64,000 bases of DNA from the NCBI RefSeq assembly GCF_007753265.1, contig NZ_CP036349.1:4249363-4313362 (forward strand), written 5' to 3'. Below, one piece after another: positions 1 to 64,000 of the stretch. Origin of the DNA: Botrimarina mediterranea (GTDB lineage: Bacteria; Planctomycetota; Planctomycetia; Pirellulales; Lacipirellulaceae). Positions within the stretch are counted from its first letter, which is position 1. Every line of letters begins with the position of its first letter. The notes under the pieces were generated by a model. That model did not search any database. It was not told the DNA's origin and saw only the letters and a list, made by a program, of their open reading frames with translations. A program made the position numbers and the translations under genes.

Positions 1-219
1 CCGCCACAGGACGACGAGCGTGTCTTGGATGATCTCCTCGGCGTCCTGCCACGACGGCACCAGCGTGTGGACAAACGCCGAAATACGAGAATGGTTTTGT
101 GCATGCAGCACCAGAAACAACTCCGCCCGGTCACGTTCGGCGTTCGCCGGGTCCGTTCGCTCGTCGTCCAGCCGGTCGGCTTCGTCTCCACGCATTGTTG
201 ATGGTTGGATTGGGTCCAT
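1..219 (-). CDS. ECF-type RNA polymerase sigma factor, N-terminal fragment (cut by window edge)
   Basis: The minus strand opens at an ATG at 219 and stays open for 73 codons to the window edge. A second in-frame ATG at 195 is an alternative start. From about residue 33 the protein reads LFLVLHAQNHSRISAFVHTL, then PSWQDAEEIIQDTLVVLWR. That is the region 1.2/2.1-2.2 pattern of extracytoplasmic-function sigma factors, in the form often seen in planctomycetes and verrucomicrobia. A purine-rich AGGCGG lies about 11 nt before the 219 ATG. The sigma-4 domain, and any cognate anti-sigma gene, would lie to the left of the window. The family call is firm; the regulon is unknown. Confidence 0.8.
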   Translation of the reverse strand, partial: MDPIQPSTMRGDEADRLDDERTDPANAERDRAELFLVLHAQNHSRISAFVHTLVPSWQDAEEIIQDTLVVLWR

Positions 220-761
220 CGAGGAAGAATCCGCCTATGCTTACTGCGACCCGAGTTCTCTGCGGACCGTTCGTGAACGGCACACTAGCTGACCCTGGAA
301 GCCGATCTCGGGCCTCATCGGACCAGCAGGAGCACTGACAAAAGGAGAAGAGGTGGGTTGATCGAGAATCAGGAGTCCAGAAAGGGGCGACGCGCCGCGG
401 ACTCTCCTATATAGAAGACAACCAGCCCCCTCCATTACGCGCGCGATTATCCGGAAGAATGGCCAGATTTCCGGATATCGGGGGGGATCCGTGGATCAGG
501 ATCGCCAGCGACGCGATCTCGACCGAGAGTAGCGGATTGGACGCCCCCAGAAGGACTGGGCTTTCGTGGAGAGCCGCGAAACTCGAACTCCATCGGCGCC
601 GCCACACCTTGCGCCCCGCTACTCCCGGTGAGGACAATTCCCCCCGGGGAGCTTGCTAGATCGTCCTTCCCTGCGCTCCCTAAAACCTCATGGATCACCA
701 AGAGAGTCACAGAGACCGCTCTCCGTGACTTCCTCGGTGGCCCTAGGGTTACTCGATGGAC
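220..761. other. Gene-free stretch between divergent/convergent neighbours
   Basis: About 540 bases lie between the sigma-factor start and the 3' end of the Gfo/Idh/MocA gene. Only short overlapping open frames occur, with no ribosome-binding sites or recognisable protein patterns. The stretch should hold the promoter of the sigma-factor gene. I see no clear terminator, RNA gene or repeat. Confidence 0.5.
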
Positions 762-2198
762 TCAGGTCGCGAACTCGAAACCCTTGCGGGGTTCGCGGCT
801 CAGGAGGCCGTCGGCTTGCTCGTCGTTGACGAACCGTTCGCTCGCCGGGTCGAACGTCACCTTGCGGCCCAGCCGCATCGCGATGTTCGCCACGTGGCAG
901 ACCGTCAGGTGCCGGTGGTGGGAGGCGACGTCGGAGATCGGCGTCTGGCGGCTCTTGACGCAGTCGATGAAGTTGCGGACGTGGTTCACGCCATCGGCGA
1001 GGCCGTTCTTCTCGGCCTGCTCCCGCGTCAGCCCGTTGTAGAGATCGCCGAAGGCCGAGTCGGGGAGCGGCTCGCCCTCCAGTTCCTCGACGGGCTTGCC
1101 CTTGAGCTTGCCGCGGTTGACGAAGAAGCGGCCCTTCTCGCACTCGAACATGATGCCGTTGTCGAAGTCCAACCGCTCGGAGCGGTCGACGATGTCGAGT
1201 TCGACCCCGTCCTCGAACTTGACGTTCAAATCGAAACCCGTCGCCGTGTTGAGGCGCGTCTCGTCAACGGGATAGCCGTCCTTGAACTCAACAGGGTGAT
1301 CGACACGCTTGGGGTCGATCGTAAAGCGGCCCATCGAGGCGTCGCTCTTGCCGAGGCCCCAGAGGGCGATGTCCACGTGGTGCGCGCCCCAGTCGGTGAG
1401 CTTGCCCCCGGCGTACTCGTACCACCAGCGGAAGTGGGCGTGTCCGCGGCTGTAAGGGAACTCGCTGCCGTACCCTCCCTGCGGGAGTTCGGACGCCGAG
1501 CGGAAGTCGGCCCACGGCGCCGGGCCGAGCCAGCGGTTCCAGTTCATGCCCGATGGCGGGGCGCATTTGGGGAGCGAGTCGCTGCTCGGCGCGCCTTGCA
1601 AGCCGCACGTGACGCGTTGCACCTTGCCGGCGCGCTCGGTGCGCGCCAGCGCCGCGGCGGTCTGGAACTGGTAGTTCGAACGCTGCTGCGTGCCGACGGC
1701 CATCACGCCCTTCGAGCGGCCGAGCGCGTCGAGCATCAGCTGGCCCTCGCCGACGTTGTGCGTCAGCGGCTTCTCGGAGTAGACGTCCTTGCCGGCTTGC
1801 AGCGCCTCGATGGCGATCTTCACGTGCCAGTGGTCGGGGGTCGCGATCACGACCGCGTCGATGTCGGGCCGGTCGAGGATGCGGCGGTAGTCTTCGTAGC
1901 GGTCCGGCGTTGGGGCCGCGACGCCGCGGCCCTCATAGACCGAGTGGAATTGGCGGACGGCGGCGTCGAGCTGGGCGCTGTCCACGTCGCACAGCGCGGC
2001 GCCGGGGCCGAACTTGAGAAAGTCGTGGACGAGCTGCCCGTATCGGATGCCCGTGCCGATGAACGCACAGACGGGCCGTTCGTTAGCGCTGCGGTAGCCG
2101 CTGGCCCACGCCCCCGGTGCGACGCTGGCCACGGCGGCCGACGCCGCGGAGACCTTCAAGAAATCACGGCGAGAAGCGAGCAGCGGCTTTGGTGACAT
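762..2198 (-). CDS. Gfo/Idh/MocA family oxidoreductase with twin-arginine signal
   Basis: The 478-residue protein starts best at the ATG at 2198, because a Tat signal follows at once: SRRDFLK at residues 9-15, then an Ala-rich hydrophobic stretch. An upstream in-frame start at 2255 would put about 19 unrelated residues before it. The Rossmann nucleotide-binding motif is at about 44-52 (AFIGTGIRYG). The family's EKP motif is seen as YSEKPLTHN, and the catalytic region carries GAHHVDIALWGLG. Members are NAD(P)-dependent sugar or polyol dehydrogenases; planctomycetes encode many Tat-exported paralogues thought to act on sugars in the periplasm. The substrate cannot be read from the sequence. Neighbours give no pathway clue. 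Confidence 0.9.
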   Translation of the reverse strand: MSPKPLLASRRDFLKVSAASAAVASVAPGAWASGYRSANERPVCAFIGTGIRYGQLVHDFLKFGPGAALCDVDSAQLDAAVRQFHSVYEGRGVAAPTPDRYEDYRRILDRPDIDAVVIATPDHWHVKIAIEALQAGKDVYSEKPLTHNVGEGQLMLDALGRSKGVMAVGTQQRSNYQFQTAAALARTERAGKVQRVTCGLQGAPSSDSLPKCAPPSGMNWNRWLGPAPWADFRSASELPQGGYGSEFPYSRGHAHFRWWYEYAGGKLTDWGAHHVDIALWGLGKSDASMGRFTIDPKRVDHPVEFKDGYPVDETRLNTATGFDLNVKFEDGVELDIVDRSERLDFDNGIMFECEKGRFFVNRGKLKGKPVEELEGEPLPDSAFGDLYNGLTREQAEKNGLADGVNHVRNFIDCVKSRQTPISDVASHHRHLTVCHVANIAMRLGRKVTFDPASERFVNDEQADGLLSREPRKGFEFAT

Positions 2199-2619
2199 CG
2201 AGGGAGACCTACGCACAACGAGGAAATCGGTAAGAAAAGACGCCACGACCCGCAAAGGTCCGGGAGGCGTCTCTCTACGATGGTCGGCAGTTGAGCCGAT
2301 TGAAAGGGGCTAAGGCGCCCCACGACGGTGAAAGAGCCTACGAAATGCGCAAATCAGCACAACGATTTCGCGAAGTCGGAACCGCCGAGTCAGATTCCCC
2401 CACTCTTGGGGCACCCTCAGCTCAGGGTCAGAAGTCGCGCCGGGTACCCATAGCCCATCACCAATGATGGCGAGCCGGCGACGTTAGTCGTCGGTGTGAA
2501 GTGGGTACCCAGGTTCCACCGACGACTAACGTCGCCGGCTCGCCACTGTTCAATTGGGAGCTTATGTCCCCGAGGTCACTCCCAGCGCGTCCTGACGACT
2601 GTGGATTGACCCCTGCTTC
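2199..2619. other. Intergenic region with palindromic repeats
   Basis: The region lies between the 5' end of the oxidoreductase gene and the 3' end of dnaA, both on the minus strand. It should contain the oxidoreductase promoter and the dnaA transcription end. Its main content is the perfect inverted repeat at 2469-2544 and a further GGGTACCCA palindrome just before it. No open frame looks real. Confidence 0.5.
2469..2544. repeat. Perfect inverted repeat, GCGAGCCGGCGACG family
   Basis: Two 28-nt arms (2469-2496 and 2517-2544) are exact reverse complements around a 20-nt loop that itself holds GGGTACCC. The arms carry the core GCGAGCCGGCGACGTTAGTC. Related arms occur at 5761-5897 and 10225-10253, so this is a dispersed palindromic element. 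It could end transcription of dnaA on the minus strand, but no T-run follows the stem. Confidence 0.85.
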
Positions 2620-4224
2620 TCACCCACACCGCAGTGCCGCTTCGATCCTGCGGATCGTTTCGCCGAGGTCGCCGGCGGTGATCCGCTTGGGTTCTTTCGC
2701 CGACAAGAGTTGCTCGACCCGCTTGTGGGCGGCGATCACGGTGCTGTGGCTCTTGCGGTGGTAGTAGTCGCCAATCTCGCTCCAGGCGCTGCCGGTCATT
2801 TTCCGCGACAGCCACATGGCGAGCATCCGCGGCTCGGTGACGGCCTTGGTCCGCTTGTCCGAGCGCAGCGTCTTGAGATCGACGTGGCAGACCTCGCTGA
2901 CGGCCCGCTGGATGTCCGCCAGCCGCACCGGCGGGCTCGACAGGCGGTTGGTGTCGTCGGCGACGCGTTGGGCGAGGGCCTCATCGAGCACCGACGCGAA
3001 CGTGTCGTGGATCAAGGCGATGCGGTTCACGGCGCCTTGGGCTTCGCGACCGCCGCCCACGAGCCGGCAGGCCAAGGCCCGGGCGGTCGCTGCGGGGAGG
3101 TCGAGGCCGACACGTTTTGCGGCTTGGAGCACCAGCCGTTCACGCATGTCGCCGTCGGGCGTGGCGACTTCGACCGCCAAGCCGCCGGCGAGACGCGAAG
3201 CGATCTCCGGGCCGAGGTCGCGCAATTCGGCCGGGCCGCGGTCGGCGGTGAGGATGATCTGGGCGCCCGCCTCGATCGCGGCGTCGAGCGTCTGGCGGAA
3301 CTCTTCGAGCGTGCGCGGCTTGCCGATCAGCTGCTGCACGTCATCGACGAGCAGCACGTCGGCGCCCTGGTGCTTCTGGCGGAAGCTGGGGAAGCCGCCG
3401 CCGCGCGCCGCTTCGACAAAGCCCCGCAAGAACTGGTCGGCCGTCACGTGCAGCACCCGCCGTCGGCGCTGCCGCTTACGGACACCGTCGGTCACCAGCC
3501 GCAACAGATGCGATTTGCCGACGCCCGAAGGACCCCAGAGGAGGGCCGGCGACGCCACAACATGGCCGGCGATGACGCGTTGGCAGAGTCGCGTCGCGGG
3601 GGCGTTCCCCTCACCGACGACCCAACCCTCGAGCGGATCGATGGGCCGCGACTTCCTTGGAGGGGTGGGAGCGGCTTCGACGACAGCGGCTTCGACGACA
3701 TCGCCTTCGATCATGGGAGCCGCCAGGACGGCGGGCTGAGGCGCCTCGGCGACTTGTGACGCCTCTTCGGGCAGCAGCTTCTCGACCGGCTGCCGGGCCT
3801 CGGTTGGCTTACGAACCTCAGCGGCCGAGGCGACATCGACGTGAGGTGCGGACAGCGTTGGCGCCGGGGCATGGGACCGACGGCTTCGCGCCTTCGGCGC
3901 CTGCTGCGGAGCGGTCGCGGCGACGGCGTAGTGCACCCGGGCCGTTTCGCCCAGCGAGTCCTTGGCGGCGGCCTCGACCTCGGCGTGGAACTGCCGGCGG
4001 ATGAGCGACTGCTCGAACGGCGAGCCGGTCTCGACGGTAACGGTCGCGTCGGCGGCGCCGGGGTCGCAAGTCACAACAATGCACGCGGCTCCTGAGGGGT
4101 TGTCCTTGGCGCCCAGCCCGACGGGGCCGAACCATGTCGCATACCGAGTCGCGCCGATCCGCAGCAGCAGCGCGTCACGAAAAGCGTCTAGCGCTGTCCG
4201 TTCGCTCACCCAACGACCTTCCAT
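2620..4224 (-). CDS. dnaA: Chromosomal replication initiator protein DnaA
   Basis: The 534-residue AAA+ ATPase binds DnaA boxes and opens the replication origin. An N-terminal domain I pattern at about 10-34 (ALDAFRDALLLRIGATRYAT) is followed by a long Pro/Ala-rich domain II. Walker A is GPSGVGKS at 231-238 and Walker B is LLVDDVQQ at 291-298. A domain IV helix-turn-helix near the end reads GDYYHRKSHSTVIAAHKRV, the family signature. The ATG at 4224 has GGAAGG six bases upstream. The Walker A region differs from the usual GGVGLGKTH form. dnaN, recF and gyrB are not beside it: the flanking genes encode a GNAT enzyme and an oxidoreductase. The call is firm. Confidence 0.95.
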   Translation of the reverse strand: MEGRWVSERTALDAFRDALLLRIGATRYATWFGPVGLGAKDNPSGAACIVVTCDPGAADATVTVETGSPFEQSLIRRQFHAEVEAAAKDSLGETARVHYAVAATAPQQAPKARSRRSHAPAPTLSAPHVDVASAAEVRKPTEARQPVEKLLPEEASQVAEAPQPAVLAAPMIEGDVVEAAVVEAAPTPPRKSRPIDPLEGWVVGEGNAPATRLCQRVIAGHVVASPALLWGPSGVGKSHLLRLVTDGVRKRQRRRRVLHVTADQFLRGFVEAARGGGFPSFRQKHQGADVLLVDDVQQLIGKPRTLEEFRQTLDAAIEAGAQIILTADRGPAELRDLGPEIASRLAGGLAVEVATPDGDMRERLVLQAAKRVGLDLPAATARALACRLVGGGREAQGAVNRIALIHDTFASVLDEALAQRVADDTNRLSSPPVRLADIQRAVSEVCHVDLKTLRSDKRTKAVTEPRMLAMWLSRKMTGSAWSEIGDYYHRKSHSTVIAAHKRVEQLLSAKEPKRITAGDLGETIRRIEAALRCG

Positions 4225-4379
4225 GCGAAGCCTTCCGTGCCAGTCCTACAAAGCCGTTGCGACGCGGCGCCCAAGGCGCACTCCGATCGGCTCGATTCAC
4301 CACTCCAGGGAGGGCCGTCGCGGTGAAGGCCCGGCGCCTGGCCCGCCTTCGTAGCGGGCCGGCTGAAGCGCGTCGCACT

Positions 4380-4696
4380 AGGGAATCAACCCCTAATCAC
4401 GTCGCTGCCGGCGACCCCATCACCACGCAGAGAGAAGCGCCGCGGCAGGCCATGCTCTTGGCCCTGCCCGCGGTCACCCCGACCACCCGAGGGGCCGATT
4501 ATGGGCGTGCTAGCACCAATGTCAAACACCCCCACGACAACGGGGGAAAAGATTCTCGTGCGACGTTTCTTAACCTCGGCTTAATCAGCAGAAAACAATC
4601 TTCGAACGGTTATCGACAGCCGCGCGACGTTCGATGGAAGGATGTGCATAACCCGTTCGCGGTCACCGCTTCGAGCTCAAATCGACGCGCCCGTTG
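4380..4696. other. Candidate replication origin (oriC) upstream of dnaA
   Basis: The 550-base gap between dnaA and the GNAT gene holds no gene. It contains one exact match to the relaxed DnaA-box consensus TTWTNCACA on the minus strand (TTATGCACA, 4643-4651) and a one-mismatch box on the plus strand (TTATCGACA, 4610-4618). Just before them is a locally A/T-richer patch at about 4548-4605. Position next to dnaA plus boxes makes an origin plausible. Two boxes is fewer than a typical origin, so this is an inference. Confidence 0.4.
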
Positions 4697-4757
4697 GAGC
4701 CGCGCCCGTGAGGAAGCGGAGTCGGTGCGTAACTCCGCTTCCTGACGGGCGCGGCTC
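4697..4757. repeat. Long hairpin between GNAT gene and dnaA upstream region
   Basis: Arms 4697-4722 and 4732-4757 pair over 26 bases with one mismatch around a 9-nt loop. The arm begins GAGCCGCGCCCGTGAGGAAG. It lies 18 bases past the stop of the minus-strand GNAT gene and could end its transcription, although no T-run follows on that strand. It may instead be another dispersed palindrome. Confidence 0.75.
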
Positions 4758-4775
4758 AAAAGACATGAGAACCCA

Positions 4776-5711
4776 TCATTTCGCGCCGCTGCGCGGGCGG
4801 ACGTAGACGTAACGCTTTGCCCACGCTGCAAAGCCGGCCCGCTGGTAGAGGCGCTTCGCCGGCGCGTTCCCTTCATCGACGGCGACCATCAGCTGATCGA
4901 CGCCGATCGACGCGGCGGCGCTGATCGCTTGCTGCACCAGCCGTTTGCCGTAGCCACGGCCGCGCGCCGCGGGCGTGAGGCCCATGTAGATCAGCTCGGC
5001 CTGATCGGTCCCGGGGTGCTCGGCGACGAGGACAACGCCCACGTCTTCGCCATCGCGACTGGCCACGAGCCAGTGCCGCGGGTCGTAGATGCCTGTCGCC
5101 CGGTAGCCGGCGAGCACGTCGTCGAGGTCGCGATAGACTTCGAGCCCCGGGCAGTCGAGGCTGTCGATGTAGGTCGCGGTCAGCAGCCGCTTGAGGCGGC
5201 CGTGTTCACGGGGGGAGTAGGGCTCGAACGACAGGGCGTCGTCGCCAGCCGCCTTTCGATCGGCGCCGCGGATCGAGCGGCCCATGTACTGGAGCGTGGC
5301 GATCTTGTCGTAGCCCGCCTCGGCGAGCGCGGCGATGCGGGCGTCGTCCGACCGCTCGAACAACGTCTGCGTCATGGCCACGCCCACCGCGTCGCACGCC
5401 TGGGCGGCCTTGGCGATGAGGGCGGCCTCGGCAAGCTGCGCGTCCTGAGGGCGTTTGCCGACCCACTCCGGCGGCCACAACGAGGCCGCCTTGCCCGGCG
5501 AGGGCTGCGCCCAAGTCGCCGCGACGATCCGCTCGCCATCGACCGCCACCAACAACGCGTCGAGCGGCCCGAGCGCATGCGGCTCGGCGCCCGCTACGGC
5601 GTCGAGCAGCGGCCCCCGCGACTCCGGCGCAAGCGGCCGCAACACGAGCTCCAGCGCCTGACGGCGCTCGGGCTCGGCGGCAACGCGGATTCGTAGTGAC
5701 GACGTCGACAT
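4776..5711 (-). CDS. GNAT family N-acetyltransferase
   Basis: The 311-residue protein has a clear C-terminal GNAT domain. The acetyl-CoA-binding motif A is seen as ARGRGYGKRLVQQA, followed by EGNAPAKRLYQRAGF, the usual last strand-helix pattern. The N-terminal 150 residues have a looser acetyltransferase-like make-up, so a tandem or degenerate first domain is possible. GNAT enzymes transfer acetyl groups to amines or protein N-termini; the substrate here is unknown. The gene stands alone between the dnaA region and a palindrome-rich gap. Confidence 0.85.
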   Translation of the reverse strand: MSTSSLRIRVAAEPERRQALELVLRPLAPESRGPLLDAVAGAEPHALGPLDALLVAVDGERIVAATWAQPSPGKAASLWPPEWVGKRPQDAQLAEAALIAKAAQACDAVGVAMTQTLFERSDDARIAALAEAGYDKIATLQYMGRSIRGADRKAAGDDALSFEPYSPREHGRLKRLLTATYIDSLDCPGLEVYRDLDDVLAGYRATGIYDPRHWLVASRDGEDVGVVLVAEHPGTDQAELIYMGLTPAARGRGYGKRLVQQAISAAASIGVDQLMVAVDEGNAPAKRLYQRAGFAAWAKRYVYVRPRSGAK

Positions 5712-5760
5712 GCCGCCCCGTTATACGCGGTCGGCATGGCGACGCCACCAACCACCAACC

Positions 5761-5897
5761 GGCGAGCCGTGAGCATCAGCGACCGGAGTCGAGGCGGGTA
5801 CACGCCTAAAACTCCGTTCGCGGAGAGCCGGCGACGCCAGTCGTCGGAGCGAAGCGGGTACCTGCTTCACTCCGGTCTCTGACGCTCCCGGCTTGCC
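5761..5897. repeat. Imperfect inverted repeat cluster of the GCGAGCCG family
   Basis: Outer arms 5761-5789 and 5869-5897 are reverse complements with about five mismatches. Between them is a related inner unit starting GGAGAGCCGGCGACGCCAGT. The right arm closely matches the single arm at 10225-10253. The element fills the gap between the start of the GNAT gene and the 3' end of the next minus-strand gene. Confidence 0.7.
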
Positions 5898-5898
5898 G

Positions 5899-6882
5899 TT
5901 AACCCGGCCAGCGAAACCGATCCCGATACCCATCCAGCTTCTCCACTTCCGGCGGCGGCGCCGCGGCGGGGGTTCCGAACTCCGGCAGCTTCGGCGTCGG
6001 CGGGCCGTTCACCGCGTTGGGGTCGGCGGGGGCGGCGGACGCCTTTGGATCGATCGGCTTGGCGTCGGGCACCACGCTCCGCGACGGGAGAACCGGCGAC
6101 GCGTCGTCGTTCTTCCCTCTCGCTTCGGCAAGCCGGGGCTCCGGCGGCGGCGCGGCCGACGGGATCTCAAGCCGCGGCGCGAACGACTTGGCGACGTAGG
6201 GACCGCCGGGACGCGTCACGTCCATGTCCACCGTGAAGCTGCCGTGCGGAGACGTGGCCCAGAGGGTCCCCTCGGGCCGGGTCCGGAGGATGCCGCGGAG
6301 CTGTTTCTTCTCGACGGCTTGGAAGACCTGATCGCCGGGCGAACCGCTGGCGGGCTGCATCGCGAAGCGACTCGTCGCCAAGTGGACGAGGCGCGACGTG
6401 TCGGCCGTGCGGCCGTGGAGCGTCATGCGTTGCAACACGCCGTTCGCGTCGAAGTAGTAGGTGAGCGACCCAGCGATGTCGGTCATCCCGGCGCCGGTCA
6501 CCAGCGGCACACGGACGCCAAACAGCGTTGGGTCCGAGAGGCCGGTCGATTTGCGGGCCCAGTTGCGGTAGACCCAGTTCTTATCGACGCCCCAGTCCAT
6601 CGCCTGTTCGAGCGGGATGCCGACGGGTCCCACGAGCGAAGCGGGGCTGTCGTAGACGTGCGAGCCCGGGCCGCCCCGGAAACCTGTTTCGGGCGGGCGG
6701 GCGACTCCGCCGCCGAGCGGGTCGAACTCTTGCTTAGGCGGGGGCGCCGCTTCGGCCTCGGCCGGTGCGGCCGGCGCGGCCCAGGGGTTCGGCAGCCCGC
6801 CGTTGTTCGCTTGCGACAGGACGTACGGTCCGCCGGCGGCGGCGCCGAGCACGCCAGCGAGTACGAGGGGGCGTCCGATCAT
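5899..6882 (-). CDS. Conserved exported or membrane-anchored hypothetical protein, Pro-rich
   Basis: From the ATG at 6882 the protein has 327 residues and begins with a short hydrophobic segment (MIGRPLVLAGVLGAAAGGPY) that looks like a signal anchor. An upstream in-frame start at 6951 would add 23 residues. A Pro/Ala-rich stretch follows. A compact central domain contains WGVDKNWVYRNWARKSTGL and LFGVRVPLVTGAGMTDIAGS, and the C-terminal tail is again Pro-rich. No catalytic motif is recognised. I have the impression of a planctomycete-specific family but cannot name it with certainty. No Shine-Dalgarno sequence supports either start. Confidence 0.7.
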   Translation of the reverse strand: MIGRPLVLAGVLGAAAGGPYVLSQANNGGLPNPWAAPAAPAEAEAAPPPKQEFDPLGGGVARPPETGFRGGPGSHVYDSPASLVGPVGIPLEQAMDWGVDKNWVYRNWARKSTGLSDPTLFGVRVPLVTGAGMTDIAGSLTYYFDANGVLQRMTLHGRTADTSRLVHLATSRFAMQPASGSPGDQVFQAVEKKQLRGILRTRPEGTLWATSPHGSFTVDMDVTRPGGPYVAKSFAPRLEIPSAAPPPEPRLAEARGKNDDASPVLPSRSVVPDAKPIDPKASAAPADPNAVNGPPTPKLPEFGTPAAAPPPEVEKLDGYRDRFRWPG

Positions 6883-7069
6883 GGGATCACACAGGAGGAT
6901 CGGTAGGAGTAACCGGCCAGCGACGGCGCGGGCGGCGGGGCGTTGGAACAAAACGCCCGCATCGGAGAAGATCGGCGCCAGCAGTCGCGCCGCCCCTGCA
7001 ATGGCGCCCGCGCCGCTAGGACGCCGCTAGCTGGCGAGCTTTGCCCCATCCCGAGAACCAGCCCAATCG

Positions 7070-8266
7070 ATGGCGTCCCCTCCCCTGCCCTCGCCGACGA
7101 CAGCCCAATGGTTGCTGGGCGACGAAGCGGCGACGGTCCTCGCCGACATCGCCGACGCGACGCTCAGCCCCGCGGCGATCGAGAAGCTGCGCAAGCAGCT
7201 CGGCGGCCCCGACGCGGCTCCGCGGGCCGCCGCCGCTTTCGAGCTCGCCGAGCTGCGCCATCGCGCTACGAACAAGTTCACCCGCGCAGCCGAGATGTTC
7301 TTCACCCGCAAGGCCCTTGAGCAGTCGACCGACGAGTGGATCGCCCGCTACAAGGCCCAGCGGCTGAGCGCCCACCAGACGCTCGTAGACGCATGCTGTG
7401 GGCTCGGTGGCGACCTAGTGGGGAATCTGACCGGCCGACCCAAAGGCGTCGATTCTGACCCCCTTCTGGCCGCCTACGCGGGTCGTAACGCGGAGGTCTA
7501 CGGCGTCGAGGCGACCATCTCCACAACCACCCTCGCCGCCGATAATCTGCCCGAGTGCGACGCCTGGCACGCCGACCCCGACCGCCGCGTCGGCGGCCGG
7601 CGTTCGTCGCAGCCCGACCTCCACGAACCGACGCTAGCGACGCTCGCCGCTTGGCGCCGACGGACCCCCGCCGCCGCGATCAAACTCGCCCCCGCCGCCC
7701 AGCTCCCCGACGACTGGCAGGCGGAGTGCGAACTCGAATGGATCAGCCGCGCCGGCGAGTGCCGCCAGCTCGTCGCCTGGGCCGGCCCCCTCGCCCACGA
7801 TCCGGGTCAGCGCCGCGCCACCAAAGTTCATAGCGACGGAACGGCAGCGACGTTCCTTGGCGATTCCAACGCCGCCTGCGGCTTAGCAGGCCAACTCGGC
7901 GCCTACATCCACGACTTCGACCCCGCCATCCTCGCCGCGGGCCTCGACAGCGCGCTCGCCGCGCGACACGCATTGTCGCGCTGCGCGACACGGGTGGCGT
8001 ACTTCACCAGCGACACAGCGGTCGATGATCCGCTGGTGGCTTCGTTCCGGGTTGTTGAAGTGGCGCCGCTAAGCCGCAAGCGGCTGGCGAATTGGATTCG
8101 GGAGCACAACGTCGGGACGCTTGAGATCAAATGCCGCGGCGTCGATGTCCGACCCGAAGCGCTGCGGCGAGAGCTCAAGCCCCAAGGCGACGCGTCAGCG
8201 ACGCTCCTCATCTTCCCCGACCACCGCGGCAAACCGATCGTCGTCATCGCCGAGCGCCCACTCTGA
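7070..8266 (+). CDS. Class I SAM-dependent methyltransferase with THUMP-like C-terminal domain
   Basis: The 398-residue protein carries a Rossmann methyltransferase motif I at about 105-115 (TLVDACCGLGGDL) preceded by the helical region KFTRAAEMFFTRKALEQSTD, both typical of this family. The motif IV region reads WHADPDRR rather than the NPPY/DPPR form of DNA or RNA N-methylases. The last 80 residues (LANWIREHNVGTLEIKCRGV and following) match the THUMP-like tail found in these proteins. Substrate is unknown; an RNA or another nucleic acid is often assumed. It is followed 76 bases on by the first ebo-like gene, but the two need not be linked. Confidence 0.8.
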   Translation: MASPPLPSPTTAQWLLGDEAATVLADIADATLSPAAIEKLRKQLGGPDAAPRAAAAFELAELRHRATNKFTRAAEMFFTRKALEQSTDEWIARYKAQRLSAHQTLVDACCGLGGDLVGNLTGRPKGVDSDPLLAAYAGRNAEVYGVEATISTTTLAADNLPECDAWHADPDRRVGGRRSSQPDLHEPTLATLAAWRRRTPAAAIKLAPAAQLPDDWQAECELEWISRAGECRQLVAWAGPLAHDPGQRRATKVHSDGTAATFLGDSNAACGLAGQLGAYIHDFDPAILAAGLDSALAARHALSRCATRVAYFTSDTAVDDPLVASFRVVEVAPLSRKRLANWIREHNVGTLEIKCRGVDVRPEALRRELKPQGDASATLLIFPDHRGKPIVVIAERPL

Positions 8267-8342
8267 GCGTCCGACAGCGGGTAGCCCTGTCCGGCGCACG
8301 GGTTGCTGGCGACAATCGTCCTCTGCCACCTCAGGAGCCGCC

Positions 8343-9230
8343 GTGAAACTCGCCTTCAGCGCCAACGCCTATCTCTCCTTCCCGATCGACGAGGCGCTGC
8401 GTCGTATCGCGGCGGCGGGCTATGCGGGCGTCGAGTTGCTCGCCGACGTGCCGCACGCCTGGCCCGCGGGTCTGCTCGAAGTGCAGAAGGACGCGATCCG
8501 GCGTTCGCTCGAAGACAACCGGCTGACGATCTCGAACATCAACGCGTTCATGATGAACGCCGTCGCCGACCCGCGGCAGCCGTACTGGCACCCGAGCTGG
8601 ACCGACCCCGACCCGCACTACCGCACGATCCGCCGCGAACACACGAAGCGCTCGTTGCGGCTCGCCCTGGACCTCGGCGCCCCGCACATCACGACCGAGC
8701 CCGGCGGCCCGGCGTTCGAAGGCCAGTCCCGCGCCGACGCGCTGCGCCTCTTCCGCGAAGAGCTGCTGCCGTGCGTCGAGATGGCCGAGGCGATCGGCGT
8801 CGGGCTGCTCATCGAGCCCGAGCCCGAGCTCACGATCGAACGATTCGGTGAGTACTTGGAGTTCGTCGAGTCGCTCGACTCGCCGCGTGTGGGGCTGAAC
8901 TTCGATGTGGGCCACGCGTACTGCGTCGGCGAAGTCCCGCAGGACTGGGTCGCCCGGATGGCGCCGCACACGGTGCATTACCACCTCGAAGACATCGCCG
9001 CGACCCGCGTCCACAAGCACCTCATCCCCGGCCACGGCGCCGTCGATCTAAAGGCAACGATCAACGCGATCGCCGATACGGGCTACGACGGCTGGCTCAC
9101 CGTCGAACTCTATCCGTATGGTGACTCGCCCGACGCCGCAGCGGCGGAGGCTTTCGCGTACTTGGCGCCGCTGGTGCATGACGCGAAGAGGAGAACCACG
9201 GATCACACGGATTTCACGGATGAAGAATAA
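8343..9230 (+). CDS. Sugar phosphate isomerase/epimerase-like TIM barrel (AP endonuclease 2 fold)
   Basis: A GTG at 8343 is preceded by CAGGAGCCGCC, a good ribosome-binding site, and starts MKLAFSANAYLSFPIDEALR, so the longer open frame upstream is not used. The 295-residue protein shows metal-site patterns of the xylose isomerase-like TIM barrel: LLIEPEPELTIERF, GLNFDVGHAYCVGE, HYHLEDIA and LIPGHGAVDL. The last residues, TTDHTDFTDEE, are encoded by the left arm of an intergenic repeat (9195-9268), so the stop has moved into the repeat. It opens a block with a UbiA prenyltransferase, a second TIM barrel and a phosphodiesterase, as in ebo clusters. Confidence 0.85.
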   Translation: MKLAFSANAYLSFPIDEALRRIAAAGYAGVELLADVPHAWPAGLLEVQKDAIRRSLEDNRLTISNINAFMMNAVADPRQPYWHPSWTDPDPHYRTIRREHTKRSLRLALDLGAPHITTEPGGPAFEGQSRADALRLFREELLPCVEMAEAIGVGLLIEPEPELTIERFGEYLEFVESLDSPRVGLNFDVGHAYCVGEVPQDWVARMAPHTVHYHLEDIAATRVHKHLIPGHGAVDLKATINAIADTGYDGWLTVELYPYGDSPDAAAAEAFAYLAPLVHDAKRRTTDHTDFTDEE

Positions 9231-9268
9231 AGGCAATCCCCATCCGTGTTATCCGTGACATCCGTGGT
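9195..9268. repeat. Inverted repeat with 9-nt internal period (CACGGAT type)
   Basis: Arms 9195-9222 and 9241-9268 are reverse complements over 28 bases with four mismatches. Each arm consists of three copies of a 9-nt unit centred on CACGGAT. The left arm encodes the C-terminus of the isomerase gene and the right arm overlaps the likely start of the UbiA gene. Structurally it matches the hairpins at 11152-11237 and 33106-33205 in design, though not in sequence. Confidence 0.9.
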
Positions 9269-10190
9269 CAAAAAAATCGCCGCCTACGCCAAGCTGCTGC
9301 GGCTGTCGAACGCGCCGACGGCCGTGGCGGATGTGTGGATGGGCTACGCGGTGGTGAGCGGAGAGTTGAAGCCGACTTGGCCGCTGGCGCTGATGACGGT
9401 AGCGTCGCTGTGCCTCTACCACGGCGGCATGGCGCTCAATGATGCGAATGACGCAGAGGAGGACGCACGAGATAATCGCGGCCGCCCAATTGAGAACGAG
9501 CAGGTCTCAAGAAACACCGCGTATAGCCTCGCCTATGGCCTTTTCACCTTGGCGATACTGCTCTCATTTTATCTCTGCATTCTAATCGCTGGATTTGAAC
9601 TGCTCTTCATCACAGCTCTGCTCTGCGCAGCAATCATCGCCTACAACTCGCGATACAAACCAACCGTTGCCGGCCCGTTCTTGATGGCATTTTGCCGATT
9701 CTTGAATGTTCAGTTGGGATCATCTGCCGCGGTCTTCACGTTGCAAACCTTTGAAGGCAAAGCACCTGCGAGTCTATCCGACGCCTATGCCGCCGCTTTT
9801 GTTATCGGCTGCTATGTGCTGGGTCTAACGCTGTTTGCTCGCCATGAAACGGCAGGCGCAAATAGAGTTCCTCTTCTAATTGGGCTCTCTATTAGCTTAG
9901 CCGCGATTGCTATTGCAGCGACCACCCTATGGATCCCACCTAGCGTCAATCCGTTGTCTTGGCGTCTCATGCTGGTAGTAGCGGGCCTGTTTTCTGTACG
10001 CGGCATGGTCGCCGGCATCCTTCAGCCCACACCCAAGAACATCGGCCGCGGCGTTGGCATCGCTATCCAGGGGCTCGTTGTCATCGACGCGACGCTGGCG
10101 ACGCTTTACGCGGGGCCGGTCGCGGGGCTGGCGATTCTCGCGCTGCTGCCGGTTACGATGCTGCTTGCGCGGTGGATTCCGCAGACGTGA
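9264..10190 (+). CDS. eboC: UbiA family prenyltransferase (EboC-like)
   Basis: The protein has about 308 residues. In-frame GTG codons at 9246, 9255 and 9264 are all possible starts; the first two lie deep in the right arm of a repeat. The first Asp-rich motif of the family is clear: NDANDAEEDARDNRGRPI, which binds the prenyl diphosphate through magnesium. The second Asp-rich loop is replaced by ARHETAG, as in several divergent UbiA proteins. About eight hydrophobic helices follow. Its neighbours, two TIM-barrel isomerases and a type I phosphodiesterase, match the ebo gene set. The middle of the gene (about 9470-9960) is visibly poorer in G+C than both ends. Confidence 0.8.
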   Translation: MVKKIAAYAKLLRLSNAPTAVADVWMGYAVVSGELKPTWPLALMTVASLCLYHGGMALNDANDAEEDARDNRGRPIENEQVSRNTAYSLAYGLFTLAILLSFYLCILIAGFELLFITALLCAAIIAYNSRYKPTVAGPFLMAFCRFLNVQLGSSAAVFTLQTFEGKAPASLSDAYAAAFVIGCYVLGLTLFARHETAGANRVPLLIGLSISLAAIAIAATTLWIPPSVNPLSWRLMLVVAGLFSVRGMVAGILQPTPKNIGRGVGIAIQGLVVIDATLATLYAGPVAGLAILALLPVTMLLARWIPQT

Positions 10191-10224
10191 CGTATGCACC
10201 CAATAGAAAGTCGTTTGGTGATTC

Positions 10225-10308
10225 ACTCCGGTCGCTAACGCTCCCGGCTCGCCAGCCCCTAGTCCCCCGTCCCTAGCCCCCCGTCCCTAGCACCTCGTCC
10301 CTTCTCTC
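10225..10308. repeat. Single GCGAGCCG-family arm followed by short tandem repeats
   Basis: 10225-10253 is one arm (ACTCCGGTCGCTAACGCTCC and on) of the palindrome family seen at 5761-5897. Directly after it, 10256-10304 holds about three copies of a 14-nt unit of the form CCCTAGYCCCCCGT. The whole fills the gap between the UbiA gene and the next start codon and leaves no Shine-Dalgarno sequence for that gene. Confidence 0.7.
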
Positions 10309-11151
10309 TTGATCCTCGGCTACAACACCAACGGCTTCGCCCACCACGCGCCGCAGGACGCGATGGAGGTGCTTGCTTCGATCGGCTATCGCGCGGTCGC
10401 GTTGACGATCGATCACGGCGTGCTCAATCCGCGCGACGCGGCTCTCGGCGATCAGCCCGGGCGGTTGCGGCGAGTGGCGAAGAAGCTGGGGCTGACGATC
10501 GTCGTTGAAACGGGTGGACGCTACTTGCTCGACCCGTGGATGAAGCACGAGCCGACGCTCGTCTCCACCGACGCCGACAAGCGGGCGTCGCGGGTGGCGT
10601 TTTATGAGCAAGCGATTGATGTCGCACAGGAACTCGGCGCCGTGTGCGTCTCGCTCTGGTCGGGCGTCTTGCGTGATGACGCGCCGGCGGGCGAAGCTTG
10701 GGAGCGGCTCGTCGCGGGGATGAAGCCGGTGCTGGAGCACGCCCATCGGTGCGCGATGCCGGTCGCCTTCGAGCCCGAGCCGGGGATGTTTGTCGCGACG
10801 CTTGCCGATTACCGTGAGTTGAAGGAACGCTTAGCCGCTAGCGGCGTGGTCATGGAACCGCTGCGGTTGACGATCGATATCGGGCACCTGCACTGCAACG
10901 GCGAGACGCCGCTCGCCGATGAGATCGAGCGGCACGCCGCCGACCTGGCGAACGTCCACCTTGAAGACATGCGCGCCGGCGTCCACGAGCACCTGCCTTT
11001 CGGCGAAGGCGAGATCGACTTCACCGAAGTGATGGCGGCCCTCAAGCGAATCACCTACACGGGCCCGGCATGCGTCGAGCTCAGCCGCCACAGCCACGAC
11101 GCCCCGCGCGTCGCCCGCGCGGCTTACGACTTCCTTACCTCTTTTGATTAA
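10309..11151 (+). CDS. Second sugar phosphate isomerase/epimerase-like TIM barrel (EboE-like position)
   Basis: The 280-residue protein starts at a TTG (10309), with MILGYNTNGFAHHAPQDAME as the first strand of the barrel. Metal-site patterns are VAFEPEPGMF, LTIDIGHLHCNGE, NVHLEDMRAGVHEHLPFGEG and CVELSRHSHDAP. The carboxylates and histidines expected of the xylose isomerase-like fold are therefore present. It is distinct from the barrel encoded at 8343. It follows the UbiA gene and precedes a phosphodiesterase gene, the arrangement expected for EboE. The start is uncertain, because the sequence before it is repeat DNA. Confidence 0.8.
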   Translation: MILGYNTNGFAHHAPQDAMEVLASIGYRAVALTIDHGVLNPRDAALGDQPGRLRRVAKKLGLTIVVETGGRYLLDPWMKHEPTLVSTDADKRASRVAFYEQAIDVAQELGAVCVSLWSGVLRDDAPAGEAWERLVAGMKPVLEHAHRCAMPVAFEPEPGMFVATLADYRELKERLAASGVVMEPLRLTIDIGHLHCNGETPLADEIERHAADLANVHLEDMRAGVHEHLPFGEGEIDFTEVMAALKRITYTGPACVELSRHSHDAPRVARAAYDFLTSFD

Positions 11152-11237
11152 CCACAAAGGAACGAAGGAACCAAGGTGGGTTGGACCGTCCCAACCAACT
11201 ATATACCCCTTCCCTTCGTTCCTTAGTTCCTTTGTGG
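11152..11237. repeat. Inverted repeat with 8-nt internal period (AACNAAGG type)
   Basis: Arms 11152-11176 and 11213-11237 are reverse complements over 25 bases with two mismatches. The arm (CCACAAAGGAACGAAGGAAC and on) is made of repeated AACNAAGG units. A smaller inner stem, GTTGG/CCAAC, sits in the loop. The element begins one base after the stop of the TIM-barrel gene and ends 23 bases before the next start. Confidence 0.9.
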
Positions 11238-11260
11238 TGAATAACTGAATCCCATTGAGC

Positions 11261-12613
11261 ATGGCCGACCACGTTTTTCTGTTGTCCGTTCCCGGTCTGC
11301 GTGAGCGCGACCTTGAGCACATGCCGCGGCTGAGCTCGCTTACCGCGGCGGGCGATCGGGCGCCGCTCGTGGCGAGCGTGCCGGCGGTGACGCTGCCGGT
11401 GCAGGCCAACATGACGACGGGGCAGCCACCCGCGGAGCATGGCGTTGTCGCCAACGGCTTTTACTGGCGCGACGGGCGTGGCGCGCACGACGGCGTCGAG
11501 ATGTGGACCGCTTGGGCCGACGTGGTGCAGCGGCCGCGCATCTGGGATCGGCTCAAGGACCACGACACGTCGCTCACCAGCGCCGTTTGGTTCCCCCTGC
11601 TCGTGAAAGGCTGTGCGGCGGACTTCGTTTGCACGCCCGCGCCGAAGCACAACGAGGACGGCAGCGAGTCGATGTGGTGCTACACCCGGCCCGAGCCGTT
11701 GTACGCCGACCTGCTGCCCGAGCTGGGCCACTTCCCGCTGCAGCACTTCTGGGGGCCGATGGCGAACATCCAGGGGAGCCGTTGGATCGTGTCGTCGCTC
11801 TTGTGGCTGCTGGAGCGTGAGCAGCCGAACTTTGTTTACGTCTACTTGCCGCACCTCGATTACGCGGCGCAGAAGTTCGGGCCCGATTCGCCGCAGGCGA
11901 TTGCGGCCTTGGAGGAACTTGATGGTGAGATTGGGCGACTCGTCGATGGCGTGCAGACGGCGCTAAGCGGCGAGCCGCTGTGGCTAGTGGCTTCGGAGTA
12001 TGCGATCAGCGAGGTCTCGCACGCCAGCTACCCGAACCGCGCCTTGCGCGACGCGGGGCTGCTGGAAGTACGGCAGGACGAGGACGGTCGCGAACGGCTC
12101 GACTTCGCGGCGAGCCGCGCATGGGTGATGGTGGACCATCAGGTGGGGCATGTCTTCGTCCGCGACCGCGACGCGGCGGTGATCGCTCAAGCGACCGACG
12201 CGCTCGGCAAACTCGAAGGGATCGCCGCGGTTTGGGACGCCGAAGAGCAAGCCCGCCAGGGAGTCGGCCACGAGCGTTCGGGCGACCTCTTGCTGGTTAG
12301 CGAGCCGCATAGTTGGCAGGCTTACTACTGGTGGCGTGACGACGCGCTCTCGCCGCGGTTCGCCCGGCAAGTCGATATCCACCAGAAGCCGGGCTACGAC
12401 CCGTGCGAGCAGTTCTGGGACATGGCCGCGATGCAGCAGCACGGCGGCGGCGTGCCGCTAGATCCGCTGCGGGTGAAGGGCTCGCACGGCGCCCCGCCGC
12501 GCAGCGACGCCCAACGCGGCGTGCTGCTCTCCAGCCGCAAAGGGACGTTCATCGAACAGCCGACCGCCGATGTCGATGTGTTCGACATGGTGCTGCGGCA
12601 GTTCGGGGCGTAA
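11261..12613 (+). CDS. Alkaline phosphatase superfamily protein, type I phosphodiesterase/nucleotide pyrophosphatase (EboF-like)
   Basis: The ATG at 11261 begins a 450-residue protein; a TTG two codons earlier is less likely. The family's nucleophile region is seen as [20 protein letters not shown], with Thr as the expected nucleophile. This is followed by [12 protein letters not shown], by [16 protein letters not shown] (Asp/His metal ligands) and later by [12 protein letters not shown] and [11 protein letters not shown]. Such enzymes cut phosphodiester or pyrophosphate bonds using two zinc ions. It is the last gene of the ebo-like block. Known ebo clusters also contain EboA, a TatD-like EboB and a dehydroquinate synthase-like EboD, which are not in this window. 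Confidence 0.8.
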
Positions 12614-12632
12614 AGCGAGGCGCGCGCATGCT

Positions 12633-12752
12633 GTAATCGGGGTCTCCAGACCCCGATAAGGTTCGGCTGTGGGAGGGGTCTCCAGACCCCGATTACGCGC
12701 ACCATTCGGCTACGGAGTGGATACCGAAATCGGCGTCTGGAGACGCCTCCTA
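12633..12752. repeat. Three copies of a GTCTCCAGAC palindrome
   Basis: Units at about 12633-12657, 12673-12695 and 12727-12752 each centre on GTCTCCAGAC or its near-identical complement, flanked by G- or C-runs (ATCGGGGTCTCCAGACCCCGAT). The third is in the opposite orientation and slightly different (GGCGTCTGGAGACGCC). They fill the gap between the convergent phosphodiesterase and symporter genes and could serve as a two-way terminator. Confidence 0.75.
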
Positions 12753-12765
12753 CAAGTCTTTTCGA

Positions 12766-14598
12766 TCAACCGCTGAAGTAGATGTACGCGCCGAGGATCA
12801 GCGCCATCACGAGGCACGAAGTGATCACGTCAATCGTGCCCCAACTTTCGCGCGTCCGCGCCTTGTCTTCTTCGGTGATCGCGCCGTACGTGAGTCCGCT
12901 AATCTGGGCTTCGTTGGGCGGCGATGTCAGGTAGCTGACGAGGATCATCGCCGCGGCGCTCACCAGCGTGATGATCAGGCTAAAGTACTGGAAATAGATC
13001 TTGTTCACGATCCACAGCAGCGAGCCCGCCGGGTACTCGAAGCCGGGGTAGATCTTGCTCGGCGTATCGACGCCCATGCGGAAAAGCCCCAGCGCGAAAC
13101 CCACCAGCAGCGCCGCCATGCAGCCGGCCGCGTTGAGCCGCTTCCAGGCGATGCCGAGGAAGAAGACGACAAAGATCGGCGGCGCCAGGTAACCCTGCAC
13201 ACTCTGTAGATAATCGTAGAGGCCCTTCGAGCCCTGGATGACAGGGATCCACGCCATACCGATGAGCACCATCGCCACCGTGGCCATGCGGCCCACCTGC
13301 ACCAGCCGCTTCTCCGACGCCAGCGGCGCGAACTTCTGGTAGAGGTCGATCGTGAACAGCGTGCTGCACGCATTGAAGACGCCGGCCAGCGAGCTCATCA
13401 GCGCCGACAGCAGACCCGCAACGACCAGTCCGCGGATGCCCGTCGGCAAGACGTTCTGCACCATCATCGGGAACGCCTTGCCGGAGTCCTCGATCTCGGA
13501 CCCGTCCTCGGTCATCATTGGCGCGAAGTCCAGATTGTCGATTTCACCCGACTGCGACTTCATCACCAGCCCCATGCAGATCATGCCGGGGACGATGAAG
13601 ATGAACACCGGCAGCAGCTTGAGCAGCGCCGCGAAGATGCTGCCGCGGCGGGCCTCGGTCTCGTTCTCGGCGCCGAGGGCGCGCTGGACGATGTACTGGT
13701 CGGTGCACCAGTACCAGAGGCCGATGATCGGCGCGCAGAAGAGCATGCCAAGCCACGGGTAGTTGCCATTGAAGTACCACGCCTGGCGGGTGAGCTGGCC
13801 CGCGTCGTTGGTCTCTTCGACCGGGGCCCACTCGAACGGCAACGCCTTCCCGTCTACTACCGCGGTGAGCGGCTTCCAGAGGTTGAACTTGTCGTCGCCG
13901 ATCGTGTCACGCAACCCCTCCCAGCCCCCGATCGCTTGCAGGCCGTAGTAAGTCACCAACGCCGAGCCGACGATCAGCACGACCGTTTGCAAGGTCTCGG
14001 TATAGGCGACCGCGCGGAAGCCGCCGAGCGTCGTGTAAACACCCGTCAGCACCAGCACAATCAGCGAGCCGATCCAGAAACTGTTGAGTGGTCCGATCGT
14101 GAGTTCGGGCAGCAGCACCGAGAAGACAATGCCACCGGCGTAGATGCCCACGGCGATCTTTGTGACGACGTACGCCACGAGCGAAATGATGCTCAGCGTG
14201 TACCGCGCCGCGGGCGAGAACCGTCGCTCGAGGAACTCCGGCATCGTGAACACCCGGCTCCGGGCGTAGAACGGAACCAGGATCCATCCGAGCACCAGCA
14301 GGCACCAGGCGTGCAGCTCGTAATGCGCCATCGCGACGCCGTCGGTCGCGCCCGAACCGGCGAGGCCCACGAGATGCTCCGAGCCGATGTTCGACGCGAA
14401 GATCGACGCCCCGACGATGAACCAGCCGAGGCTATGACCAGCGAGGAAGTAATCCTCAGACGTATCGTTCTTCTGGCGGATGACCCACCAAGCGAGTCCC
14501 AGGATAATGGCGAAGTAGCCGCCAATGACGGCCCAGTCGAGCGTTTCCACGAACGGCGATCCGAGAGGCAGAGGAGTGTCGGGACAGAAAAGTAACAA
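12766..14598 (-). CDS. Sodium:solute symporter family transporter (SGLT type)
   Basis: The 610-residue inner-membrane protein has about 14 hydrophobic helices. Family signs include DYFLAGHSLGWFIVGASIFA near residue 50, then SNIGSEHLVGLAGSG, and the sodium/solute symporter pattern in TLGGFRAVAYTETLQ. Long loops after helix 6 and before the last helix are usual for bacterial SGLT homologues. These carriers bring in sugars or similar solutes with sodium. The substrate cannot be read from sequence. It stands alone, convergent with the ebo-like block. Confidence 0.9.
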   Translation of the reverse strand: MLLFCPDTPLPLGSPFVETLDWAVIGGYFAIILGLAWWVIRQKNDTSEDYFLAGHSLGWFIVGASIFASNIGSEHLVGLAGSGATDGVAMAHYELHAWCLLVLGWILVPFYARSRVFTMPEFLERRFSPAARYTLSIISLVAYVVTKIAVGIYAGGIVFSVLLPELTIGPLNSFWIGSLIVLVLTGVYTTLGGFRAVAYTETLQTVVLIVGSALVTYYGLQAIGGWEGLRDTIGDDKFNLWKPLTAVVDGKALPFEWAPVEETNDAGQLTRQAWYFNGNYPWLGMLFCAPIIGLWYWCTDQYIVQRALGAENETEARRGSIFAALLKLLPVFIFIVPGMICMGLVMKSQSGEIDNLDFAPMMTEDGSEIEDSGKAFPMMVQNVLPTGIRGLVVAGLLSALMSSLAGVFNACSTLFTIDLYQKFAPLASEKRLVQVGRMATVAMVLIGMAWIPVIQGSKGLYDYLQSVQGYLAPPIFVVFFLGIAWKRLNAAGCMAALLVGFALGLFRMGVDTPSKIYPGFEYPAGSLLWIVNKIYFQYFSLIITLVSAAAMILVSYLTSPPNEAQISGLTYGAITEEDKARTRESWGTIDVITSCLVMALILGAYIYFSG

Positions 14599-14673
14599 TG
14601 GTTTAGAAAAACCACTGATGGAGGAGATTAACCTCCAGCCCCTGCCGTCAGCAACCCGGAGCGCGCCTTAATC

Positions 14674-15351
14674 TCAGCCTTCGCTCTCGTCCTCTTCCTC
14701 GTCGTCCTCGATCTCGACCTCCTCGTTATCGGCGATCTGCTCCGCCACCGGTTCAACGGAGACGTCGACAAGGAAGGTACCGCAGAGCAGATTGCGCCCG
14801 ATGAGGAGCGGATACTTCATATGCGAACGGTCGTTGAGCGTGACATGCACGCGCCGCTCGACGTCCCCGTAACTCAGCGTCAACCAGACTTTGTAGCGAC
14901 GCTGGATGGCGTCGGAGTTGGTGGTCTTCACCCGGACGGTGTCGGCGATGGTGGTTGTCACCCGCTTCTTCTTGCCGTCGGTCGATTCCAGTTCGAAGGA
15001 GACCTTTTTGCCGATGTTCTTGATCATCGACTTCTTGTTGGCGTCTTCGATCTTGACCTTGGTGGCGTGGATCGAGCACGTCTTGGCGCCCGTATCGACG
15101 CGGGCCCGATAGCTAAATCCCGATTCCTTCTCGGTAAACTTGGCGACCGGACCGAGGACGACCTTATTCTCCGCCTCCGGACAGTCCTCCGGCGCCGGCG
15201 GGTCCGGTGGCACGGATTCGTCCACTTCTTCCGTTATTACCGCTTCTTGCGCCCAAGCCGGCGCCATGCTCGACGTGAACACGCAAGTCGGCACGACAGC
15301 GAAGCAGAGGAGCCAGCGGGACCAATTCAGGCAGGTTAGGTAGCTCAGCAT
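14674..15351 (-). CDS. Exported retropepsin-like aspartic protease (ATP-dependent zinc protease family, RimB-like)
   Basis: From the ATG at 15351 the protein has 225 residues, with a signal peptide ending near APAWAQ (residue about 34). An upstream start at 15423 would give an implausible leader. The pepsin-like catalytic motif DTGA starts at Asp86 within YRARVDTGAKTCSIHA. The fold's closing motif is HMKYPLLIGRNLL. The C-terminus is very acidic (EVEIEDDEEEDESEG). The family was named an ATP-dependent zinc protease but its fold is retropepsin-like. It is divergent from genes for an inactive transglutaminase-membrane protein and an ATP-grasp ligase, the known genomic partners of this family. 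Confidence 0.85.
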   Translation of the reverse strand: MLSYLTCLNWSRWLLCFAVVPTCVFTSSMAPAWAQEAVITEEVDESVPPDPPAPEDCPEAENKVVLGPVAKFTEKESGFSYRARVDTGAKTCSIHATKVKIEDANKKSMIKNIGKKVSFELESTDGKKKRVTTTIADTVRVKTTNSDAIQRRYKVWLTLSYGDVERRVHVTLNDRSHMKYPLLIGRNLLCGTFLVDVSVEPVAEQIADNEEVEIEDDEEEDESEG

Positions 15352-15566
15352 CGGGATTCGGATCACGTGGATCAGGCGCCCAGGGTGGGCTTGGAAAATC
15401 GGGGCGATACGGAAGAATAGCAAGCTGTCGGTAGTTCAGGGGGGCTATTTCCGAGCTATAGTCTACGCGAACACCGCCAGTTTAGTTCCCTTGCGACGGA
15501 TTGCAGGCTGCCTAAACGGCATGTTTCTGCGACACGACACACTCCCTATGACTCCCCCTTCCGACC

Positions 15567-17150
15567 GTGAGCAGTCGCTCGCTTAGCCAAATCGGGCTGG
15601 TTTCCCTCCTCGTTATCGGCGGGGCGTGGGTGGCGATGCGGCATTCCGCCCGCATTGCCGACCGCACCGCCCTTGAAGACAGCCGTTGGCGCTTGACGTA
15701 CGACGTCAAGTTCAAGGCGACCGGTTCGCGCACCGAGGTCCGCCTGGCGTTGCCCCTGGGCAGCGACCACATCCGGATCGAGGAAGAGAACGCCACCAAC
15801 CCTAAGCTCACCGAAGACACCCGTCGTTTAGTGCCGAGCGGGACTCGGGAGTTGGTCGTCGCCACCAACCAGCTCGGCGACTATCAAGTAACCTCCGAGT
15901 TCGTCCTACGACTCCGTCCACGGGGGGGATTCGGCGAAACGCCGCTGGCGGGCCTCTCTGGCGATGTCCGCGCCCGGTACACCGCCGAAGTCCGGACGAT
16001 TTTCCCCACCCGCAACTCGGACGTGCAGGCCCTGCTGAATCAGGCGAAGGAAGTGAGCGGCGAGTCCCGCGGCGCCATTCTTCAATGGATCTTCGAGCAC
16101 TGCTCACGGGACCTGAAACCGGCCCCGGCAAACGCCAACGACACCGTCCTCGGCGCCCTTCGCGATCAAACGGCGACACCGCTGGGCCGTGCCCGCTTGA
16201 TGGTGACGCTCTGCCGCGCCGCCGATTTCCCTGCACGACTAGTTACTGGCTTTGAGCTGCGCCAGCAGGACCAGCTAACCCCTCACACCTGGGTCGAGGT
16301 CTTCAGTGAAGGCGTTTGGTTGCCGTTCGACCCGGTCTACGGACATGCCCGACGGATGCCAAACGAGTTCGTGGCCGCCCGCCGCGATGGCGAACAGATC
16401 GTCCGCACGCCCCGGGCCGCCATGGCCGAAGCGATCGAGACGAAGTATTCGATTGTGCGACTTGGCCCCTCCAACGCCGTCATCAACCGCGCCAAGCCTC
16501 GACCCTCTCAGGTCTTCAATCTCACTCGCCTGCCAGTCGAGATGCACGAGGTCCTGAAGCTGCTTCTCCTGCTGCCGTTCGGGGCGTTGATCACCGCTTT
16601 TTTCCGTAACATTGTCGGCATCCCAACCTTCGGGACGTTCGCGCCAGCACTGTTCGCCGTCAGCTTCATTTATGCCGACTGGGGGTCCGGACTGATGATC
16701 CTAGCGGTCGTCTTCGCCGCTGGGCTTATCGGCCGCGCAATTGTCGGCAGGCTTCAATTGCTGATGGTGCCACGGCTCAGCATCATCCTAACCGTCATCA
16801 TCCTGTGCGTGGTCTTTGGCGTGTCGGCGCTCGACTACCTCAATCTAACTCCCAGCGCCAACGCCGTGCTGTTGCCGCTGGTGATCGTGACGGTGCTGAT
16901 CGAACGCTTCTACGTAACCACCGAAGAAGATGGCATCGGCTACTCCTTGCAGCTTATCGCGGGCACAATCGCCGTTGGCGCCGTGTGTTTCACGATCCTC
17001 AGCTGGAAGGAAGTCGGGGACCTGATCCTCGTCTACCCCGAGATCCACCTGATCACCGTCGCCCTGTTCATCGCCATCGGTCGTTACGCCGGCTACCGGA
17101 TCGTCGAGCTCTGGCGCTTCCGCGATCTGGTGAAGGCCCAGGACGCTTGA
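15567..17150 (+). CDS. Inactive transglutaminase-like domain fused to C-terminal membrane helices
   Basis: The GTG at 15567 starts a 527-residue protein. An N-terminal membrane helix (residues 8-24) leads to a periplasmic region with a transglutaminase-core domain at about 150-260. His240 and Asp255 of the triad are kept (PHTWVEV; WLPFDPVYG). Aligning TLCRAADFPAR with the family places Pro205 where the catalytic Cys should be, so the domain should be inactive as a peptidase or transferase. From about residue 340 there are seven or so hydrophobic helices. This matches the family of inactive transglutaminases with seven C-terminal helices. It ends 28 bases before the ATP-grasp gene, so the two are probably cotranscribed. 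Confidence 0.85.
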   Translation: MSSRSLSQIGLVSLLVIGGAWVAMRHSARIADRTALEDSRWRLTYDVKFKATGSRTEVRLALPLGSDHIRIEEENATNPKLTEDTRRLVPSGTRELVVATNQLGDYQVTSEFVLRLRPRGGFGETPLAGLSGDVRARYTAEVRTIFPTRNSDVQALLNQAKEVSGESRGAILQWIFEHCSRDLKPAPANANDTVLGALRDQTATPLGRARLMVTLCRAADFPARLVTGFELRQQDQLTPHTWVEVFSEGVWLPFDPVYGHARRMPNEFVAARRDGEQIVRTPRAAMAEAIETKYSIVRLGPSNAVINRAKPRPSQVFNLTRLPVEMHEVLKLLLLLPFGALITAFFRNIVGIPTFGTFAPALFAVSFIYADWGSGLMILAVVFAAGLIGRAIVGRLQLLMVPRLSIILTVIILCVVFGVSALDYLNLTPSANAVLLPLVIVTVLIERFYVTTEEDGIGYSLQLIAGTIAVGAVCFTILSWKEVGDLILVYPEIHLITVALFIAIGRYAGYRIVELWRFRDLVKAQDA

Positions 17151-17178
17151 TCCCCTTCCCCCCTCCGAGCCGATAGCG

Positions 17179-18135
17179 ATGCCGCGCTGGTTTGCCTGGC
17201 CGAGCGAGCTGAAAGAGAGCGGGATCCTTGGGATCAACCGCCGCAACCTCTCGTACATCCTCGAGTCGAACCCCCGCCGGCTTTACCCGCGGGTCGACAA
17301 CAAGCTGATCACCAAGTCGATCTGCGAGGCGAACGGGATTCCCGTTCCCGAGACTTACGGCGTTTTCAGCTCGCATGGGCAGGTCCGCAACTTCCCGGCG
17401 TTGGTCCAGGAACAGAACGACTTCGTTATCAAACCGGCTTGCGGCGCCGCGGGCCGTGGCGTGATGGTCATCGCCGAACACGTCGGTGATATTTACGTGA
17501 CCCCCAGCGGACGCGGCCTGCGGTGGAGCGAGGTCCGCTACCACCTCTCGACCGTCATTTCTGGCCTGCACTCGCTCGGCGGACAGATGGATAAAGCGAT
17601 TGTCGAGCGGCGGATCGTGACCCATCCCGCCCTCGACGCCGTCTCGGTTGGCGGCACGCCCGACTGCCGTGTGATCCTTTACCGTGGCATCCCCGTCATG
17701 GCGATGCTCCGCCTGCCGACACACGCCTCCGGCGGCCGAGCCAACCTCCACCAGGGCGCCATCGCCGCGGCGATCGACCTCGTGACTGGCCGCACCTACG
17801 GCGGTGTCTGCAACAATCGCGTCTACGACGAACACCCGGACACCCACCAACCGATCGCCGGCATCGGCCTGCCCGACTGGAAACGGCTGCTCGAGTCCTC
17901 CATGAAACTCTCCGACGCCCTGGAGATGGGCTATATCGGAGTGGACTTCGTGATCGACGCCGAAAAGGGACCTGTCGTCCTCGAAGCCAACGCCCGCCCG
18001 GGCCTGGCAATCCAGGTCGCCAACCGAACCGGCATCCGCCCGCGACTCGAAAAGATCCGCAGCGTGCCAGAGAGCCGCCTGAAGGGCGAATCGCGTTGGA
18101 AGCTGATCGAAGAGGTCTCTAACATCGGCCTCTAG
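17179..18135 (+). CDS. RimK-like ATP-grasp ligase (alpha-L-glutamate ligase-like)
   Basis: The 318-residue cytoplasmic enzyme shows ATP-grasp patterns: DNKLITKSICEANGIPVPET at the domain entry, DFVIKPACGAAGRGVMVI for the ATP-binding lysine and glycine loop, DCRVILYRGIPVMAMLRLP, and the metal-binding end GVDFVIDAEKGPVVLEANAR (Asp, Glu, Asn). Such enzymes join amino acids, often glutamate, to peptides or other amines. It follows the inactive transglutaminase gene by 28 bases. With the divergent retropepsin gene this forms a trio seen in other bacteria and thought to add and remove a peptide tag. The substrate is unknown. Confidence 0.85.
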   Translation: MPRWFAWPSELKESGILGINRRNLSYILESNPRRLYPRVDNKLITKSICEANGIPVPETYGVFSSHGQVRNFPALVQEQNDFVIKPACGAAGRGVMVIAEHVGDIYVTPSGRGLRWSEVRYHLSTVISGLHSLGGQMDKAIVERRIVTHPALDAVSVGGTPDCRVILYRGIPVMAMLRLPTHASGGRANLHQGAIAAAIDLVTGRTYGGVCNNRVYDEHPDTHQPIAGIGLPDWKRLLESSMKLSDALEMGYIGVDFVIDAEKGPVVLEANARPGLAIQVANRTGIRPRLEKIRSVPESRLKGESRWKLIEEVSNIGL

Positions 18136-18219
18136 GCTGCCGCAGCGCGGGGGACGACGTATGGTTGCGGTGGTTCGAGCCTTCGTCTGAACCTTCGATC
18201 GCCCCTTCGGGTAGCAGCC

Positions 18220-18738
18220 ATGAACGCACCAACGCCGTTAAACGCCCCCCCGACACTTCTCGCCGCAGCGCCCTCAAGCCACCCTGCTCCGCCGAGCTCA
18301 AGAGCCTCGGCATCGACCAACGCAGCGGCGGCAGCGATTGCCCGCTCAGAAGCCCTCGCCGCGTCGCGGCAATCGCCTGCCAAACTGGCTCCGCTTCCCA
18401 CGGCGCCTGCCGCGGGACCTAAACCCACGGCGTCGGTTCCGGCTGCGCCCGCTCCTGGGGAGGCGCTGGCCGAGCACCCGTGGCGAACGTTCTTCTCTGA
18501 ATGGCCGAGTCAGATCCCCAAGCGGGGCATCCTAATCACGAAGCTCAACGAGGCCTCGCCATTCAAGGCTTTCATGATGCGCGGCGACTTCTTGCTGCTT
18601 GAGCGGGTGAGCCCGGACTCGCTCGGTGGACGATTCATCGTCATCCCGTTTGAAGAGATCTCGACGGTGAAGTTCACCGACCCGCTGAAACAGCCGGCCC
18701 TCGAAGCCGCGGGCTTCGCGGGGCAGCTCTCGCAGTAG
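18220..18738 (+). CDS. Conserved hypothetical protein with Ala/Pro-rich N-terminus
   Basis: The 172-residue protein has a low-complexity Ala/Pro/Ser-rich first half (residues 1-85). A compact C-terminal part follows, with SQIPKRGILITKLNEASPF, GDFLLLERVSPDSLGGRFIV and PFEEISTVKFTDPL. This second part looks like a small beta-rich domain conserved in composition, but I do not recognise a family. No signal peptide or catalytic motif is visible. It lies 84 bases after the ATP-grasp gene on the same strand, so it might be cotranscribed. Confidence 0.6.
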   Translation: MNAPTPLNAPPTLLAAAPSSHPAPPSSRASASTNAAAAAIARSEALAASRQSPAKLAPLPTAPAAGPKPTASVPAAPAPGEALAEHPWRTFFSEWPSQIPKRGILITKLNEASPFKAFMMRGDFLLLERVSPDSLGGRFIVIPFEEISTVKFTDPLKQPALEAAGFAGQLSQ

Positions 18739-18947
18739 AAACGAGGCAGAGTGAACCACGATGGGCGCCGGGGGCACGAGCCTCTCGTGACAGCAAGTCG
18801 GGAGCGGGCAATGCCGATGCCTATAGCAGCTCCCACGATAGAACGTCTGAGCCGTGGGCGCTAGCCGTCAGAGGGGAGGGCGACTGGGTGCTGCATTCCA
18901 AGGGACAACGCCCACGGTTCAGAAGCTACGGCTACGCGAACCCCACT

Positions 18948-19550
18948 CTAGAACTTCAGCTCGCCGATGATGCACTTCTGATCGGCTATCATGGCGCGCT
19001 TGAGCGTTGGATAGACGCGCGAACCTATCACTACCACCGCGATTTCAGCAACGGCCTCGTCGCCATAGTGGGCTCGGAGGCGTTTGACGCGTTCAGGTGT
19101 GACTTCGCCGGCGCCAACGATCGCCCGTGAGTGGTCCCGGACATCCCGCAGATGGCTGGGGAGCTTCTCCGGGCTATGAAGCAGCAAATTAAGCGTGCTC
19201 CGCTCGACTCCCGCCGCAATAGCCATCCGTAGATTCAATTGGGTGCAGGGGCCGCAATCTTCCTCGAGCATCGTCGCAATGCGGGCGACATAGTGGGCCT
19301 CGAGCGGGAGCGCCCTTCGATAAGCCGACATCCCCTCCGCTTGGGTGAACACCTCGTAGGCGCCGGGCGATTCCTCCGCCAACTGCCGGAGGTAAGCAGT
19401 GTCATAGCCGTAGGTCGCCTCAAACTCCTGCAGCGCGGCGAGATTGTCTGTCGTTACCGGGTCATGCTCTTCTGCCTGCATGTCCCTGGGCGCCATCGAT
19501 ACTGCTAGAACGAGGCCAACCAATAAGGAAAAGAGGCGGCATCGGTTCAT
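18948..19550 (-). CDS. Exported AhpD-like / carboxymuconolactone decarboxylase-fold protein
   Basis: The ATG at 19550 has GGAGGAGAA upstream and is preferred over 19571. A 26-residue signal peptide (MNRCRLFSLLVGLVLAVSMA) precedes a helical domain of about 170 residues. A Cys-Gly-Pro-Cys pair at 99-102 (EEDCGPCTQLN) sits where AhpD peroxidase reductases keep their catalytic CxxC, but the histidine that normally follows is absent. The helices after it (RMAIAAGVERSTLNLLLHSP) fit the CMD fold. A periplasmic thiol role is possible. Its 3' end lies about 180 bases beyond the 5S terminator region and is unrelated to it. Confidence 0.65.
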   Translation of the reverse strand: MNRCRLFSLLVGLVLAVSMAPRDMQAEEHDPVTTDNLAALQEFEATYGYDTAYLRQLAEESPGAYEVFTQAEGMSAYRRALPLEAHYVARIATMLEEDCGPCTQLNLRMAIAAGVERSTLNLLLHSPEKLPSHLRDVRDHSRAIVGAGEVTPERVKRLRAHYGDEAVAEIAVVVIGSRVYPTLKRAMIADQKCIIGELKF

Positions 19551-19732
19551 CAGAGTTCTCCTCCAAGACAATGAAAACGCATCGGTGATCGCCCATGATC
19601 GGGCGCTTTCCCCGCGCCAAGGCGCCAGGGATCACCAATTAGACGTAGAAGCCCACGGGTCTGTGACACCCCGCGGGAAACTCGCTACAAAAAGTGACGA
19701 GTAAGAGAGACAGCGAGTTACGGTCGGCGCAT

Positions 19733-19765
19733 AAAAAAACCTCCCCGGGCCGAAGCCCGGGAAGG
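19733..19765 (-). terminator. Intrinsic terminator of the 23S-5S operon
   Basis: On the minus strand the sequence reads CCTTCCCGGGC-TTCG-GCCCGGGGAGG followed by seven T residues. It starts 9 bases past the 5S gene. The stem is GC-rich, the loop is a stable TTCG tetraloop and the T-run is exact, so this is a textbook rho-independent terminator. Confidence 0.95.
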
Positions 19766-19774
19766 TTTTAAAAA

Positions 19775-19880
19775 CTGGCGATACCTACTTTCGCACTGGT
19801 AGGCACTATCATCGGCTCCGAAAGCTTGACTACTGTGTTCGGAATGGGAACAGGTATTTCCTTTCGGATATGGTCGCCAG
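19775..19880 (-). rRNA. rrf: 5S ribosomal RNA
   Basis: The minus strand reads CTGGCGACCATATCCGAAAG at the 5' end and closes with TAGGTATCGCCAG, so the ends pair as in 5S RNA. The conserved CCCATTCCGAACACAG loop is present. The length of about 106 nt is slightly short for the family but usual for planctomycetes. It lies about 150 bases downstream of the 23S gene and just before a strong terminator. Confidence 0.95.
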
Positions 19881-20030
19881 AAAGCCGTGATCGGCGGTTA
19901 GACCGATCACGCCTCACCGCTTACGCGGCGAATATGGCTGTGTCAATTTTTGACATGACTTGAGCAAGAGCGACTGACGGTCACATCGCTGTGACGCGTC
20001 TCTCGCACGCTTGAAGCGTTTGATTAATGT

Positions 20031-22835
<2,805 letters not shown>

Positions 22836-23617
22836 ACATTAATCGAACGCTCCAGGCGTCGCTGATTCGCAAGCGAACCAGCTATCCATCGGCGAGCGAA
22901 GAATGCTAGCTATCTATGCTGCTAGTCGGCGAAGACTAACAGCGAGTAACGCTTCTTCATTGCCCTGCTGCCGCTCGCGGGCTAGAAAACCGCTTGCGAC
23001 AGAAGAGCGAGGTGCTCGACAAGGACAACTCACCTGGCAGCAGATCGCAGGTTCGCCGACGGCCCCGAAGGACCGCCAACAGCCCCCTTGGGACCGCAGC
23101 AGCTGAGTCGCCCTCATTTAAGATGCCACTCTTGCTCAAGCCAAATTGTCAAAGATCGCCAACTTGCGTTGGCCCGGCCACAGCCTGCCGAGGTCTACAT
23201 CACAGCGTCGCATCGCGACGGGACGCACGAAGAAGCCAGCCTGATTGGCGGCCACAGCCTAGAGGCCATTGAGCCGCCCTGCTGCTGACTACTTCGTTCG
23301 CTCCGTCAGTTGCGAGCTCGGAAATTTAACCGAGTCCTGAAAGCTTGCCAAGGGGCGTTTTCAGGATTTTTTTCGGTTGGCCGGGCGGGTGTCGCCTTGG
23401 GCCTTCCAGAGCCGCTCGCTGGACGTCCTCGCCGCAAGTGAAGTGTCACAAGCGACTTCGGACAACCAACTTCGGCAGAATGTTACTGGACCCTTGAGAG
23501 AGAACAAGGGGGCGCCAGCGGATTTTTCTGCGGTCGGCTGTTTCCCCGGGATTTCACGTCGTTTTCGCCGGCCCACGGTTTGCTCGTACGCCGTTGGCAC
23601 GCACACGTTGTGGCTAC
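22836..23617 (-). promoter_or_regulatory. Leader and promoter region of the 23S-5S operon
   Basis: This 780-base stretch upstream of the 23S gene carries no convincing protein gene and no 16S or tRNA. It holds a boxA-like sequence on the minus strand (GATCTTTGACAATTTGG, 23141-23157). A 12-nt block at 23129-23140 is exactly complementary to one at 19959-19970 beyond the 23S 3' end, making a long-range processing stem. A second, closer stem pairs the ATTAATGTGGCCAA sequences at both gene ends. The promoter itself is probably within 23160-23400 but I cannot place it. Confidence 0.6.
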
Positions 23618-25096
23618 TTACGCCATCGCCAAAGACGCCGGGACCTCGATCCCGGCGCCCTCTTCGGCCCGGGCCATCAAAGACACCGCCGTGTCGTCGC
23701 TGGTCATTTCGGTGGCCGCCATTGTGGTCGTGAGATTCAGCTCCTGTTCGCCCAGCGGGACGGCGCACTTCGCTAAAGCCGTGTTGATTCGGTCACCCAC
23801 CTCGTCCGCCTGTTGTCGGCTGTGTTCCGGCAGAATGGCGACAAAAGTGAAGTCATTGATGCGTCCGAGCCGCTCCTCCCCATCCAAGGCGCTATCGAGA
23901 AACTGAGCGACCGAATCGAGGGTGAGCTTGGCGACCGCGTCGCCGTATTCTTGCTCAAGCTTCGTGTAGCCATCGAAACGCGCCGTCAACAGAGAGAGCG
24001 GCGTGCGATCCTCCTGCGACGTCCGGATCTCGGTCCGCAGGATCTCCAGGAAGCGGGTCCGGTTTGGCAAGGCGTCGATCCCCAGGTCCGGGGGGCCAGC
24101 AGGTCCCTTCGACGCCACGTCCTTGGCGTTCTTGATCGGCACGCAAGAAACGCCTGTATGACGGTGGGCGTTGTTTCTGCCGGCGTCTTTCGACGCGTAA
24201 AGGGCTTCGTCGGCCCGCTTCACTAGGCCCCCGAGCTTGTCCTCGACGGCGATGCCCGCGAGCCCAACGCTAGCCGTGACGGACAGTTTTTTGCCCTCGA
24301 ATGGCACCACCAACGCCTCAATCGCCGTTCGGACCCGCTCGGCAAGGACGCATCCGTCGGCCGATTCGGTGGTCGGCATTACAACGGCGAACTCTTCCCC
24401 ACCGTAACGACATGCCAAGTCCATTTCCCGCACGCATCCGTTGATCGCCTTGGCGACATTGCGAAGAACCTCGTCTCCGGCTTGATGTCCGTGGGTGTCG
24501 TTGAACGCTTTAAAGTGATCGACGTCGAGGATCAGCAGCGAGAACGGGGTTCCGCGGCGTTCCCACTCGGCGAACCGGCGGTTGATCTCGTCGTCGAACG
24601 CGCGACGGTTGGCCAGCCCCGTCAAGGAGTCGGTACGGGCCTCGGACTCGTGCGTACGGATGAGGGCGGCTTGCGACTGAATCTGCTCTTCCGCCCGTGC
24701 GAGCTTCGATTGGAGATCGTGGTTTGCCTGCTCGATCTGGGTGAGAGCGGCGAAAACCGCGTCGGAACTCGCGCTCCCGTCTGACTTCTGGCTGCTGAGT
24801 TGCGCCTCGATAGCGCCGATATTGGCGGTGTGAGCGTCCACGTCCGTGGCGACGCTCGCAGCGAGGTCGCGGAGTCGATCACTAGCCATCATGGTTCGTT
24901 CCATGATGAGTTGCTGAAGCTTTAACTCTTCGGTGCGGTCACTGTCGATTGCCGGGTTTTCAACGGACGGTGTTATCGGCGCCTTGGCCCCACCGCACAC
25001 CCAAGCACCGGCGGCAAAACCCACGGCAAGCGCGATCGCAGCAAACACCAGATTCACTACGATTAACATCGCGCTGCCGGATGCAATTAGGAACAT
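23618..25096 (-). CDS. Membrane-anchored diguanylate cyclase with a second, degenerate GGDEF domain
   Basis: The 492-residue protein has an N-terminal membrane helix (about 8-33), a coiled-coil-like linker (55-150) and a complete GGDEF domain (155-310). The active site is GGEEF at 232-236, with an RxxD inhibitory site at 223-226 in the correct spacing, so it should make c-di-GMP with feedback control. A second GGDEF-like domain follows at about 340-480 (DALPNRTRFLEILRTEIR), but its active loop reads GRINDFTF, so it should be inactive. Tandem GGDEF proteins with one dead copy are known. It is divergent from a kinase and a receiver-PilZ-like regulator. Confidence 0.85.
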   Translation of the reverse strand: MFLIASGSAMLIVVNLVFAAIALAVGFAAGAWVCGGAKAPITPSVENPAIDSDRTEELKLQQLIMERTMMASDRLRDLAASVATDVDAHTANIGAIEAQLSSQKSDGSASSDAVFAALTQIEQANHDLQSKLARAEEQIQSQAALIRTHESEARTDSLTGLANRRAFDDEINRRFAEWERRGTPFSLLILDVDHFKAFNDTHGHQAGDEVLRNVAKAINGCVREMDLACRYGGEEFAVVMPTTESADGCVLAERVRTAIEALVVPFEGKKLSVTASVGLAGIAVEDKLGGLVKRADEALYASKDAGRNNAHRHTGVSCVPIKNAKDVASKGPAGPPDLGIDALPNRTRFLEILRTEIRTSQEDRTPLSLLTARFDGYTKLEQEYGDAVAKLTLDSVAQFLDSALDGEERLGRINDFTFVAILPEHSRQQADEVGDRINTALAKCAVPLGEQELNLTTTMAATEMTSDDTAVSLMARAEEGAGIEVPASLAMA

Positions 25097-25442
25097 TCTT
25101 CCGCTTCTCTAGGCGTAGCTGTCGGTGGCATTTGGCGCCTGGCCTTTCACCCTCCGGCTGTGCGGTCGGGCAACCACCAAAGGTAGGTCGAAAACCGAAG
25201 CTTGGACGGCTTCGCATCGGTAACTACCGAAAAAATGCGGTTCGCGAAGAGGGGCTTCTCCGTCGGACTATCCAGAGCTTTCGGACTATCTGGTCTAGAA
25301 AGCATTCCTGGTGTATTGCGCCATCCAAGAGCAAACCAAAGTTGGCGTGTGGAATGCCGCGAAGCGGGAGGCATGGGGCTACTGAGCGAAGTATTTTTGC
25401 CGGCGACAACAATCCGTAGTTCAACGTCTTTAATGCTCCACT
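25097..25442. other. Divergent intergenic region between GGDEF and histidine kinase genes
   Basis: About 345 bases separate the two 5' ends and should hold both promoters. The short open frames here have no ribosome-binding sites and match no family. I see no repeat or RNA gene. Confidence 0.5.
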
Positions 25443-26240
25443 GTGACCAACAAACTCGGCCCCCCGCCGGCTGACTATACCCATCAGCGGATGGAGACGA
25501 TCAATCGTCTCGCCGCTGGTGTCGCGCACGAATTCAACAACGTATTGCAGATCATTCACGGCTACGTCAGTTTCGCGCGGGACGCGTTGCCAGCAGAAAG
25601 CGAGCCCCGCCAAGACCTAGAGGCGGCGCTACAAGCGACCGATCGCGCAGCTGAATTGGCGTCACGTCTGCTTCAATTCACACGCTCCCCAGACGGAGAA
25701 AGTCGCAGCGCGGACATCAGCGACACGGTGCTTGCCACCAAGCTGTTGTTGCGTCCGATCATTGGCGAAAACATCCGCATCCTTGCCGATGTTCGCGACG
25801 GAATGCCGGAGGCGGGCGTCAACGAATCCGCGATCCGCCAGGCGCTGCTCAACCTGTGTATCAACGCTCGTGACGCGATGTCCGGCGGTGGCGAGTTGCT
25901 GCTTCAGACGGCGCTAACCACGGCGCCGAACGGGGTAACACCCAACGTGGGTGTGTTTTCGGACCAGAGCTATGTCCGCCTGTCGGTCTCCGACACCGGC
26001 GACGGCATACCCGAGGCGATCCAACAGCGGATATTCCAGCCTTTCTTCACCACCAAAGGGCCGAGTGAAGGAACCGGACTGGGGCTGGCGATGGTCGCTA
26101 ATTGTGTCGCCGAAGCAGGCGGCGCCATCACGATCGACAGCGCCCCCGGCGAGGGGACACGGTTCGACCTCTACTTGCCGCTCGCGACCGCCACTGAAGA
26201 CGTCGCACTGGCGCCCCTGGGAGAGCACTTCGTGAGTTGA
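25443..26240 (+). CDS. Sensorless histidine kinase
   Basis: The 265-residue protein starts at GTG 25443, or possibly the ATG at 25491. It contains only the kinase core: the H-box LAAGVAHEFNNVLQIIHGYV with His29 as phosphoryl site, N-box LNLCINARDAM, G1 VSDTGDGIP, F-box FQPFFTTK and G2 GTGLGLAMVA. No PAS, HAMP or membrane segment is present, so it must be cytoplasmic and take its signal from a partner. It lies 12 bases before a receiver-domain gene, so the pair should be a two-component system in one operon. Confidence 0.9.
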   Translation: MTNKLGPPPADYTHQRMETINRLAAGVAHEFNNVLQIIHGYVSFARDALPAESEPRQDLEAALQATDRAAELASRLLQFTRSPDGESRSADISDTVLATKLLLRPIIGENIRILADVRDGMPEAGVNESAIRQALLNLCINARDAMSGGGELLLQTALTTAPNGVTPNVGVFSDQSYVRLSVSDTGDGIPEAIQQRIFQPFFTTKGPSEGTGLGLAMVANCVAEAGGAITIDSAPGEGTRFDLYLPLATATEDVALAPLGEHFVS

Positions 26241-26252
26241 CCGCGCACGAGC

Positions 26253-27164
26253 ATGTCCCAACCGAACAACCACATTCTGATCGTCGATGACGAGCCTCAG
26301 GTCCGCGACCTGACGCGTCGTGCGCTCACGGCGCATGGCTTCCAGTGTGACGTGGTCTCCGACGGGGAGGAGGCGGTGCAGCTCGTTTCCAAGACCAGCT
26401 ACGACGCGGTGCTCACCGACCTGCGGATGCCACGCAAGCACGGGCATTCGTTGTGCATCGACCTCATGCAGCTACCTAAGCCGCCCTGCGTGATGGTGTT
26501 GACGGCCTTGACCGATCCCCGCTTGGTGCGCGACCTGATGATGCGGGGCGTCAAGGACGTCGTCCAGAAGCCCGTGAACTACGACGTGCTCGCGATGAAG
26601 CTTCAGGCCGTCATCGAACAGGGCCGGCAACAGCAGATGAAGTCCGTCGTCGGCCCGCCCAAGAAAGCCAACCTCAAGAAGTTCAACCTCCTCCAGCAAG
26701 TCGAGGCCTCACTGGTCGAACTCACCGAACTGGGTGGTGACCGCCTCGACAGCGTGTTCGAAGTCCACCATGAACTCCCCGACCCGCCGCGCGCCATCCG
26801 CGAATTCATTCGCCGGATGGCGGAATCGGAGGTCATGGAGAACGACAAGGCCGACGGGTCGGCAATGCCAAGCCACCCCGGTCGCAACAGCGACCGAGTC
26901 ACTTGCTTCACGACGGCCGTGGCCGTGCCTGTTGATCGCTTGTGGAAACGCATCGGCGACCCCTTCAAGCTCGCGTTACGCGACCTCTCCGAAGGGGGCG
27001 TGCGGCTGCTGCACACCCGCGCCACCAACGCCGAGTACCTGGCTCTCTGCTGGAACGCCACGCAGGTCGGCGGCAAACAGATCCGGGTCGTCTGCACGAT
27101 CCGCAAATGTAAGCCTTGCGGGCCGTTCTACGACATCAACGGCCAGTTCGTGATGGCGGACTGA
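26253..27164 (+). CDS. Response regulator: receiver domain with C-terminal PilZ-like domain
   Basis: The 303-residue protein has a complete receiver domain (5-125): acidic pocket Asp12/Asp13, phosphoryl Asp56 in LTDLRMP, and Lys in VVQKPVN. A linker leads to a C-terminal domain of about 90 residues in which LRDLSEGGVRLLHT resembles the DxSxxGG element of PilZ c-di-GMP receptors. An Arg-containing segment lies before it, although the usual RxxxR is not clear. There is no DNA-binding domain. The paired kinase lies upstream and a diguanylate cyclase is divergent, which fits a c-di-GMP output. The PilZ assignment is tentative. Confidence 0.75.
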   Translation: MSQPNNHILIVDDEPQVRDLTRRALTAHGFQCDVVSDGEEAVQLVSKTSYDAVLTDLRMPRKHGHSLCIDLMQLPKPPCVMVLTALTDPRLVRDLMMRGVKDVVQKPVNYDVLAMKLQAVIEQGRQQQMKSVVGPPKKANLKKFNLLQQVEASLVELTELGGDRLDSVFEVHHELPDPPRAIREFIRRMAESEVMENDKADGSAMPSHPGRNSDRVTCFTTAVAVPVDRLWKRIGDPFKLALRDLSEGGVRLLHTRATNAEYLALCWNATQVGGKQIRVVCTIRKCKPCGPFYDINGQFVMAD

Positions 27165-27179
27165 GTCTGTCGAATACGA

Positions 27180-28562
27180 TTATTTGTGAATGGGGGGCGT
27201 AGGCGGCGTCTGCTCTTCGAGATCGACCTCGCCATCCGCGTTCTTGTGCAGCGTAAAGGCGTCGTAGAGGTCGCCCGCGGCGCTGAAGGCCTGGTAGCGG
27301 ATCGCGTCCTGATCGACGCCAATCACCTGGTAGAGCTGCAAGCCGCTGGCGTTGCGGCTTACCTCCCAGGCGTCGCCCAACGGGTACATCTTCGGGCCGC
27401 TGACGCTGACGACGTAGACCGTCTTGCCCACCTTGCCGCGGAGGCCCTCGCCGACATTCTCGGTCCCCACCAGCTCATCATCGGTCGGTCCGCCGAGGCC
27501 GCTGCGGGCGTAGGTGTGATCGTGGCCTGTTAGCGCCAGATCAACGCCGTGCTTGTCGAAGACGGCCTTCCACATCGCCCGGAGCGTCGGGTTGTCGCGG
27601 TTCTTCGCGGCCGAGAAGATTGGGTGGTGGAATGTGACGACGGTCCACCGCGTCTTGGGCTCGTCGGTGAGCAACCGGTCGAGCCACTCGGCCTGCTCTT
27701 CCTGCCGCTCGTTCGAGTTGAGGGCGACGAACCTCGCGCCCTGGTAGTCGAACCAATAGCTCGTCTCCTCGAGCCCCTTCAACCCGTTGGTCGGGAACGA
27801 GAACTGCGGCCGCCAATGGTCCGACACCGTCGGCTTCAGGTCGCGGACGTGGTACTCGTGATTGCCGGGAACCGCGACCGTCGGCACCGTGGCGTTGAGC
27901 CAGCCGGCGGCGCCGTGCCACTCGCCCCAGTTGGCGTCGGACTTGTGGTGGTTGATCAAGTCGCCGGCGTGCAGCGCGAACGCGGCCCGCGGCGCCTCGG
28001 CGTGGGCCTCACGCCGCACCCGCGACCACAGCGCCCTAACAGCATTCTGGGCGTCGCCGAAGTAGAGGAACTCGAAGGGCTCGACTTCATCACCGGCTTT
28101 GACACGGCTAGCGGTGGTGACGTGGTGCCACTCGCTCCAGTTGGCGCCGTCGCCGACGCGGTAAGCGTAACGCGTCTTCGGCTCGAGGCCGCGGAGCTTC
28201 ACCGTGTGGACGCGGGCTTCGCCGAGGTCGCTGGTGAACGACTCGCTCGTCCCTTCGAGCGTAGCCGCCTCGGGGATGTCGCCCTTGTTGTGGTCACCGA
28301 GGATCTCGCTGGCGGCGATCCACTGGCAGACCGTCGGCGTCGTCGCCGGGTCGGTCCGATACGTGACGTCGAACGTTGTCGCGGGGTCCTCGCTCCAGCT
28401 GACCACCACCCGGTCCGGCAGCGGCGTGGGCCGGAACTGCTCGACCGACGGGTAAACGCGCGGCGGCTCGTCGTGGTTGGGGTGCCCCCAAACGGGCGAC
28501 GCCCCCAGGACGATCAGCAGGGCGATGGCGTGCCAGTAGCGGTTCCAGCAAATCGGCGTCAT
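27180..28562 (-). CDS. Exported metallophosphoesterase with purple acid phosphatase-like N-terminal domain
   Basis: The ATG at 28562 starts a signal peptide (HAIALLIVLGASPVWG), giving 460 residues; the upstream start at 28637 adds a leader that does not fit. A fibronectin-III-like domain (about 45-150, RVVVSWSEDPATTFDVTYRT) precedes the catalytic domain. All five metal-site blocks of the calcineurin-like fold are seen: YFGDAQN, HAGDLINHH, GNHEY, TFHHPIFS and GHDHTYAR. Members release phosphate from organic esters outside the cytoplasm. No phosphate-starvation site can be made out. It stands alone, convergent with the regulator gene. Confidence 0.9.
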   Translation of the reverse strand: MTPICWNRYWHAIALLIVLGASPVWGHPNHDEPPRVYPSVEQFRPTPLPDRVVVSWSEDPATTFDVTYRTDPATTPTVCQWIAASEILGDHNKGDIPEAATLEGTSESFTSDLGEARVHTVKLRGLEPKTRYAYRVGDGANWSEWHHVTTASRVKAGDEVEPFEFLYFGDAQNAVRALWSRVRREAHAEAPRAAFALHAGDLINHHKSDANWGEWHGAAGWLNATVPTVAVPGNHEYHVRDLKPTVSDHWRPQFSFPTNGLKGLEETSYWFDYQGARFVALNSNERQEEQAEWLDRLLTDEPKTRWTVVTFHHPIFSAAKNRDNPTLRAMWKAVFDKHGVDLALTGHDHTYARSGLGGPTDDELVGTENVGEGLRGKVGKTVYVVSVSGPKMYPLGDAWEVSRNASGLQLYQVIGVDQDAIRYQAFSAAGDLYDAFTLHKNADGEVDLEEQTPPTPPIHK

Positions 28563-28762
28563 CGAAACGAACCTCGGAGGATCTAAGTAGTCGAAGGAAG
28601 TCGTGGCTATTGCGATCGAAGCCCTGCCGTGGGTCAACCGCTGGCGCCGAGAAACCGCAGAAACGCTGCGACCGGCGTAATCCGCGGCACACTCGGCTGG
28701 TGGCGCCCGCCCTCCCCGTTTACACGGCGGCGGCGGGAGCTAAACTCGTAAGTCTGTGGTGC

Positions 28763-28835
<73 letters not shown>

Positions 28836-28893
28836 CTAGATTCGAGGCGTCGGATTCGCGACCAGCGAAACCTCCACGCCCCCTCAACTCTCA

Positions 28894-28924
28894 GCCGCCG
28901 GCGGCAGCCGGCGGCTTTCTTTTT
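28894..28924 (+). terminator. Intrinsic terminator after tRNA-Phe
   Basis: GCCGCCGGC-GGCA-GCCGGCGGC is followed by TTTCTTTTT about 60 bases downstream of the tRNA on the plus strand. This is a strong stem with a T-run, consistent with a single-gene tRNA transcript. Confidence 0.85.
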
Positions 28925-28988
28925 AGCCCTCGCCCGGATGACCGCGCCAGAGGCCCCTGCAGGCACGCTACGGGCCTCCAGCCACCGG

Positions 28989-31628
28989 TTAGTGCGTATG
29001 GTGGTGGTTCGGGTGATCGTGCCCGTGTGAGGGCCTACGGCCCTCGAGGCGGGGCAAGGGCAGGCCCAGGTCGTCGCCGTTGGGCTCGAACACGACGCCG
29101 TCCCCGTCGACGTCTCCGTTGGTATCGACAAACACCGGGTTGGCGACCGCTACGGGCATCCCCCGGCCCCACTCGGTCTTGCCCTCGGGAACGCCGTACA
29201 TCGGCCCGATCGACCGCCCCTCGCCGCAGCAGGCGACGACCAAGTGGGCGTCCTCCTCGAGCTCGACCTCGATCTCCCGGTCAAAAACTTCGGTCCCGCG
29301 GCCGAACCAGTCGCCGTGCGAACGCACCGTGTAGTTGTGCTCGGGGTCGGGTCGGCCGTTGATGAACAGCTGCACGCGGTTGATCTCCATCCAGTTCGGG
29401 CAGCGGACAACGATGCGGAGCGTTGCTTTGCCGTCCTTCGTGCGGAGGTCATCGCCAGGGAGCGCGCGACGGTCCTGAGCGGCGGAGCGGGCCGTGACGC
29501 TCATGAACGGGCCGTTAGAGACCACCACGTGGCCGTGCTCGAACTCATGCACCAGTTCCATCACGGAAGCCTCCGCCGGGTCGTCGGTCGAGCTGCGGAC
29601 CCAGTTCCGCATCCAGCCGCTGCCGTGGAAGTTGTAATGAGCGTCGGTGTTCACAACGCCGGTGACCCGGTAGCCCAGGTTGAGCAGCTGTAGCCAATTC
29701 TGGATCGCATTGCCGCGATTGTCCCAGCCGCCGTTGCCGACGCCGCTGTTGGGGTCGCCACGCTCGCCGAGAGGGTCGAAGATCAGCTCTGGCGGGTGAA
29801 TCTCTTGCACGTCCATGTAGCCGAACATCGCCTCAAAACCTTCATCGGGCTCGCCGTTGAGGTCGCGGTCACCGACCATCTGGGCCGTGTTCGGGTGGTT
29901 CGACTGCACCAGCTTCTCGGACTTGTCGTCCCACTCCGCTAGCCGCTTGATCTGCGTCACGGGATTCGGGTCGGTCTGCGGCCCGCCGCCGTCTTGCTCA
30001 TGGACATGATGCTTAAGCGGGAAGGCGTTCTGGTGGTTTAGCGGCAACGGTTGGCCGGTCAGCTCCATGCCGGGGCACGTCAGCATCCGATGTTGTGCGT
30101 CGAACGCCGCCAAGTGCTGGTCGTACACGTCGATCCGCTGGTGTTCGGTGCAGGGGCAGAACTCCAGGTGCTCGTCCAGCAGGTTAAGCACCCGCCCCGC
30201 CTGACTCGCCGTGTTGTCGCCCGACGGGCTGCTGTGGCTGTGCAACTCGCTTGAGAGCCAACCGGTGGTGTCCACGGTCCGCGGCAACTTCGCGGCGATC
30301 GTCGCCGTCTCGCCCGCCTCGACGGTGATCTCGCCATAGGCGGCGTCGTGCTCGGGCCCGTAGCTCGCGACCCACTTGTAACGCCCGGGCGCCAGTTTGC
30401 AGCGGAACCGCCCGTCGGGCGTGTACTGCACATTCTTGACGCCCCGCTCGGCCGACTCCGGCCCGAAGTCCGGCGACTTCGCGCCGTCGAGGCCGGTGAA
30501 CTGCACCTTGACGGGAATCGCCCTGCCGGCGCCGTCGGTGATCGTCGCCTCGGCGTATCCCGCCCGCTTCAAAGGGACCGTCCATTCGGCGTCGATCTCG
30601 TCGGGATTCGCTTCGAGAGACCCCTCATGCGTCATTGAGCCGTGCCCCTCCGCCGAGATGGTGACGGCGTACTCACCCGCCGGCGCCTGCGAAACCGCCC
30701 CACCCTGGGCGTCGGTCAACAAGTAGCCGACGACTTGGTTGTCTTGCCGGACGGTCACGAGCGCGTTGGCGACCGGATCGACGCCGTCGGTTACGGTGAG
30801 TTTCCCCGTCGCCAAATCCTCGTCCCGCATCGCATACGCGGTCGCCTGCACGGCCAAGCTGTCCGCCGCCGGGATCAAGCAGCGACGCCAAGTGACCGAG
30901 TCACCCGCGGCGAGCGTTCCCGATTCGTCACGGCCTGCGACTCCGTACTCGAACTGCCGCGGCCGGCGTGGCTCTTGCATCTCCAAAGTCCGGAGCGTGA
31001 CGCCCTCCTCCGACTGCACGCCGTACGCCTGCCGCCAGAAGAGGTCGTGGCCCCAGACGAGGTCGATCCCCTCGATCGCGCCGAACTTGAACTCCCCATC
31101 GAGCCGCCACCCATCGCGTAGCGGCGCCTTTACCGATTCCTCACCGTCGTTCTTTAGTGTCGAAACGACACGGACGAACGTTTCGCCATCGCGCAGTTCG
31201 TAGCCGACTCGGTGGACGAGCCCCTTCTGGTTCTTAGCCGTTGCCTCGCCTTCGAAGGCAATTGTCGCCGCGCCGTCGGCGGGCTTGCCCCATTCGGCGG
31301 GCCAGTCGATCCGCTTCTTAAACTTAAAACCGCCGCCGCCAGGATAAAAACAGCTTAGCTGATCGCTCTGCGTGTCACGCTCGGTGAGATCGATGACGCC
31401 ACCGCCGACGTTGTGGACGGTCAAGTTGGCGTCACGCTCGGGTCCCGGCGCTCCGATGACGGCGATTATCTTGTCGTTCTGCAAGACAAAGTCGCCATGG
31501 ATGGCGTCGACTTCTTTTCCATCAGGGACGAGCAAGTCGTAATTCGACTTATCGAGCGTCTGCAACTCGGCGGCGTTCAGCCCTGCCGCATCCATGAAGA
31601 CAAGTGCAACCAGAACCAAGCGAGTCAT
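28989..31628 (-). CDS. Exported CehA/McbA-type PHP-domain metallohydrolase with Ca-loop and His-rich tail
   Basis: The ATG at 31628 begins a signal peptide (MTRLVLVALVFMDAAGLNAA) and gives 879 residues; the longer open frame upstream is leader-like junk. Two carboxypeptidase-regulatory-like beta domains lie at about 272-355 and 356-450. They precede a PHP-type domain with metal motifs ELHSHSSPSGDNT (461-473) and CTEHQRIDVYD. Late motifs include NTDAHYNFHGSG and HVVVSNGPFM. Near the end a dockerin-like calcium loop (DTNGDVDGDG) is followed by a histidine-rich tail (HGHDHPNHHHTH). The substrate is unknown; relatives cut esters or phosphoesters. It lies 124 bases after the MacB-like gene and may share its transcript. 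Confidence 0.8.
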   Translation of the reverse strand: MTRLVLVALVFMDAAGLNAAELQTLDKSNYDLLVPDGKEVDAIHGDFVLQNDKIIAVIGAPGPERDANLTVHNVGGGVIDLTERDTQSDQLSCFYPGGGGFKFKKRIDWPAEWGKPADGAATIAFEGEATAKNQKGLVHRVGYELRDGETFVRVVSTLKNDGEESVKAPLRDGWRLDGEFKFGAIEGIDLVWGHDLFWRQAYGVQSEEGVTLRTLEMQEPRRPRQFEYGVAGRDESGTLAAGDSVTWRRCLIPAADSLAVQATAYAMRDEDLATGKLTVTDGVDPVANALVTVRQDNQVVGYLLTDAQGGAVSQAPAGEYAVTISAEGHGSMTHEGSLEANPDEIDAEWTVPLKRAGYAEATITDGAGRAIPVKVQFTGLDGAKSPDFGPESAERGVKNVQYTPDGRFRCKLAPGRYKWVASYGPEHDAAYGEITVEAGETATIAAKLPRTVDTTGWLSSELHSHSSPSGDNTASQAGRVLNLLDEHLEFCPCTEHQRIDVYDQHLAAFDAQHRMLTCPGMELTGQPLPLNHQNAFPLKHHVHEQDGGGPQTDPNPVTQIKRLAEWDDKSEKLVQSNHPNTAQMVGDRDLNGEPDEGFEAMFGYMDVQEIHPPELIFDPLGERGDPNSGVGNGGWDNRGNAIQNWLQLLNLGYRVTGVVNTDAHYNFHGSGWMRNWVRSSTDDPAEASVMELVHEFEHGHVVVSNGPFMSVTARSAAQDRRALPGDDLRTKDGKATLRIVVRCPNWMEINRVQLFINGRPDPEHNYTVRSHGDWFGRGTEVFDREIEVELEEDAHLVVACCGEGRSIGPMYGVPEGKTEWGRGMPVAVANPVFVDTNGDVDGDGVVFEPNGDDLGLPLPRLEGRRPSHGHDHPNHHHTH

Positions 31629-31752
31629 GCGGTGATCCTTGAGTGACAAACCACGGGCCTGCGCGAAGGCTAACCGCCGCGCGTGAAGAGCGTGTGAAGA
31701 CCCGCGCACGCTCTTCTCTAAGGTCACCGGACGTGCGCAATCAGATAAGACT

Positions 31753-33090
31753 TCAGTCGTGCCGCAATGCTTCGATCGGATCGAGCCGCGCCGCACGGAT
31801 CGCAGGGTAAACCCCGAACGCCACGCCGACAACCACCGAGATCCCAAGCGACAGGGGGATCGACCACGGCACGACCTGCGGCTCGACATTGCGCACCAGG
31901 TCCGGCACCGCCGCCATCTGCTCGGGAATCCAGCGTTCGAGCTGGTAACGCAGACCCACCGCTACCGGCCGGCAAAAGAGCCCGCCGATAACGCCTAGCC
32001 CGCCGCCAACGATCGACAGCACCACGCTCTCGGTCAGAAACTGCCCGACGATGTCGCGTCGCTTGGCGCCTAGCGCGCGGCGGATGCCGATCTCGCGCGT
32101 CCGCTCGGTGACGGTGGCGAGCATGATGTTCATGATGCCGATGCCGCCAACCACCAGCGAGATCGCCGCGATCAGCCCCAGCAGCAGCATGAACATCAGC
32201 CGCGTCGTGTTCGCCTGTTCGAGCAGCTCCATCGGCACCGTGACGGCGTAGTCCACTAGCGGGTGGTCGCCGGCGATCGTCTCGCGCACGAGGTCCGCCG
32301 TCGGCAGCACGTCGTCCGCCTCGGCGACGCGCAGCGTCACCTGCGACAACTGGATCAAGTCGCGGCGGAACTGGCCCGGCGTGATCTGAATGATCTGATC
32401 GCCCAGGCGTCGCCACATGGTTTGCAGCGGGATGTAGACGTCCTTCGAATAATCCTCCGCCGCCAGCGAGCCGCCGATCCCCGCCGAAGCGGACCGCGGC
32501 TCGCAAACGCCGACGACCTCGTAGAACTCGTGATCGACCTGGATCAACTCGCCGATCGCATTGCCGGTCGGGTAGAGCGTGTCGGCCACCTCTCCCGAGA
32601 TGACGCAGTGGTTGCGCTCGGTAAGGCCATCGCCGTCGGAGAGGAACCGCCCCGCGCTGAGGTTCAGCCTCGCGATCTCACGGTACTCGGGCGTCACGCC
32701 CACGAGCCGCCCCTCGAGCGCCCGCCGGCCGACGCGGAACTCGCAACTCATCTCGCGGATCGGCACCGCCGACTCGAGCGTCGAGAGCGTCGTTTGTAGC
32801 TTCACATAGTCGTCGCGTGTGACGCCGTACCCCGCGCCGTCATAGTCGTCGCCGGTGGGCTTCACCGTGCGAACGATGATGTTCTTCGCGCCGAGCGAAG
32901 CGATCTGCTCCTGCGAAGCCTGGCTGATCCCCTCACCAATCGCCAGCAGCCACACAACGCTTAGCACGCCGATCAAAATGCCCAGCACCGTCAGCCCACT
33001 GCGCATCGGATGCAATAACAGGCTCTTCACACTGAGCGCCACCGTACGGCGCCAGCGAGCGAAAGACGCGATAAAACTGGGGCTAGCCAT
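31753..33090 (-). CDS. MacB-type ABC transporter permease
   Basis: The ATG at 33090 starts a 445-residue protein; an earlier start at 33147 lies in a repeat arm. A first membrane helix after RSGLTVLGILIGVLSVVWLL is followed by a large periplasmic MacB-type core (60-290). Three C-terminal helices carry the FtsX pattern, seen in GGIGIMNIMLATVTERTREI and GIRRALGAKRRDI. Unlike E. coli MacB, the ATPase is a separate gene upstream. With the fusion protein and TolC-like genes it should form a tripartite exporter for a small peptide, lipid or toxic compound. Confidence 0.9.
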   Translation of the reverse strand: MASPSFIASFARWRRTVALSVKSLLLHPMRSGLTVLGILIGVLSVVWLLAIGEGISQASQEQIASLGAKNIIVRTVKPTGDDYDGAGYGVTRDDYVKLQTTLSTLESAVPIREMSCEFRVGRRALEGRLVGVTPEYREIARLNLSAGRFLSDGDGLTERNHCVISGEVADTLYPTGNAIGELIQVDHEFYEVVGVCEPRSASAGIGGSLAAEDYSKDVYIPLQTMWRRLGDQIIQITPGQFRRDLIQLSQVTLRVAEADDVLPTADLVRETIAGDHPLVDYAVTVPMELLEQANTTRLMFMLLLGLIAAISLVVGGIGIMNIMLATVTERTREIGIRRALGAKRRDIVGQFLTESVVLSIVGGGLGVIGGLFCRPVAVGLRYQLERWIPEQMAAVPDLVRNVEPQVVPWSIPLSLGISVVVGVAFGVYPAIRAARLDPIEALRHD

Positions 33091-33105
33091 TAACTTACTG
33101 CATAC

Positions 33106-33205
33106 GAATGGAACGCAGATGAACGCGGATTGAAAGGATGGACGCAAATAGAAAAAAACCTATCAGCGTCCATCCTTTCAATCCGCGTTTATCCGCGTCC
33201 CATTC
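33106..33205. repeat. Intra-operon inverted repeat with 10-nt internal period (AACGCGGAT type)
   Basis: Arms 33106-33145 and 33166-33205 pair over 40 bases with three mismatches around an A-rich 20-nt loop. The arms are built from repeated units such as AACGCAGATG and AACGCGGATT. It sits between the ATPase stop (33219) and the permease start (33090), inside the operon. It could weaken or split expression of the permease, or act on mRNA decay. Confidence 0.9.
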
Positions 33206-33218
33206 TTCTTCCAAAGAG

Positions 33219-33980
33219 TTAAACCTGCCGGCTCGACTCCAGCGCCGCGCGGCTGCCGTCGGGCGGGCCGTCGTAGACGACGCGGCCGTCTCGCAGCACC
33301 ACGGTGCGCTTCGTCAGGTCGGCTACCTCGGGTTCGTGCGTGACAAGGATGATCGTGCGGCCCTCTTGGTTGAGGCCCGTTAGCAGGCCAAGGATTTCGC
33401 GCGTCGTGGACGTGTCGAGGTTTCCGGTCGGTTCGTCCGCCAACAGAAACCACGGATCGTTCACCAAGCTGCGGGCGATCGCCACGCGTTGCTGTTGGCC
33501 GCCGGAGAGCTGCATCGGGCGGTGATCGAGGCGGTCGCCCAGGCCTACCTTCCCGGCTAGCTCTTCGCAGCGGTGACGACTCTCGACGCCAAAGCGGCCG
33601 CTGTAGTGCAGCGGAAGCTCGATGTTCTCCACGACGGTCAACGCCGGCAGCAGGTTGAACGACTGGAAGACAAAGCCCAGCCGGGTGGCGCGGACGTCGG
33701 CGAGCTCGTCGTCGCTCATCCGGGCCACGTTGTCGGGCCCCAGGAAGAACTCGCCCGCCGTCGGCCGGTCGAGGCAGCCCAGCAGGTTCAGCAGCGTGCT
33801 CTTGCCCGAACCGCTCGGCCCCATGATCGAAACGAAGTCACCATTGGGAACGTCGAACGACACGCCTCGCAGCGCGTGCACCGTGCCGCCGGCCAGCACG
33901 TACTCCTTCTTGAGGTCACGGATGCTGACCGCAAGCCGCGTATCGCTGCGTGGCGGGGGAGCTGCTGCCGAGGCTGTCAT
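33219..33980 (-). CDS. ABC transporter ATP-binding protein (MacB/LolD type)
   Basis: The 253-residue ATPase has Walker A GPSGSGKST, the signature LSGGQQQRVAIARSL and Walker B FLLADEPTGNLD, followed by the H-loop in LVTHEPEVA. Family features (RATRLGFVFQSFNLLPALTV) place it with LolD/MacB exporters. It overlaps the membrane fusion gene by four bases (ATGA), so the two are translationally coupled. The permease gene follows after a large hairpin. Confidence 0.95.
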   Translation of the reverse strand: MTASAAAPPPRSDTRLAVSIRDLKKEYVLAGGTVHALRGVSFDVPNGDFVSIMGPSGSGKSTLLNLLGCLDRPTAGEFFLGPDNVARMSDDELADVRATRLGFVFQSFNLLPALTVVENIELPLHYSGRFGVESRHRCEELAGKVGLGDRLDHRPMQLSGGQQQRVAIARSLVNDPWFLLADEPTGNLDTSTTREILGLLTGLNQEGRTIILVTHEPEVADLTKRTVVLRDGRVVYDGPPDGSRAALESSRQV

Positions 33981-35569
33981 CCGCCCTGCCCTACGCCGGC
34001 GGTTGATTTCGACGTCTTCGCCGCGGTTGTTCTTTCACCGGCGGAGGCCGTGGCGGCGGGCTTTGGCTCTTGTTGCTCTTCTTGGAGCTTCCGCCAGTCG
34101 GCGCCGTTATCGACCGCTTGCTGCTTCTCGTCGGCGGAGATCTCCGGCAGCGCCACCTGGCTCGCCAGCGCCCGCGGGTTGAGAGCGACCTCGTCGTTCA
34201 CATCGAGACCCGACTCGACGACGAAGAAGCGGTCGTTGGTCGGTCCAACCGTCACCTCCTTCGGCACAACGGCATCGCCCTCCTGGACAAAGCAATAGAG
34301 CTTGTCGCCATGGGCGTAGACCGACTGCACCGGCGTCACGATCGAGTCGGGGACGTACATCGCGCTGATCGTCACGCTCGCCGTCATGCCCGTCTTGAGC
34401 TGGCCGGGCTCCGATTCGATGGCGACGTAGGCTTTGTAGTCCTTGACGTTCGCGCGGCGCCAGTTTGTCGGCTCGGCGTACTGGTTGACCTTCGATACGC
34501 GGCCCTTCAGCACTTTGCCGTCGCCGCCAACGAGCTTCACCGCCGCCGGCATCCCTTCTTTGACGTGCTGGATCAGCGATTCGTTGATATCCACTACCAC
34601 CTGCATCGACGACACGTCCGGCAAGCGGATGATCGTCTGGCGTTCGCGGATCGCAGCGCCCTCCTCCACGACAAACTCGGTGCCCCCACCGCCGCCCCCC
34701 TGCGGCCGGTCGCCGTGGGCGTAGATGACGGTCCCCGCGGCCGGCGCCGTGATCACGCACTTGGCGATCTGGTCCTCGATGTCGCGGAGCTTGTCGCTCT
34801 CCAGCTGGTAGCTGTTCTGTAACGACTTGAGTTTCGCCTGGGCGATCGCGGCGTCGGACTCGAGCGTCTTGACGGTCTTCGCCCTGGTGTAGTCTTCCAG
34901 CACCATCAGCTTCGTCTTGGCCGCATCGAGGGCCTTCTGGGCGTTCTCGACGGCGAAACGGTCGGCCTGCAATTGCAGCTCGCTAACGTAGCCCTTGCCC
35001 GCCAGCCGCTTGCTATACTCGACGTACTCCTTCGCCCGGCTGAGGTCCTCCTCGGCCACGAAGATCTCGCTCTCGATCGTCTGCTTCTCTTGAACGAACA
35101 GGCCGTTGACGTACTCCTTCACCGCGATGACGGCCGTGTCGTAGAGGTTTTGCGCCTCGATGACGGAGGCCTCGGCCGTGTTGAAGTTGATCTGCTGCAG
35201 CAAGCGGTCGTTCTGCAAGGACGAGGAATCGAGCTCCACGAGAAAGTCGCCGGGCTCGACCTGCGTCCCCTCGGGGATGATCCGCAGGATCGAGATCCCC
35301 GCGGCGCCGAGCGTCTTCACCTCGGACTTCACCTCGACGCCGCCGGCCGACTGGATCTCGCCGCGCTCGGTGATCTGCAGCGAGAAGTCCTGGCGGTCCA
35401 CCTTGTGGAGCACCGCATCGGTCATCGCCGCCGCGGCCTTCTGGGCCTCGACCGAACGCCACCACGCATACCCTCCGGCGCTCGCCAGCCCTACCAGCAC
35501 CAACAGCCACACCGCGGCGCCGCCACGGCGTTGCGAAGGGCGTTTGGCAATGGCGGTTGGACGCTTCAT
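33977..35569 (-). CDS. HlyD/MacA-type membrane fusion protein
   Basis: The ATG at 35569 gives 530 residues, beginning with a basic segment and one membrane helix (GGAAVWLLVLVGLASAGGYA). A barrel-sandwich hybrid domain is split by a long alpha-helical hairpin (about 120-290), rich in Ala/Glu/Lys/Gln heptads. The closing lipoyl half reads KCVITAPAAGTVIYAHGDRP. Beta-barrel and membrane-proximal domains follow. The C-terminus has a Lys/Thr/Ala-rich tail. It should link the MacB-like permease to the TolC-like outer membrane channel. It starts 62 bases after the TolC-like gene. Confidence 0.9.
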   Translation of the reverse strand: MKRPTAIAKRPSQRRGGAAVWLLVLVGLASAGGYAWWRSVEAQKAAAAMTDAVLHKVDRQDFSLQITERGEIQSAGGVEVKSEVKTLGAAGISILRIIPEGTQVEPGDFLVELDSSSLQNDRLLQQINFNTAEASVIEAQNLYDTAVIAVKEYVNGLFVQEKQTIESEIFVAEEDLSRAKEYVEYSKRLAGKGYVSELQLQADRFAVENAQKALDAAKTKLMVLEDYTRAKTVKTLESDAAIAQAKLKSLQNSYQLESDKLRDIEDQIAKCVITAPAAGTVIYAHGDRPQGGGGGGTEFVVEEGAAIRERQTIIRLPDVSSMQVVVDINESLIQHVKEGMPAAVKLVGGDGKVLKGRVSKVNQYAEPTNWRRANVKDYKAYVAIESEPGQLKTGMTASVTISAMYVPDSIVTPVQSVYAHGDKLYCFVQEGDAVVPKEVTVGPTNDRFFVVESGLDVNDEVALNPRALASQVALPEISADEKQQAVDNGADWRKLQEEQQEPKPAATASAGERTTAAKTSKSTAGVGQGG

Positions 35570-35631
35570 AGCAGCAGCCGGTTGGCCGAAAGGAGTGCTC
35601 TTGTAACGGTAGGACCGAGCCCGCAAAGCAG

Positions 35632-38544
35632 CTAACTATTATGAGCTTTCTGGTGGCTAAATCCCAGCGATAACTGGGGCATTGTGAGGTTGTTTTGCGG
35701 AATCTCGGCATCCGTTTCTGCGTCGCCACCGGCCGGAGTGTTCGCTGCTTCACCGCCGCCGGACGACGCGCCGCCAGCCGCCGGGTTCACCAGCTCACCA
35801 AACTCCTGCTGCATCTCCTGGACGATGTCCGGCGGCAGCAGCGACGGCCCCATCGGCGGCAGCGGCGAAACGTCCCCGCCGCCCGGGCAGCTCCGGCCCG
35901 TTGGCACGAACACATCGAGCGACTCGCCGATATCGACTCGCAGCCCCTCGTTGTCCACCAGCATCACGCCCAGGTCGAGCTCCAGGTTGTAACGCTGAAC
36001 GCGGTTGTTGACCCACACCGACAGGAGGTCGTTCTGGGCGTTGAGCAAGTCGCCAAGCGCCTGCACGAGGTCCCGCGCGGTGGTGTTATTGAACTGCTCG
36101 CTGGCGCCGGGCTTGGGCGGCTCGGAGAGCCGCAACTGCGTCAGGTCCACCTGCGCGATCGCCACCAGCACGGCCTCACGCCGCAGTTCGAAATTCACCT
36201 CGTTGAGGCGGATCTGCCGCAACGTCGAACGCAGCCCCTGATAGATCTGGTCCACGAACTGGTAGTAACTCCGCCGCGCCTGCTGGTACTCGATCAACGA
36301 CTGGCGATAGACGTTGCGCTCGGCGAGCCGCGACGTCGGCGAGTCGAACTCCACGCCCACCCGCAGGCGTCCGTTGGTGTCGCGGAACTCCAGCGGGTTG
36401 TCCCCAACGTTCGCCAAATCGCCCGAGAAGACTAGGTCCACCGCCGACAGCAGGTTGTTGGCGTTGAAGTGGATCAGCCGCCAAGCGTCCACCAGCGCGG
36501 CCCGGGCGTTCGCCCAGTCGCGGCGGTTGGCGCGGGCGATTTCCAGCGCTTGCTCGGGCGTCAACTCCGTCGGCGTGATGTCCAACGCGTCGAGCCGTGT
36601 GCGGGCTTGCAGGATCGACAGCTCCAGCAGCATCGACGACAGCCGCCGCAGCAGCGTGTTCCGCTCGTCGCTCGTGGCGCCCGCCATGTCCGCCTTCAAC
36701 TCGTCCAGCATCTGCCGCCAAGCGACGATGTCGGCCTCGATCGACTGGACACGCTCGTCCAGTGCAACCGGATCGAATAGCGCCAAATCAATCTGCGCGT
36801 CACGCACTTCGGGGCGGTCGCCGATCACCACGAGGTGTTCGCGACGATCGGGAAGCACGGCGAGCAGCTTGCCGAGGTCCGACTCGACGATCGCGAACTG
36901 GGCCTCCGCCTCGGCCACCAGCGGATCGACATTGTTCGCAATGACGCCCTCGGGCGTCTCGGCCGGGACCAGCTCGGGCTCGGTCGGCGGCGGCGGTGGC
37001 AGCGTCGGGCCGGCGATCGGCGTCTCCACGTCGTCGGCAAGCCGTTCGGCTTCGGGATCGACCAGGGCCTCGGGCGTCGCGCTCTCGCTGGCGGCGTCGA
37101 TCGCTTCGTTACCCACGAGCAGCACCGTCGCGACCTTGTTCTGCAAGTCCGTGACTTCGGGCGACAGCAGGTTGAACGGCTCCAGCAGCGGGTCGGCGAC
37201 CACCAACTCGAGGTCCGGCGGCAAGCCCAGTTCCACCTTGAACGCGTCAAGCGATGTCTGATAGTCGGCCTCGGCGCGCAGCAATTGGCTTTGAGCGTTG
37301 AACAGCGCCTGACGCGCCAAGTCGACCTGGAAGCGGTCGATGCGGCCCGCATCGTACGACGCCACCAGCTGCAGCGTGCTGTCGCGTAGCGCCGCGACGT
37401 TCGCGCGTTGATTGCTGAGCACCTTTGCCTGTTGCAACAGACCGAGGTAGCCGCCCGCCGCCGCGGCACCAGCGACGCCCTGGTTGCCGCCGCCGCCACC
37501 GAAGAACCCACCGCCGAAGTTGCCAACTTGCAAGTTCACACCCGCGAAGCCCGACAAACCGGCGCCGCCGAGCAGACCACCGCGCCGCTGCGGTCCGCCG
37601 CCCGCAAAGCGGCCGGTCACCACGTTCATGTAGTACTCACGCCGGAACCGCTCCATCGAGCGGACGTTCGCCAGCAGCGCGCGTTCGGCGACCGTAAGCC
37701 GCTCCAGCACCCGGATGCGACCGCCGTTCCGCAACAGCGGCTGGACGATCGAGAAATCAAGCAACGTGCGGCTCGTGTAGTCGTTCGGCCCGGAGAACTG
37801 CCAAACCAGCGTGTTGGCGAGGCCGACGACCATCTCACCGCCAAACGCCGTCAGCCGCTGCACGCGCCAGCGGTTGGGCGTGGCGGGCCCGAGAGTCCGG
37901 CTACTAGGTGAGACGAATAACTGGCTCGAAGACTCGCCTGTCCCCGAGGCCACGCGGCCCTGGGCAACGTAGTCCACCGCGGCGCCGCCGAAGAGCTGCG
38001 CGTCAAAGCGGAACCGCTCGAACGACACGTCGAGCGCCGAGAGATACAGCTCTTCGAGCTCGTTCTGGTAATCCGGGTCGTTGATCAGACCCAAGCGAAC
38101 CGCGGCGGTGGTGTCGAGCACCAATCGCCCCTGCTCGTCGAGCGGCAGCGTGGCCCGCCAGTTCGGCGGATCGACCCAAGGCGTCCGCGGCGCCTTCTTC
38201 CAATACTTTGCGCCATTCTTGCCGTCGACCTGCATCATGTAGTGATGCGAGGTCGGGTCGTCGGGCGGCATCGGCGGGCAGTCGGGCGACTCCTCGTCGA
38301 ACATCCGCGAGCGCGGATCGACGGTGATCCGGTAATCCCCTATGTCGCCGCCGGCGACCGTCGACTTCTGATCGAGCAGCTCGTAGGCGTCGCGGTCCGC
38401 GCGTAGGCGGGCCTTGCTGCGGCTGCAGCCGGCGAGCGGCGCCAGCATAGCGGCGACGCAGACGATGCGCAAGAGCGTTGTGAACAAGATGTCCCGGCTT
38501 CGTGACGAAGGCCGGGCCGCCCCCTCGGCGACCCCCGTTTGCAT
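35632..38544 (-). CDS. Extra-long TolC-like outer membrane efflux lipoprotein
   Basis: From the ATG at 38544 the protein has about 970 residues, twice the length of TolC; the start is uncertain. A lipobox (MLAPLAGCSRSK) follows a hydrophobic stretch. Two TolC-type halves are visible, each with long amphipathic helices, for instance ARRSYYQFVDQIYQGLRST. A glycine-rich low-complexity insert is encoded at about 37441-37610, and a Pro/Glu-rich insert at about 36940-37110. The end is also low-complexity (Gly/Ala/Glu). It is the first gene of the exporter operon and should be the outer channel. Confidence 0.8.
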   Translation of the reverse strand: MQTGVAEGAARPSSRSRDILFTTLLRIVCVAAMLAPLAGCSRSKARLRADRDAYELLDQKSTVAGGDIGDYRITVDPRSRMFDEESPDCPPMPPDDPTSHHYMMQVDGKNGAKYWKKAPRTPWVDPPNWRATLPLDEQGRLVLDTTAAVRLGLINDPDYQNELEELYLSALDVSFERFRFDAQLFGGAAVDYVAQGRVASGTGESSSQLFVSPSSRTLGPATPNRWRVQRLTAFGGEMVVGLANTLVWQFSGPNDYTSRTLLDFSIVQPLLRNGGRIRVLERLTVAERALLANVRSMERFRREYYMNVVTGRFAGGGPQRRGGLLGGAGLSGFAGVNLQVGNFGGGFFGGGGGNQGVAGAAAAGGYLGLLQQAKVLSNQRANVAALRDSTLQLVASYDAGRIDRFQVDLARQALFNAQSQLLRAEADYQTSLDAFKVELGLPPDLELVVADPLLEPFNLLSPEVTDLQNKVATVLLVGNEAIDAASESATPEALVDPEAERLADDVETPIAGPTLPPPPPTEPELVPAETPEGVIANNVDPLVAEAEAQFAIVESDLGKLLAVLPDRREHLVVIGDRPEVRDAQIDLALFDPVALDERVQSIEADIVAWRQMLDELKADMAGATSDERNTLLRRLSSMLLELSILQARTRLDALDITPTELTPEQALEIARANRRDWANARAALVDAWRLIHFNANNLLSAVDLVFSGDLANVGDNPLEFRDTNGRLRVGVEFDSPTSRLAERNVYRQSLIEYQQARRSYYQFVDQIYQGLRSTLRQIRLNEVNFELRREAVLVAIAQVDLTQLRLSEPPKPGASEQFNNTTARDLVQALGDLLNAQNDLLSVWVNNRVQRYNLELDLGVMLVDNEGLRVDIGESLDVFVPTGRSCPGGGDVSPLPPMGPSLLPPDIVQEMQQEFGELVNPAAGGASSGGGEAANTPAGGDAETDAEIPQNNLTMPQLSLGFSHQKAHNS

Positions 38545-38717
38545 GCCGGCGTAGCCGACGTGCTTCTCGAAGCATCGACGCCCAACGCCTGCCTGCTTGA
38601 CGGGCGAACCGTTAAAAGCGGCAGAATCGGTACAACCGGTCACCCAAGGAGGGCCCGCGACGCTAGCACGCCGGCGGTTTAGACTCGATTGAAACCAGCC
38701 TCGGCCGACACATCACC
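38545..38717. promoter_or_regulatory. Divergent promoter region of the exporter operon and moeA
   Basis: About 170 bases lie between the TolC-like gene (minus) and moeA (plus). Both operons must start here. No clear -10/-35 pair or operator can be assigned by eye. Confidence 0.4.
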
Positions 38718-39914
38718 ATGACCCTCCAAGCCATCGAGCCTGCCGCCGCGATCGAGCTCCTGGCGAGCCGTCTCGCGCCGATCGGCACGGAGGAACTCGC
38801 CACGCCCGACGCCACCGGTCGTGTGCTCGCCCGCGAAGTGCGTCTCGACCGCGACAGCCCGGCCTGCGACGTCAGCGCGATGGACGGCTTCGCCGTCAGC
38901 GCCGAGGAGCTGACTGCGGGCGTGCTACCGATCGTCGGCGAGTGCCGCATCGGCGAGGCGCCCGAGACGTTGCCCGCTGGCAGCGCGCTCCGCATCTACA
39001 CCGGCAGTCCCGTTCCTGACGGGGCCGACGCCGTGATTCGCTTAGAGCACGTCATCGAGTCAGAGGGCTCCATCACGCTGATCAAAGGCAAGTCGGTCCG
39101 CGCAGGCGAAGACATCCGCCGCCGTGGCGAGAATGCCGCGGCAGGCTCGGTTGTACTATCGCCAGGCATTGAATTGACGGCCGCAGCGATCGGCGCTGTC
39201 GCAACGGTCGGGCTCACCGTGATCCCCGTTCATCGACGCCTGCGAGTCACCGTCATCACCACCGGCAACGAGCTGGCTCAGTTTGGCGAAGGCGAACTCA
39301 AGCCCTGGCGCCTCCGCGACTCCAACGGTCCGGCGCTCGCCGCGATGCTCGGCGCGGCGCCGTGGATCGAGTCCGTGCGGCGGATGCATGCGAACGATTC
39401 GCTCGACTCACTGAAAATGGCAATTAGCCTGGGTCTCGGCGGTTCTGAAGCGGTGGTGCTCACCGGCGGAGTGTCGAAGGGCGCCTACGACTTCGTCCCC
39501 GACGCCGTCCGCGCCGAAGGGGGCGACGTGCTCTTCCATCGCCTCCGCGCGCGCCCAGGACAGCCGACGCTCGGCGCGATCGCCGGCGGCAAACCGATCA
39601 TCGGGCTGCCGGGCAATCCGCTAGCAGTGCTCACCGCCGGACGCCGGGTGTTGGCGCCTCTCCTAAAGCGCCTCGCCGGTTTGGCGACGTTCGATCCGCC
39701 CGCGTCGCACGTTACGCTAAACGCCTGGAGCGGTAAGCCGCTACCGCTCACCTGGTGGCGACCCGTGACGCTCACGGCGCCGGGCGTTGCGAGGCTCGCA
39801 GCGCTACAAGGCTCCGGCGACGTGTGCGGCCCCGCGATGAGTGACGGCTTCATCGAGGTCCCACCCGAACGCGCCGACGCCGGCCCCTATTCGTACTACT
39901 CCTGGCGGATCTAA
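38718..39914 (+). CDS. moeA: Molybdopterin molybdotransferase MoeA
   Basis: The 398-residue enzyme inserts molybdate into adenylated molybdopterin. Family marks in order: SPACDVSAMDGFAVSAEEL near residue 50, IYTGSPVPDGADAVIRLEH near 100, GEDIRRRGENAAAG, the MoCF-binding domain start LRVTVITTGNEL near 180, VVLTGGVSKGAYDFV near 245, and GLPGNPLAVL near 300. Length is normal. The next gene, a moaC-moaB fusion, starts seven bases after the stop, so they form a cofactor operon. Confidence 0.95.
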   Translation: MTLQAIEPAAAIELLASRLAPIGTEELATPDATGRVLAREVRLDRDSPACDVSAMDGFAVSAEELTAGVLPIVGECRIGEAPETLPAGSALRIYTGSPVPDGADAVIRLEHVIESEGSITLIKGKSVRAGEDIRRRGENAAAGSVVLSPGIELTAAAIGAVATVGLTVIPVHRRLRVTVITTGNELAQFGEGELKPWRLRDSNGPALAAMLGAAPWIESVRRMHANDSLDSLKMAISLGLGGSEAVVLTGGVSKGAYDFVPDAVRAEGGDVLFHRLRARPGQPTLGAIAGGKPIIGLPGNPLAVLTAGRRVLAPLLKRLAGLATFDPPASHVTLNAWSGKPLPLTWWRPVTLTAPGVARLAALQGSGDVCGPAMSDGFIEVPPERADAGPYSYYSWRI

Positions 39915-39921
39915 CAACGAC

Positions 39922-40908
39922 ATGGCCTCGACCGAAGACCCCGCCGCCAAGCTCTCGCACCTCGACGCCGACGGCCGTGCACGGATGGTGGACGTTGGAG
40001 GCAAGCCAGTAACCGACCGTCGTGCGGTCGCCGAAGGCCGCGTCCGCGTTGGCGCCGGAGTCGCCGCCGCGATCCGCAGCAATTCGCTCAAGAAAGGCGA
40101 CCTGCTGCAAGTCGCCCGACTCGGCGGCATCCAAGCGGCGAAGCGGACTTCTGACCTCGTGCTCCTCTGCCATCCGCTGCCGCTGTCGCACATCGACATC
40201 GACGCACGGCTCGATGACGATGACGTCCTGCTCACCGCGTCGGTCCGCACCGCGGGTCAGACAGGCGTTGAGATGGAAGCCCTCGCCGCCGTCGCCGGCG
40301 CTGCGCTCAACGTCGTGGACATGGGCAAATCGCTCAACCCGGCGATTGAAATCGTCTCGCTCCGCGTCGTCGAGAAGACCGGCGGCAAGAGCGACCCAAC
40401 CACATGCAGGGCGGCTGGCTTCCGCGTTGCAATCCTCACCATCAGCGACAGCCGTACCGCCGGCGCCGCCGAAGACACCGCCACGCCGCTGCTCGTCGAA
40501 GCGGTACAGAAATTCTTCAGCAGCGAGGTCATCGCTACCCAACTCGTCGCCGACGACCGTAAAGCAATCGCCGACCAGCTACGAGATTGGGCGACCGGCG
40601 ACGGCGCGCCAACGCTCATCCTCACCACCGGAGGCACCGGCGTCGGTCCGCGCGACGTAACGCCTGAGGCGACGCTCGATGTCGTCGAGCGCACGCACCC
40701 GAGCCTCCTAGAGCTCGCCCGCGCGCGCTGCCTGCCGGGCAAGCCGCACGCCTACCTTTCGCGCGGCGTCGCCGGCGTACTTGGCAAGACGCTGATCGTC
40801 AATCTACCGGGTTCACCTAAGGGCGCCGTCGATACGCTACGGCTGATCGCCGACGTTTTGCCACACACGTTAGAGACATTGCGTGGTGAGGAGCAGAGTC
40901 ACCCGTAG
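39922..40908 (+). CDS. MoaC-MoaB fusion: cyclic pyranopterin monophosphate synthase and molybdopterin adenylyltransferase
   Basis: The ATG at 39922 gives 328 residues. The first 155 are MoaC: MVDVGGKPVTDRRAVAEGRV, LVLLCHPLPLSH and the catalytic-lysine segment VVDMGKSLNPAIE (normally DMCK). The second half, from about 168, is a MoaB/MogA domain: FRVAILTISDSRTAG, ILTTGGTGVGPRDVTPEAT and LPGSPKGAVDT. The fusion therefore covers an early and a late step of molybdenum cofactor synthesis. Similar fusions are known in other bacteria. moaA, moaD and moaE are not in this window. Confidence 0.92.
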   Translation: MASTEDPAAKLSHLDADGRARMVDVGGKPVTDRRAVAEGRVRVGAGVAAAIRSNSLKKGDLLQVARLGGIQAAKRTSDLVLLCHPLPLSHIDIDARLDDDDVLLTASVRTAGQTGVEMEALAAVAGAALNVVDMGKSLNPAIEIVSLRVVEKTGGKSDPTTCRAAGFRVAILTISDSRTAGAAEDTATPLLVEAVQKFFSSEVIATQLVADDRKAIADQLRDWATGDGAPTLILTTGGTGVGPRDVTPEATLDVVERTHPSLLELARARCLPGKPHAYLSRGVAGVLGKTLIVNLPGSPKGAVDTLRLIADVLPHTLETLRGEEQSHP

Positions 40909-40992
40909 GGCTACCCGCGGCTTGCGCCGACGGCTCAATGACGACACCTCGCAAGGTGTGACCCGTCGGCCCTAGCCGCGGGTAGCCCTACG
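40904..40992. terminator. Large hairpin between convergent moaC-moaB and polysaccharide genes
   Basis: Arms 40904-40922 and 40974-40992 are perfect 19-nt reverse complements (CGTAGGGCTACCCGCGGCT). Inside them a GCCGACGG/CCGTCGGC stem and an ACACCT/AGGTGT stem continue the pairing. It lies between two convergent stops and overlaps the end of the moaC-moaB gene. A two-way terminator is likely, though T-runs are absent. Confidence 0.65.
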
Positions 40993-41012
40993 AACAGGTT
41001 CGCCGCCAGAAA

Positions 41013-42851
41013 TCACGCCGCGACGCGCAGCTTCGGCGCCTCGCTCTCCGTCCGCGGCACGATCGTCTCTAGCAATCCGAGTATCTCGGTTGGCGATCCA
41101 TCCACGACGTCTTCCAACTGCGATATCTCGTTGAGCACACGCACCAGCGGCTGCGTGTCGCAGTCCGCCGTCATGATCTTCTCGTGCGACGTTGGCTTGT
41201 GCTGCTCGCTGTCGTTGTAGAGCTCTTCGTAAAGCTTCTCGCCTGGACGCAGGCCGGTGATCTCGACCGAGATGTCTTCGCCTTCGCGCAGGCCCGACAA
41301 GCGGATCATGTCCTTCGCGAGGTCGAGGATCCGCACCGGCTCGCCCATGTCGAGCACGAAGATCTCGCCCCCCTGCCCCATCGTCCCCGCTTGGATGACC
41401 AGCTGCGCGGCCTCCGGGATCATCATGAAGTAGCGGTTGATGTCCGGGTGCGTCACGGTGATCGGCCCGCCTTGAGCGATCTGCTGGCGGAAGATCGGGA
41501 TCACGCTCCCCGCCGAGTCGAGCACGTTGCCGAACCGCACGGTCACAAACCGGCACGCCGAGCCGACGCTCTTGGCCTGCACGTAGCGCTCCGCCAGCTG
41601 CTTGCAAGCGCCCATCACGCTGGTGGGGTTCACCGCTTTATCGGTGCTCACCATCACGAAGCTCTCGGCGCCGGCGGCCTCGGCGGCGTCGGCGACGTTG
41701 CGCGTCGCCAATGCGATGTTCTTAATTGCCTCGCCCGGGTGCTTCTCCATCAGTGGCACATGCTTGTAAGCCGCCGCATGGAAAACGATCCTTGGCCGAT
41801 GCTCGGCGAACACCGCGTCGAGCCGGTCACGATCGTTTGTGTCCGCCAGCACAGCGTCGACAACGCCCGGCGCCAATGTCTCAAGCTCGCGTTCCAGAAA
41901 AAACTGCCCGGTCTCCGAACGGTCGAGCGCAACGAGCTTCTTTGGTTTGTGCTTGAGCAACTGCCGGCAGATTTCCGAACCAATCGACCCGGCGCTGCCC
42001 GTGACAAGCACCGTCTGTCCCGTGATCCATTCTGAAATCGCGCCGTCGTCGAGCCGTACCGGGTCGCGACGAAGCAGGTCCTCGATCGAGACGTCGCGTG
42101 GACCGACCGAGACGCTGCCGCGCAACAGCTGTTCATAAGTCGGCAGCACGCGCACCGGCACGCCGACGCTCTGCGCTCGTCCCATCAACGATCGGACCAC
42201 ATGCCCAGGCAGCGAACCGGTGATGAGCACCTCTTGGGCTGCAAACGTGGCCACCAAGCGTTCTAGGTCGTCGGGTACACCGACAACTGGCACGCCGCCG
42301 ATCCGCTGACCAATCTGTCGCGCATCAGGATCAACAAAGCCGATCGCACGGAGTGACTGCTTACGACCCAGCCGAAGCGTCCGCAGCAACGTCTCGCCCT
42401 CGTCATTGGCGCCGACGATAAGGACCCGCCGTACGGCCTCGGCGCCAAAACTCGCCCGTAGGTCGCGAAACGCCCGCGGCGCCGACCGCAGTAGACCCAA
42501 AGCGAGGAACGTCGTCCCCCAATCGATCAGCAACACGCCACGAGGAATCGATACTTCCGGCAGCAAGAAGGCGTCGACAAACGTCATCCCAACCGTGCTC
42601 CAAGTCGTCGCCTTGGCGATCGTGAGCAGGTCGTAGAAGCCGATGTAGCGATTCACGTTCTGGTCGAGACGATGCCAGCAAAATGAGAATAACTTGACGC
42701 CGACGGCGCAGAGAGCGGCCACGGACATGCCAGCCACATGCGACTCGGGGATCGGCCCCCCGAAACGAAGTGAGTAGGCGACGACGAATGTGACCGCGGA
42801 GATCGCCGTCAGCACAAGCAAAAGAGTTAATCGACGTAAGAGTGCGGTCAT
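41013..42851 (-). CDS. Membrane NDP-sugar 4,6-dehydratase (FlaA1/CapD/WbpM type)
   Basis: The 612-residue protein has about four N-terminal membrane helices (1-120). A CoA-binding-like first Rossmann domain follows (RVLIVGANDEGETLLR near 145), then the catalytic SDR domain (TVLVTGSAGSIGSEICRQLL near 290). The dehydratase site is VMVSTDKAVNPTSVMGACKQ, where Met replaces the usual catalytic Tyr before Lys, as in FlaA1/WbpM. Members make UDP-4-keto-6-deoxy sugars for amino-deoxy-sugar synthesis. Its start overlaps the end of the O-antigen-ligase gene by four bases. Confidence 0.9.
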   Translation of the reverse strand: MTALLRRLTLLLVLTAISAVTFVVAYSLRFGGPIPESHVAGMSVAALCAVGVKLFSFCWHRLDQNVNRYIGFYDLLTIAKATTWSTVGMTFVDAFLLPEVSIPRGVLLIDWGTTFLALGLLRSAPRAFRDLRASFGAEAVRRVLIVGANDEGETLLRTLRLGRKQSLRAIGFVDPDARQIGQRIGGVPVVGVPDDLERLVATFAAQEVLITGSLPGHVVRSLMGRAQSVGVPVRVLPTYEQLLRGSVSVGPRDVSIEDLLRRDPVRLDDGAISEWITGQTVLVTGSAGSIGSEICRQLLKHKPKKLVALDRSETGQFFLERELETLAPGVVDAVLADTNDRDRLDAVFAEHRPRIVFHAAAYKHVPLMEKHPGEAIKNIALATRNVADAAEAAGAESFVMVSTDKAVNPTSVMGACKQLAERYVQAKSVGSACRFVTVRFGNVLDSAGSVIPIFRQQIAQGGPITVTHPDINRYFMMIPEAAQLVIQAGTMGQGGEIFVLDMGEPVRILDLAKDMIRLSGLREGEDISVEITGLRPGEKLYEELYNDSEQHKPTSHEKIMTADCDTQPLVRVLNEISQLEDVVDGSPTEILGLLETIVPRTESEAPKLRVAA

Positions 42852-45595
42852 CGCGCCACCGTTTCTGGTGAGCTGTGTGCGTCGGATTCGACGATGGGGA
42901 GACGACGCGGCGCAAGGAAACGCGACACGGTCCGCATGCGTTCACCAGACGCCATCTCCAGCCGTCGCTTAGCGGCCGCTTGCAAACTCGACTGCAAGTG
43001 GCGTAGGTCGGGTCGCCGGGAGAGGCACCAGCGTAAATGGGGATCGGCTTCGACAAACGCGCCGGAGTCGAAGTAGGCGAAAGCCAGATCGAATCGGACC
43101 CAAAAGTCATTCGGGCAAAGTTCATACGCCCGCGTTGCGCACTCGATGGCTTTCTCGTATCGTTTCAACGAGCGGTTGACGACACTGACTTGTCGCCAAC
43201 GTCGGGCGGAATCGCGAGGGCTGAGGGCTTCGCTCTCGGCGAGGGTCGAACCCTCGGCGTGTTCAGCGATCGCCACAAGGTCCTCGTCGGTGCCAGACTG
43301 ACGGTAGGCCGCTAAGACTAGGTCCGTCGCCGCGCAATCGGGATCGAGCTCCGCGACAAACACCGAAGCGGGTAAGACACGCGCCAGCGACAGCACCAGC
43401 CGCTCCCGGTGAGAACCGGGCAAACGGATGCTGGCGCGGTAGTGCTCCAGCGCTGCTTCCACATCACCCGAGAGGTGAATCTGTCGCCCGGCGTCGAATC
43501 GGACGCCACCGTCGTTAGGCTGGAGGCGGACCGCCTGGGCGATGGCGCCGCCGAGCGGCAAGGGGTCGGCGTCCAAGAAGGAGAGCCTAGTGGCTTGGAG
43601 ATAAGTCTCACCCTGGAGAGGGCACAACCGTATCGCTGCCTGTGCGTGCTCCAATGCCCGGGGTAGCAGCAGCGCGTCCTCGCCAAAGGCGCGAGCAAGC
43701 CAGTCCCGAACCTCTGCCTTACTTTGAAATCCCCCAGATGTCACGGTGTCCGCGATCATCTCGATCGACAGCGGATTCTCACCCTGCATCACCGCACTCT
43801 CGAACTGCTGCATGAGCCGTCCGGCAAGCCGGGTGTGCGCACGTGCGTTCTGTGGGTCGTTCTCGACAACCATCAGAAGTTCGTTCACGGCACGGCGTAT
43901 CGTTTCATCGATAGTCGCCAGTAAGTGAGGGTCCCCCTCTTCCGTTGCCGAAGTTAGCAAGCTGGCCTCTAGCGACTGTGTGGTCTTGGAAGCCCGTAGG
44001 TATCGGTCCCAGGCGAGTGACCCCAACCCCGGCCCCCAGCTGATCGCAACGGCAAGCGCTCCCGCCGTGACAGCGACAGCCGCTGGGAACCAGGAGGAGA
44101 TCGGGGCGCCGTTGGCGCGGGAGAGTTGGGGGGGCGCTGATTCGTTCAGCTTTCCAACGGGGTGCAACTGCTCAAGCCGCGTTGCACACGCCGCAAAGAT
44201 AATCGCCAACATGGCAAGCGACGGCACGTACCAAACGAAATCGACGACGGAATGGGCGAAGCTGGCGGCGATTCCCGCCATCAGGACGGCCTGCAACAAC
44301 ACGCCGTTCGGCGAGGCGGCTCGTCTCAAGCCGCAGAGGAGGGTCCGCACGACCATCGCAGCAGCAGCAGCGAGGACAAGCAGTCCGGCGGCGCCGTTCT
44401 CGCTTGCGATCTGAAAGTACCCCGACTCTGCATGGGTAAACTCTCTCGCCGACGATCCGTCGATGTAGGCAGGGTAGACGTAGCGATGACTACCCGCCCC
44501 GTGACCGAGCCACGGATTCGCGAGGAACGCCCGAGCGTTTGCGCCCCATATCAGCCGGCGCCCGGCATTGGCGTCGAGTTCTTCGATCTCACCCGACACC
44601 AAGTCGTTCAGCCGATTGGTCACCTTTTCATAGTCGAAAAGCGACACGCCCAGCAGCACGACGGAGGCCATCGCCGCTAAGAGTAGCGTCTCTTTCAACC
44701 CCACTAGTCGACGCCACCAGCAGCCAATCACCGCGACCAGCAGCGCTACCCCAAATGCCGCAACGCCGCCACGAGACTGAGTCGCCACCAAGATCACGAC
44801 AACGAAGATCATCGCGCCGAGGCATACAATCCTCCGTGTTTTCTCACTCCCAAGCGCCGTAGACCCTTTTGCTCGAATCGATCGTTGAAAGGCGAAAGGC
44901 GCGAGCGAAGCCAGCCCGAAGATCAGGAAATGGGCGAAATGATTGCGATTGGCGAAGGCGCCTTGGACCTGCCCCTTGAACGAGCGGCTCGGATAGTCGT
45001 ACATCCAGAGCAGGCGTCCGTCTGGGAAGCCCGCTTGAACCACGCCAATGATCGCCAGCACGACGCTGGCGACTGCGACACAGCCCAAAACCTTCTTCAC
45101 ATCGCCTTCGGATCGGACCCGTTCCGCAACAACGAAGAACAATAGACAATGCGACACTAAGACAGCGAGACCCTCGAACGTCTCTGGCGGCGCCAGAGAG
45201 ACCCTTGTCCAACGTCCGAGAGGCGATTCCTCTGACCACAACGGAAGCAGGCTAGCGTGGCCGGGAGCGAGGGCATTGAGGAGCCCCACCGGCAGGGGAA
45301 CAAGCTGGACAACAACGCATGCCAGCGCCGCTATCCCAAGAAGCAAGGGGCCCTTCTGCACCCGGATTGTCCTGCCTGCGCCCGCGCTATTCAGCACCGT
45401 TAGAAGCGTCGCCAGGGCAACCGTCGCCACGTAGACCAAGCATCCACCATCATGTCGCCCTCCCAGAGCGAGCAGAGTCAGCCCCAACCCAACGACCAAG
45501 GTCAAGTCCAACGCTGTCTGCCGGCTCTGAACGCTGCACCAGCGTATGAGCGTCACCCGATGCATGAGGCCTGCGATCGTCATCGGTAACGGCAT
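42848..45595 (-). CDS. O-antigen ligase/polymerase family protein with C-terminal TPR-like region
   Basis: The 915-residue protein has 11-13 membrane helices in its first 490 residues. The Wzy_C/WaaL-type periplasmic loop is visible around TQSRGGVAAFGVALLVAVIG and ANPWLGHGAGSHRYVYPAYI (Arg, His and Gly typical of this family). The last 400 residues are soluble and helical, with repeat-like pairs such as HAQAAIRLCPLQGETYLQA and AIECATRAYELCPNDFWVRF, typical of TPRs. It may polymerise the repeat unit or ligate it to an acceptor. It overlaps the dehydratase gene and follows wzc by 48 bases. Confidence 0.85.
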   Translation of the reverse strand: MPLPMTIAGLMHRVTLIRWCSVQSRQTALDLTLVVGLGLTLLALGGRHDGGCLVYVATVALATLLTVLNSAGAGRTIRVQKGPLLLGIAALACVVVQLVPLPVGLLNALAPGHASLLPLWSEESPLGRWTRVSLAPPETFEGLAVLVSHCLLFFVVAERVRSEGDVKKVLGCVAVASVVLAIIGVVQAGFPDGRLLWMYDYPSRSFKGQVQGAFANRNHFAHFLIFGLASLAPFAFQRSIRAKGSTALGSEKTRRIVCLGAMIFVVVILVATQSRGGVAAFGVALLVAVIGCWWRRLVGLKETLLLAAMASVVLLGVSLFDYEKVTNRLNDLVSGEIEELDANAGRRLIWGANARAFLANPWLGHGAGSHRYVYPAYIDGSSAREFTHAESGYFQIASENGAAGLLVLAAAAAMVVRTLLCGLRRAASPNGVLLQAVLMAGIAASFAHSVVDFVWYVPSLAMLAIIFAACATRLEQLHPVGKLNESAPPQLSRANGAPISSWFPAAVAVTAGALAVAISWGPGLGSLAWDRYLRASKTTQSLEASLLTSATEEGDPHLLATIDETIRRAVNELLMVVENDPQNARAHTRLAGRLMQQFESAVMQGENPLSIEMIADTVTSGGFQSKAEVRDWLARAFGEDALLLPRALEHAQAAIRLCPLQGETYLQATRLSFLDADPLPLGGAIAQAVRLQPNDGGVRFDAGRQIHLSGDVEAALEHYRASIRLPGSHRERLVLSLARVLPASVFVAELDPDCAATDLVLAAYRQSGTDEDLVAIAEHAEGSTLAESEALSPRDSARRWRQVSVVNRSLKRYEKAIECATRAYELCPNDFWVRFDLAFAYFDSGAFVEADPHLRWCLSRRPDLRHLQSSLQAAAKRRLEMASGERMRTVSRFLAPRRLPIVESDAHSSPETVAR

Positions 45596-45643
45596 ATTTG
45601 GAGGGGATTGGCTGCTGAGGCCCCAGCTGATCGACAGTTCGGC

Positions 45644-47911
45644 TTACGCCGCCATTGGGCGATTCTCGTCGGCATGAGACACGTGCTCCTCCTCTTCATG
45701 CCCGTAACCGTAGCCATATCCGTAGCCGTATCCGTACCCCTTGCCGATCTGGTCCGAGACGCGGTTCACAACCACGCCAACCAGGGGCGCGCCGCCGGAT
45801 GTGAAGTGCCCACAGGCGCGGTTCACCAAGCGACGGTGATTCTTCTCGGGCGACACCACGAGCACGACGCCATCAACCAATCGTGCGGCGATCTGCGCGT
45901 CGCTCACCGCCAGAATTGGTGGACAATCGATGAGGACTTGGTCGTACTTCGAGTCGGCCCAGGCCAACAGCTCGGCAAAGTTTGGACTCAGAAGCAGCTC
46001 CGCGGGGTCAGGACGGCGCGGCCCCGCCGGGATGACGTCGAGCGACTCGAGTGCCGTGCGAACCACGCAGCGCTGGGCAATCAAGCCGACGTTGCCTTCT
46101 GCCGAGAGGATGTCGGTCACCCCCTCGTAGCCTTTTAATTCGAGAAGCGACGTGAGGCCAGGCTTCCGCATGTCGCAGTCGATAACGAGCGTCCGCCTTC
46201 CTGTCTGCGCGTAAGAGACAGCAAGGTTCGCCGATACGGTCGTCTTGCCGTCGCCGGGTTCGCTGCTAGTGATCACGAGCCGTTCGGAGACCTCTGCACC
46301 CAATGTGATCGCGGTGCGGAGCGTCCGGAACGACTCCGATTCAGTCGCTTGCGGTTGAGAGAACATCTGGACCTTCTCAAGCCCAACCCCCGTTCGCAAC
46401 GGCAATTCACGGATCACCGCCAAAACGCGGCAGCCGAGCTGCATCGCCATTTCTTCGGGTGACCCGAATCGGTCGTCGAGCAAGTCTTGGACGTAGACCA
46501 GACCGACGCCCAAACATAAGCCCGCCATGAGCGACGCCACCAACACAAGACGCAGCTGCGGTGAGGCGGGAAGGTCCGAAGGCAACGGCTCTTCGACGAT
46601 CGTCGCGCGGATGGGCGCCTGCACTTGGTGGATATCAACCGTGGCGATCTTCTCAAACAGGAGGTCGTGCAACTTCTCGAGCCGCTCGACCTCACGGTCG
46701 AGCATATCAACCTTCACCAAGTCGCCGCTCTGGCGCGCCGCATCAGCGCGAGCAACCTGGAACGCCTCCTCGAGTTGCCGCTCACGTTCAACGGATTGCG
46801 ACATGGCTTGGTTGAGCATGCCGACCAGGAACGGTCCCAGCTCAGCCGCTGTCAAACCAGTAGGCCGTCCCGACGCGTCGCTGCGGTAGGAGGCTAGAAA
46901 CTGCTGGGTCGAATCGATCTGCGACTTGAGCGTGGCGACCTGTGGGTGCGAAGGCCCATAGAATGGCTCCAAACGGCCGAGCTCATCACGTAGGTCGATT
47001 AGCTTTGCTTGCTGCTTGGCGAGGACTTCCATGTCATTCGGGCCCATGCCCATCGCCGCGAGCATCGCTGCCTCACCGATCGATTGCTCGACGAGTCCCA
47101 AGTGTTGCGAAAGGTCGTCGCCGCGATCAATCGCCATCTGGATCGTGGTGAGCGACGATTGCAGATCGAGTCGCCGACGCTGCGCTTCGAGGAGGGCGTC
47201 GTTGTATTGGATCGCGCGACTGATGATGGGATCGACGACGTCGTCCCGATCAGGCAGCGAAAGGTGGCCGACCCGCTCGCGCGACTGCTGCAGCTCAAGC
47301 TGCTTGGCCGCAAGGCTCTGCTCGAGTTGGTCGCGTTCGATCGTCAGAACATCGAGCACTTCGGCGGCCGTGCCGCGGTGGGTCTCGCCGACAAAATCGA
47401 CGTACGCCTCGATGACGGCTCGGACCACCGCGGCGGCCGCCTCGGGATCGAGCGAGTCGTAGCCGACGTTGATGAAGTTGGTCTTTCGCACCGTCGAGGC
47501 GGTGAGGCTATCGCCGATCGTCTCCACCCATCGATTCGGCTTCTGATCGACGAAGTCGATCCGGTGCTCGGGAGCGAGCCGTTCGATCGCCCGAGTGACC
47601 ACCTCTGAGCTCTTAACAAGTTCTCGGTGCGTCGCCATCAGATTGTCGGCGCCCGCTTGGTCATTCATCGTCGTCAGTTCGCCGGCGCTCTGATCCACGA
47701 CGAGCAGCTTCGCGGTGGAACGGTAGTAGCGTTTAGCCGTCACGTAGTAGACGGCGCCGATCGCCAAGCACCCCGCTAGCGTCCACAGCACCGTGTTGCG
47801 GCGGTACTGGACGACGCGCGTCAGACGCACCACCGCCTCGAGGGCATGCCCCCCGGCGTCCAACTCGTTGCCCCACGGCTCACCGCGGTCGTTGACGGTA
47901 TCCAGCGACAT
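45644..47911 (-). CDS. wzc: Polysaccharide co-polymerase and tyrosine autokinase (Wzc type)
   Basis: The 755-residue inner-membrane protein has two membrane helices (near 38-55 and 430-450) around a large coiled-coil periplasmic domain. The cytoplasmic BY-kinase has Walker A ITSSEPGDGKTTVSANLAVS, Walker A' LVIDCDMRKPGL and Walker B QVLIDCPPILAVSDA. The C-terminus carries a run of alternating Gly and Tyr (six Tyr in GKGYGYGYGYGYGYGH), the autophosphorylation cluster, then an acidic and His-containing tail. It controls polymer length and export through Wza. Wza is encoded 11 bases upstream in the same operon. Confidence 0.93.
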   Translation of the reverse strand: MSLDTVNDRGEPWGNELDAGGHALEAVVRLTRVVQYRRNTVLWTLAGCLAIGAVYYVTAKRYYRSTAKLLVVDQSAGELTTMNDQAGADNLMATHRELVKSSEVVTRAIERLAPEHRIDFVDQKPNRWVETIGDSLTASTVRKTNFINVGYDSLDPEAAAAVVRAVIEAYVDFVGETHRGTAAEVLDVLTIERDQLEQSLAAKQLELQQSRERVGHLSLPDRDDVVDPIISRAIQYNDALLEAQRRRLDLQSSLTTIQMAIDRGDDLSQHLGLVEQSIGEAAMLAAMGMGPNDMEVLAKQQAKLIDLRDELGRLEPFYGPSHPQVATLKSQIDSTQQFLASYRSDASGRPTGLTAAELGPFLVGMLNQAMSQSVERERQLEEAFQVARADAARQSGDLVKVDMLDREVERLEKLHDLLFEKIATVDIHQVQAPIRATIVEEPLPSDLPASPQLRLVLVASLMAGLCLGVGLVYVQDLLDDRFGSPEEMAMQLGCRVLAVIRELPLRTGVGLEKVQMFSQPQATESESFRTLRTAITLGAEVSERLVITSSEPGDGKTTVSANLAVSYAQTGRRTLVIDCDMRKPGLTSLLELKGYEGVTDILSAEGNVGLIAQRCVVRTALESLDVIPAGPRRPDPAELLLSPNFAELLAWADSKYDQVLIDCPPILAVSDAQIAARLVDGVVLVVSPEKNHRRLVNRACGHFTSGGAPLVGVVVNRVSDQIGKGYGYGYGYGYGYGHEEEEHVSHADENRPMAA
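45701..45740 (-). repeat. Short tandem repeat coding the Gly-Tyr tail of Wzc
   Basis: About six copies of a GGNTAY hexamer (read on the minus strand) encode consecutive Gly-Tyr pairs. Slippage here would change the number of phosphorylatable tyrosines without breaking the frame. Confidence 0.8.
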
Positions 47912-47922
47912 ACGATTTCTAT

Positions 47923-49032
47923 TTAGAACAGCGTGAGGTTGCCGCCGACGCCCATCGTGACGCGGAACAACGTTGAGAAGGTGTCGAGCGCCGCCGTGGC
48001 GGGAGTCGATTCGACGCTCACCAGGTCGCCCGATTGCAGGATCAGGTTCTCCGCGCCGTCTCGTTTAGCGCGGTTGAGACTCACCTCAATCAACAGCGGC
48101 TCGGCCTGCTGAGCCGTCTGGCGGACCAACAATACCTTGTCCGCGATCACCGACGACGCGCCGCCCGCCATCGCGATCGCGTCGAGCACACGCATATCGT
48201 GCTCGTCGATCAACTCGAACTGCTTGGGTGTCTTCACCAAGCCCGTGACGTGGACGAAGCGCTTTTGCCTGGGCCGGACGATGATGACATCACGGTCTGA
48301 CAACTGCATGCGATCCGGGGACGTCGATTCCGGGTGCGACAAATCAATCACTTCGGCTCCGGGAGAGGATGCCATCTGACCTTCACCAGGGGCGTTGAAC
48401 GAAACTTGCTGAACGCCGCCCGCGCTATCAGTCGCCTTCCCTTCAGCGACTCGATGGGAGCCGCCGCGTTGGAGTTCGACAACCGCTCCCGCTTCCTCGG
48501 ATAGGCCGCCGGCAGCGGCGATGGCGCTGAGGACATCGCAACCCGACCGTGGCAGTTCCTTGACCCCCGGCTCGCTCACGGCGCCGAGGACCGTTATCTG
48601 GTTGGTAGCAGGTTCGGTTAGCTCAACACTGATCTGCGGCCGAACAAAAACGCCACGCGCTACGGCTGCCGAGGCGATCTGCTCGGCGGCGGCGGCGGGC
48701 TCAAGACCCGCGATGACGACCCGCCCAATATGAAGCGTATCGATCGACCCGTCCCTCGTGACGCGCACTTCCTGCTCGATCGGCTCCTCGCCAGCAAGAC
48801 CCGTGACGATACGCACCACGACGCGGTCGTCGATATCGATCGCCTTGCTGGGTCGACTGACAGACGAGAACGCGCTGAGTTGAACCCGCTGTTGGCCCAA
48901 ATCGCGAGCAGCGCGGAACTCAGCCGGCAGCGAGCGGGCCTGCAGACGAGGCGATGAACACCCTCCGATCGCCGACAACACGGCGAGCGACATCAGGACA
49001 GGCGCCAACTTATCTCGACAGCTAGCAGGCAT
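47923..49032 (-). CDS. wza: Outer membrane polysaccharide export lipoprotein (Wza type)
   Basis: The ATG at 49032 gives 369 residues and a lipoprotein signal (LAVLSAIGGCSSPRLQ); the start at 49149 is too far upstream. A Poly_export domain (about 65-150) contains DDRVVVRIVTGLAGEEPIEQ and VTRDGSIDTLHIGRVVIAGL. Two SLBB domains follow: ITVLGAVSEPGVKELPRSGC and VHVTGLVKTPKQFELIDEHD. Members form the octameric outer-membrane channel for exopolysaccharide. It is the first gene of the minus-strand export operon, 11 bases before wzc. Confidence 0.9.
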   Translation of the reverse strand: MPASCRDKLAPVLMSLAVLSAIGGCSSPRLQARSLPAEFRAARDLGQQRVQLSAFSSVSRPSKAIDIDDRVVVRIVTGLAGEEPIEQEVRVTRDGSIDTLHIGRVVIAGLEPAAAAEQIASAAVARGVFVRPQISVELTEPATNQITVLGAVSEPGVKELPRSGCDVLSAIAAAGGLSEEAGAVVELQRGGSHRVAEGKATDSAGGVQQVSFNAPGEGQMASSPGAEVIDLSHPESTSPDRMQLSDRDVIIVRPRQKRFVHVTGLVKTPKQFELIDEHDMRVLDAIAMAGGASSVIADKVLLVRQTAQQAEPLLIEVSLNRAKRDGAENLILQSGDLVSVESTPATAALDTFSTLFRVTMGVGGNLTLF

Positions 49033-49343
49033 GTCGCGTTCGTTGCAGGACAGCAAATGAAGAACTAAGAAGCCACGCCTCGATGCGTCTCTCCCTCGCT
49101 TGGCTCGGCGAGCGGGCGGACAATTACCGAACGCTCGCCCCCCCGGCAAGGTGAGTTCAGAAGTTGAGCGATACTTTCACGACCTCGCGCAGAACGTTCG
49201 CGCATTCGACCTTGCCGCTTTTCCGTTTAGCGGACTATGCTCGCCATTTGCAGGCAGGAGGCCTGTGCAGCGGGGGTGCGTCCCAACCGGACAGCACAAA
49301 CGAGAGCCCGCTACGACTTCAGGCTTAACGCCAGAGGAACAGG
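49033..49343. promoter_or_regulatory. Divergent control region between wza and the FucNAc operon
   Basis: About 310 bases separate the two start codons. Promoters for both halves of the polysaccharide locus must lie here. Open frames crossing it look like shadows. No JUMPstart-like element or clear operator is visible. Confidence 0.45.
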
Positions 49344-50390
49344 ATGTTCGACGGCAAGACGCTACTCGTGACAGGCGGCACCGGGTCGTTCGGCAACGAC
49401 TTCGTCAAGCTCGTGCTAGCAGAGCATTCGCCGCGGCGGGTAATCGTCTTCAGTCGCGACGAGAAGAAACAGCACGACATGCGGCTAGCCTTCGCCGACG
49501 ACCGACTGCGGTTCGTGATCGGCGACATCCGCGAATCTCGCTCGATCTCTGCAGCAATGCGAGGCGTTGACTATGTCTTCCATGCGGCAGCGCTAAAGCA
49601 AGTGCCGTCATGCGAGTTCTTCCCGATAGAAGCGGTCCGCACTAACGTCCTTGGCACGCACAACGTGCTTGAGGCCGCCGAAGAAACGGGCGTCGAGAAG
49701 CTAGTAGTCCTTAGCACCGACAAGGCGGTCCAACCGATCAATGCGATGGGCCAAACCAAGGCCCTGATGGAGAAGCTCGCCTTCGCGCGGGCCCTCAGCG
49801 ACCAGTCACGCGTCACCTACTGCGGTGTCCGCTATGGCAATGTGATGTACTCGCGCGGGTCGGTCATCCCGCTGTTCATCCAGCAGATCAAGTCCGGCAA
49901 GCCGATCACAATCACCGAACCACGCATGACGCGGCTGTTGCTGCCGCTCGCCGAAGCGGTGCGACTGGTGACGTTCGCCATGGAGAACGGCCGGCAGGGC
50001 GACCTCTTCGTCCGTAAGGCGACCTCCGCCACCGTGCAGGTTCTGGCTGAGGCGCTGCTATCACTATTCGGCGCCGACAACGCAATCGACATCGTTGGCG
50101 TCCGCGCCGGCGAGAAGCTGCACGAGATGCTCGTCACTCCCGAGGAACTGCGACGGGCGGAGGAGTTTGAAGACTACTACCGTGTCCCGTGCGAGGGTGG
50201 GCAGGACTACGACCGCTACTTCACCGATGGCGACCGCACCTCACGCTTCGTCACGGAAGGTTACACGTCCGAAAATGCGTACCAACTCACCATTGAAGAA
50301 ACCAAGCAACTGCTGATCGGCTTACCCGAGGTCCAAGCAGAACTCGTCGGCTGGAAGGCAAAGAACCCGCGACTAAAGGTGGCGGCGTGA
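49344..50390 (+). CDS. fnlA: UDP-GlcNAc 4,6-dehydratase/5-epimerase (FnlA/CapE/WbjB type)
   Basis: The 348-residue SDR enzyme starts MFDGKTLLVTGGTGSFGNDF and shows KLVVLSTDKAVQPINAMGQT, with the Met-x-x-x-Lys active site of this family (MGQTK). EPRMTRLLLPLAEAV and VRAGEKLHEMLVTPEELRRA are further marks. It starts the path from UDP-GlcNAc to UDP-L-FucNAc. The next gene overlaps it by four bases and encodes the reductase/epimerase of the same path. Confidence 0.92.
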   Translation: MFDGKTLLVTGGTGSFGNDFVKLVLAEHSPRRVIVFSRDEKKQHDMRLAFADDRLRFVIGDIRESRSISAAMRGVDYVFHAAALKQVPSCEFFPIEAVRTNVLGTHNVLEAAEETGVEKLVVLSTDKAVQPINAMGQTKALMEKLAFARALSDQSRVTYCGVRYGNVMYSRGSVIPLFIQQIKSGKPITITEPRMTRLLLPLAEAVRLVTFAMENGRQGDLFVRKATSATVQVLAEALLSLFGADNAIDIVGVRAGEKLHEMLVTPEELRRAEEFEDYYRVPCEGGQDYDRYFTDGDRTSRFVTEGYTSENAYQLTIEETKQLLIGLPEVQAELVGWKAKNPRLKVAA

Positions 50391-51532
50391 ACCGGCGCAT
50401 CGGCATCACCGGACCGAACGGCTTTGTCGCGGGGTGGGTCCTCCGCCGACTGCGGAGGGAGACCGCCTGCGAAGTCGTCACGCTCGATCGAAAAGCGTGG
50501 GACAGCCCCACCTTGCTACGGACATGGGTCGGCCATTGTGATGTAGTGATCCATCTCGCCGGCGTGAATCGCGGCGAACCCAACGCAGTCGAGTCAGCCA
50601 ATGCCGCGCTTGCCGAGCGGCTGGTCCAGGCTTGCCGCGAAACGGCGAACACGCCGCACATCATTTACGCGTCAACAACCAAGCGCACCGAGGATTCCCC
50701 CTACGGCCGCGGCAAAGTTCACGCCGAGCAGACGTTCGCCGCCTGGTCAGAAGAATCCGGCGCCAGCGTAACGACGCTCGTCGTCCCGAACGTTTACGGC
50801 GCCGGCTGCAAGCCATTCTACAACTCGGTGGTGGCGACGTTTTGCCACCAGCTTGCCCGTGGCGACCAACCGACGATCGTCGAAGACCGTACGATCGACT
50901 TCATCTGGGTGGGCGATCTTGCCGAACGCATCGCCCGCATCGCAACAGGGTCGAAGCCCCACGCGGCGATTACGGTGCAGGTTCACGGCTCCGCCGCCCT
51001 GCGCATCAGCGAGTTGCTCAAGATCCTCGATGGATTCCGTCGCGATTACTTCGAGCACGACATCGTCCCCGATTTGACGACGCAACTCCATTCGACGCTT
51101 TACACAACATTCCTCTCGCATATCGATTTGGCGAGCCACGTCCACCGACCTCCGCTTCATAGCGACGCCCGCGGAGACCTTTGCGAGGTCGTTAAGACAG
51201 CAAATGGAGGTCAGGTCTTCTTCTCGACCACCAACCCCGGCGTCACACGCGGCAATCACTACCACACCCGCAAAGCGGAGTGGTTCTGCGTGGTTCGTGG
51301 GGAGGCGACGATCCGCCTTCGGCAGATCGGAACCGACAAGGTCACCGAGTTCCACGTCACGGGCGACCGGCCGGAATACATCTCGATCCCTGTGCTGCAC
51401 AGCCATTCGATCGAGAACACCGGCGATGACGAGTTGTTGACGTTGTTCTGGTGCAACGAGCGATTCGACCCCGCCGACGCCGATACGCACTTCGAAGAAG
51501 TCCTCCCGAGCCGCATCGCCCACGCCGCCTGA
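50387..51532 (+). CDS. fnlB: UDP-amino-sugar reductase/epimerase with cupin domain (FnlB/CapF/WbjC type)
   Basis: The 381-residue protein is a two-domain CapF-type enzyme. An N-terminal SDR domain (RIGITGPNGFVAGWVLRRL, YASTTKRTEDSPYGRGK) has a shortened Tyr-x-x-x-Lys motif (YGRGK). The C-terminal cupin holds zinc-type histidines (TNPGVTRGNHYHTRKAEWFC) and the IPVLHSHSIENTG strand. It carries out epimerisation and reduction to the L-talo intermediate. Overlap with fnlA and the short gap to fnlC show one operon. Confidence 0.92.
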   Translation: MNRRIGITGPNGFVAGWVLRRLRRETACEVVTLDRKAWDSPTLLRTWVGHCDVVIHLAGVNRGEPNAVESANAALAERLVQACRETANTPHIIYASTTKRTEDSPYGRGKVHAEQTFAAWSEESGASVTTLVVPNVYGAGCKPFYNSVVATFCHQLARGDQPTIVEDRTIDFIWVGDLAERIARIATGSKPHAAITVQVHGSAALRISELLKILDGFRRDYFEHDIVPDLTTQLHSTLYTTFLSHIDLASHVHRPPLHSDARGDLCEVVKTANGGQVFFSTTNPGVTRGNHYHTRKAEWFCVVRGEATIRLRQIGTDKVTEFHVTGDRPEYISIPVLHSHSIENTGDDELLTLFWCNERFDPADADTHFEEVLPSRIAHAA

Positions 51533-51567
51533 CACCTCATGCTTTGCCGAACAGCAAGGACGCCGCT

Positions 51568-52701
51568 GTGACCGCTCCCCTCAAAGTGATGACCGTGCTC
51601 GGCACGCGTCCGGAAATCATACGGCTGTCGCGGGTGATGACGCTGCTCGATCAGCACGTGCGTCACGTCATCGTGCACACGGGACAGAACTCCGACTACG
51701 AGCTCAACGAAGTCTTCTTCGACAACCTCAACGTCCGCCAGCCCGATTACTTTTTGGGCATCCGCCGCGATTCGCTTGGAGTGATTCTAGGAGACATTCT
51801 GATTAAGACCGAGGAAGTCCTCATCGCCGAGAAGCCCGATGCGGTGCTAATCCTTGGCGACACCAACAGCGCGTTCGCGGCAGTGCTGGCAAGGCGGATG
51901 AAGGTCCCCGTCTATCACATGGAAGCAGGCAATCGTTGCTTCGACTTCAATGTTCCCGAAGAGATCAATCGGCGGATCGTTGATCACATCAGCGACTTCA
52001 ATCTGGTCTACACCGAACACGCCCGACGGAACTTGCTGGGCGAAGGCGTGCACCCGCGGCGCGTGTACCTCACCGGCTCGCCGATGCGCGAGGTCCTCGA
52101 CGCCAACCGCCCGGCTATCGAATCTTCCGACGTCACCCAGCGACTCGACCTGACTCCGCACGGCTACCTGTTGGTGAGCCTACACCGAGCCGAGAACGTC
52201 GATAACAAAAATCAGTTGCTGCAACTTCTCGGCGTCCTGAACACGCTCTGCGAGCGATTCGACATGCCGGTGATTGTCAGCACCCACCCACGCACTCGGG
52301 CGCGGCTCGACGCGGTCGACGTCACGTTCGATTCGAGAATTCAGTTTCTCAAGCCATTCGGCTATCACGACTACGTAAAGCTGCAACTCGACTCGTTCTG
52401 CACGGTCTCCGATAGCGGCACGATCAGCGAAGAGAGCTCGATCCTTGGCTTCCCCGCCGTCACGACCCGCACCGCGATGGAACGCCCCGAAGCGATGGAC
52501 TCGGGGCACATCGTGCTAACGGGTCTCGATGTCGATACGGTCGTCGCGTCGGTCGCCTTCGTCACGAAGAACCGCGATCACGCCCGCCAGCAGCCCATCG
52601 CCGCGGAGTATCAGGTGACCAACGTATCCCACCGCGTCGTGAAGCTGATCCTCGGCACCGCAAAGCTCGGCCACCTGTGGGACGGCATCCGTGCGGCTTA
52701 G
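51568..52701 (+). CDS. fnlC: UDP-N-acetyl-L-talosamine 2-epimerase (FnlC/CapG/WbjD type)
   Basis: The GTG at 51568, with AAGGA upstream, begins 377 residues; the longer frame from 51451 overlaps the previous gene and looks unused. The non-hydrolysing 2-epimerase fold is marked by KVMTVLGTRPEIIRLSRVM, IVHTGQNSDYELNEVFFDN, HMEAGNRCFDFNVPEEINRR and SDSGTISEESSILGFPAV. FDFNVPEEINRR is typical of the FucNAc branch rather than of MnaA. The enzyme makes UDP-L-FucNAc, the donor for the next glycosyltransferase. Confidence 0.92.
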   Translation: MTAPLKVMTVLGTRPEIIRLSRVMTLLDQHVRHVIVHTGQNSDYELNEVFFDNLNVRQPDYFLGIRRDSLGVILGDILIKTEEVLIAEKPDAVLILGDTNSAFAAVLARRMKVPVYHMEAGNRCFDFNVPEEINRRIVDHISDFNLVYTEHARRNLLGEGVHPRRVYLTGSPMREVLDANRPAIESSDVTQRLDLTPHGYLLVSLHRAENVDNKNQLLQLLGVLNTLCERFDMPVIVSTHPRTRARLDAVDVTFDSRIQFLKPFGYHDYVKLQLDSFCTVSDSGTISEESSILGFPAVTTRTAMERPEAMDSGHIVLTGLDVDTVVASVAFVTKNRDHARQQPIAAEYQVTNVSHRVVKLILGTAKLGHLWDGIRAA

Positions 52702-52716
52702 GAGGAGGGAAACACC

Positions 52717-53994
52717 ATGCGGATACTGATTCTGACGCAGTTCTACGATCCGGAACCTGCTTTCAAGTTCCCGGACTTGGCGCGTCAACTTGCGGCGCGT
52801 GGGCACCGAGTCCAAGTCATTACGGGATTTCCTTGCTATCCCTTTGGCAAGACCTACGCCGGCTATCGGCAATCACTATGCCAGGAGCATGTGTTGGACG
52901 GAGTTCTCGTCACGAGGGTCCCGCAAGTCCCTGACCACAGCCGTTCCGCGATACGTCGGGCGATCTACTATTTTTCCTTTGCATTGAGTGCGGCGACGAT
53001 TGGTGTCTTTAAGGCACGTCAAGCAGATGTTTTGTTAGTCTACCAGTCCGCGATGCCGACCGGCCTAGCAGGTTGGCTGGTTTCGCGTCTACGAAGAATC
53101 CCCTACGTACTCGATGTCGTCGACCTCTGGCCCGAGAGTGTGCAAGCATCTGGGATGCTTAATAGTCGAGCAGCCAGCGGAGCAATCAACTTCGCCATGA
53201 GTCTCATCTATAACGGCGCCAACCGAATCAACGTCATTACCGACGGGTATTGGCGCAACCTCGCCGCGCGCGGCATTAGTCCACTAAAGCTTTCGCTCAT
53301 CCATTGCTGGCCTGCGGAAGGGCTTTTCGATCCTGTGGCGCCCCAGCCAGCCATCCGGCGAGAGTACTGCATGGAAGGAAAGTTCAACATCGTTTACGCC
53401 GGGGCAATTGGTCCTGTCCAAGGCCTGCGTGTCCTGCTCGACGTAGCCGAGAGGCTACTTAGCGATAAGACCATCAAGATCACCGTTGCGGGTGAAGGCA
53501 TCCAACGTGTCGAATTAGAGAAAGAGGCTATCGATCGCGGCTTAACCAATCTGCAATTCGTTGGCCGCCGACCTCCCGAAGAAATACGGCGGCTATATGC
53601 TTGCGCCGATGCCCTGTTGGCTCACCTAAAGCCCGATCCTCTTTCGAGCATCTCAATCCCCTCCAAGACGTTCGCCTACATGGCAAGTGGGAAGCCTCTC
53701 TTGATGGCGGTCGAAGGCGAGGCGGCCGCCATCGTACAACGCCATGGCTGCGGCATCGCGGTGGCGCCATCCAATGCCGCAGCGCTATGTCGCGCTGTTT
53801 GCAAGCTGCGGGATATGCCTATTCTAGATCGCGAAGAGATGGGCGCCGCTGGACGACGTGCCTATTTAGATAATTACTGCTCAAGCGTCCAAGTCGCTAA
53901 GTTTGAGAATCTTCTAGGCAAAGTATCTGGGGAAGTTCTGGCCGAGGTTCGGCCGAGTCACCTGAACAGAGAGCAACACGCAACAGCCTTGTAG
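52717..53994 (+). CDS. GT4-type glycosyltransferase (WbuB-like, predicted L-FucNAc transferase)
   Basis: The 425-residue protein starts after AGGAGG at 52701-52708. The N-terminal part has MRILILTQFYDPEPAFKFPD and VLDVVDLWPESVQASGML, as in WbuB. The C-terminal GT4 domain carries FNIVYAGAIGPVQGLRVLL and the nucleotide-binding E-x7-E region around SSISIPSKTFAYMASGKPLL. WbuB proteins are predicted to transfer L-FucNAc, which fits the three genes before it. The gene is visibly lower in G+C than the fnl genes. Confidence 0.85.
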   Translation: MRILILTQFYDPEPAFKFPDLARQLAARGHRVQVITGFPCYPFGKTYAGYRQSLCQEHVLDGVLVTRVPQVPDHSRSAIRRAIYYFSFALSAATIGVFKARQADVLLVYQSAMPTGLAGWLVSRLRRIPYVLDVVDLWPESVQASGMLNSRAASGAINFAMSLIYNGANRINVITDGYWRNLAARGISPLKLSLIHCWPAEGLFDPVAPQPAIRREYCMEGKFNIVYAGAIGPVQGLRVLLDVAERLLSDKTIKITVAGEGIQRVELEKEAIDRGLTNLQFVGRRPPEEIRRLYACADALLAHLKPDPLSSISIPSKTFAYMASGKPLLMAVEGEAAAIVQRHGCGIAVAPSNAAALCRAVCKLRDMPILDREEMGAAGRRAYLDNYCSSVQVAKFENLLGKVSGEVLAEVRPSHLNREQHATAL

Positions 53995-53996
53995 TG

Positions 53997-55205
53997 ATGT
54001 CTACAAAACCTATAAACATTCCATTCTCGCGTTGGCCCCTATACGATGAGGAACAGATCGCCGCTGCGGCCGATGTGCTTCGGTCCGGCCGCGTGAATTA
54101 CTGGACCGGCCCACACGGACGCGAGTTCGAGGACGCGTTGGCCGAACGCATGCAGACCAAGCACGCTATCGCGGTAGCCAATGGGACCGTTGCCATCGAG
54201 CTCGCCCTGTTAGCGCTCGGCATAGGCCCTGGCGATGACGTCGTCGTGCCGTGCCGGACGTTTATCGCTACCGCAAGTGCAATCGTGGCTCGAGGCGCTA
54301 GGCCAGTGTTGGCGGATGTCGAACTCGATTCGCAGAATATCTCGGCTGACTCGGTTCAAGCGGTGCTGACGCCCCACACAAAAGCTGTCATTGCCGTGCA
54401 CCTTGCCGGCAGGCCGTGCGAGATGGGTCCCCTTCTCGACCTGGCGCGAGCACACAACCTGCATGTTGTCGAAGATTGCGCTCAGGCGATTGGCGCGACA
54501 TATCGAGGGTACCCGGTTGGCTCCTTGGGTGACGTGGGCTGCTATTCCTTCTGCACCGACAAAATTATCTCGACCGGCGGAGAAGGTGGCGCTCTCGTCA
54601 CTAACAGTGATAAAATTTGGAATCGAGCGTGGAGCTACAAAGATCACGGCAAGTGCCCTGAATTGATCGCCGCGCCGGCAGACAAGCCTGGGTTCCGCTG
54701 GTTGCATACGACATTTGGCACAAATTGGCGCCTCACAGGCATGCAGGCCGCGTTAGGACTGGCGCAACTCTCGAAGCTCGACGTCGCGTTGGCTGCCCGC
54801 AAGTCTAACGCCATACGGATCGATAGGTGCTGCCGCGCATGCCCGGGATTGCGAACACTCACGGCTCCCACTGAGGGGGAGCAGGCTTACTACCGATACT
54901 ACGCCTTCGTACGGACAGAGAGGCTTGCCGATGGCTGGACACGTGACCGTATTCTCCAAGCCATTGAAGCCCTGGGCGTGCCTTGTTTCAGCGGCAGTTG
55001 CGGTGAGATCTATCTCGAACGCGCTTTCGAGAGTATTCGTCCGGTAGATCGCCTGCCTATGGCGAAGCAACTAGCAGAGACAAGCCTCGCCTGGCTCGTC
55101 GACCCAACCCTCACCGAAGCGCAAATCGAAAGGACTTGCGATGCAATCCAGGCCGTGATGAAACAAGCGACACGGCTAGGGGTAGAAGACTCAATTGCCG
55201 CCTGA
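53997..55205 (+). CDS. DegT/DnrJ/EryC1/StrS family sugar aminotransferase
   Basis: The GTG at 53994 and ATG at 53997 are both possible; I use the ATG. The 402-residue enzyme has the family features RSGRVNYWTGPHGREFEDAL, IAVANGTVAIELALLALGIG, VVEDCAQAIGATYRG and the PLP-lysine loop YSFCTDKIISTGGEGGAL (Lys in TDK). Members aminate a keto-sugar nucleotide or dehydrate it. A 4-keto-6-deoxy product of the FlaA1/CapD-type dehydratase in this locus is a plausible substrate. The stop of the previous gene overlaps the start. It is convergent with the FemAB-like gene. Confidence 0.9.
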   Translation: MSTKPINIPFSRWPLYDEEQIAAAADVLRSGRVNYWTGPHGREFEDALAERMQTKHAIAVANGTVAIELALLALGIGPGDDVVVPCRTFIATASAIVARGARPVLADVELDSQNISADSVQAVLTPHTKAVIAVHLAGRPCEMGPLLDLARAHNLHVVEDCAQAIGATYRGYPVGSLGDVGCYSFCTDKIISTGGEGGALVTNSDKIWNRAWSYKDHGKCPELIAAPADKPGFRWLHTTFGTNWRLTGMQAALGLAQLSKLDVALAARKSNAIRIDRCCRACPGLRTLTAPTEGEQAYYRYYAFVRTERLADGWTRDRILQAIEALGVPCFSGSCGEIYLERAFESIRPVDRLPMAKQLAETSLAWLVDPTLTEAQIERTCDAIQAVMKQATRLGVEDSIAA

Positions 55206-55226
55206 TCCATCGCAAGGCAATGCGCC

Positions 55227-56282
55227 CTACGCCGCACGGTAGGCAGGGAAGTACGCCAGATCTACGGATTTCGATCGAGCGGCAGCAAGTCGGCCATAAT
55301 CTACCGAATTGAGGATACGTTTGCCGACTCGGAAGGGACGAACCCCATTGGGAGCGAACGATTCTTTATATTTGTAGATACCGTCATCGGCTGCTTTGCC
55401 GCCTCCCAGAACAAAATTGTGCTTCCCTTCAGACTTTGCCCACAGCATGACCTCAAACTTGAGCAGATCATTAGGCCGGTTGCTGAAGTGGGCGGGATCA
55501 GTGCCGCCAAGAAAGCTGTAGACATTCCGTGGGGAAACGAGCACTAGCTCCGAGGCGACCACAAGATCACCGGACATCGCGTGGACGAAGCAGTATCGCC
55601 CCGCCAGAGCGTCGCAAAAGCTCTCAAAAAAATTGGTGTCATAGTAGAAAGAGGCGTCTGCACAGCGGCGGTCCATCGTGCGGTGGTAGATGCTCAAGAA
55701 ATCTCCGAGCCGATTTCCATTGCCATCGATTATGACTTCGATTCCTGCGTTTCGTCCACGTTTGACATTCTTGCGGACTTTATGACGAACTTCGCCCCAC
55801 AATTCTTCTTCGGTGAGGTCTAGCGACCTTACAACATTCATCAACGGGGATTCAACCTCCCCCGGATAAGGCAACAACTCGTCTTCAAAGAGGCTAAATC
55901 GAATGAACTCGCTGACAACGTTCTCTTGCATTGTCCAGTTGTCAAAGGCGCCCCAGAAGGCCTTCGCGAGCTCTTTCGGGTCTGCCTGACCCCAGGCGTA
56001 GGGCCCTCCGTAGCCGTACGGCGTTGCGATGTCTTTTGCTTCAGAGCACGGCAGCCCTAATCCGTACTCGCTCTGCAAGTGCCTTAGGTAGAACGGATAC
56101 AAGACGGTTCCGGCATCAGAAGACATCGTCGCACAACAACAGTCGTGATCGCTACGCTGACGGAAGATCTCTAGGTAGGCGGGATGAGTAAAGACCTCTT
56201 GCGCAGGGCTTTGCGACCATAGGTCGATCCATGCGGCGCGCTCGTCAACCCGATCGGCTCTCAACACTCGCAGTGCATCCAT
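55227..56282 (-). CDS. FemAB/GNAT-like acyl- or aminoacyl-transferase of a polysaccharide locus
   Basis: The 351-residue protein has the FemAB/BioF2-type double acetyltransferase fold in outline. It has an N-terminal half with LYPFYLRHLQSEYGLGLPCS and DIATPYGYGGPYAWG, the central basic motif RHKVRKNVKRGRNAGIEVII, and the C-terminal DLLKFEVMLWAKSEGKHNFV and GIYKYKESFAPNGVRPFRVG. The last motif is typical of the peptidoglycan-bridge relatives found in exopolysaccharide clusters. A role in acylating the sugar chain or its lipid intermediate is likely, but the donor is unknown. It starts nine bases after the sulfotransferase fusion gene in one operon. Confidence 0.8.
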   Translation of the reverse strand: MDALRVLRADRVDERAAWIDLWSQSPAQEVFTHPAYLEIFRQRSDHDCCCATMSSDAGTVLYPFYLRHLQSEYGLGLPCSEAKDIATPYGYGGPYAWGQADPKELAKAFWGAFDNWTMQENVVSEFIRFSLFEDELLPYPGEVESPLMNVVRSLDLTEEELWGEVRHKVRKNVKRGRNAGIEVIIDGNGNRLGDFLSIYHRTMDRRCADASFYYDTNFFESFCDALAGRYCFVHAMSGDLVVASELVLVSPRNVYSFLGGTDPAHFSNRPNDLLKFEVMLWAKSEGKHNFVLGGGKAADDGIYKYKESFAPNGVRPFRVGKRILNSVDYGRLAAARSKSVDLAYFPAYRAA

Positions 56283-56291
56283 TCCTTGCCT

Positions 56292-57947
56292 CTATGCGGC
56301 TCGGTTATTGTCGCATTGGTGCGGAATCTCGGTGAAGAACCTCTCGACGGCTCGCTCTACCTTCCGCCGCTCAGCGGGGTCGTAATCGCCCAGCTTCTTC
56401 GCCGCATTGAGGGACGGTGTCGGAACGCCTCGCAAGGACGTCGTCTCGCCGTTCTTATTGAGCAGCTCCGCAACGCTAGCAACCGCGCCTGCTGCGTCGC
56501 CGCATAGGTCGGTGTGATTGATCTCGACTAGTCGAGACGAGTCAAGCATTCTAGACTGCTCTCGTATCGCTTTCTCTAGAAAAAACACCTGACCTGCGAC
56601 CTGAACTTCGGGCGATTCGCTGCGCAACCATTCATATTCCAGCGGCTTCAGCGAAACCCACTGATCGACCGACCCAAGCTGCTGCCGACGCGCCTCAAGC
56701 AATGACAGTGCGTTCTCAACCGGATCGCGCCGAACCCAGACGAAGCATGAACGCGACAGAACTTCCGCCACACGTCGTAAATGCCATGACAGCAAGAAGG
56801 ACTTGAACACCATCGGCTTGCCGAAGGCATGCGTCATATTGACGATCTGCCGGTGGAAGCAGTCCCAATCCACAGATCCTTCCGCCTCCTGCAAACGCTG
56901 CCGCATCTCTGAGTAACCGAGTAACCGGCACCAGAAGTAGCCGAATTCGTGTGGCTCCGCGATCCCGTCTGTCCGGCCGTAGCGAGAGGCAAAGCTCATC
57001 GGAGTCGCCTCTGGCATGAGCTTCTTTGATAAATGAATCCCGTAGACGGGCGCACGCCAGAAGGCTGCAACCAGGTTATTCACGTACCCCACGTCGAGTT
57101 GCGATGCTAGTAGCTGAGTCATTAGCGTTGTCCCCGAGCGGGGAGCACCAATTACGTGAATCGTGGCGTGCGTCTCCGGCATATCTTCGAGAGCGGCGTC
57201 ATGGCTCCCCGCGAGCGACGCGTTCATAGCCGTCATGATGTCTTCGTAGGCGGCATCTTTGCGGAACGCCCCCTGCATACGTGGTTCGACACGGCCGTTG
57301 TACTCCGTTGTCCCTCCCACTCTCACACCGGCAAGATCGTCCACTACTTCTGGGTTGCGATCCATTACTACCCCCGATCCCTTCGAGACTACGACAAAGG
57401 TCTTCATCCAGATCCGAAGGTCAAGTGCCAGCGAGAATTGCTCGACGTACTCAACGTCGAGCGCGACACGACGCGACCATGGGATCGTGTTCCTGCCATT
57501 GACCTGAGCCAAACCCGTTATGCCCGGCCTGAGCCTGAAGCGAAGTTCGCCTCGCCCTTCATACCTGCCGAGATGCTCGGGCAGGATGGGCCGGGGACCG
57601 ACAAACGACATCTCGCCGCGGACAATGTTCAGCAGCTGCGGCAACTCGTCGAGGCTTGTCTTCCTAAGGAACCGGCCGACACGCGTAATGCGGTTCCCCA
57701 GGACGCGCCCGCGGTTGTCTAGCAGTTCGTCGGCGTCATGCACCATCGAACGAAACTTAAAGATGGTGAATCGTCGCCCGTTCCGCCCGACTCGCTCTTG
57801 TCGGAACAGGGCGAGGCCTGGGCTGTCTAATCGTATCGCCACCACGATCGCTAGCCATAGCGGAACCGCCAACGCTAGCAACGCAACAGCAACGCAACGA
57901 TCGCCGATAGACTTGACGGCAATTTGTAGTGATTGATCGCGAGACAC
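56292..57947 (-). CDS. Phosphoglycosyl transferase fused to a sulfotransferase domain
   Basis: The 551-residue protein is one unbroken frame. Residues 1-195 are a small monotopic phosphoglycosyl transferase: one re-entrant hydrophobic helix (18-38), RFTIFKFRSMVHDADELLDN, the catalytic Asp-Glu pair in TSLDELPQL (100-101), FVGPRPILPEHL and PGITGLAQVNGRN. It should move a sugar phosphate to undecaprenyl phosphate to begin repeat-unit synthesis. After a linker (196-258), residues 260-545 match PAPS-dependent sulfotransferases: the 5'-phosphosulfate loop IGAPRSGTTLM (266-276) and a 3'-phosphate segment VWVRRDPVENALSLL (403-417). ATG codons at residues 238, 241 and 256 could also allow separate translation of the second domain. 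I do not recall this fusion from characterised proteins. Confidence 0.88.
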   Translation of the reverse strand: MSRDQSLQIAVKSIGDRCVAVALLALAVPLWLAIVVAIRLDSPGLALFRQERVGRNGRRFTIFKFRSMVHDADELLDNRGRVLGNRITRVGRFLRKTSLDELPQLLNIVRGEMSFVGPRPILPEHLGRYEGRGELRFRLRPGITGLAQVNGRNTIPWSRRVALDVEYVEQFSLALDLRIWMKTFVVVSKGSGVVMDRNPEVVDDLAGVRVGGTTEYNGRVEPRMQGAFRKDAAYEDIMTAMNASLAGSHDAALEDMPETHATIHVIGAPRSGTTLMTQLLASQLDVGYVNNLVAAFWRAPVYGIHLSKKLMPEATPMSFASRYGRTDGIAEPHEFGYFWCRLLGYSEMRQRLQEAEGSVDWDCFHRQIVNMTHAFGKPMVFKSFLLSWHLRRVAEVLSRSCFVWVRRDPVENALSLLEARRQQLGSVDQWVSLKPLEYEWLRSESPEVQVAGQVFFLEKAIREQSRMLDSSRLVEINHTDLCGDAAGAVASVAELLNKNGETTSLRGVPTPSLNAAKKLGDYDPAERRKVERAVERFFTEIPHQCDNNRAA

Positions 57948-57971
57948 TGCTCGGATGATTCCCCGGGAATT

Positions 57972-58008
57972 GGTCTGGGCGCGGGAGTCTAGACACCCCG
58001 CCCAGACC
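57972..58008. promoter_or_regulatory. Bulged palindrome in the divergent region upstream of the sulfotransferase fusion and wzx
   Basis: GGTCTGGGCG (57972-57981) pairs with CGCCCAGACC (57999-58008), extended by GGG/CCC pairs on the inside around AGTCTAGACA. It lies between the start of the fusion gene at 57947 and the wzx start region, so it could be a shared operator or an mRNA leader hairpin. Confidence 0.45.
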
Positions 58009-58051
58009 TCACAAGCTGGCTTGCCAAAGATTGAGTTAATTTGGCCTGGTA

Positions 58052-59437
58052 TTGGTTGGCGGAGAGCTTTGCAGTATCAACGCGAATCTCCCTCGCCATC
58101 TCTCACTACTGCTGGCACAACCCAATTCAGCTACCTTGACCTCATCATCCCTTGCGAAGAACTCCGCTTGGACGTTGCTCGCAACCTTGTTCGCGAGATC
58201 GAGTGGCGTAGCGGCGCTTTTGTTATGCGCTGTGTGTCTTGGGCCTGAATCGTACGGCGTCGTTACGATTGTTACTTCGACGGTGCTAATGGCCGGCGGA
58301 ATCGTGGGAATCGGGTTCGGCGCCGCGGCGACGACGGCACTTGCAGCACGCCTGCATAGCGATCCAAAGCGAGCCCTAAGCGAATCAGCGGCTCTCGGTT
58401 CAGCGACGATTGGCGTGTCTCTATTGGGAGCGATTGCCCTCGCTACCTTAAGCGGCCCAATTGCACGGATCACGACAGGGCAAGCCGAATTCGCTTCCCA
58501 CTTCGCAACGGGGGCGTTCCTCGTAGTGCTGAACGCCATTGCCTTCTATCAGGCGGGAGTCTTGGCCGGACTTTCTGCATTCCGGCCGCTCGCGTTCGCA
58601 CAAGCGACCGGTGGAATCGTAGCCATCACTTGCGTGGCTGTTGGCATTAGACTCGGCCAAAGCCACGGCGCTCTCGTAGGGTTGTCGATAGGTGCTCTAG
58701 CGACTTGCTTCCTGCTCAATCGCGAAGTTCAGCGAAGTGCTCCACTATGGGCATTCGACTGGAAGCAGGGGGCTTGGCGGAGTCGTTTCGCAATCTGGTC
58801 GATGGGCCTGCCGTCGGTACTCTTATTGGGACTATCCGGACCGGCCGACTGGTGGGGGTTGGCTGCGCTGGCTCGTCAACCTGACGGATTGGTCGAAGTT
58901 GGCGTCTACAGCGCCGCCAATCAGATCGGCACGCTGCTCCGGTTTGCGCCGTTGTCAGTGGGAATCGCTTTACAATCGCACCTTGCAAAGCAATTTAGCG
59001 ATGGAGCGATCGCCCACGGGAGAGATTCCATGAAACGAGCGGTACTGGCAATCTGCGCTGGTGGCGTGTTGGTGCTGGCCATTGCTACTCCTTTGGCGCC
59101 ATGGATCATGCGCGCTTATGGTCCTGCCTACGCGGATCGCACCGAGGTCTTGGTCGCATTGATCGCAGCAGGCGTTGCAGTGGCTTTGCAGGTCATGGTG
59201 GAACGGTCACTGCTAGCCATAGCCGGCTACCGGAACACTCTCACAATCGGCCTAACCCGCTCAGCCATATTCGTCGTTGTTGCGCCGTGGGCGGTGACCG
59301 GAGGCGCCGCTGGCTTGGCCGTGTTACGAACCGTGGTGTCAGTCGTCCACGCCTTTGCGTTGATCTGGTTGTGGCGTCGATCAATCGGTACGGCTATGCA
59401 AGCCTCACTAAGTGGCGATGCTCGCATCGCGGCTTGA
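58052..59437 (+). CDS. wzx: Wzx-type oligosaccharide flippase
   Basis: The protein has up to 461 residues; the open frame starts at a TTG at 58052. A second TTG at 58136 fits the family better, because it is followed at once by the usual N-terminus SSSLAKNSAWTLLATLFARS. About 12-14 hydrophobic helices with few charges follow (for example YGVVTIVTSTVLMAGGIVGI), which is the polysaccharide-transport family of flippases. It should carry the lipid-linked repeat unit across the inner membrane. The wzy-like gene starts 25 bases after it. Confidence 0.85.
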   Translation: MVGGELCSINANLPRHLSLLLAQPNSATLTSSSLAKNSAWTLLATLFARSSGVAALLLCAVCLGPESYGVVTIVTSTVLMAGGIVGIGFGAAATTALAARLHSDPKRALSESAALGSATIGVSLLGAIALATLSGPIARITTGQAEFASHFATGAFLVVLNAIAFYQAGVLAGLSAFRPLAFAQATGGIVAITCVAVGIRLGQSHGALVGLSIGALATCFLLNREVQRSAPLWAFDWKQGAWRSRFAIWSMGLPSVLLLGLSGPADWWGLAALARQPDGLVEVGVYSAANQIGTLLRFAPLSVGIALQSHLAKQFSDGAIAHGRDSMKRAVLAICAGGVLVLAIATPLAPWIMRAYGPAYADRTEVLVALIAAGVAVALQVMVERSLLAIAGYRNTLTIGLTRSAIFVVVAPWAVTGGAAGLAVLRTVVSVVHAFALIWLWRRSIGTAMQASLSGDARIAA

Positions 59438-59462
59438 ACGACCTTCGAAGACGGACCCCCGA

Positions 59463-60827
59463 ATGGGCCACTTACACCCGCAAGCACAACGCCCCGCGTC
59501 AGGCGGCCTCCTGCTGCCGCTCGCCTATTTGCCGCTATTTGTCGGCCTACCGACACTCTCTGTACCGATTCTCAGCTTGCTCCAAATCCCGATGAGCAGG
59601 GATTCTCTCAACTTAAGCTTTAGCCTAGCGATCTCAGCCGCAGGATTCTATTTCTGGTTCAGCGGCTGGTCAGGGAAGTCGATCTGCCGGCATATCAATT
59701 TCTGTCTATTGTGGCTCACTGCATCGTTGACAGCAGGCATCTACATCGAACCCTCCAAAGAGAATCTGCTTTACTACGTACAGACTCTCTTACCAATCTT
59801 CGCAATGGCATATGGGTGGCGGCTGATCCGAACTCGTGATGATATTCCGCGGTTCATAAGAATCGCAAGCGCCACCACGAGTTTCTTTATTATTGCGCTC
59901 ACCATTTCAACAGTCCACAACTACGGACTTGTGCGGCTAACCTTCGATCGAATCAGCGTCATGAAGGAGATCGCCTATGCGATCCCACAGTTCAAGAGCT
60001 ACTACCCAATGACCGTGTTGGCGACGTTTAGTTTCGCTCTGTCCCACTACCTGTTCAGCCGTGACGGGAGCAACTATGCGAAACTATGGCTGGCCGCCCA
60101 TGCATTGTTTTTGCCGCTCTGTTGGTCGCGAGCGGGGATGCTTGGGTTCGCGTTGTGCGGCGCGATTCAGTTGCTCTATGCGGCAACCTGTGACCGTGGC
60201 CGCGGCATGCAACGGGCCGTTGTCGCGTTAGTGGTTTTTGCTGTCGTGTTGCCGGTAGCAGTCCTGAAGATGGGAAGCACTTTCGGCGCCAGGACCGACG
60301 TCCACTCGGTAGACAACAAATCTGATCGGAAGCGGCTTGAGCTATTCATAGAAGGCTGCGAGCGGATCGCCGCGAGACCTATGTTCGGCGATATGTTTAT
60401 CCCTAGCTGGGAGGAGCGGGCTGGTGGAGAAGAGGTGGACGTCAAGCGGTTATTCGGCGCTCACAACCAATACGTAGACCTGGGACTGCGTGGAGGCGTC
60501 GTCTACCTAGTAGCCGTTTGCATGCTTTTCTGGAAGGCGATATGTCAGTGCCGTCGACTCACATCGCGACGCGCGCGCGCTCTCTCCCATAACTATATGG
60601 TCGTCGGTGTTGGATCGATGTCGTTTTTGATAGCCGCCTTGATCGGATCGCACTTTCAACTCTACTTCATCCAACTACAAACAGCCGTTCCGATCTATCT
60701 GGTCGTGGGAATTACGCATCGATGCTATGCCCTAGCAACCGCGGAGCTGCGATCTGCTTCCGGTATGAGGAATGTCGGCCAAGACGACGCTTGTCTACGA
60801 ACCGTTCGCTTAAGACCCGCCGCCTAA
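59463..60827 (+). CDS. Wzy-like O-antigen polymerase/ligase family protein
   Basis: The ATG at 59463 begins 454 residues with 10-12 hydrophobic helices. The family's large loop carries PLCWSRAGMLGFALCGAIQL, RKRLELFIEGCERIAARP and FGAHNQYVDLGLRGGVVYLV, the last matching the Wzy_C-type pattern. It is the second candidate polymerase in the locus; the other at 42848-45595 has a TPR tail. One may polymerise and the other ligate. The stop lies inside the end of the convergent subtilase gene (18-base overlap). Confidence 0.82.
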   Translation: MGHLHPQAQRPASGGLLLPLAYLPLFVGLPTLSVPILSLLQIPMSRDSLNLSFSLAISAAGFYFWFSGWSGKSICRHINFCLLWLTASLTAGIYIEPSKENLLYYVQTLLPIFAMAYGWRLIRTRDDIPRFIRIASATTSFFIIALTISTVHNYGLVRLTFDRISVMKEIAYAIPQFKSYYPMTVLATFSFALSHYLFSRDGSNYAKLWLAAHALFLPLCWSRAGMLGFALCGAIQLLYAATCDRGRGMQRAVVALVVFAVVLPVAVLKMGSTFGARTDVHSVDNKSDRKRLELFIEGCERIAARPMFGDMFIPSWEERAGGEEVDVKRLFGAHNQYVDLGLRGGVVYLVAVCMLFWKAICQCRRLTSRRARALSHNYMVVGVGSMSFLIAALIGSHFQLYFIQLQTAVPIYLVVGITHRCYALATAELRSASGMRNVGQDDACLRTVRLRPAA

Positions 60828-63800
60828 CGTTGCAAAAGCAAAGTCCGTCACGCCCACATTCACGGTGTCATCTCCACCGCCATCGAGGTGAGCAGTGACG
60901 GCGTTAAAGCCAGAGGCCGCGTGATAGTAATCGTCCCGCAAGAGTGTTGCGTCGGCTCCGAGAGCCGAGAAGACATCGTCACCGGCGCCTCCGTAGAGAT
61001 CGGCCCGGTCGCTCCCTGAAGTGCTGTATGCCTGAGTTCGATCGTAGCCCAAGGCGTAGTTGTAGAATCCCGCCCCAACCATCAACGCCCGGTTATCCCA
61101 AGCTCGGTACAGGTCGTTGCCGGCCGAATCGTGGAACACCGCCGTGTCGTAGCCGCCGAGCGTGGCGTACGAAAGCACCCGTGAGAATCCCTCCGCGCGA
61201 TTTCGGTAACCGAACCCCCGCAACTCCACCTTCGTCGGGTCTGCTACTAGCTGGTCGTCTCCCGCCGAATCGTACAGCACCGCTTGGTCGTTACCGCCTG
61301 TCGCGTAGCCAATCGTCTCGTCGAAGCCACGGGCATAACTATACGACAGGCTGCTCTGCATCACGGCATGGGTGCTCCATGCCAGGAAAGCGTCATCTCC
61401 GGCCCCGCCAAAGAGCTCAGCCCGGTCCGCGCCAGTGCTCGCATACGCGTCAATCCGGTCGTAGCCCAAGGCGTAGTTGTAGAATCCCGCCCCAACCATC
61501 AACGCCCGATTATCCCAAGCTCGGTACAGGTCGTTGCCGGCCGAATCGTGGAACACCGCCGTGTCGTAGCCGCCGAGCGTGGCGTACGAAAGCACCCGTG
61601 AGAATCCCTCCGCGCGATTTCGGTAACCGAACCCCCGCAACTCCACCTTCGTCGGGTCTGCTACTAGCTGGTCGTCTCCCGCCGAATCGTACAGCACCGC
61701 TTGGTCGTTACCGCCTGTCGCGTAGCCAATCGTCTCGTCGAAGCCACGGGCATAACTATACGACAGGCTGCTCTGCATCACGGCATGGGTGCTCCATGCC
61801 AGGAAAGCGTCATCTCCGGCCCCGCCAAAGAGCTCAGCCCGGTCCGCGCCAGTGCTCGCATACGCGTCAATCCGGTCGTAGCCCAAGGCGTAGTTGTAGA
61901 ATCCCGCCCCAACCATCAACGCCCGATTATCCCAAGCTCGGTACAGGTCGTTGCCGGCCGAATCGTGGAACACCGCCGTGTCGTAGCCGCCGAGCGTGGC
62001 GTATGAAAGCACCCGTGAGAATCCCTCCGCGCGATTTCGGTAACCGACCCCCCGCAACTCCACCTTCGTCGGGTCCGCTACTAGCTGGTCGTCTCCCGCC
62101 GAATCGTACAGCACCGCTTGGTCGTTACCGCCTCCACCTGTAACGACGGTGTAGTCAATGTTTGACGAACTTGCGGAATAACCGGCGCCTGAGATCGAGC
62201 CCCCGGCGCTATTTAGTGTTGCGGCATCGTCACCCACGCCGCCGTTGAGATCCACGCGGTCATACCCACCCACACCTCCGTCCAGCTGAAAGGCGCCGGC
62301 ATGAGAACTGGCTATTGTGTAGGTAACACTATTCAAACTTACCGAGTGCGAACCGCCGCCAGCGCTAAACGACAGGGAGTCATCCCCCCCCGTCCCCACC
62401 AACGTCGCTACGCCGCCGCTTACTGTCAACGCGTTCGTCATCCGCAGGTTGTAGTCCGCCGAGTTCCCAGTCAGTCGGAGGTAGAGCGTTTCCCCCGCAG
62501 TGACTTGCACGTCGGCCCTCGTTCCGTCGGCGGCGAGGGCGCCCATCTGGGCGTCGTAGATCGCGACCGTCGCCGCGCCGCTCTGGGCGATTGTCTCGGC
62601 GGTGAAGTAGCCCGTGCGGCCGGCAGTGACTTGGTACCAGGTCTCGCCGTTGACGGAGAGACCGGTGCGGGTTTCTTGTGGGCCGATCGAGCCCCACTCG
62701 ACCGCCGCGAAACTCGCTTCGAGATCAACGGAGAGGTCGTAGTAGCCGAGGCCGTCGGAGGTTGCGAGGGAGAACGTGTACGTCTGCCCGGCGACGACAT
62801 CGATGACGCACTCGCCCGCTTGATTGACCGTCCAGCTGTTCGCACCCCACACATTCCATTGAGCGGCCAACTCGTGCGACTGCGTCGCGCTGATCGTCAC
62901 GGTCCCAGAGGCGCCGGCGACGAACTTGAACGTGTCGGCGTCGTCAAGCGTGCTGATGACGCCGCTCAGGTTCGCTAGGGGCGTCGCGCCCGAGTCGTTG
63001 ATCGTTCCCAGGTTGTAGGCGTTTACCTGCGACGAGGTGAAGTCGTCGGCGGGCATCAGGGCGTCGATCGCCGCGAAGAGGTTGAGCCGTTTGAAGTTGG
63101 TTGAGGTGGCCGAATCGTAGAACGTGTCGGCCGTCGCCATCATGTGGTTGTAAATGTCCCACTGGTCGATTCCGGTCTGGCCGACGAACTCCATCGCCTG
63201 GCGGATCAACACGCTCGCGCCGGCGACGTACGGCGCCGCCATGCTGGTGCCCGACATACTCAGCCAATCGTCGTCGATTGTGTCGGCGTCGTTGGCGGCG
63301 TAGTCGGGGACGGTGCTGGTGATGTATCGGCCCGGCGCGGCGATGGCGTTCTCAGCGCGCTGGCTGAAGTAGCTGAGCTGTCCGTTGCCGTCGGTCGCCA
63401 TTACGGGGACGACGTGATCGCTGGCCGCTGGGTAGCTGAGGCCCTTGGTGTTGTAGTTCGTGAAACTATTGCCGGCCGATACGGAGATAAAAATCCCTAC
63501 CGACTCCAGCTGGGCGAACTCGTTCTCGAGCATTGCCCAGGCGGGGTTGCTCATCGAGTTCCATTCGGTTCCCAGTGAGAGGTTGACCGCCGTGATCGGG
63601 TTGGCGTAGCTGTTGCGGTTGTCATAGGTCCATTGGAGAGCCTGCTCGACCCAGTGGAAGTATCCATTACCGGCGTCGTCGAAGACGCGCAGGCCCACCA
63701 AGTCGACTCCCGTCGAAACGCCCGAATGGTTGCCGGCTCCCTGAGCGCCGATAATGCCAGCAACGTGCGTACCGTGGGCCGATTTGGGGCCCTGGTCGTC

Positions 63801-64000
63801 GTAGAAGTTGGCGTCGTTTTCGGTGAAGTCCCAACCCCCGACAACCTTGTAGTTCGCGCCGACGCCGCCCCCCAACGCATTATGGCTGTAGGCGATGCCG
63901 GTATCGATCACCGCGACGGTCTGCCCGACGCCGGTGAAGCCATACTTGGCGAGGACGTCGTCTTGGCCGGTCTGCTGATTCGCTTCGTGGAGCGTCTGCT
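60810..64000 (-). CDS. Subtilisin-family (S8) surface protease with C-terminal tandem repeats, 5' end outside window
   Basis: The frame is open to the right edge, so the N-terminus is missing. The S8 catalytic triad is present: Asp in VAVIDTGIAYSHN (about 63905), His in SAHGTHVAGIIGA (about 63775) and Ser in LSMSGTSMAAPYVAGA (about 63245). A pre-peptidase-like beta domain follows, at about 62640-63030 (GTINDSGATPLANLSGVIST; TVTISATQSHELAAQWNVWG), and then a low-complexity beta domain. The C-terminus (61040-62133) has 2.6 nearly identical copies of a 139-residue unit, itself three 46-47-residue repeats starting with D/G-x-AG-x-D. Such Asp/Gly-rich repeats suggest calcium-binding beta structure. 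A secreted or surface location is likely. Confidence 0.9.
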   Translation of the reverse strand, partial: QTLHEANQQTGQDDVLAKYGFTGVGQTVAVIDTGIAYSHNALGGGVGANYKVVGGWDFTENDANFYDDQGPKSAHGTHVAGIIGAQGAGNHSGVSTGVDLVGLRVFDDAGNGYFHWVEQALQWTYDNRNSYANPITAVNLSLGTEWNSMSNPAWAMLENEFAQLESVGIFISVSAGNSFTNYNTKGLSYPAASDHVVPVMATDGNGQLSYFSQRAENAIAAPGRYITSTVPDYAANDADTIDDDWLSMSGTSMAAPYVAGASVLIRQAMEFVGQTGIDQWDIYNHMMATADTFYDSATSTNFKRLNLFAAIDALMPADDFTSSQVNAYNLGTINDSGATPLANLSGVISTLDDADTFKFVAGASGTVTISATQSHELAAQWNVWGANSWTVNQAGECVIDVVAGQTYTFSLATSDGLGYYDLSVDLEASFAAVEWGSIGPQETRTGLSVNGETWYQVTAGRTGYFTAETIAQSGAATVAIYDAQMGALAADGTRADVQVTAGETLYLRLTGNSADYNLRMTNALTVSGGVATLVGTGGDDSLSFSAGGGSHSVSLNSVTYTIASSHAGAFQLDGGVGGYDRVDLNGGVGDDAATLNSAGGSISGAGYSASSSNIDYTVVTGGGGNDQAVLYDSAGDDQLVADPTKVELRGVGYRNRAEGFSRVLSYATLGGYDTAVFHDSAGNDLYRAWDNRALMVGAGFYNYALGYDRIDAYASTGADRAELFGGAGDDAFLAWSTHAVMQSSLSYSYARGFDETIGYATGGNDQAVLYDSAGDDQLVADPTKVELRGFGYRNRAEGFSRVLSYATLGGYDTAVFHDSAGNDLYRAWDNRALMVGAGFYNYALGYDRIDAYASTGADRAELFGGAGDDAFLAWSTHAVMQSSLSYSYARGFDETIGYATGGNDQAVLYDSAGDDQLVADPTKVELRGFGYRNRAEGFSRVLSYATLGGYDTAVFHDSAGNDLYRAWDNRALMVGAGFYNYALGYDRTQAYSTSGSDRADLYGGAGDDVFSALGADATLLRDDYYHAASGFNAVTAHLDGGGDDTVNVGVTDFAFATLGGGS
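61040..62133 (-). repeat. 417-bp tandem repeat inside the subtilase gene, 2.6 copies
   Basis: The plus-strand blocks 61284-61700 and 61701-62117 match almost base for base, and 61040-61283 matches the equivalent part of the next unit. A few scattered differences (for example a C/T near 62003 and a T/C near 62076) mark the copy nearest the protease domain. Third-codon positions are almost unchanged, so the duplication or homogenisation is recent. Each unit contains three diverged 46-47-residue sub-repeats, so an older triplet was amplified as a block. Confidence 0.95.

Follow-up and report, generated by a model that had tools for sequence, protein, structure and literature searches.

The window, a 64,000-nucleotide stretch of Botrimarina mediterranea DNA, encodes a real and conserved bifunctional phosphoglycosyl transferase (PGT), in which a monotopic PGT and a PAPS-type sulfotransferase (ST) share one open reading frame (Table 1). 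The PAPS-binding positions of the ST half are intact, the gene sits in the company of polysaccharide genes, and closely related STs are recurrently paired with PGTs as separate genes. This recurrence of the PGT–ST pair suggests sulfation right at the outset of glycan assembly. The timing and the intermediate of bacterial polysaccharide sulfation seem to be largely untested, and the fusion gives a testable handle on them: together with the adjacent separate pairs in two phyla, it names the lipid-linked first sugar as the intermediate to test. The fusion protein could also serve to make glycans that carry sulfate at a defined position.

Table 1. Features of the PGT–ST fusion gene and of its neighbors in the window.
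Feature	Coordinates	Strand	Details
PGT–ST fusion gene	56292..57947	(-)	GTG start, TAG stop, 551 aa; single open frame
Monotopic PGT domain, PglC size	57387..57914	(-)	residues 12-187; Bac_transf PF02397, E 8.5e-59
Asp100-Glu101	57645..57650	(-)	invariant across 3 fused proteins
Linker, predicted unstructured	57312..57356	(-)	residues 198-212, pLDDT <50 (AlphaFold2)
Sulfotransferase domain	56460..57161	(-)	residues 263-496; Sulfotransfer_3 PF13469; PAPS sulfotransferase fold
5'-phosphosulfate loop GAPRSGTT	57126..57149	(-)	residues 267-274; aligned with tyrosylprotein sulfotransferase loop GVPRSGTT
3'-phosphate-binding stretch R407..S415 (RDPVENALS)	56703..56729	(-)	aligned with RDgrASVHS of TPST1
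FemAB/GNAT-like acyltransferase, 351 aa	55227..56282	(-)	9 bp behind fusion, same strand; PF13480 E 4.9e-15, PF02388 E 1.4e-11
DegT-type sugar 4-aminotransferase	53994..55205	(+)	PF01041 E 5.3e-88
GT4 glycosyltransferase, WcaI family-like	52717..53994	(+)	
FnlA-, WbcJ/FnlB-, WecB/FnlC-like genes (UDP-L-FucNAc-type pathway)	49344..52701	(+)	
Membrane-type UDP-GlcNAc 4,6-dehydratase homologue, PglF/WbpM type, 612 aa	41013..42851	(-)	PF02719 375 bits
Wzx-like flippase	58052..59437	(+)	PF01943 E 1.1e-8
Wzy/O-antigen ligase-like polymerase	59412..60827	(+)	PF04932 E 2.3e-8
Wzc-like co-polymerase with tyrosine autokinase	45644..47911	(-)	TIGR01007 174 bits > cut-off 108

A conserved fusion of two complete enzymes

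The initial annotation had read the frame as a complete PGT joined to a complete ST. Profile searches bore this out, with Bac_transf matched over profile positions 1-177 of 179 and Sulfotransfer_3 matched at E 1.2e-11 (45.8 bits, cut-off 27); besides these two, no further Pfam family matched the 551-aa protein at E 0.01. The motifs it had singled out, DE at residues 100-101, which we take to be the catalytic dyad of the PGT family, and GAPRSGTTL at 267-275, lie at exactly those positions; the strand, on which it was silent, is minus. The stop-to-stop frame comprises 594 codons, and the GTG start is plausible because two ATG-started relatives align near residue 1. The genome is a single contig of 5.87 Mb with four PGT-domain places, and among the best candidates scored there, an ST falls within the match at the fusion only.

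A search of 147 genomes recovered both domains in at least three of them among the matches listed, namely the window's own genome (G000), G009, and G038, which places the fused gene in at least 3 of 43 genomes from a single family (G000-G042), each of a different genus. The remaining listed matches cover the PGT half, the longest reaching residue 240 through stops. The fused proteins of G009 and G038 are 54% and 49% identical to that of the window, with both domains and active sites aligned, and their frames are free of stops. The two-domain architecture thus occurs in other genomes, and a sequencing or assembly error joining two separate genes, which would have undone the initial reading, is ruled out by a fusion that is intact in two further genera.

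Outside the family, no fusion was seen among the best candidates per genome in the ST-profile scans; the genome scans score only the best first-look candidates, at most five with the ST alignment and at most nine with the protein. Frames at the ST places outside the family were at most 495 codons long, too short for a PGT and an ST of this size, apart from two longer ones in G254 (695 codons) and G226 (635 codons, with a stop), and no PGT was found in the regions searched around these two. A phage or plasmid origin of the fusion was also considered and rejected: in tblastn searches no phage record among the 40 matched covered 80% of the whole protein (the five matches listed all fall on the PGT half), and the plasmid matches, two records at 31.5% and 26.9% identity, were to the ST half alone, with a Phycisphaera mikurensis plasmid record among those matched by this half.

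The PGT half closely resembles a solved enzyme. Campylobacter PglC (PDB 8e37) was the best PDB match by sequence (phmmer E 2.8e-37) and the first Foldseek match (E 3e-13), with WbaP next. PglC (8e37, 8g1n) has the same fold, size, and DE dyad, at 38-39% identity in the fold match; the solved form has 205 residues, and the window protein adds to it the linker and the ST. The model places a helix at residues 3-41, within which P29 is invariant in the three fused proteins, a candidate for the proline-broken re-entrant membrane helix of monotopic PGTs. The full-length AlphaFold2 model (mean pLDDT 89.2, pTM 0.67) shows two domains predicted with confidence and a disordered linker between them.

The ST half appears equipped to bind PAPS. 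Across 25 aligned STs, G267, R270, G272, and T274 are invariant, as are R407, N291, and K382, and S415 and E334 are nearly so, with N291, K382, and E334 as candidates for the catalytic base; a profile of these sequences aligns with TPST1 at the 5' loop, at the Lys of K382, and at R407..S415. The loss of key PAPS-binding residues, a second possible objection to the initial annotation, was therefore not seen. Modeled alone, the ST reached a pLDDT of 91.6 and a pTM of 0.91, and all 50 PDB fold matches listed for this model are sulfotransferases or sulfotransferase domains, led by STF9, STF1, and TPST2. The ST part of the full-length model likewise matched mycobacterial STF1 (E 3.7e-6) and human TPST2 (E 7.8e-6), and a viral fold library yielded four matches with E 0.001 or lower, all weak and all to sulfotransferases. 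STF9, STF1, and the tyrosylprotein sulfotransferases (2z6v, 2zq5, 3ap3, 5wrj) share the fold, the 5' loop, and the 3'-phosphate stretch with the ST-only model at 10-16% identity and TM 0.37-0.52, a distance at which the acceptor is not inferable from them. Because a phmmer search with the single ST-half sequence gave no PDB sulfotransferase at E 1, the acceptor class is not readable from solved relatives. Three places in the genome exceed the cut-off for the APS kinase family, and to judge from these matches they can supply PAPS.

Bifunctional monotopic PGTs have already been described, and were reportedly named Bi-PGTs by O'Toole et al. 2021. PMC10942596 describes them as PGT cores extended at either terminus, N or C, by a fused functional domain, and the window protein fits that description, with a functional domain and a PGT core in one frame in three genomes. 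The combination of PGT and ST is not named in the literature that we found, in which no sulfotransferase appears as a PGT fusion partner; the survey of O'Toole et al. 2021 may list one.

PGTs beside related sulfotransferases

Relatives of the ST half were collected with a profile built from four ST sequences and run over four genome samples that overlap in part. In the order scan, 18 of 396 genomes matched at E 1e-15, and six places scored above 290 bits: the three fusions and single places in G745, G589, and G758. The phylum scan gave matches in 12 of 392 genomes at E 1e-10, the best besides the window's own gene scoring 165.5 bits. For the phylum of a Psychroflexus MAG, 12 of 395 genomes matched at E 1e-15, with the top places in G776, G837, and G1003 (each above 340 bits) and G1038 (237 bits), and for the Lutimaribacter phylum 4 of 398 genomes matched, at 126.8 bits or less. 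The four profile scans yielded 50 ST places, 20 of which (L049-L051, L074, L077-L085, L102-L104, and L130-L133) lie outside the tree and census described here. The ST sequences of L041-L045, L047, L048, L052, and L053 were taken from search matches and the others from simple ORF calls.

The three fused and six separate STs group together, with support 86/93, when 30 STs are placed in one tree. This group of nine close STs and the 21 distant ones were compared by tblastn across 29 regions; the split is that of the tree, and it predates the neighbor count and postdates sight of some neighborhoods. All nine close STs lie on or beside a PGT: three are fused to it, five are on the same strand (L005, L086, L087, L106, and L107), and one is convergent (L088), so that six genomes from two phyla carry the ST as a separate gene beside the PGT. 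Only one of the 21 distant STs has a PGT in its region (L110, 7.6 kb off). Conversely, an ST was found near none of 35 other PGT loci (L013-L039, L002-L004, and L006-L010, which are not a random sample) within flanks that were mostly 1.5 kb on either side and shorter at contig ends.

The PGTs themselves fall into different lineages. Among 46 PGTs placed in a tree, the six ST-linked PGTs of planctomycetes form one group apart from the 35 others (97/85), and the ST-linked PGTs of Bacteroidota (L005, L106, and L107, together with L110) fall within another lineage. A single clade of all nine ST-linked PGTs was rejected (AU test, p 0.0006), in an analysis whose tree bootstrap had yet to converge completely. 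Since the PGTs of the two phyla belong to different lineages, the pairing apparently has more than one origin. An ST paired with PGTs of two lineages is the simplest reading of these trees, and it argues that the pairing matters.

As to the fusion itself, a clade of the three fused PGTs is absent from the best tree and is not rejected (AU p 0.21), and therefore one fusion with later splitting and several fusions are both possible. The unfused PGT of G745 falls among the fused ones with weak support (97/65). In this genome, a palindromic element (positions 2463-2535 of L086) parts the PGT from the ST. Its 23-base arm occurs in 526 copies in G745 (257 + 269), with no copies of a reversed-pattern control, and was absent from the four other genomes tried. 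The G745 pair is possibly a once-fused gene that was split at the palindrome.

Acyltransferase and aminotransferase genes also accompany these STs. A FemAB/GNAT-like gene lies within 1.7 kb of eight of the nine close STs (the ninth, L005, is on a contig that ends inside the ST); in L107, two genes intervene between the two. Several FemAB queries were first chosen by eye, and Pfam then confirmed a GNAT domain above its cut-off in seven of the eight neighbors, the exception being L087, whose FemAB-like N-terminal half has no Pfam match at E 0.001. A DegT aminotransferase is present in the regions of five of the nine; three of the remaining four are on short contigs, and the fourth, L088 (19 kb), has none. 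Around the distant STs, FemAB-like genes lie within 200 bp in 7 of 21 cases and within 1.2 kb in 8 of 21, all eight with GNAT above the Pfam cut-off, and DegT genes lie within 200 bp in 3 of 21. Given this census and its converse control, acyltransferase and aminotransferase genes accompany the ST even where there is no PGT, and it is in the close group only that the PGT is a constant.

Seven distant STs (L056, L059, L091, L108, L111, L112, and L113) are immediate neighbors of FemAB/GNAT-like genes, and the searched regions around them showed no PGT; they mark a wider partnership of ST and acyltransferase beyond the PGT-linked loci. FemAB-like genes also lie beside 3 of the 35 PGTs without an ST (L016, L028, and L033, in searched flanks of mostly 1.5 kb a side), where the first sugar may be acylated without being sulfated.

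Gene company and candidate role

Judged by its neighbors, the fusion gene lies inside a Wzx/Wzy-type cluster that looks equipped to make a 4-amino sugar with an N-acyl group; which sugar exactly is a matter of conjecture. The best NCBIfam match of the DegT protein is PseC, at 227 bits below the cut-off of 423.5, and the 4,6-dehydratase homologue scores 170 bits against the PseB model, again below cut-off. In the FnlA-WbcJ-WecB-like trio, the WecB model alone is over its cut-off, and FnlA is below the NCBIfam equivalog cut-off. Much of this company recurs at the other fusions: homologues of FemAB (46%), DegT (56%), GT4 (54%), and WecB (72%) lie within 9 kb of the fusion in G009, and the 4.7-kb contig of G038 carries homologues of FemAB (28%) and GT4 (58%), the GT4 homologues in both being within 6.4 kb. 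The G038 cluster also has a sugar acetyltransferase of the NeuD/PglB/VioB type above cut-off, the only PglD-type acetyltransferase to exceed its cut-off among the proteins scanned, which included part of those of the window. In Bacteroidota, the L106 locus reads FnlABC-like genes, GTs, PGT, ST, FemAB, DegT, and dehydratase. Its DegT protein and that of L107 share 30-32% identity with the window's DegT protein, and LegC is the best model for both, below cut-off.

In L087 of G589, a FemAB-like part and DegT form one 753-aa frame directly behind the PGT–ST pair (10179-12440). Pfam recognizes only the DegT part of this protein, and the FemAB-like part matches the FemAB protein of the window by BLAST at E 2.3e-16. 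A second fusion in the same pathway gives a hint of a multi-enzyme assembly.

We tentatively favor, at not quite an even chance, a bifunctional initiator that links an acylated amino sugar to the lipid through its PGT and then, through the tethered ST, adds sulfate to this first residue or to the N-acyl group it carries. The N-terminal PglC-like domain would sit in the inner leaflet, take an acylated amino-sugar 1-phosphate off UDP, and attach it to undecaprenyl phosphate at the cytoplasmic face. The sugar is probably of the 2,4-diamino-2,4,6-trideoxy (bacillosamine) kind; its synthesis would fall to the 4,6-dehydratase and the DegT aminotransferase, and its N-acylation to the FemAB-like neighbor. 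The ST, on its flexible linker, would then use cytosolic PAPS to sulfate the first residue or its N-acyl substituent ahead of extension by the GT4 enzymes and flipping by Wzx, with the PGT presumably acting before the ST; we infer both the acceptor atom and what is gained by tethering. In a 2,4-diacylamino-2,4,6-trideoxy sugar, O3 is the only free ring hydroxyl, and in the Campylobacter pathway the chain grows at O3 (cf. GalNAc-alpha-1,3-diNAcBac in the family name). Because this sole free hydroxyl carries chain growth, the acyl group laid down by FemAB would be an attractive sulfate acceptor. In a more specific form, which we regard as unlikely, the FemAB-like enzyme would acylate or aminoacylate the 4-amino group of the first sugar and the fused ST would sulfate that group on the Und-P-loaded sugar, leaving the sulfate in the primer; if so, the sulfate may be a tag read by the next glycosyltransferase, Wzx, or Wzy.

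The bifunctional initiator is favored by the presence of a PGT at 9 of 9 close STs versus 1 of 21 distant ones and by the converse control (0 of 35), and it is in keeping with the fusion in 3 of 43 family genomes, the separate lineages of the ST-linked PGTs, the FemAB gene at 8 of 9 close STs, the gene order of L106, the acetyltransferase of G038, the APS kinases, and the PglC fold match. Against it stand several observations. FnlABC make a different sugar, PGT and ST are convergent in L088 and do not form one operon there, two genes separate ST from FemAB in L107, and FemAB-like genes also accompany 3 of the 35 PGTs without an ST. Since 7 of the 21 distant STs have FemAB within 200 bp and no PGT, the ST may serve the product of FemAB and not that of the PGT. 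A bacillosamine-type sugar is conjectural and might differ from locus to locus, because DegT and FnlA fall below their cut-offs and the L106 and L107 DegT proteins are so distant from that of the window.

Should the ST act on a later sugar of the lipid-linked repeat, for example one of the L-FucNAc type, the fusion would only place it at the membrane and tie its amount to that of the initiator. FnlABC-like genes in the window and in L106 fit such a role, a bacillosamine-type sugar would leave only O3, the site of chain growth, and the flexible linker of the model would let the ST reach longer acceptors; we nonetheless hold this to be somewhat unlikely, as the PGT is the constant neighbor or fusion partner of close STs, and the regions of L087, L088, and L107, with their adjacent PGT and ST, showed no WbcJ- or WecB-like genes. 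The ST could also modify a UDP-sugar, or the acyl donor, before the PGT acts, with the fusion channeling the sulfated UDP-sugar to the PGT. The STs that lie within 200 bp of FemAB/GNAT (7 of 21) or DegT genes (3 of 21) even without a PGT speak for this, but a soluble enzyme would suffice for the step and the pairing with a membrane PGT in two lineages would go unexplained, which makes it in our view quite unlikely.

It is more improbable still that co-regulated but functionally separate halves of one pathway were joined by chance, with the ST acting elsewhere or inactive. Although the fusion is rare (3 of 43 family genomes among the matches listed) and the G745 pair, parted at a high-copy palindrome, indicates that joining and splitting may be easy, the PAPS-binding positions are conserved over 25 STs, the fusion has been kept in three genera at about 50% identity, and PGT and ST are adjacent in six further genomes.

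The initial annotation had gone on to place sulfation at the site of initiation, with the first sugar or the growing unit as a possible acceptor inside the cytoplasm rather than after export. The tie to initiation can fairly be drawn from the complete domains, the PAPS positions, the conserved architecture, and the adjacent separate PGT and ST genes. Cytoplasmic sulfation as a special result of the fusion has to be given up: the general Wzx/Wzy scheme set out in PMC8205485 already has modification enzymes act on the lipid-linked unit on the cytoplasmic side. As for the first sugar as acceptor, the FemAB partner, present also without a PGT, makes the acyl-amino substituent as good a candidate as the sugar ring.

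Known sulfated glycans offer partial parallels. Synechan (xss) and marine CPS are made by Wzx/Wzy or ABC clusters with PAPS sulfotransferases that are free-standing, and the relevant sections of PMC8205485, PMC11641403, and PMC11766843 mention no fusion to an initiator and give no tested sulfotransferase acceptor; in the corresponding part of PMC11641403, the exact sulfotransferase functions are given as unknown, and one enzyme near the rhamnose operon is suggested to act on rhamnose. The Moumouvirus glycan cluster (PMC10117803) likewise has a dehydratase, an aminotransferase, an acetyltransferase, an FnlABC-like trio, an APS kinase, and a sulfotransferase; it differs in being viral, with no PGT and no PGT fusion among the rows of its table considered here.

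At the edge of the cluster, positions 60810-63998 of the minus strand encode a subtilase-like protein (recognized by eye) whose frame runs off the window. Its C-terminal part contains a 417-base tandem repeat in 2.6 copies with 99% matches, a recent repeat expansion adjoining the polysaccharide cluster.
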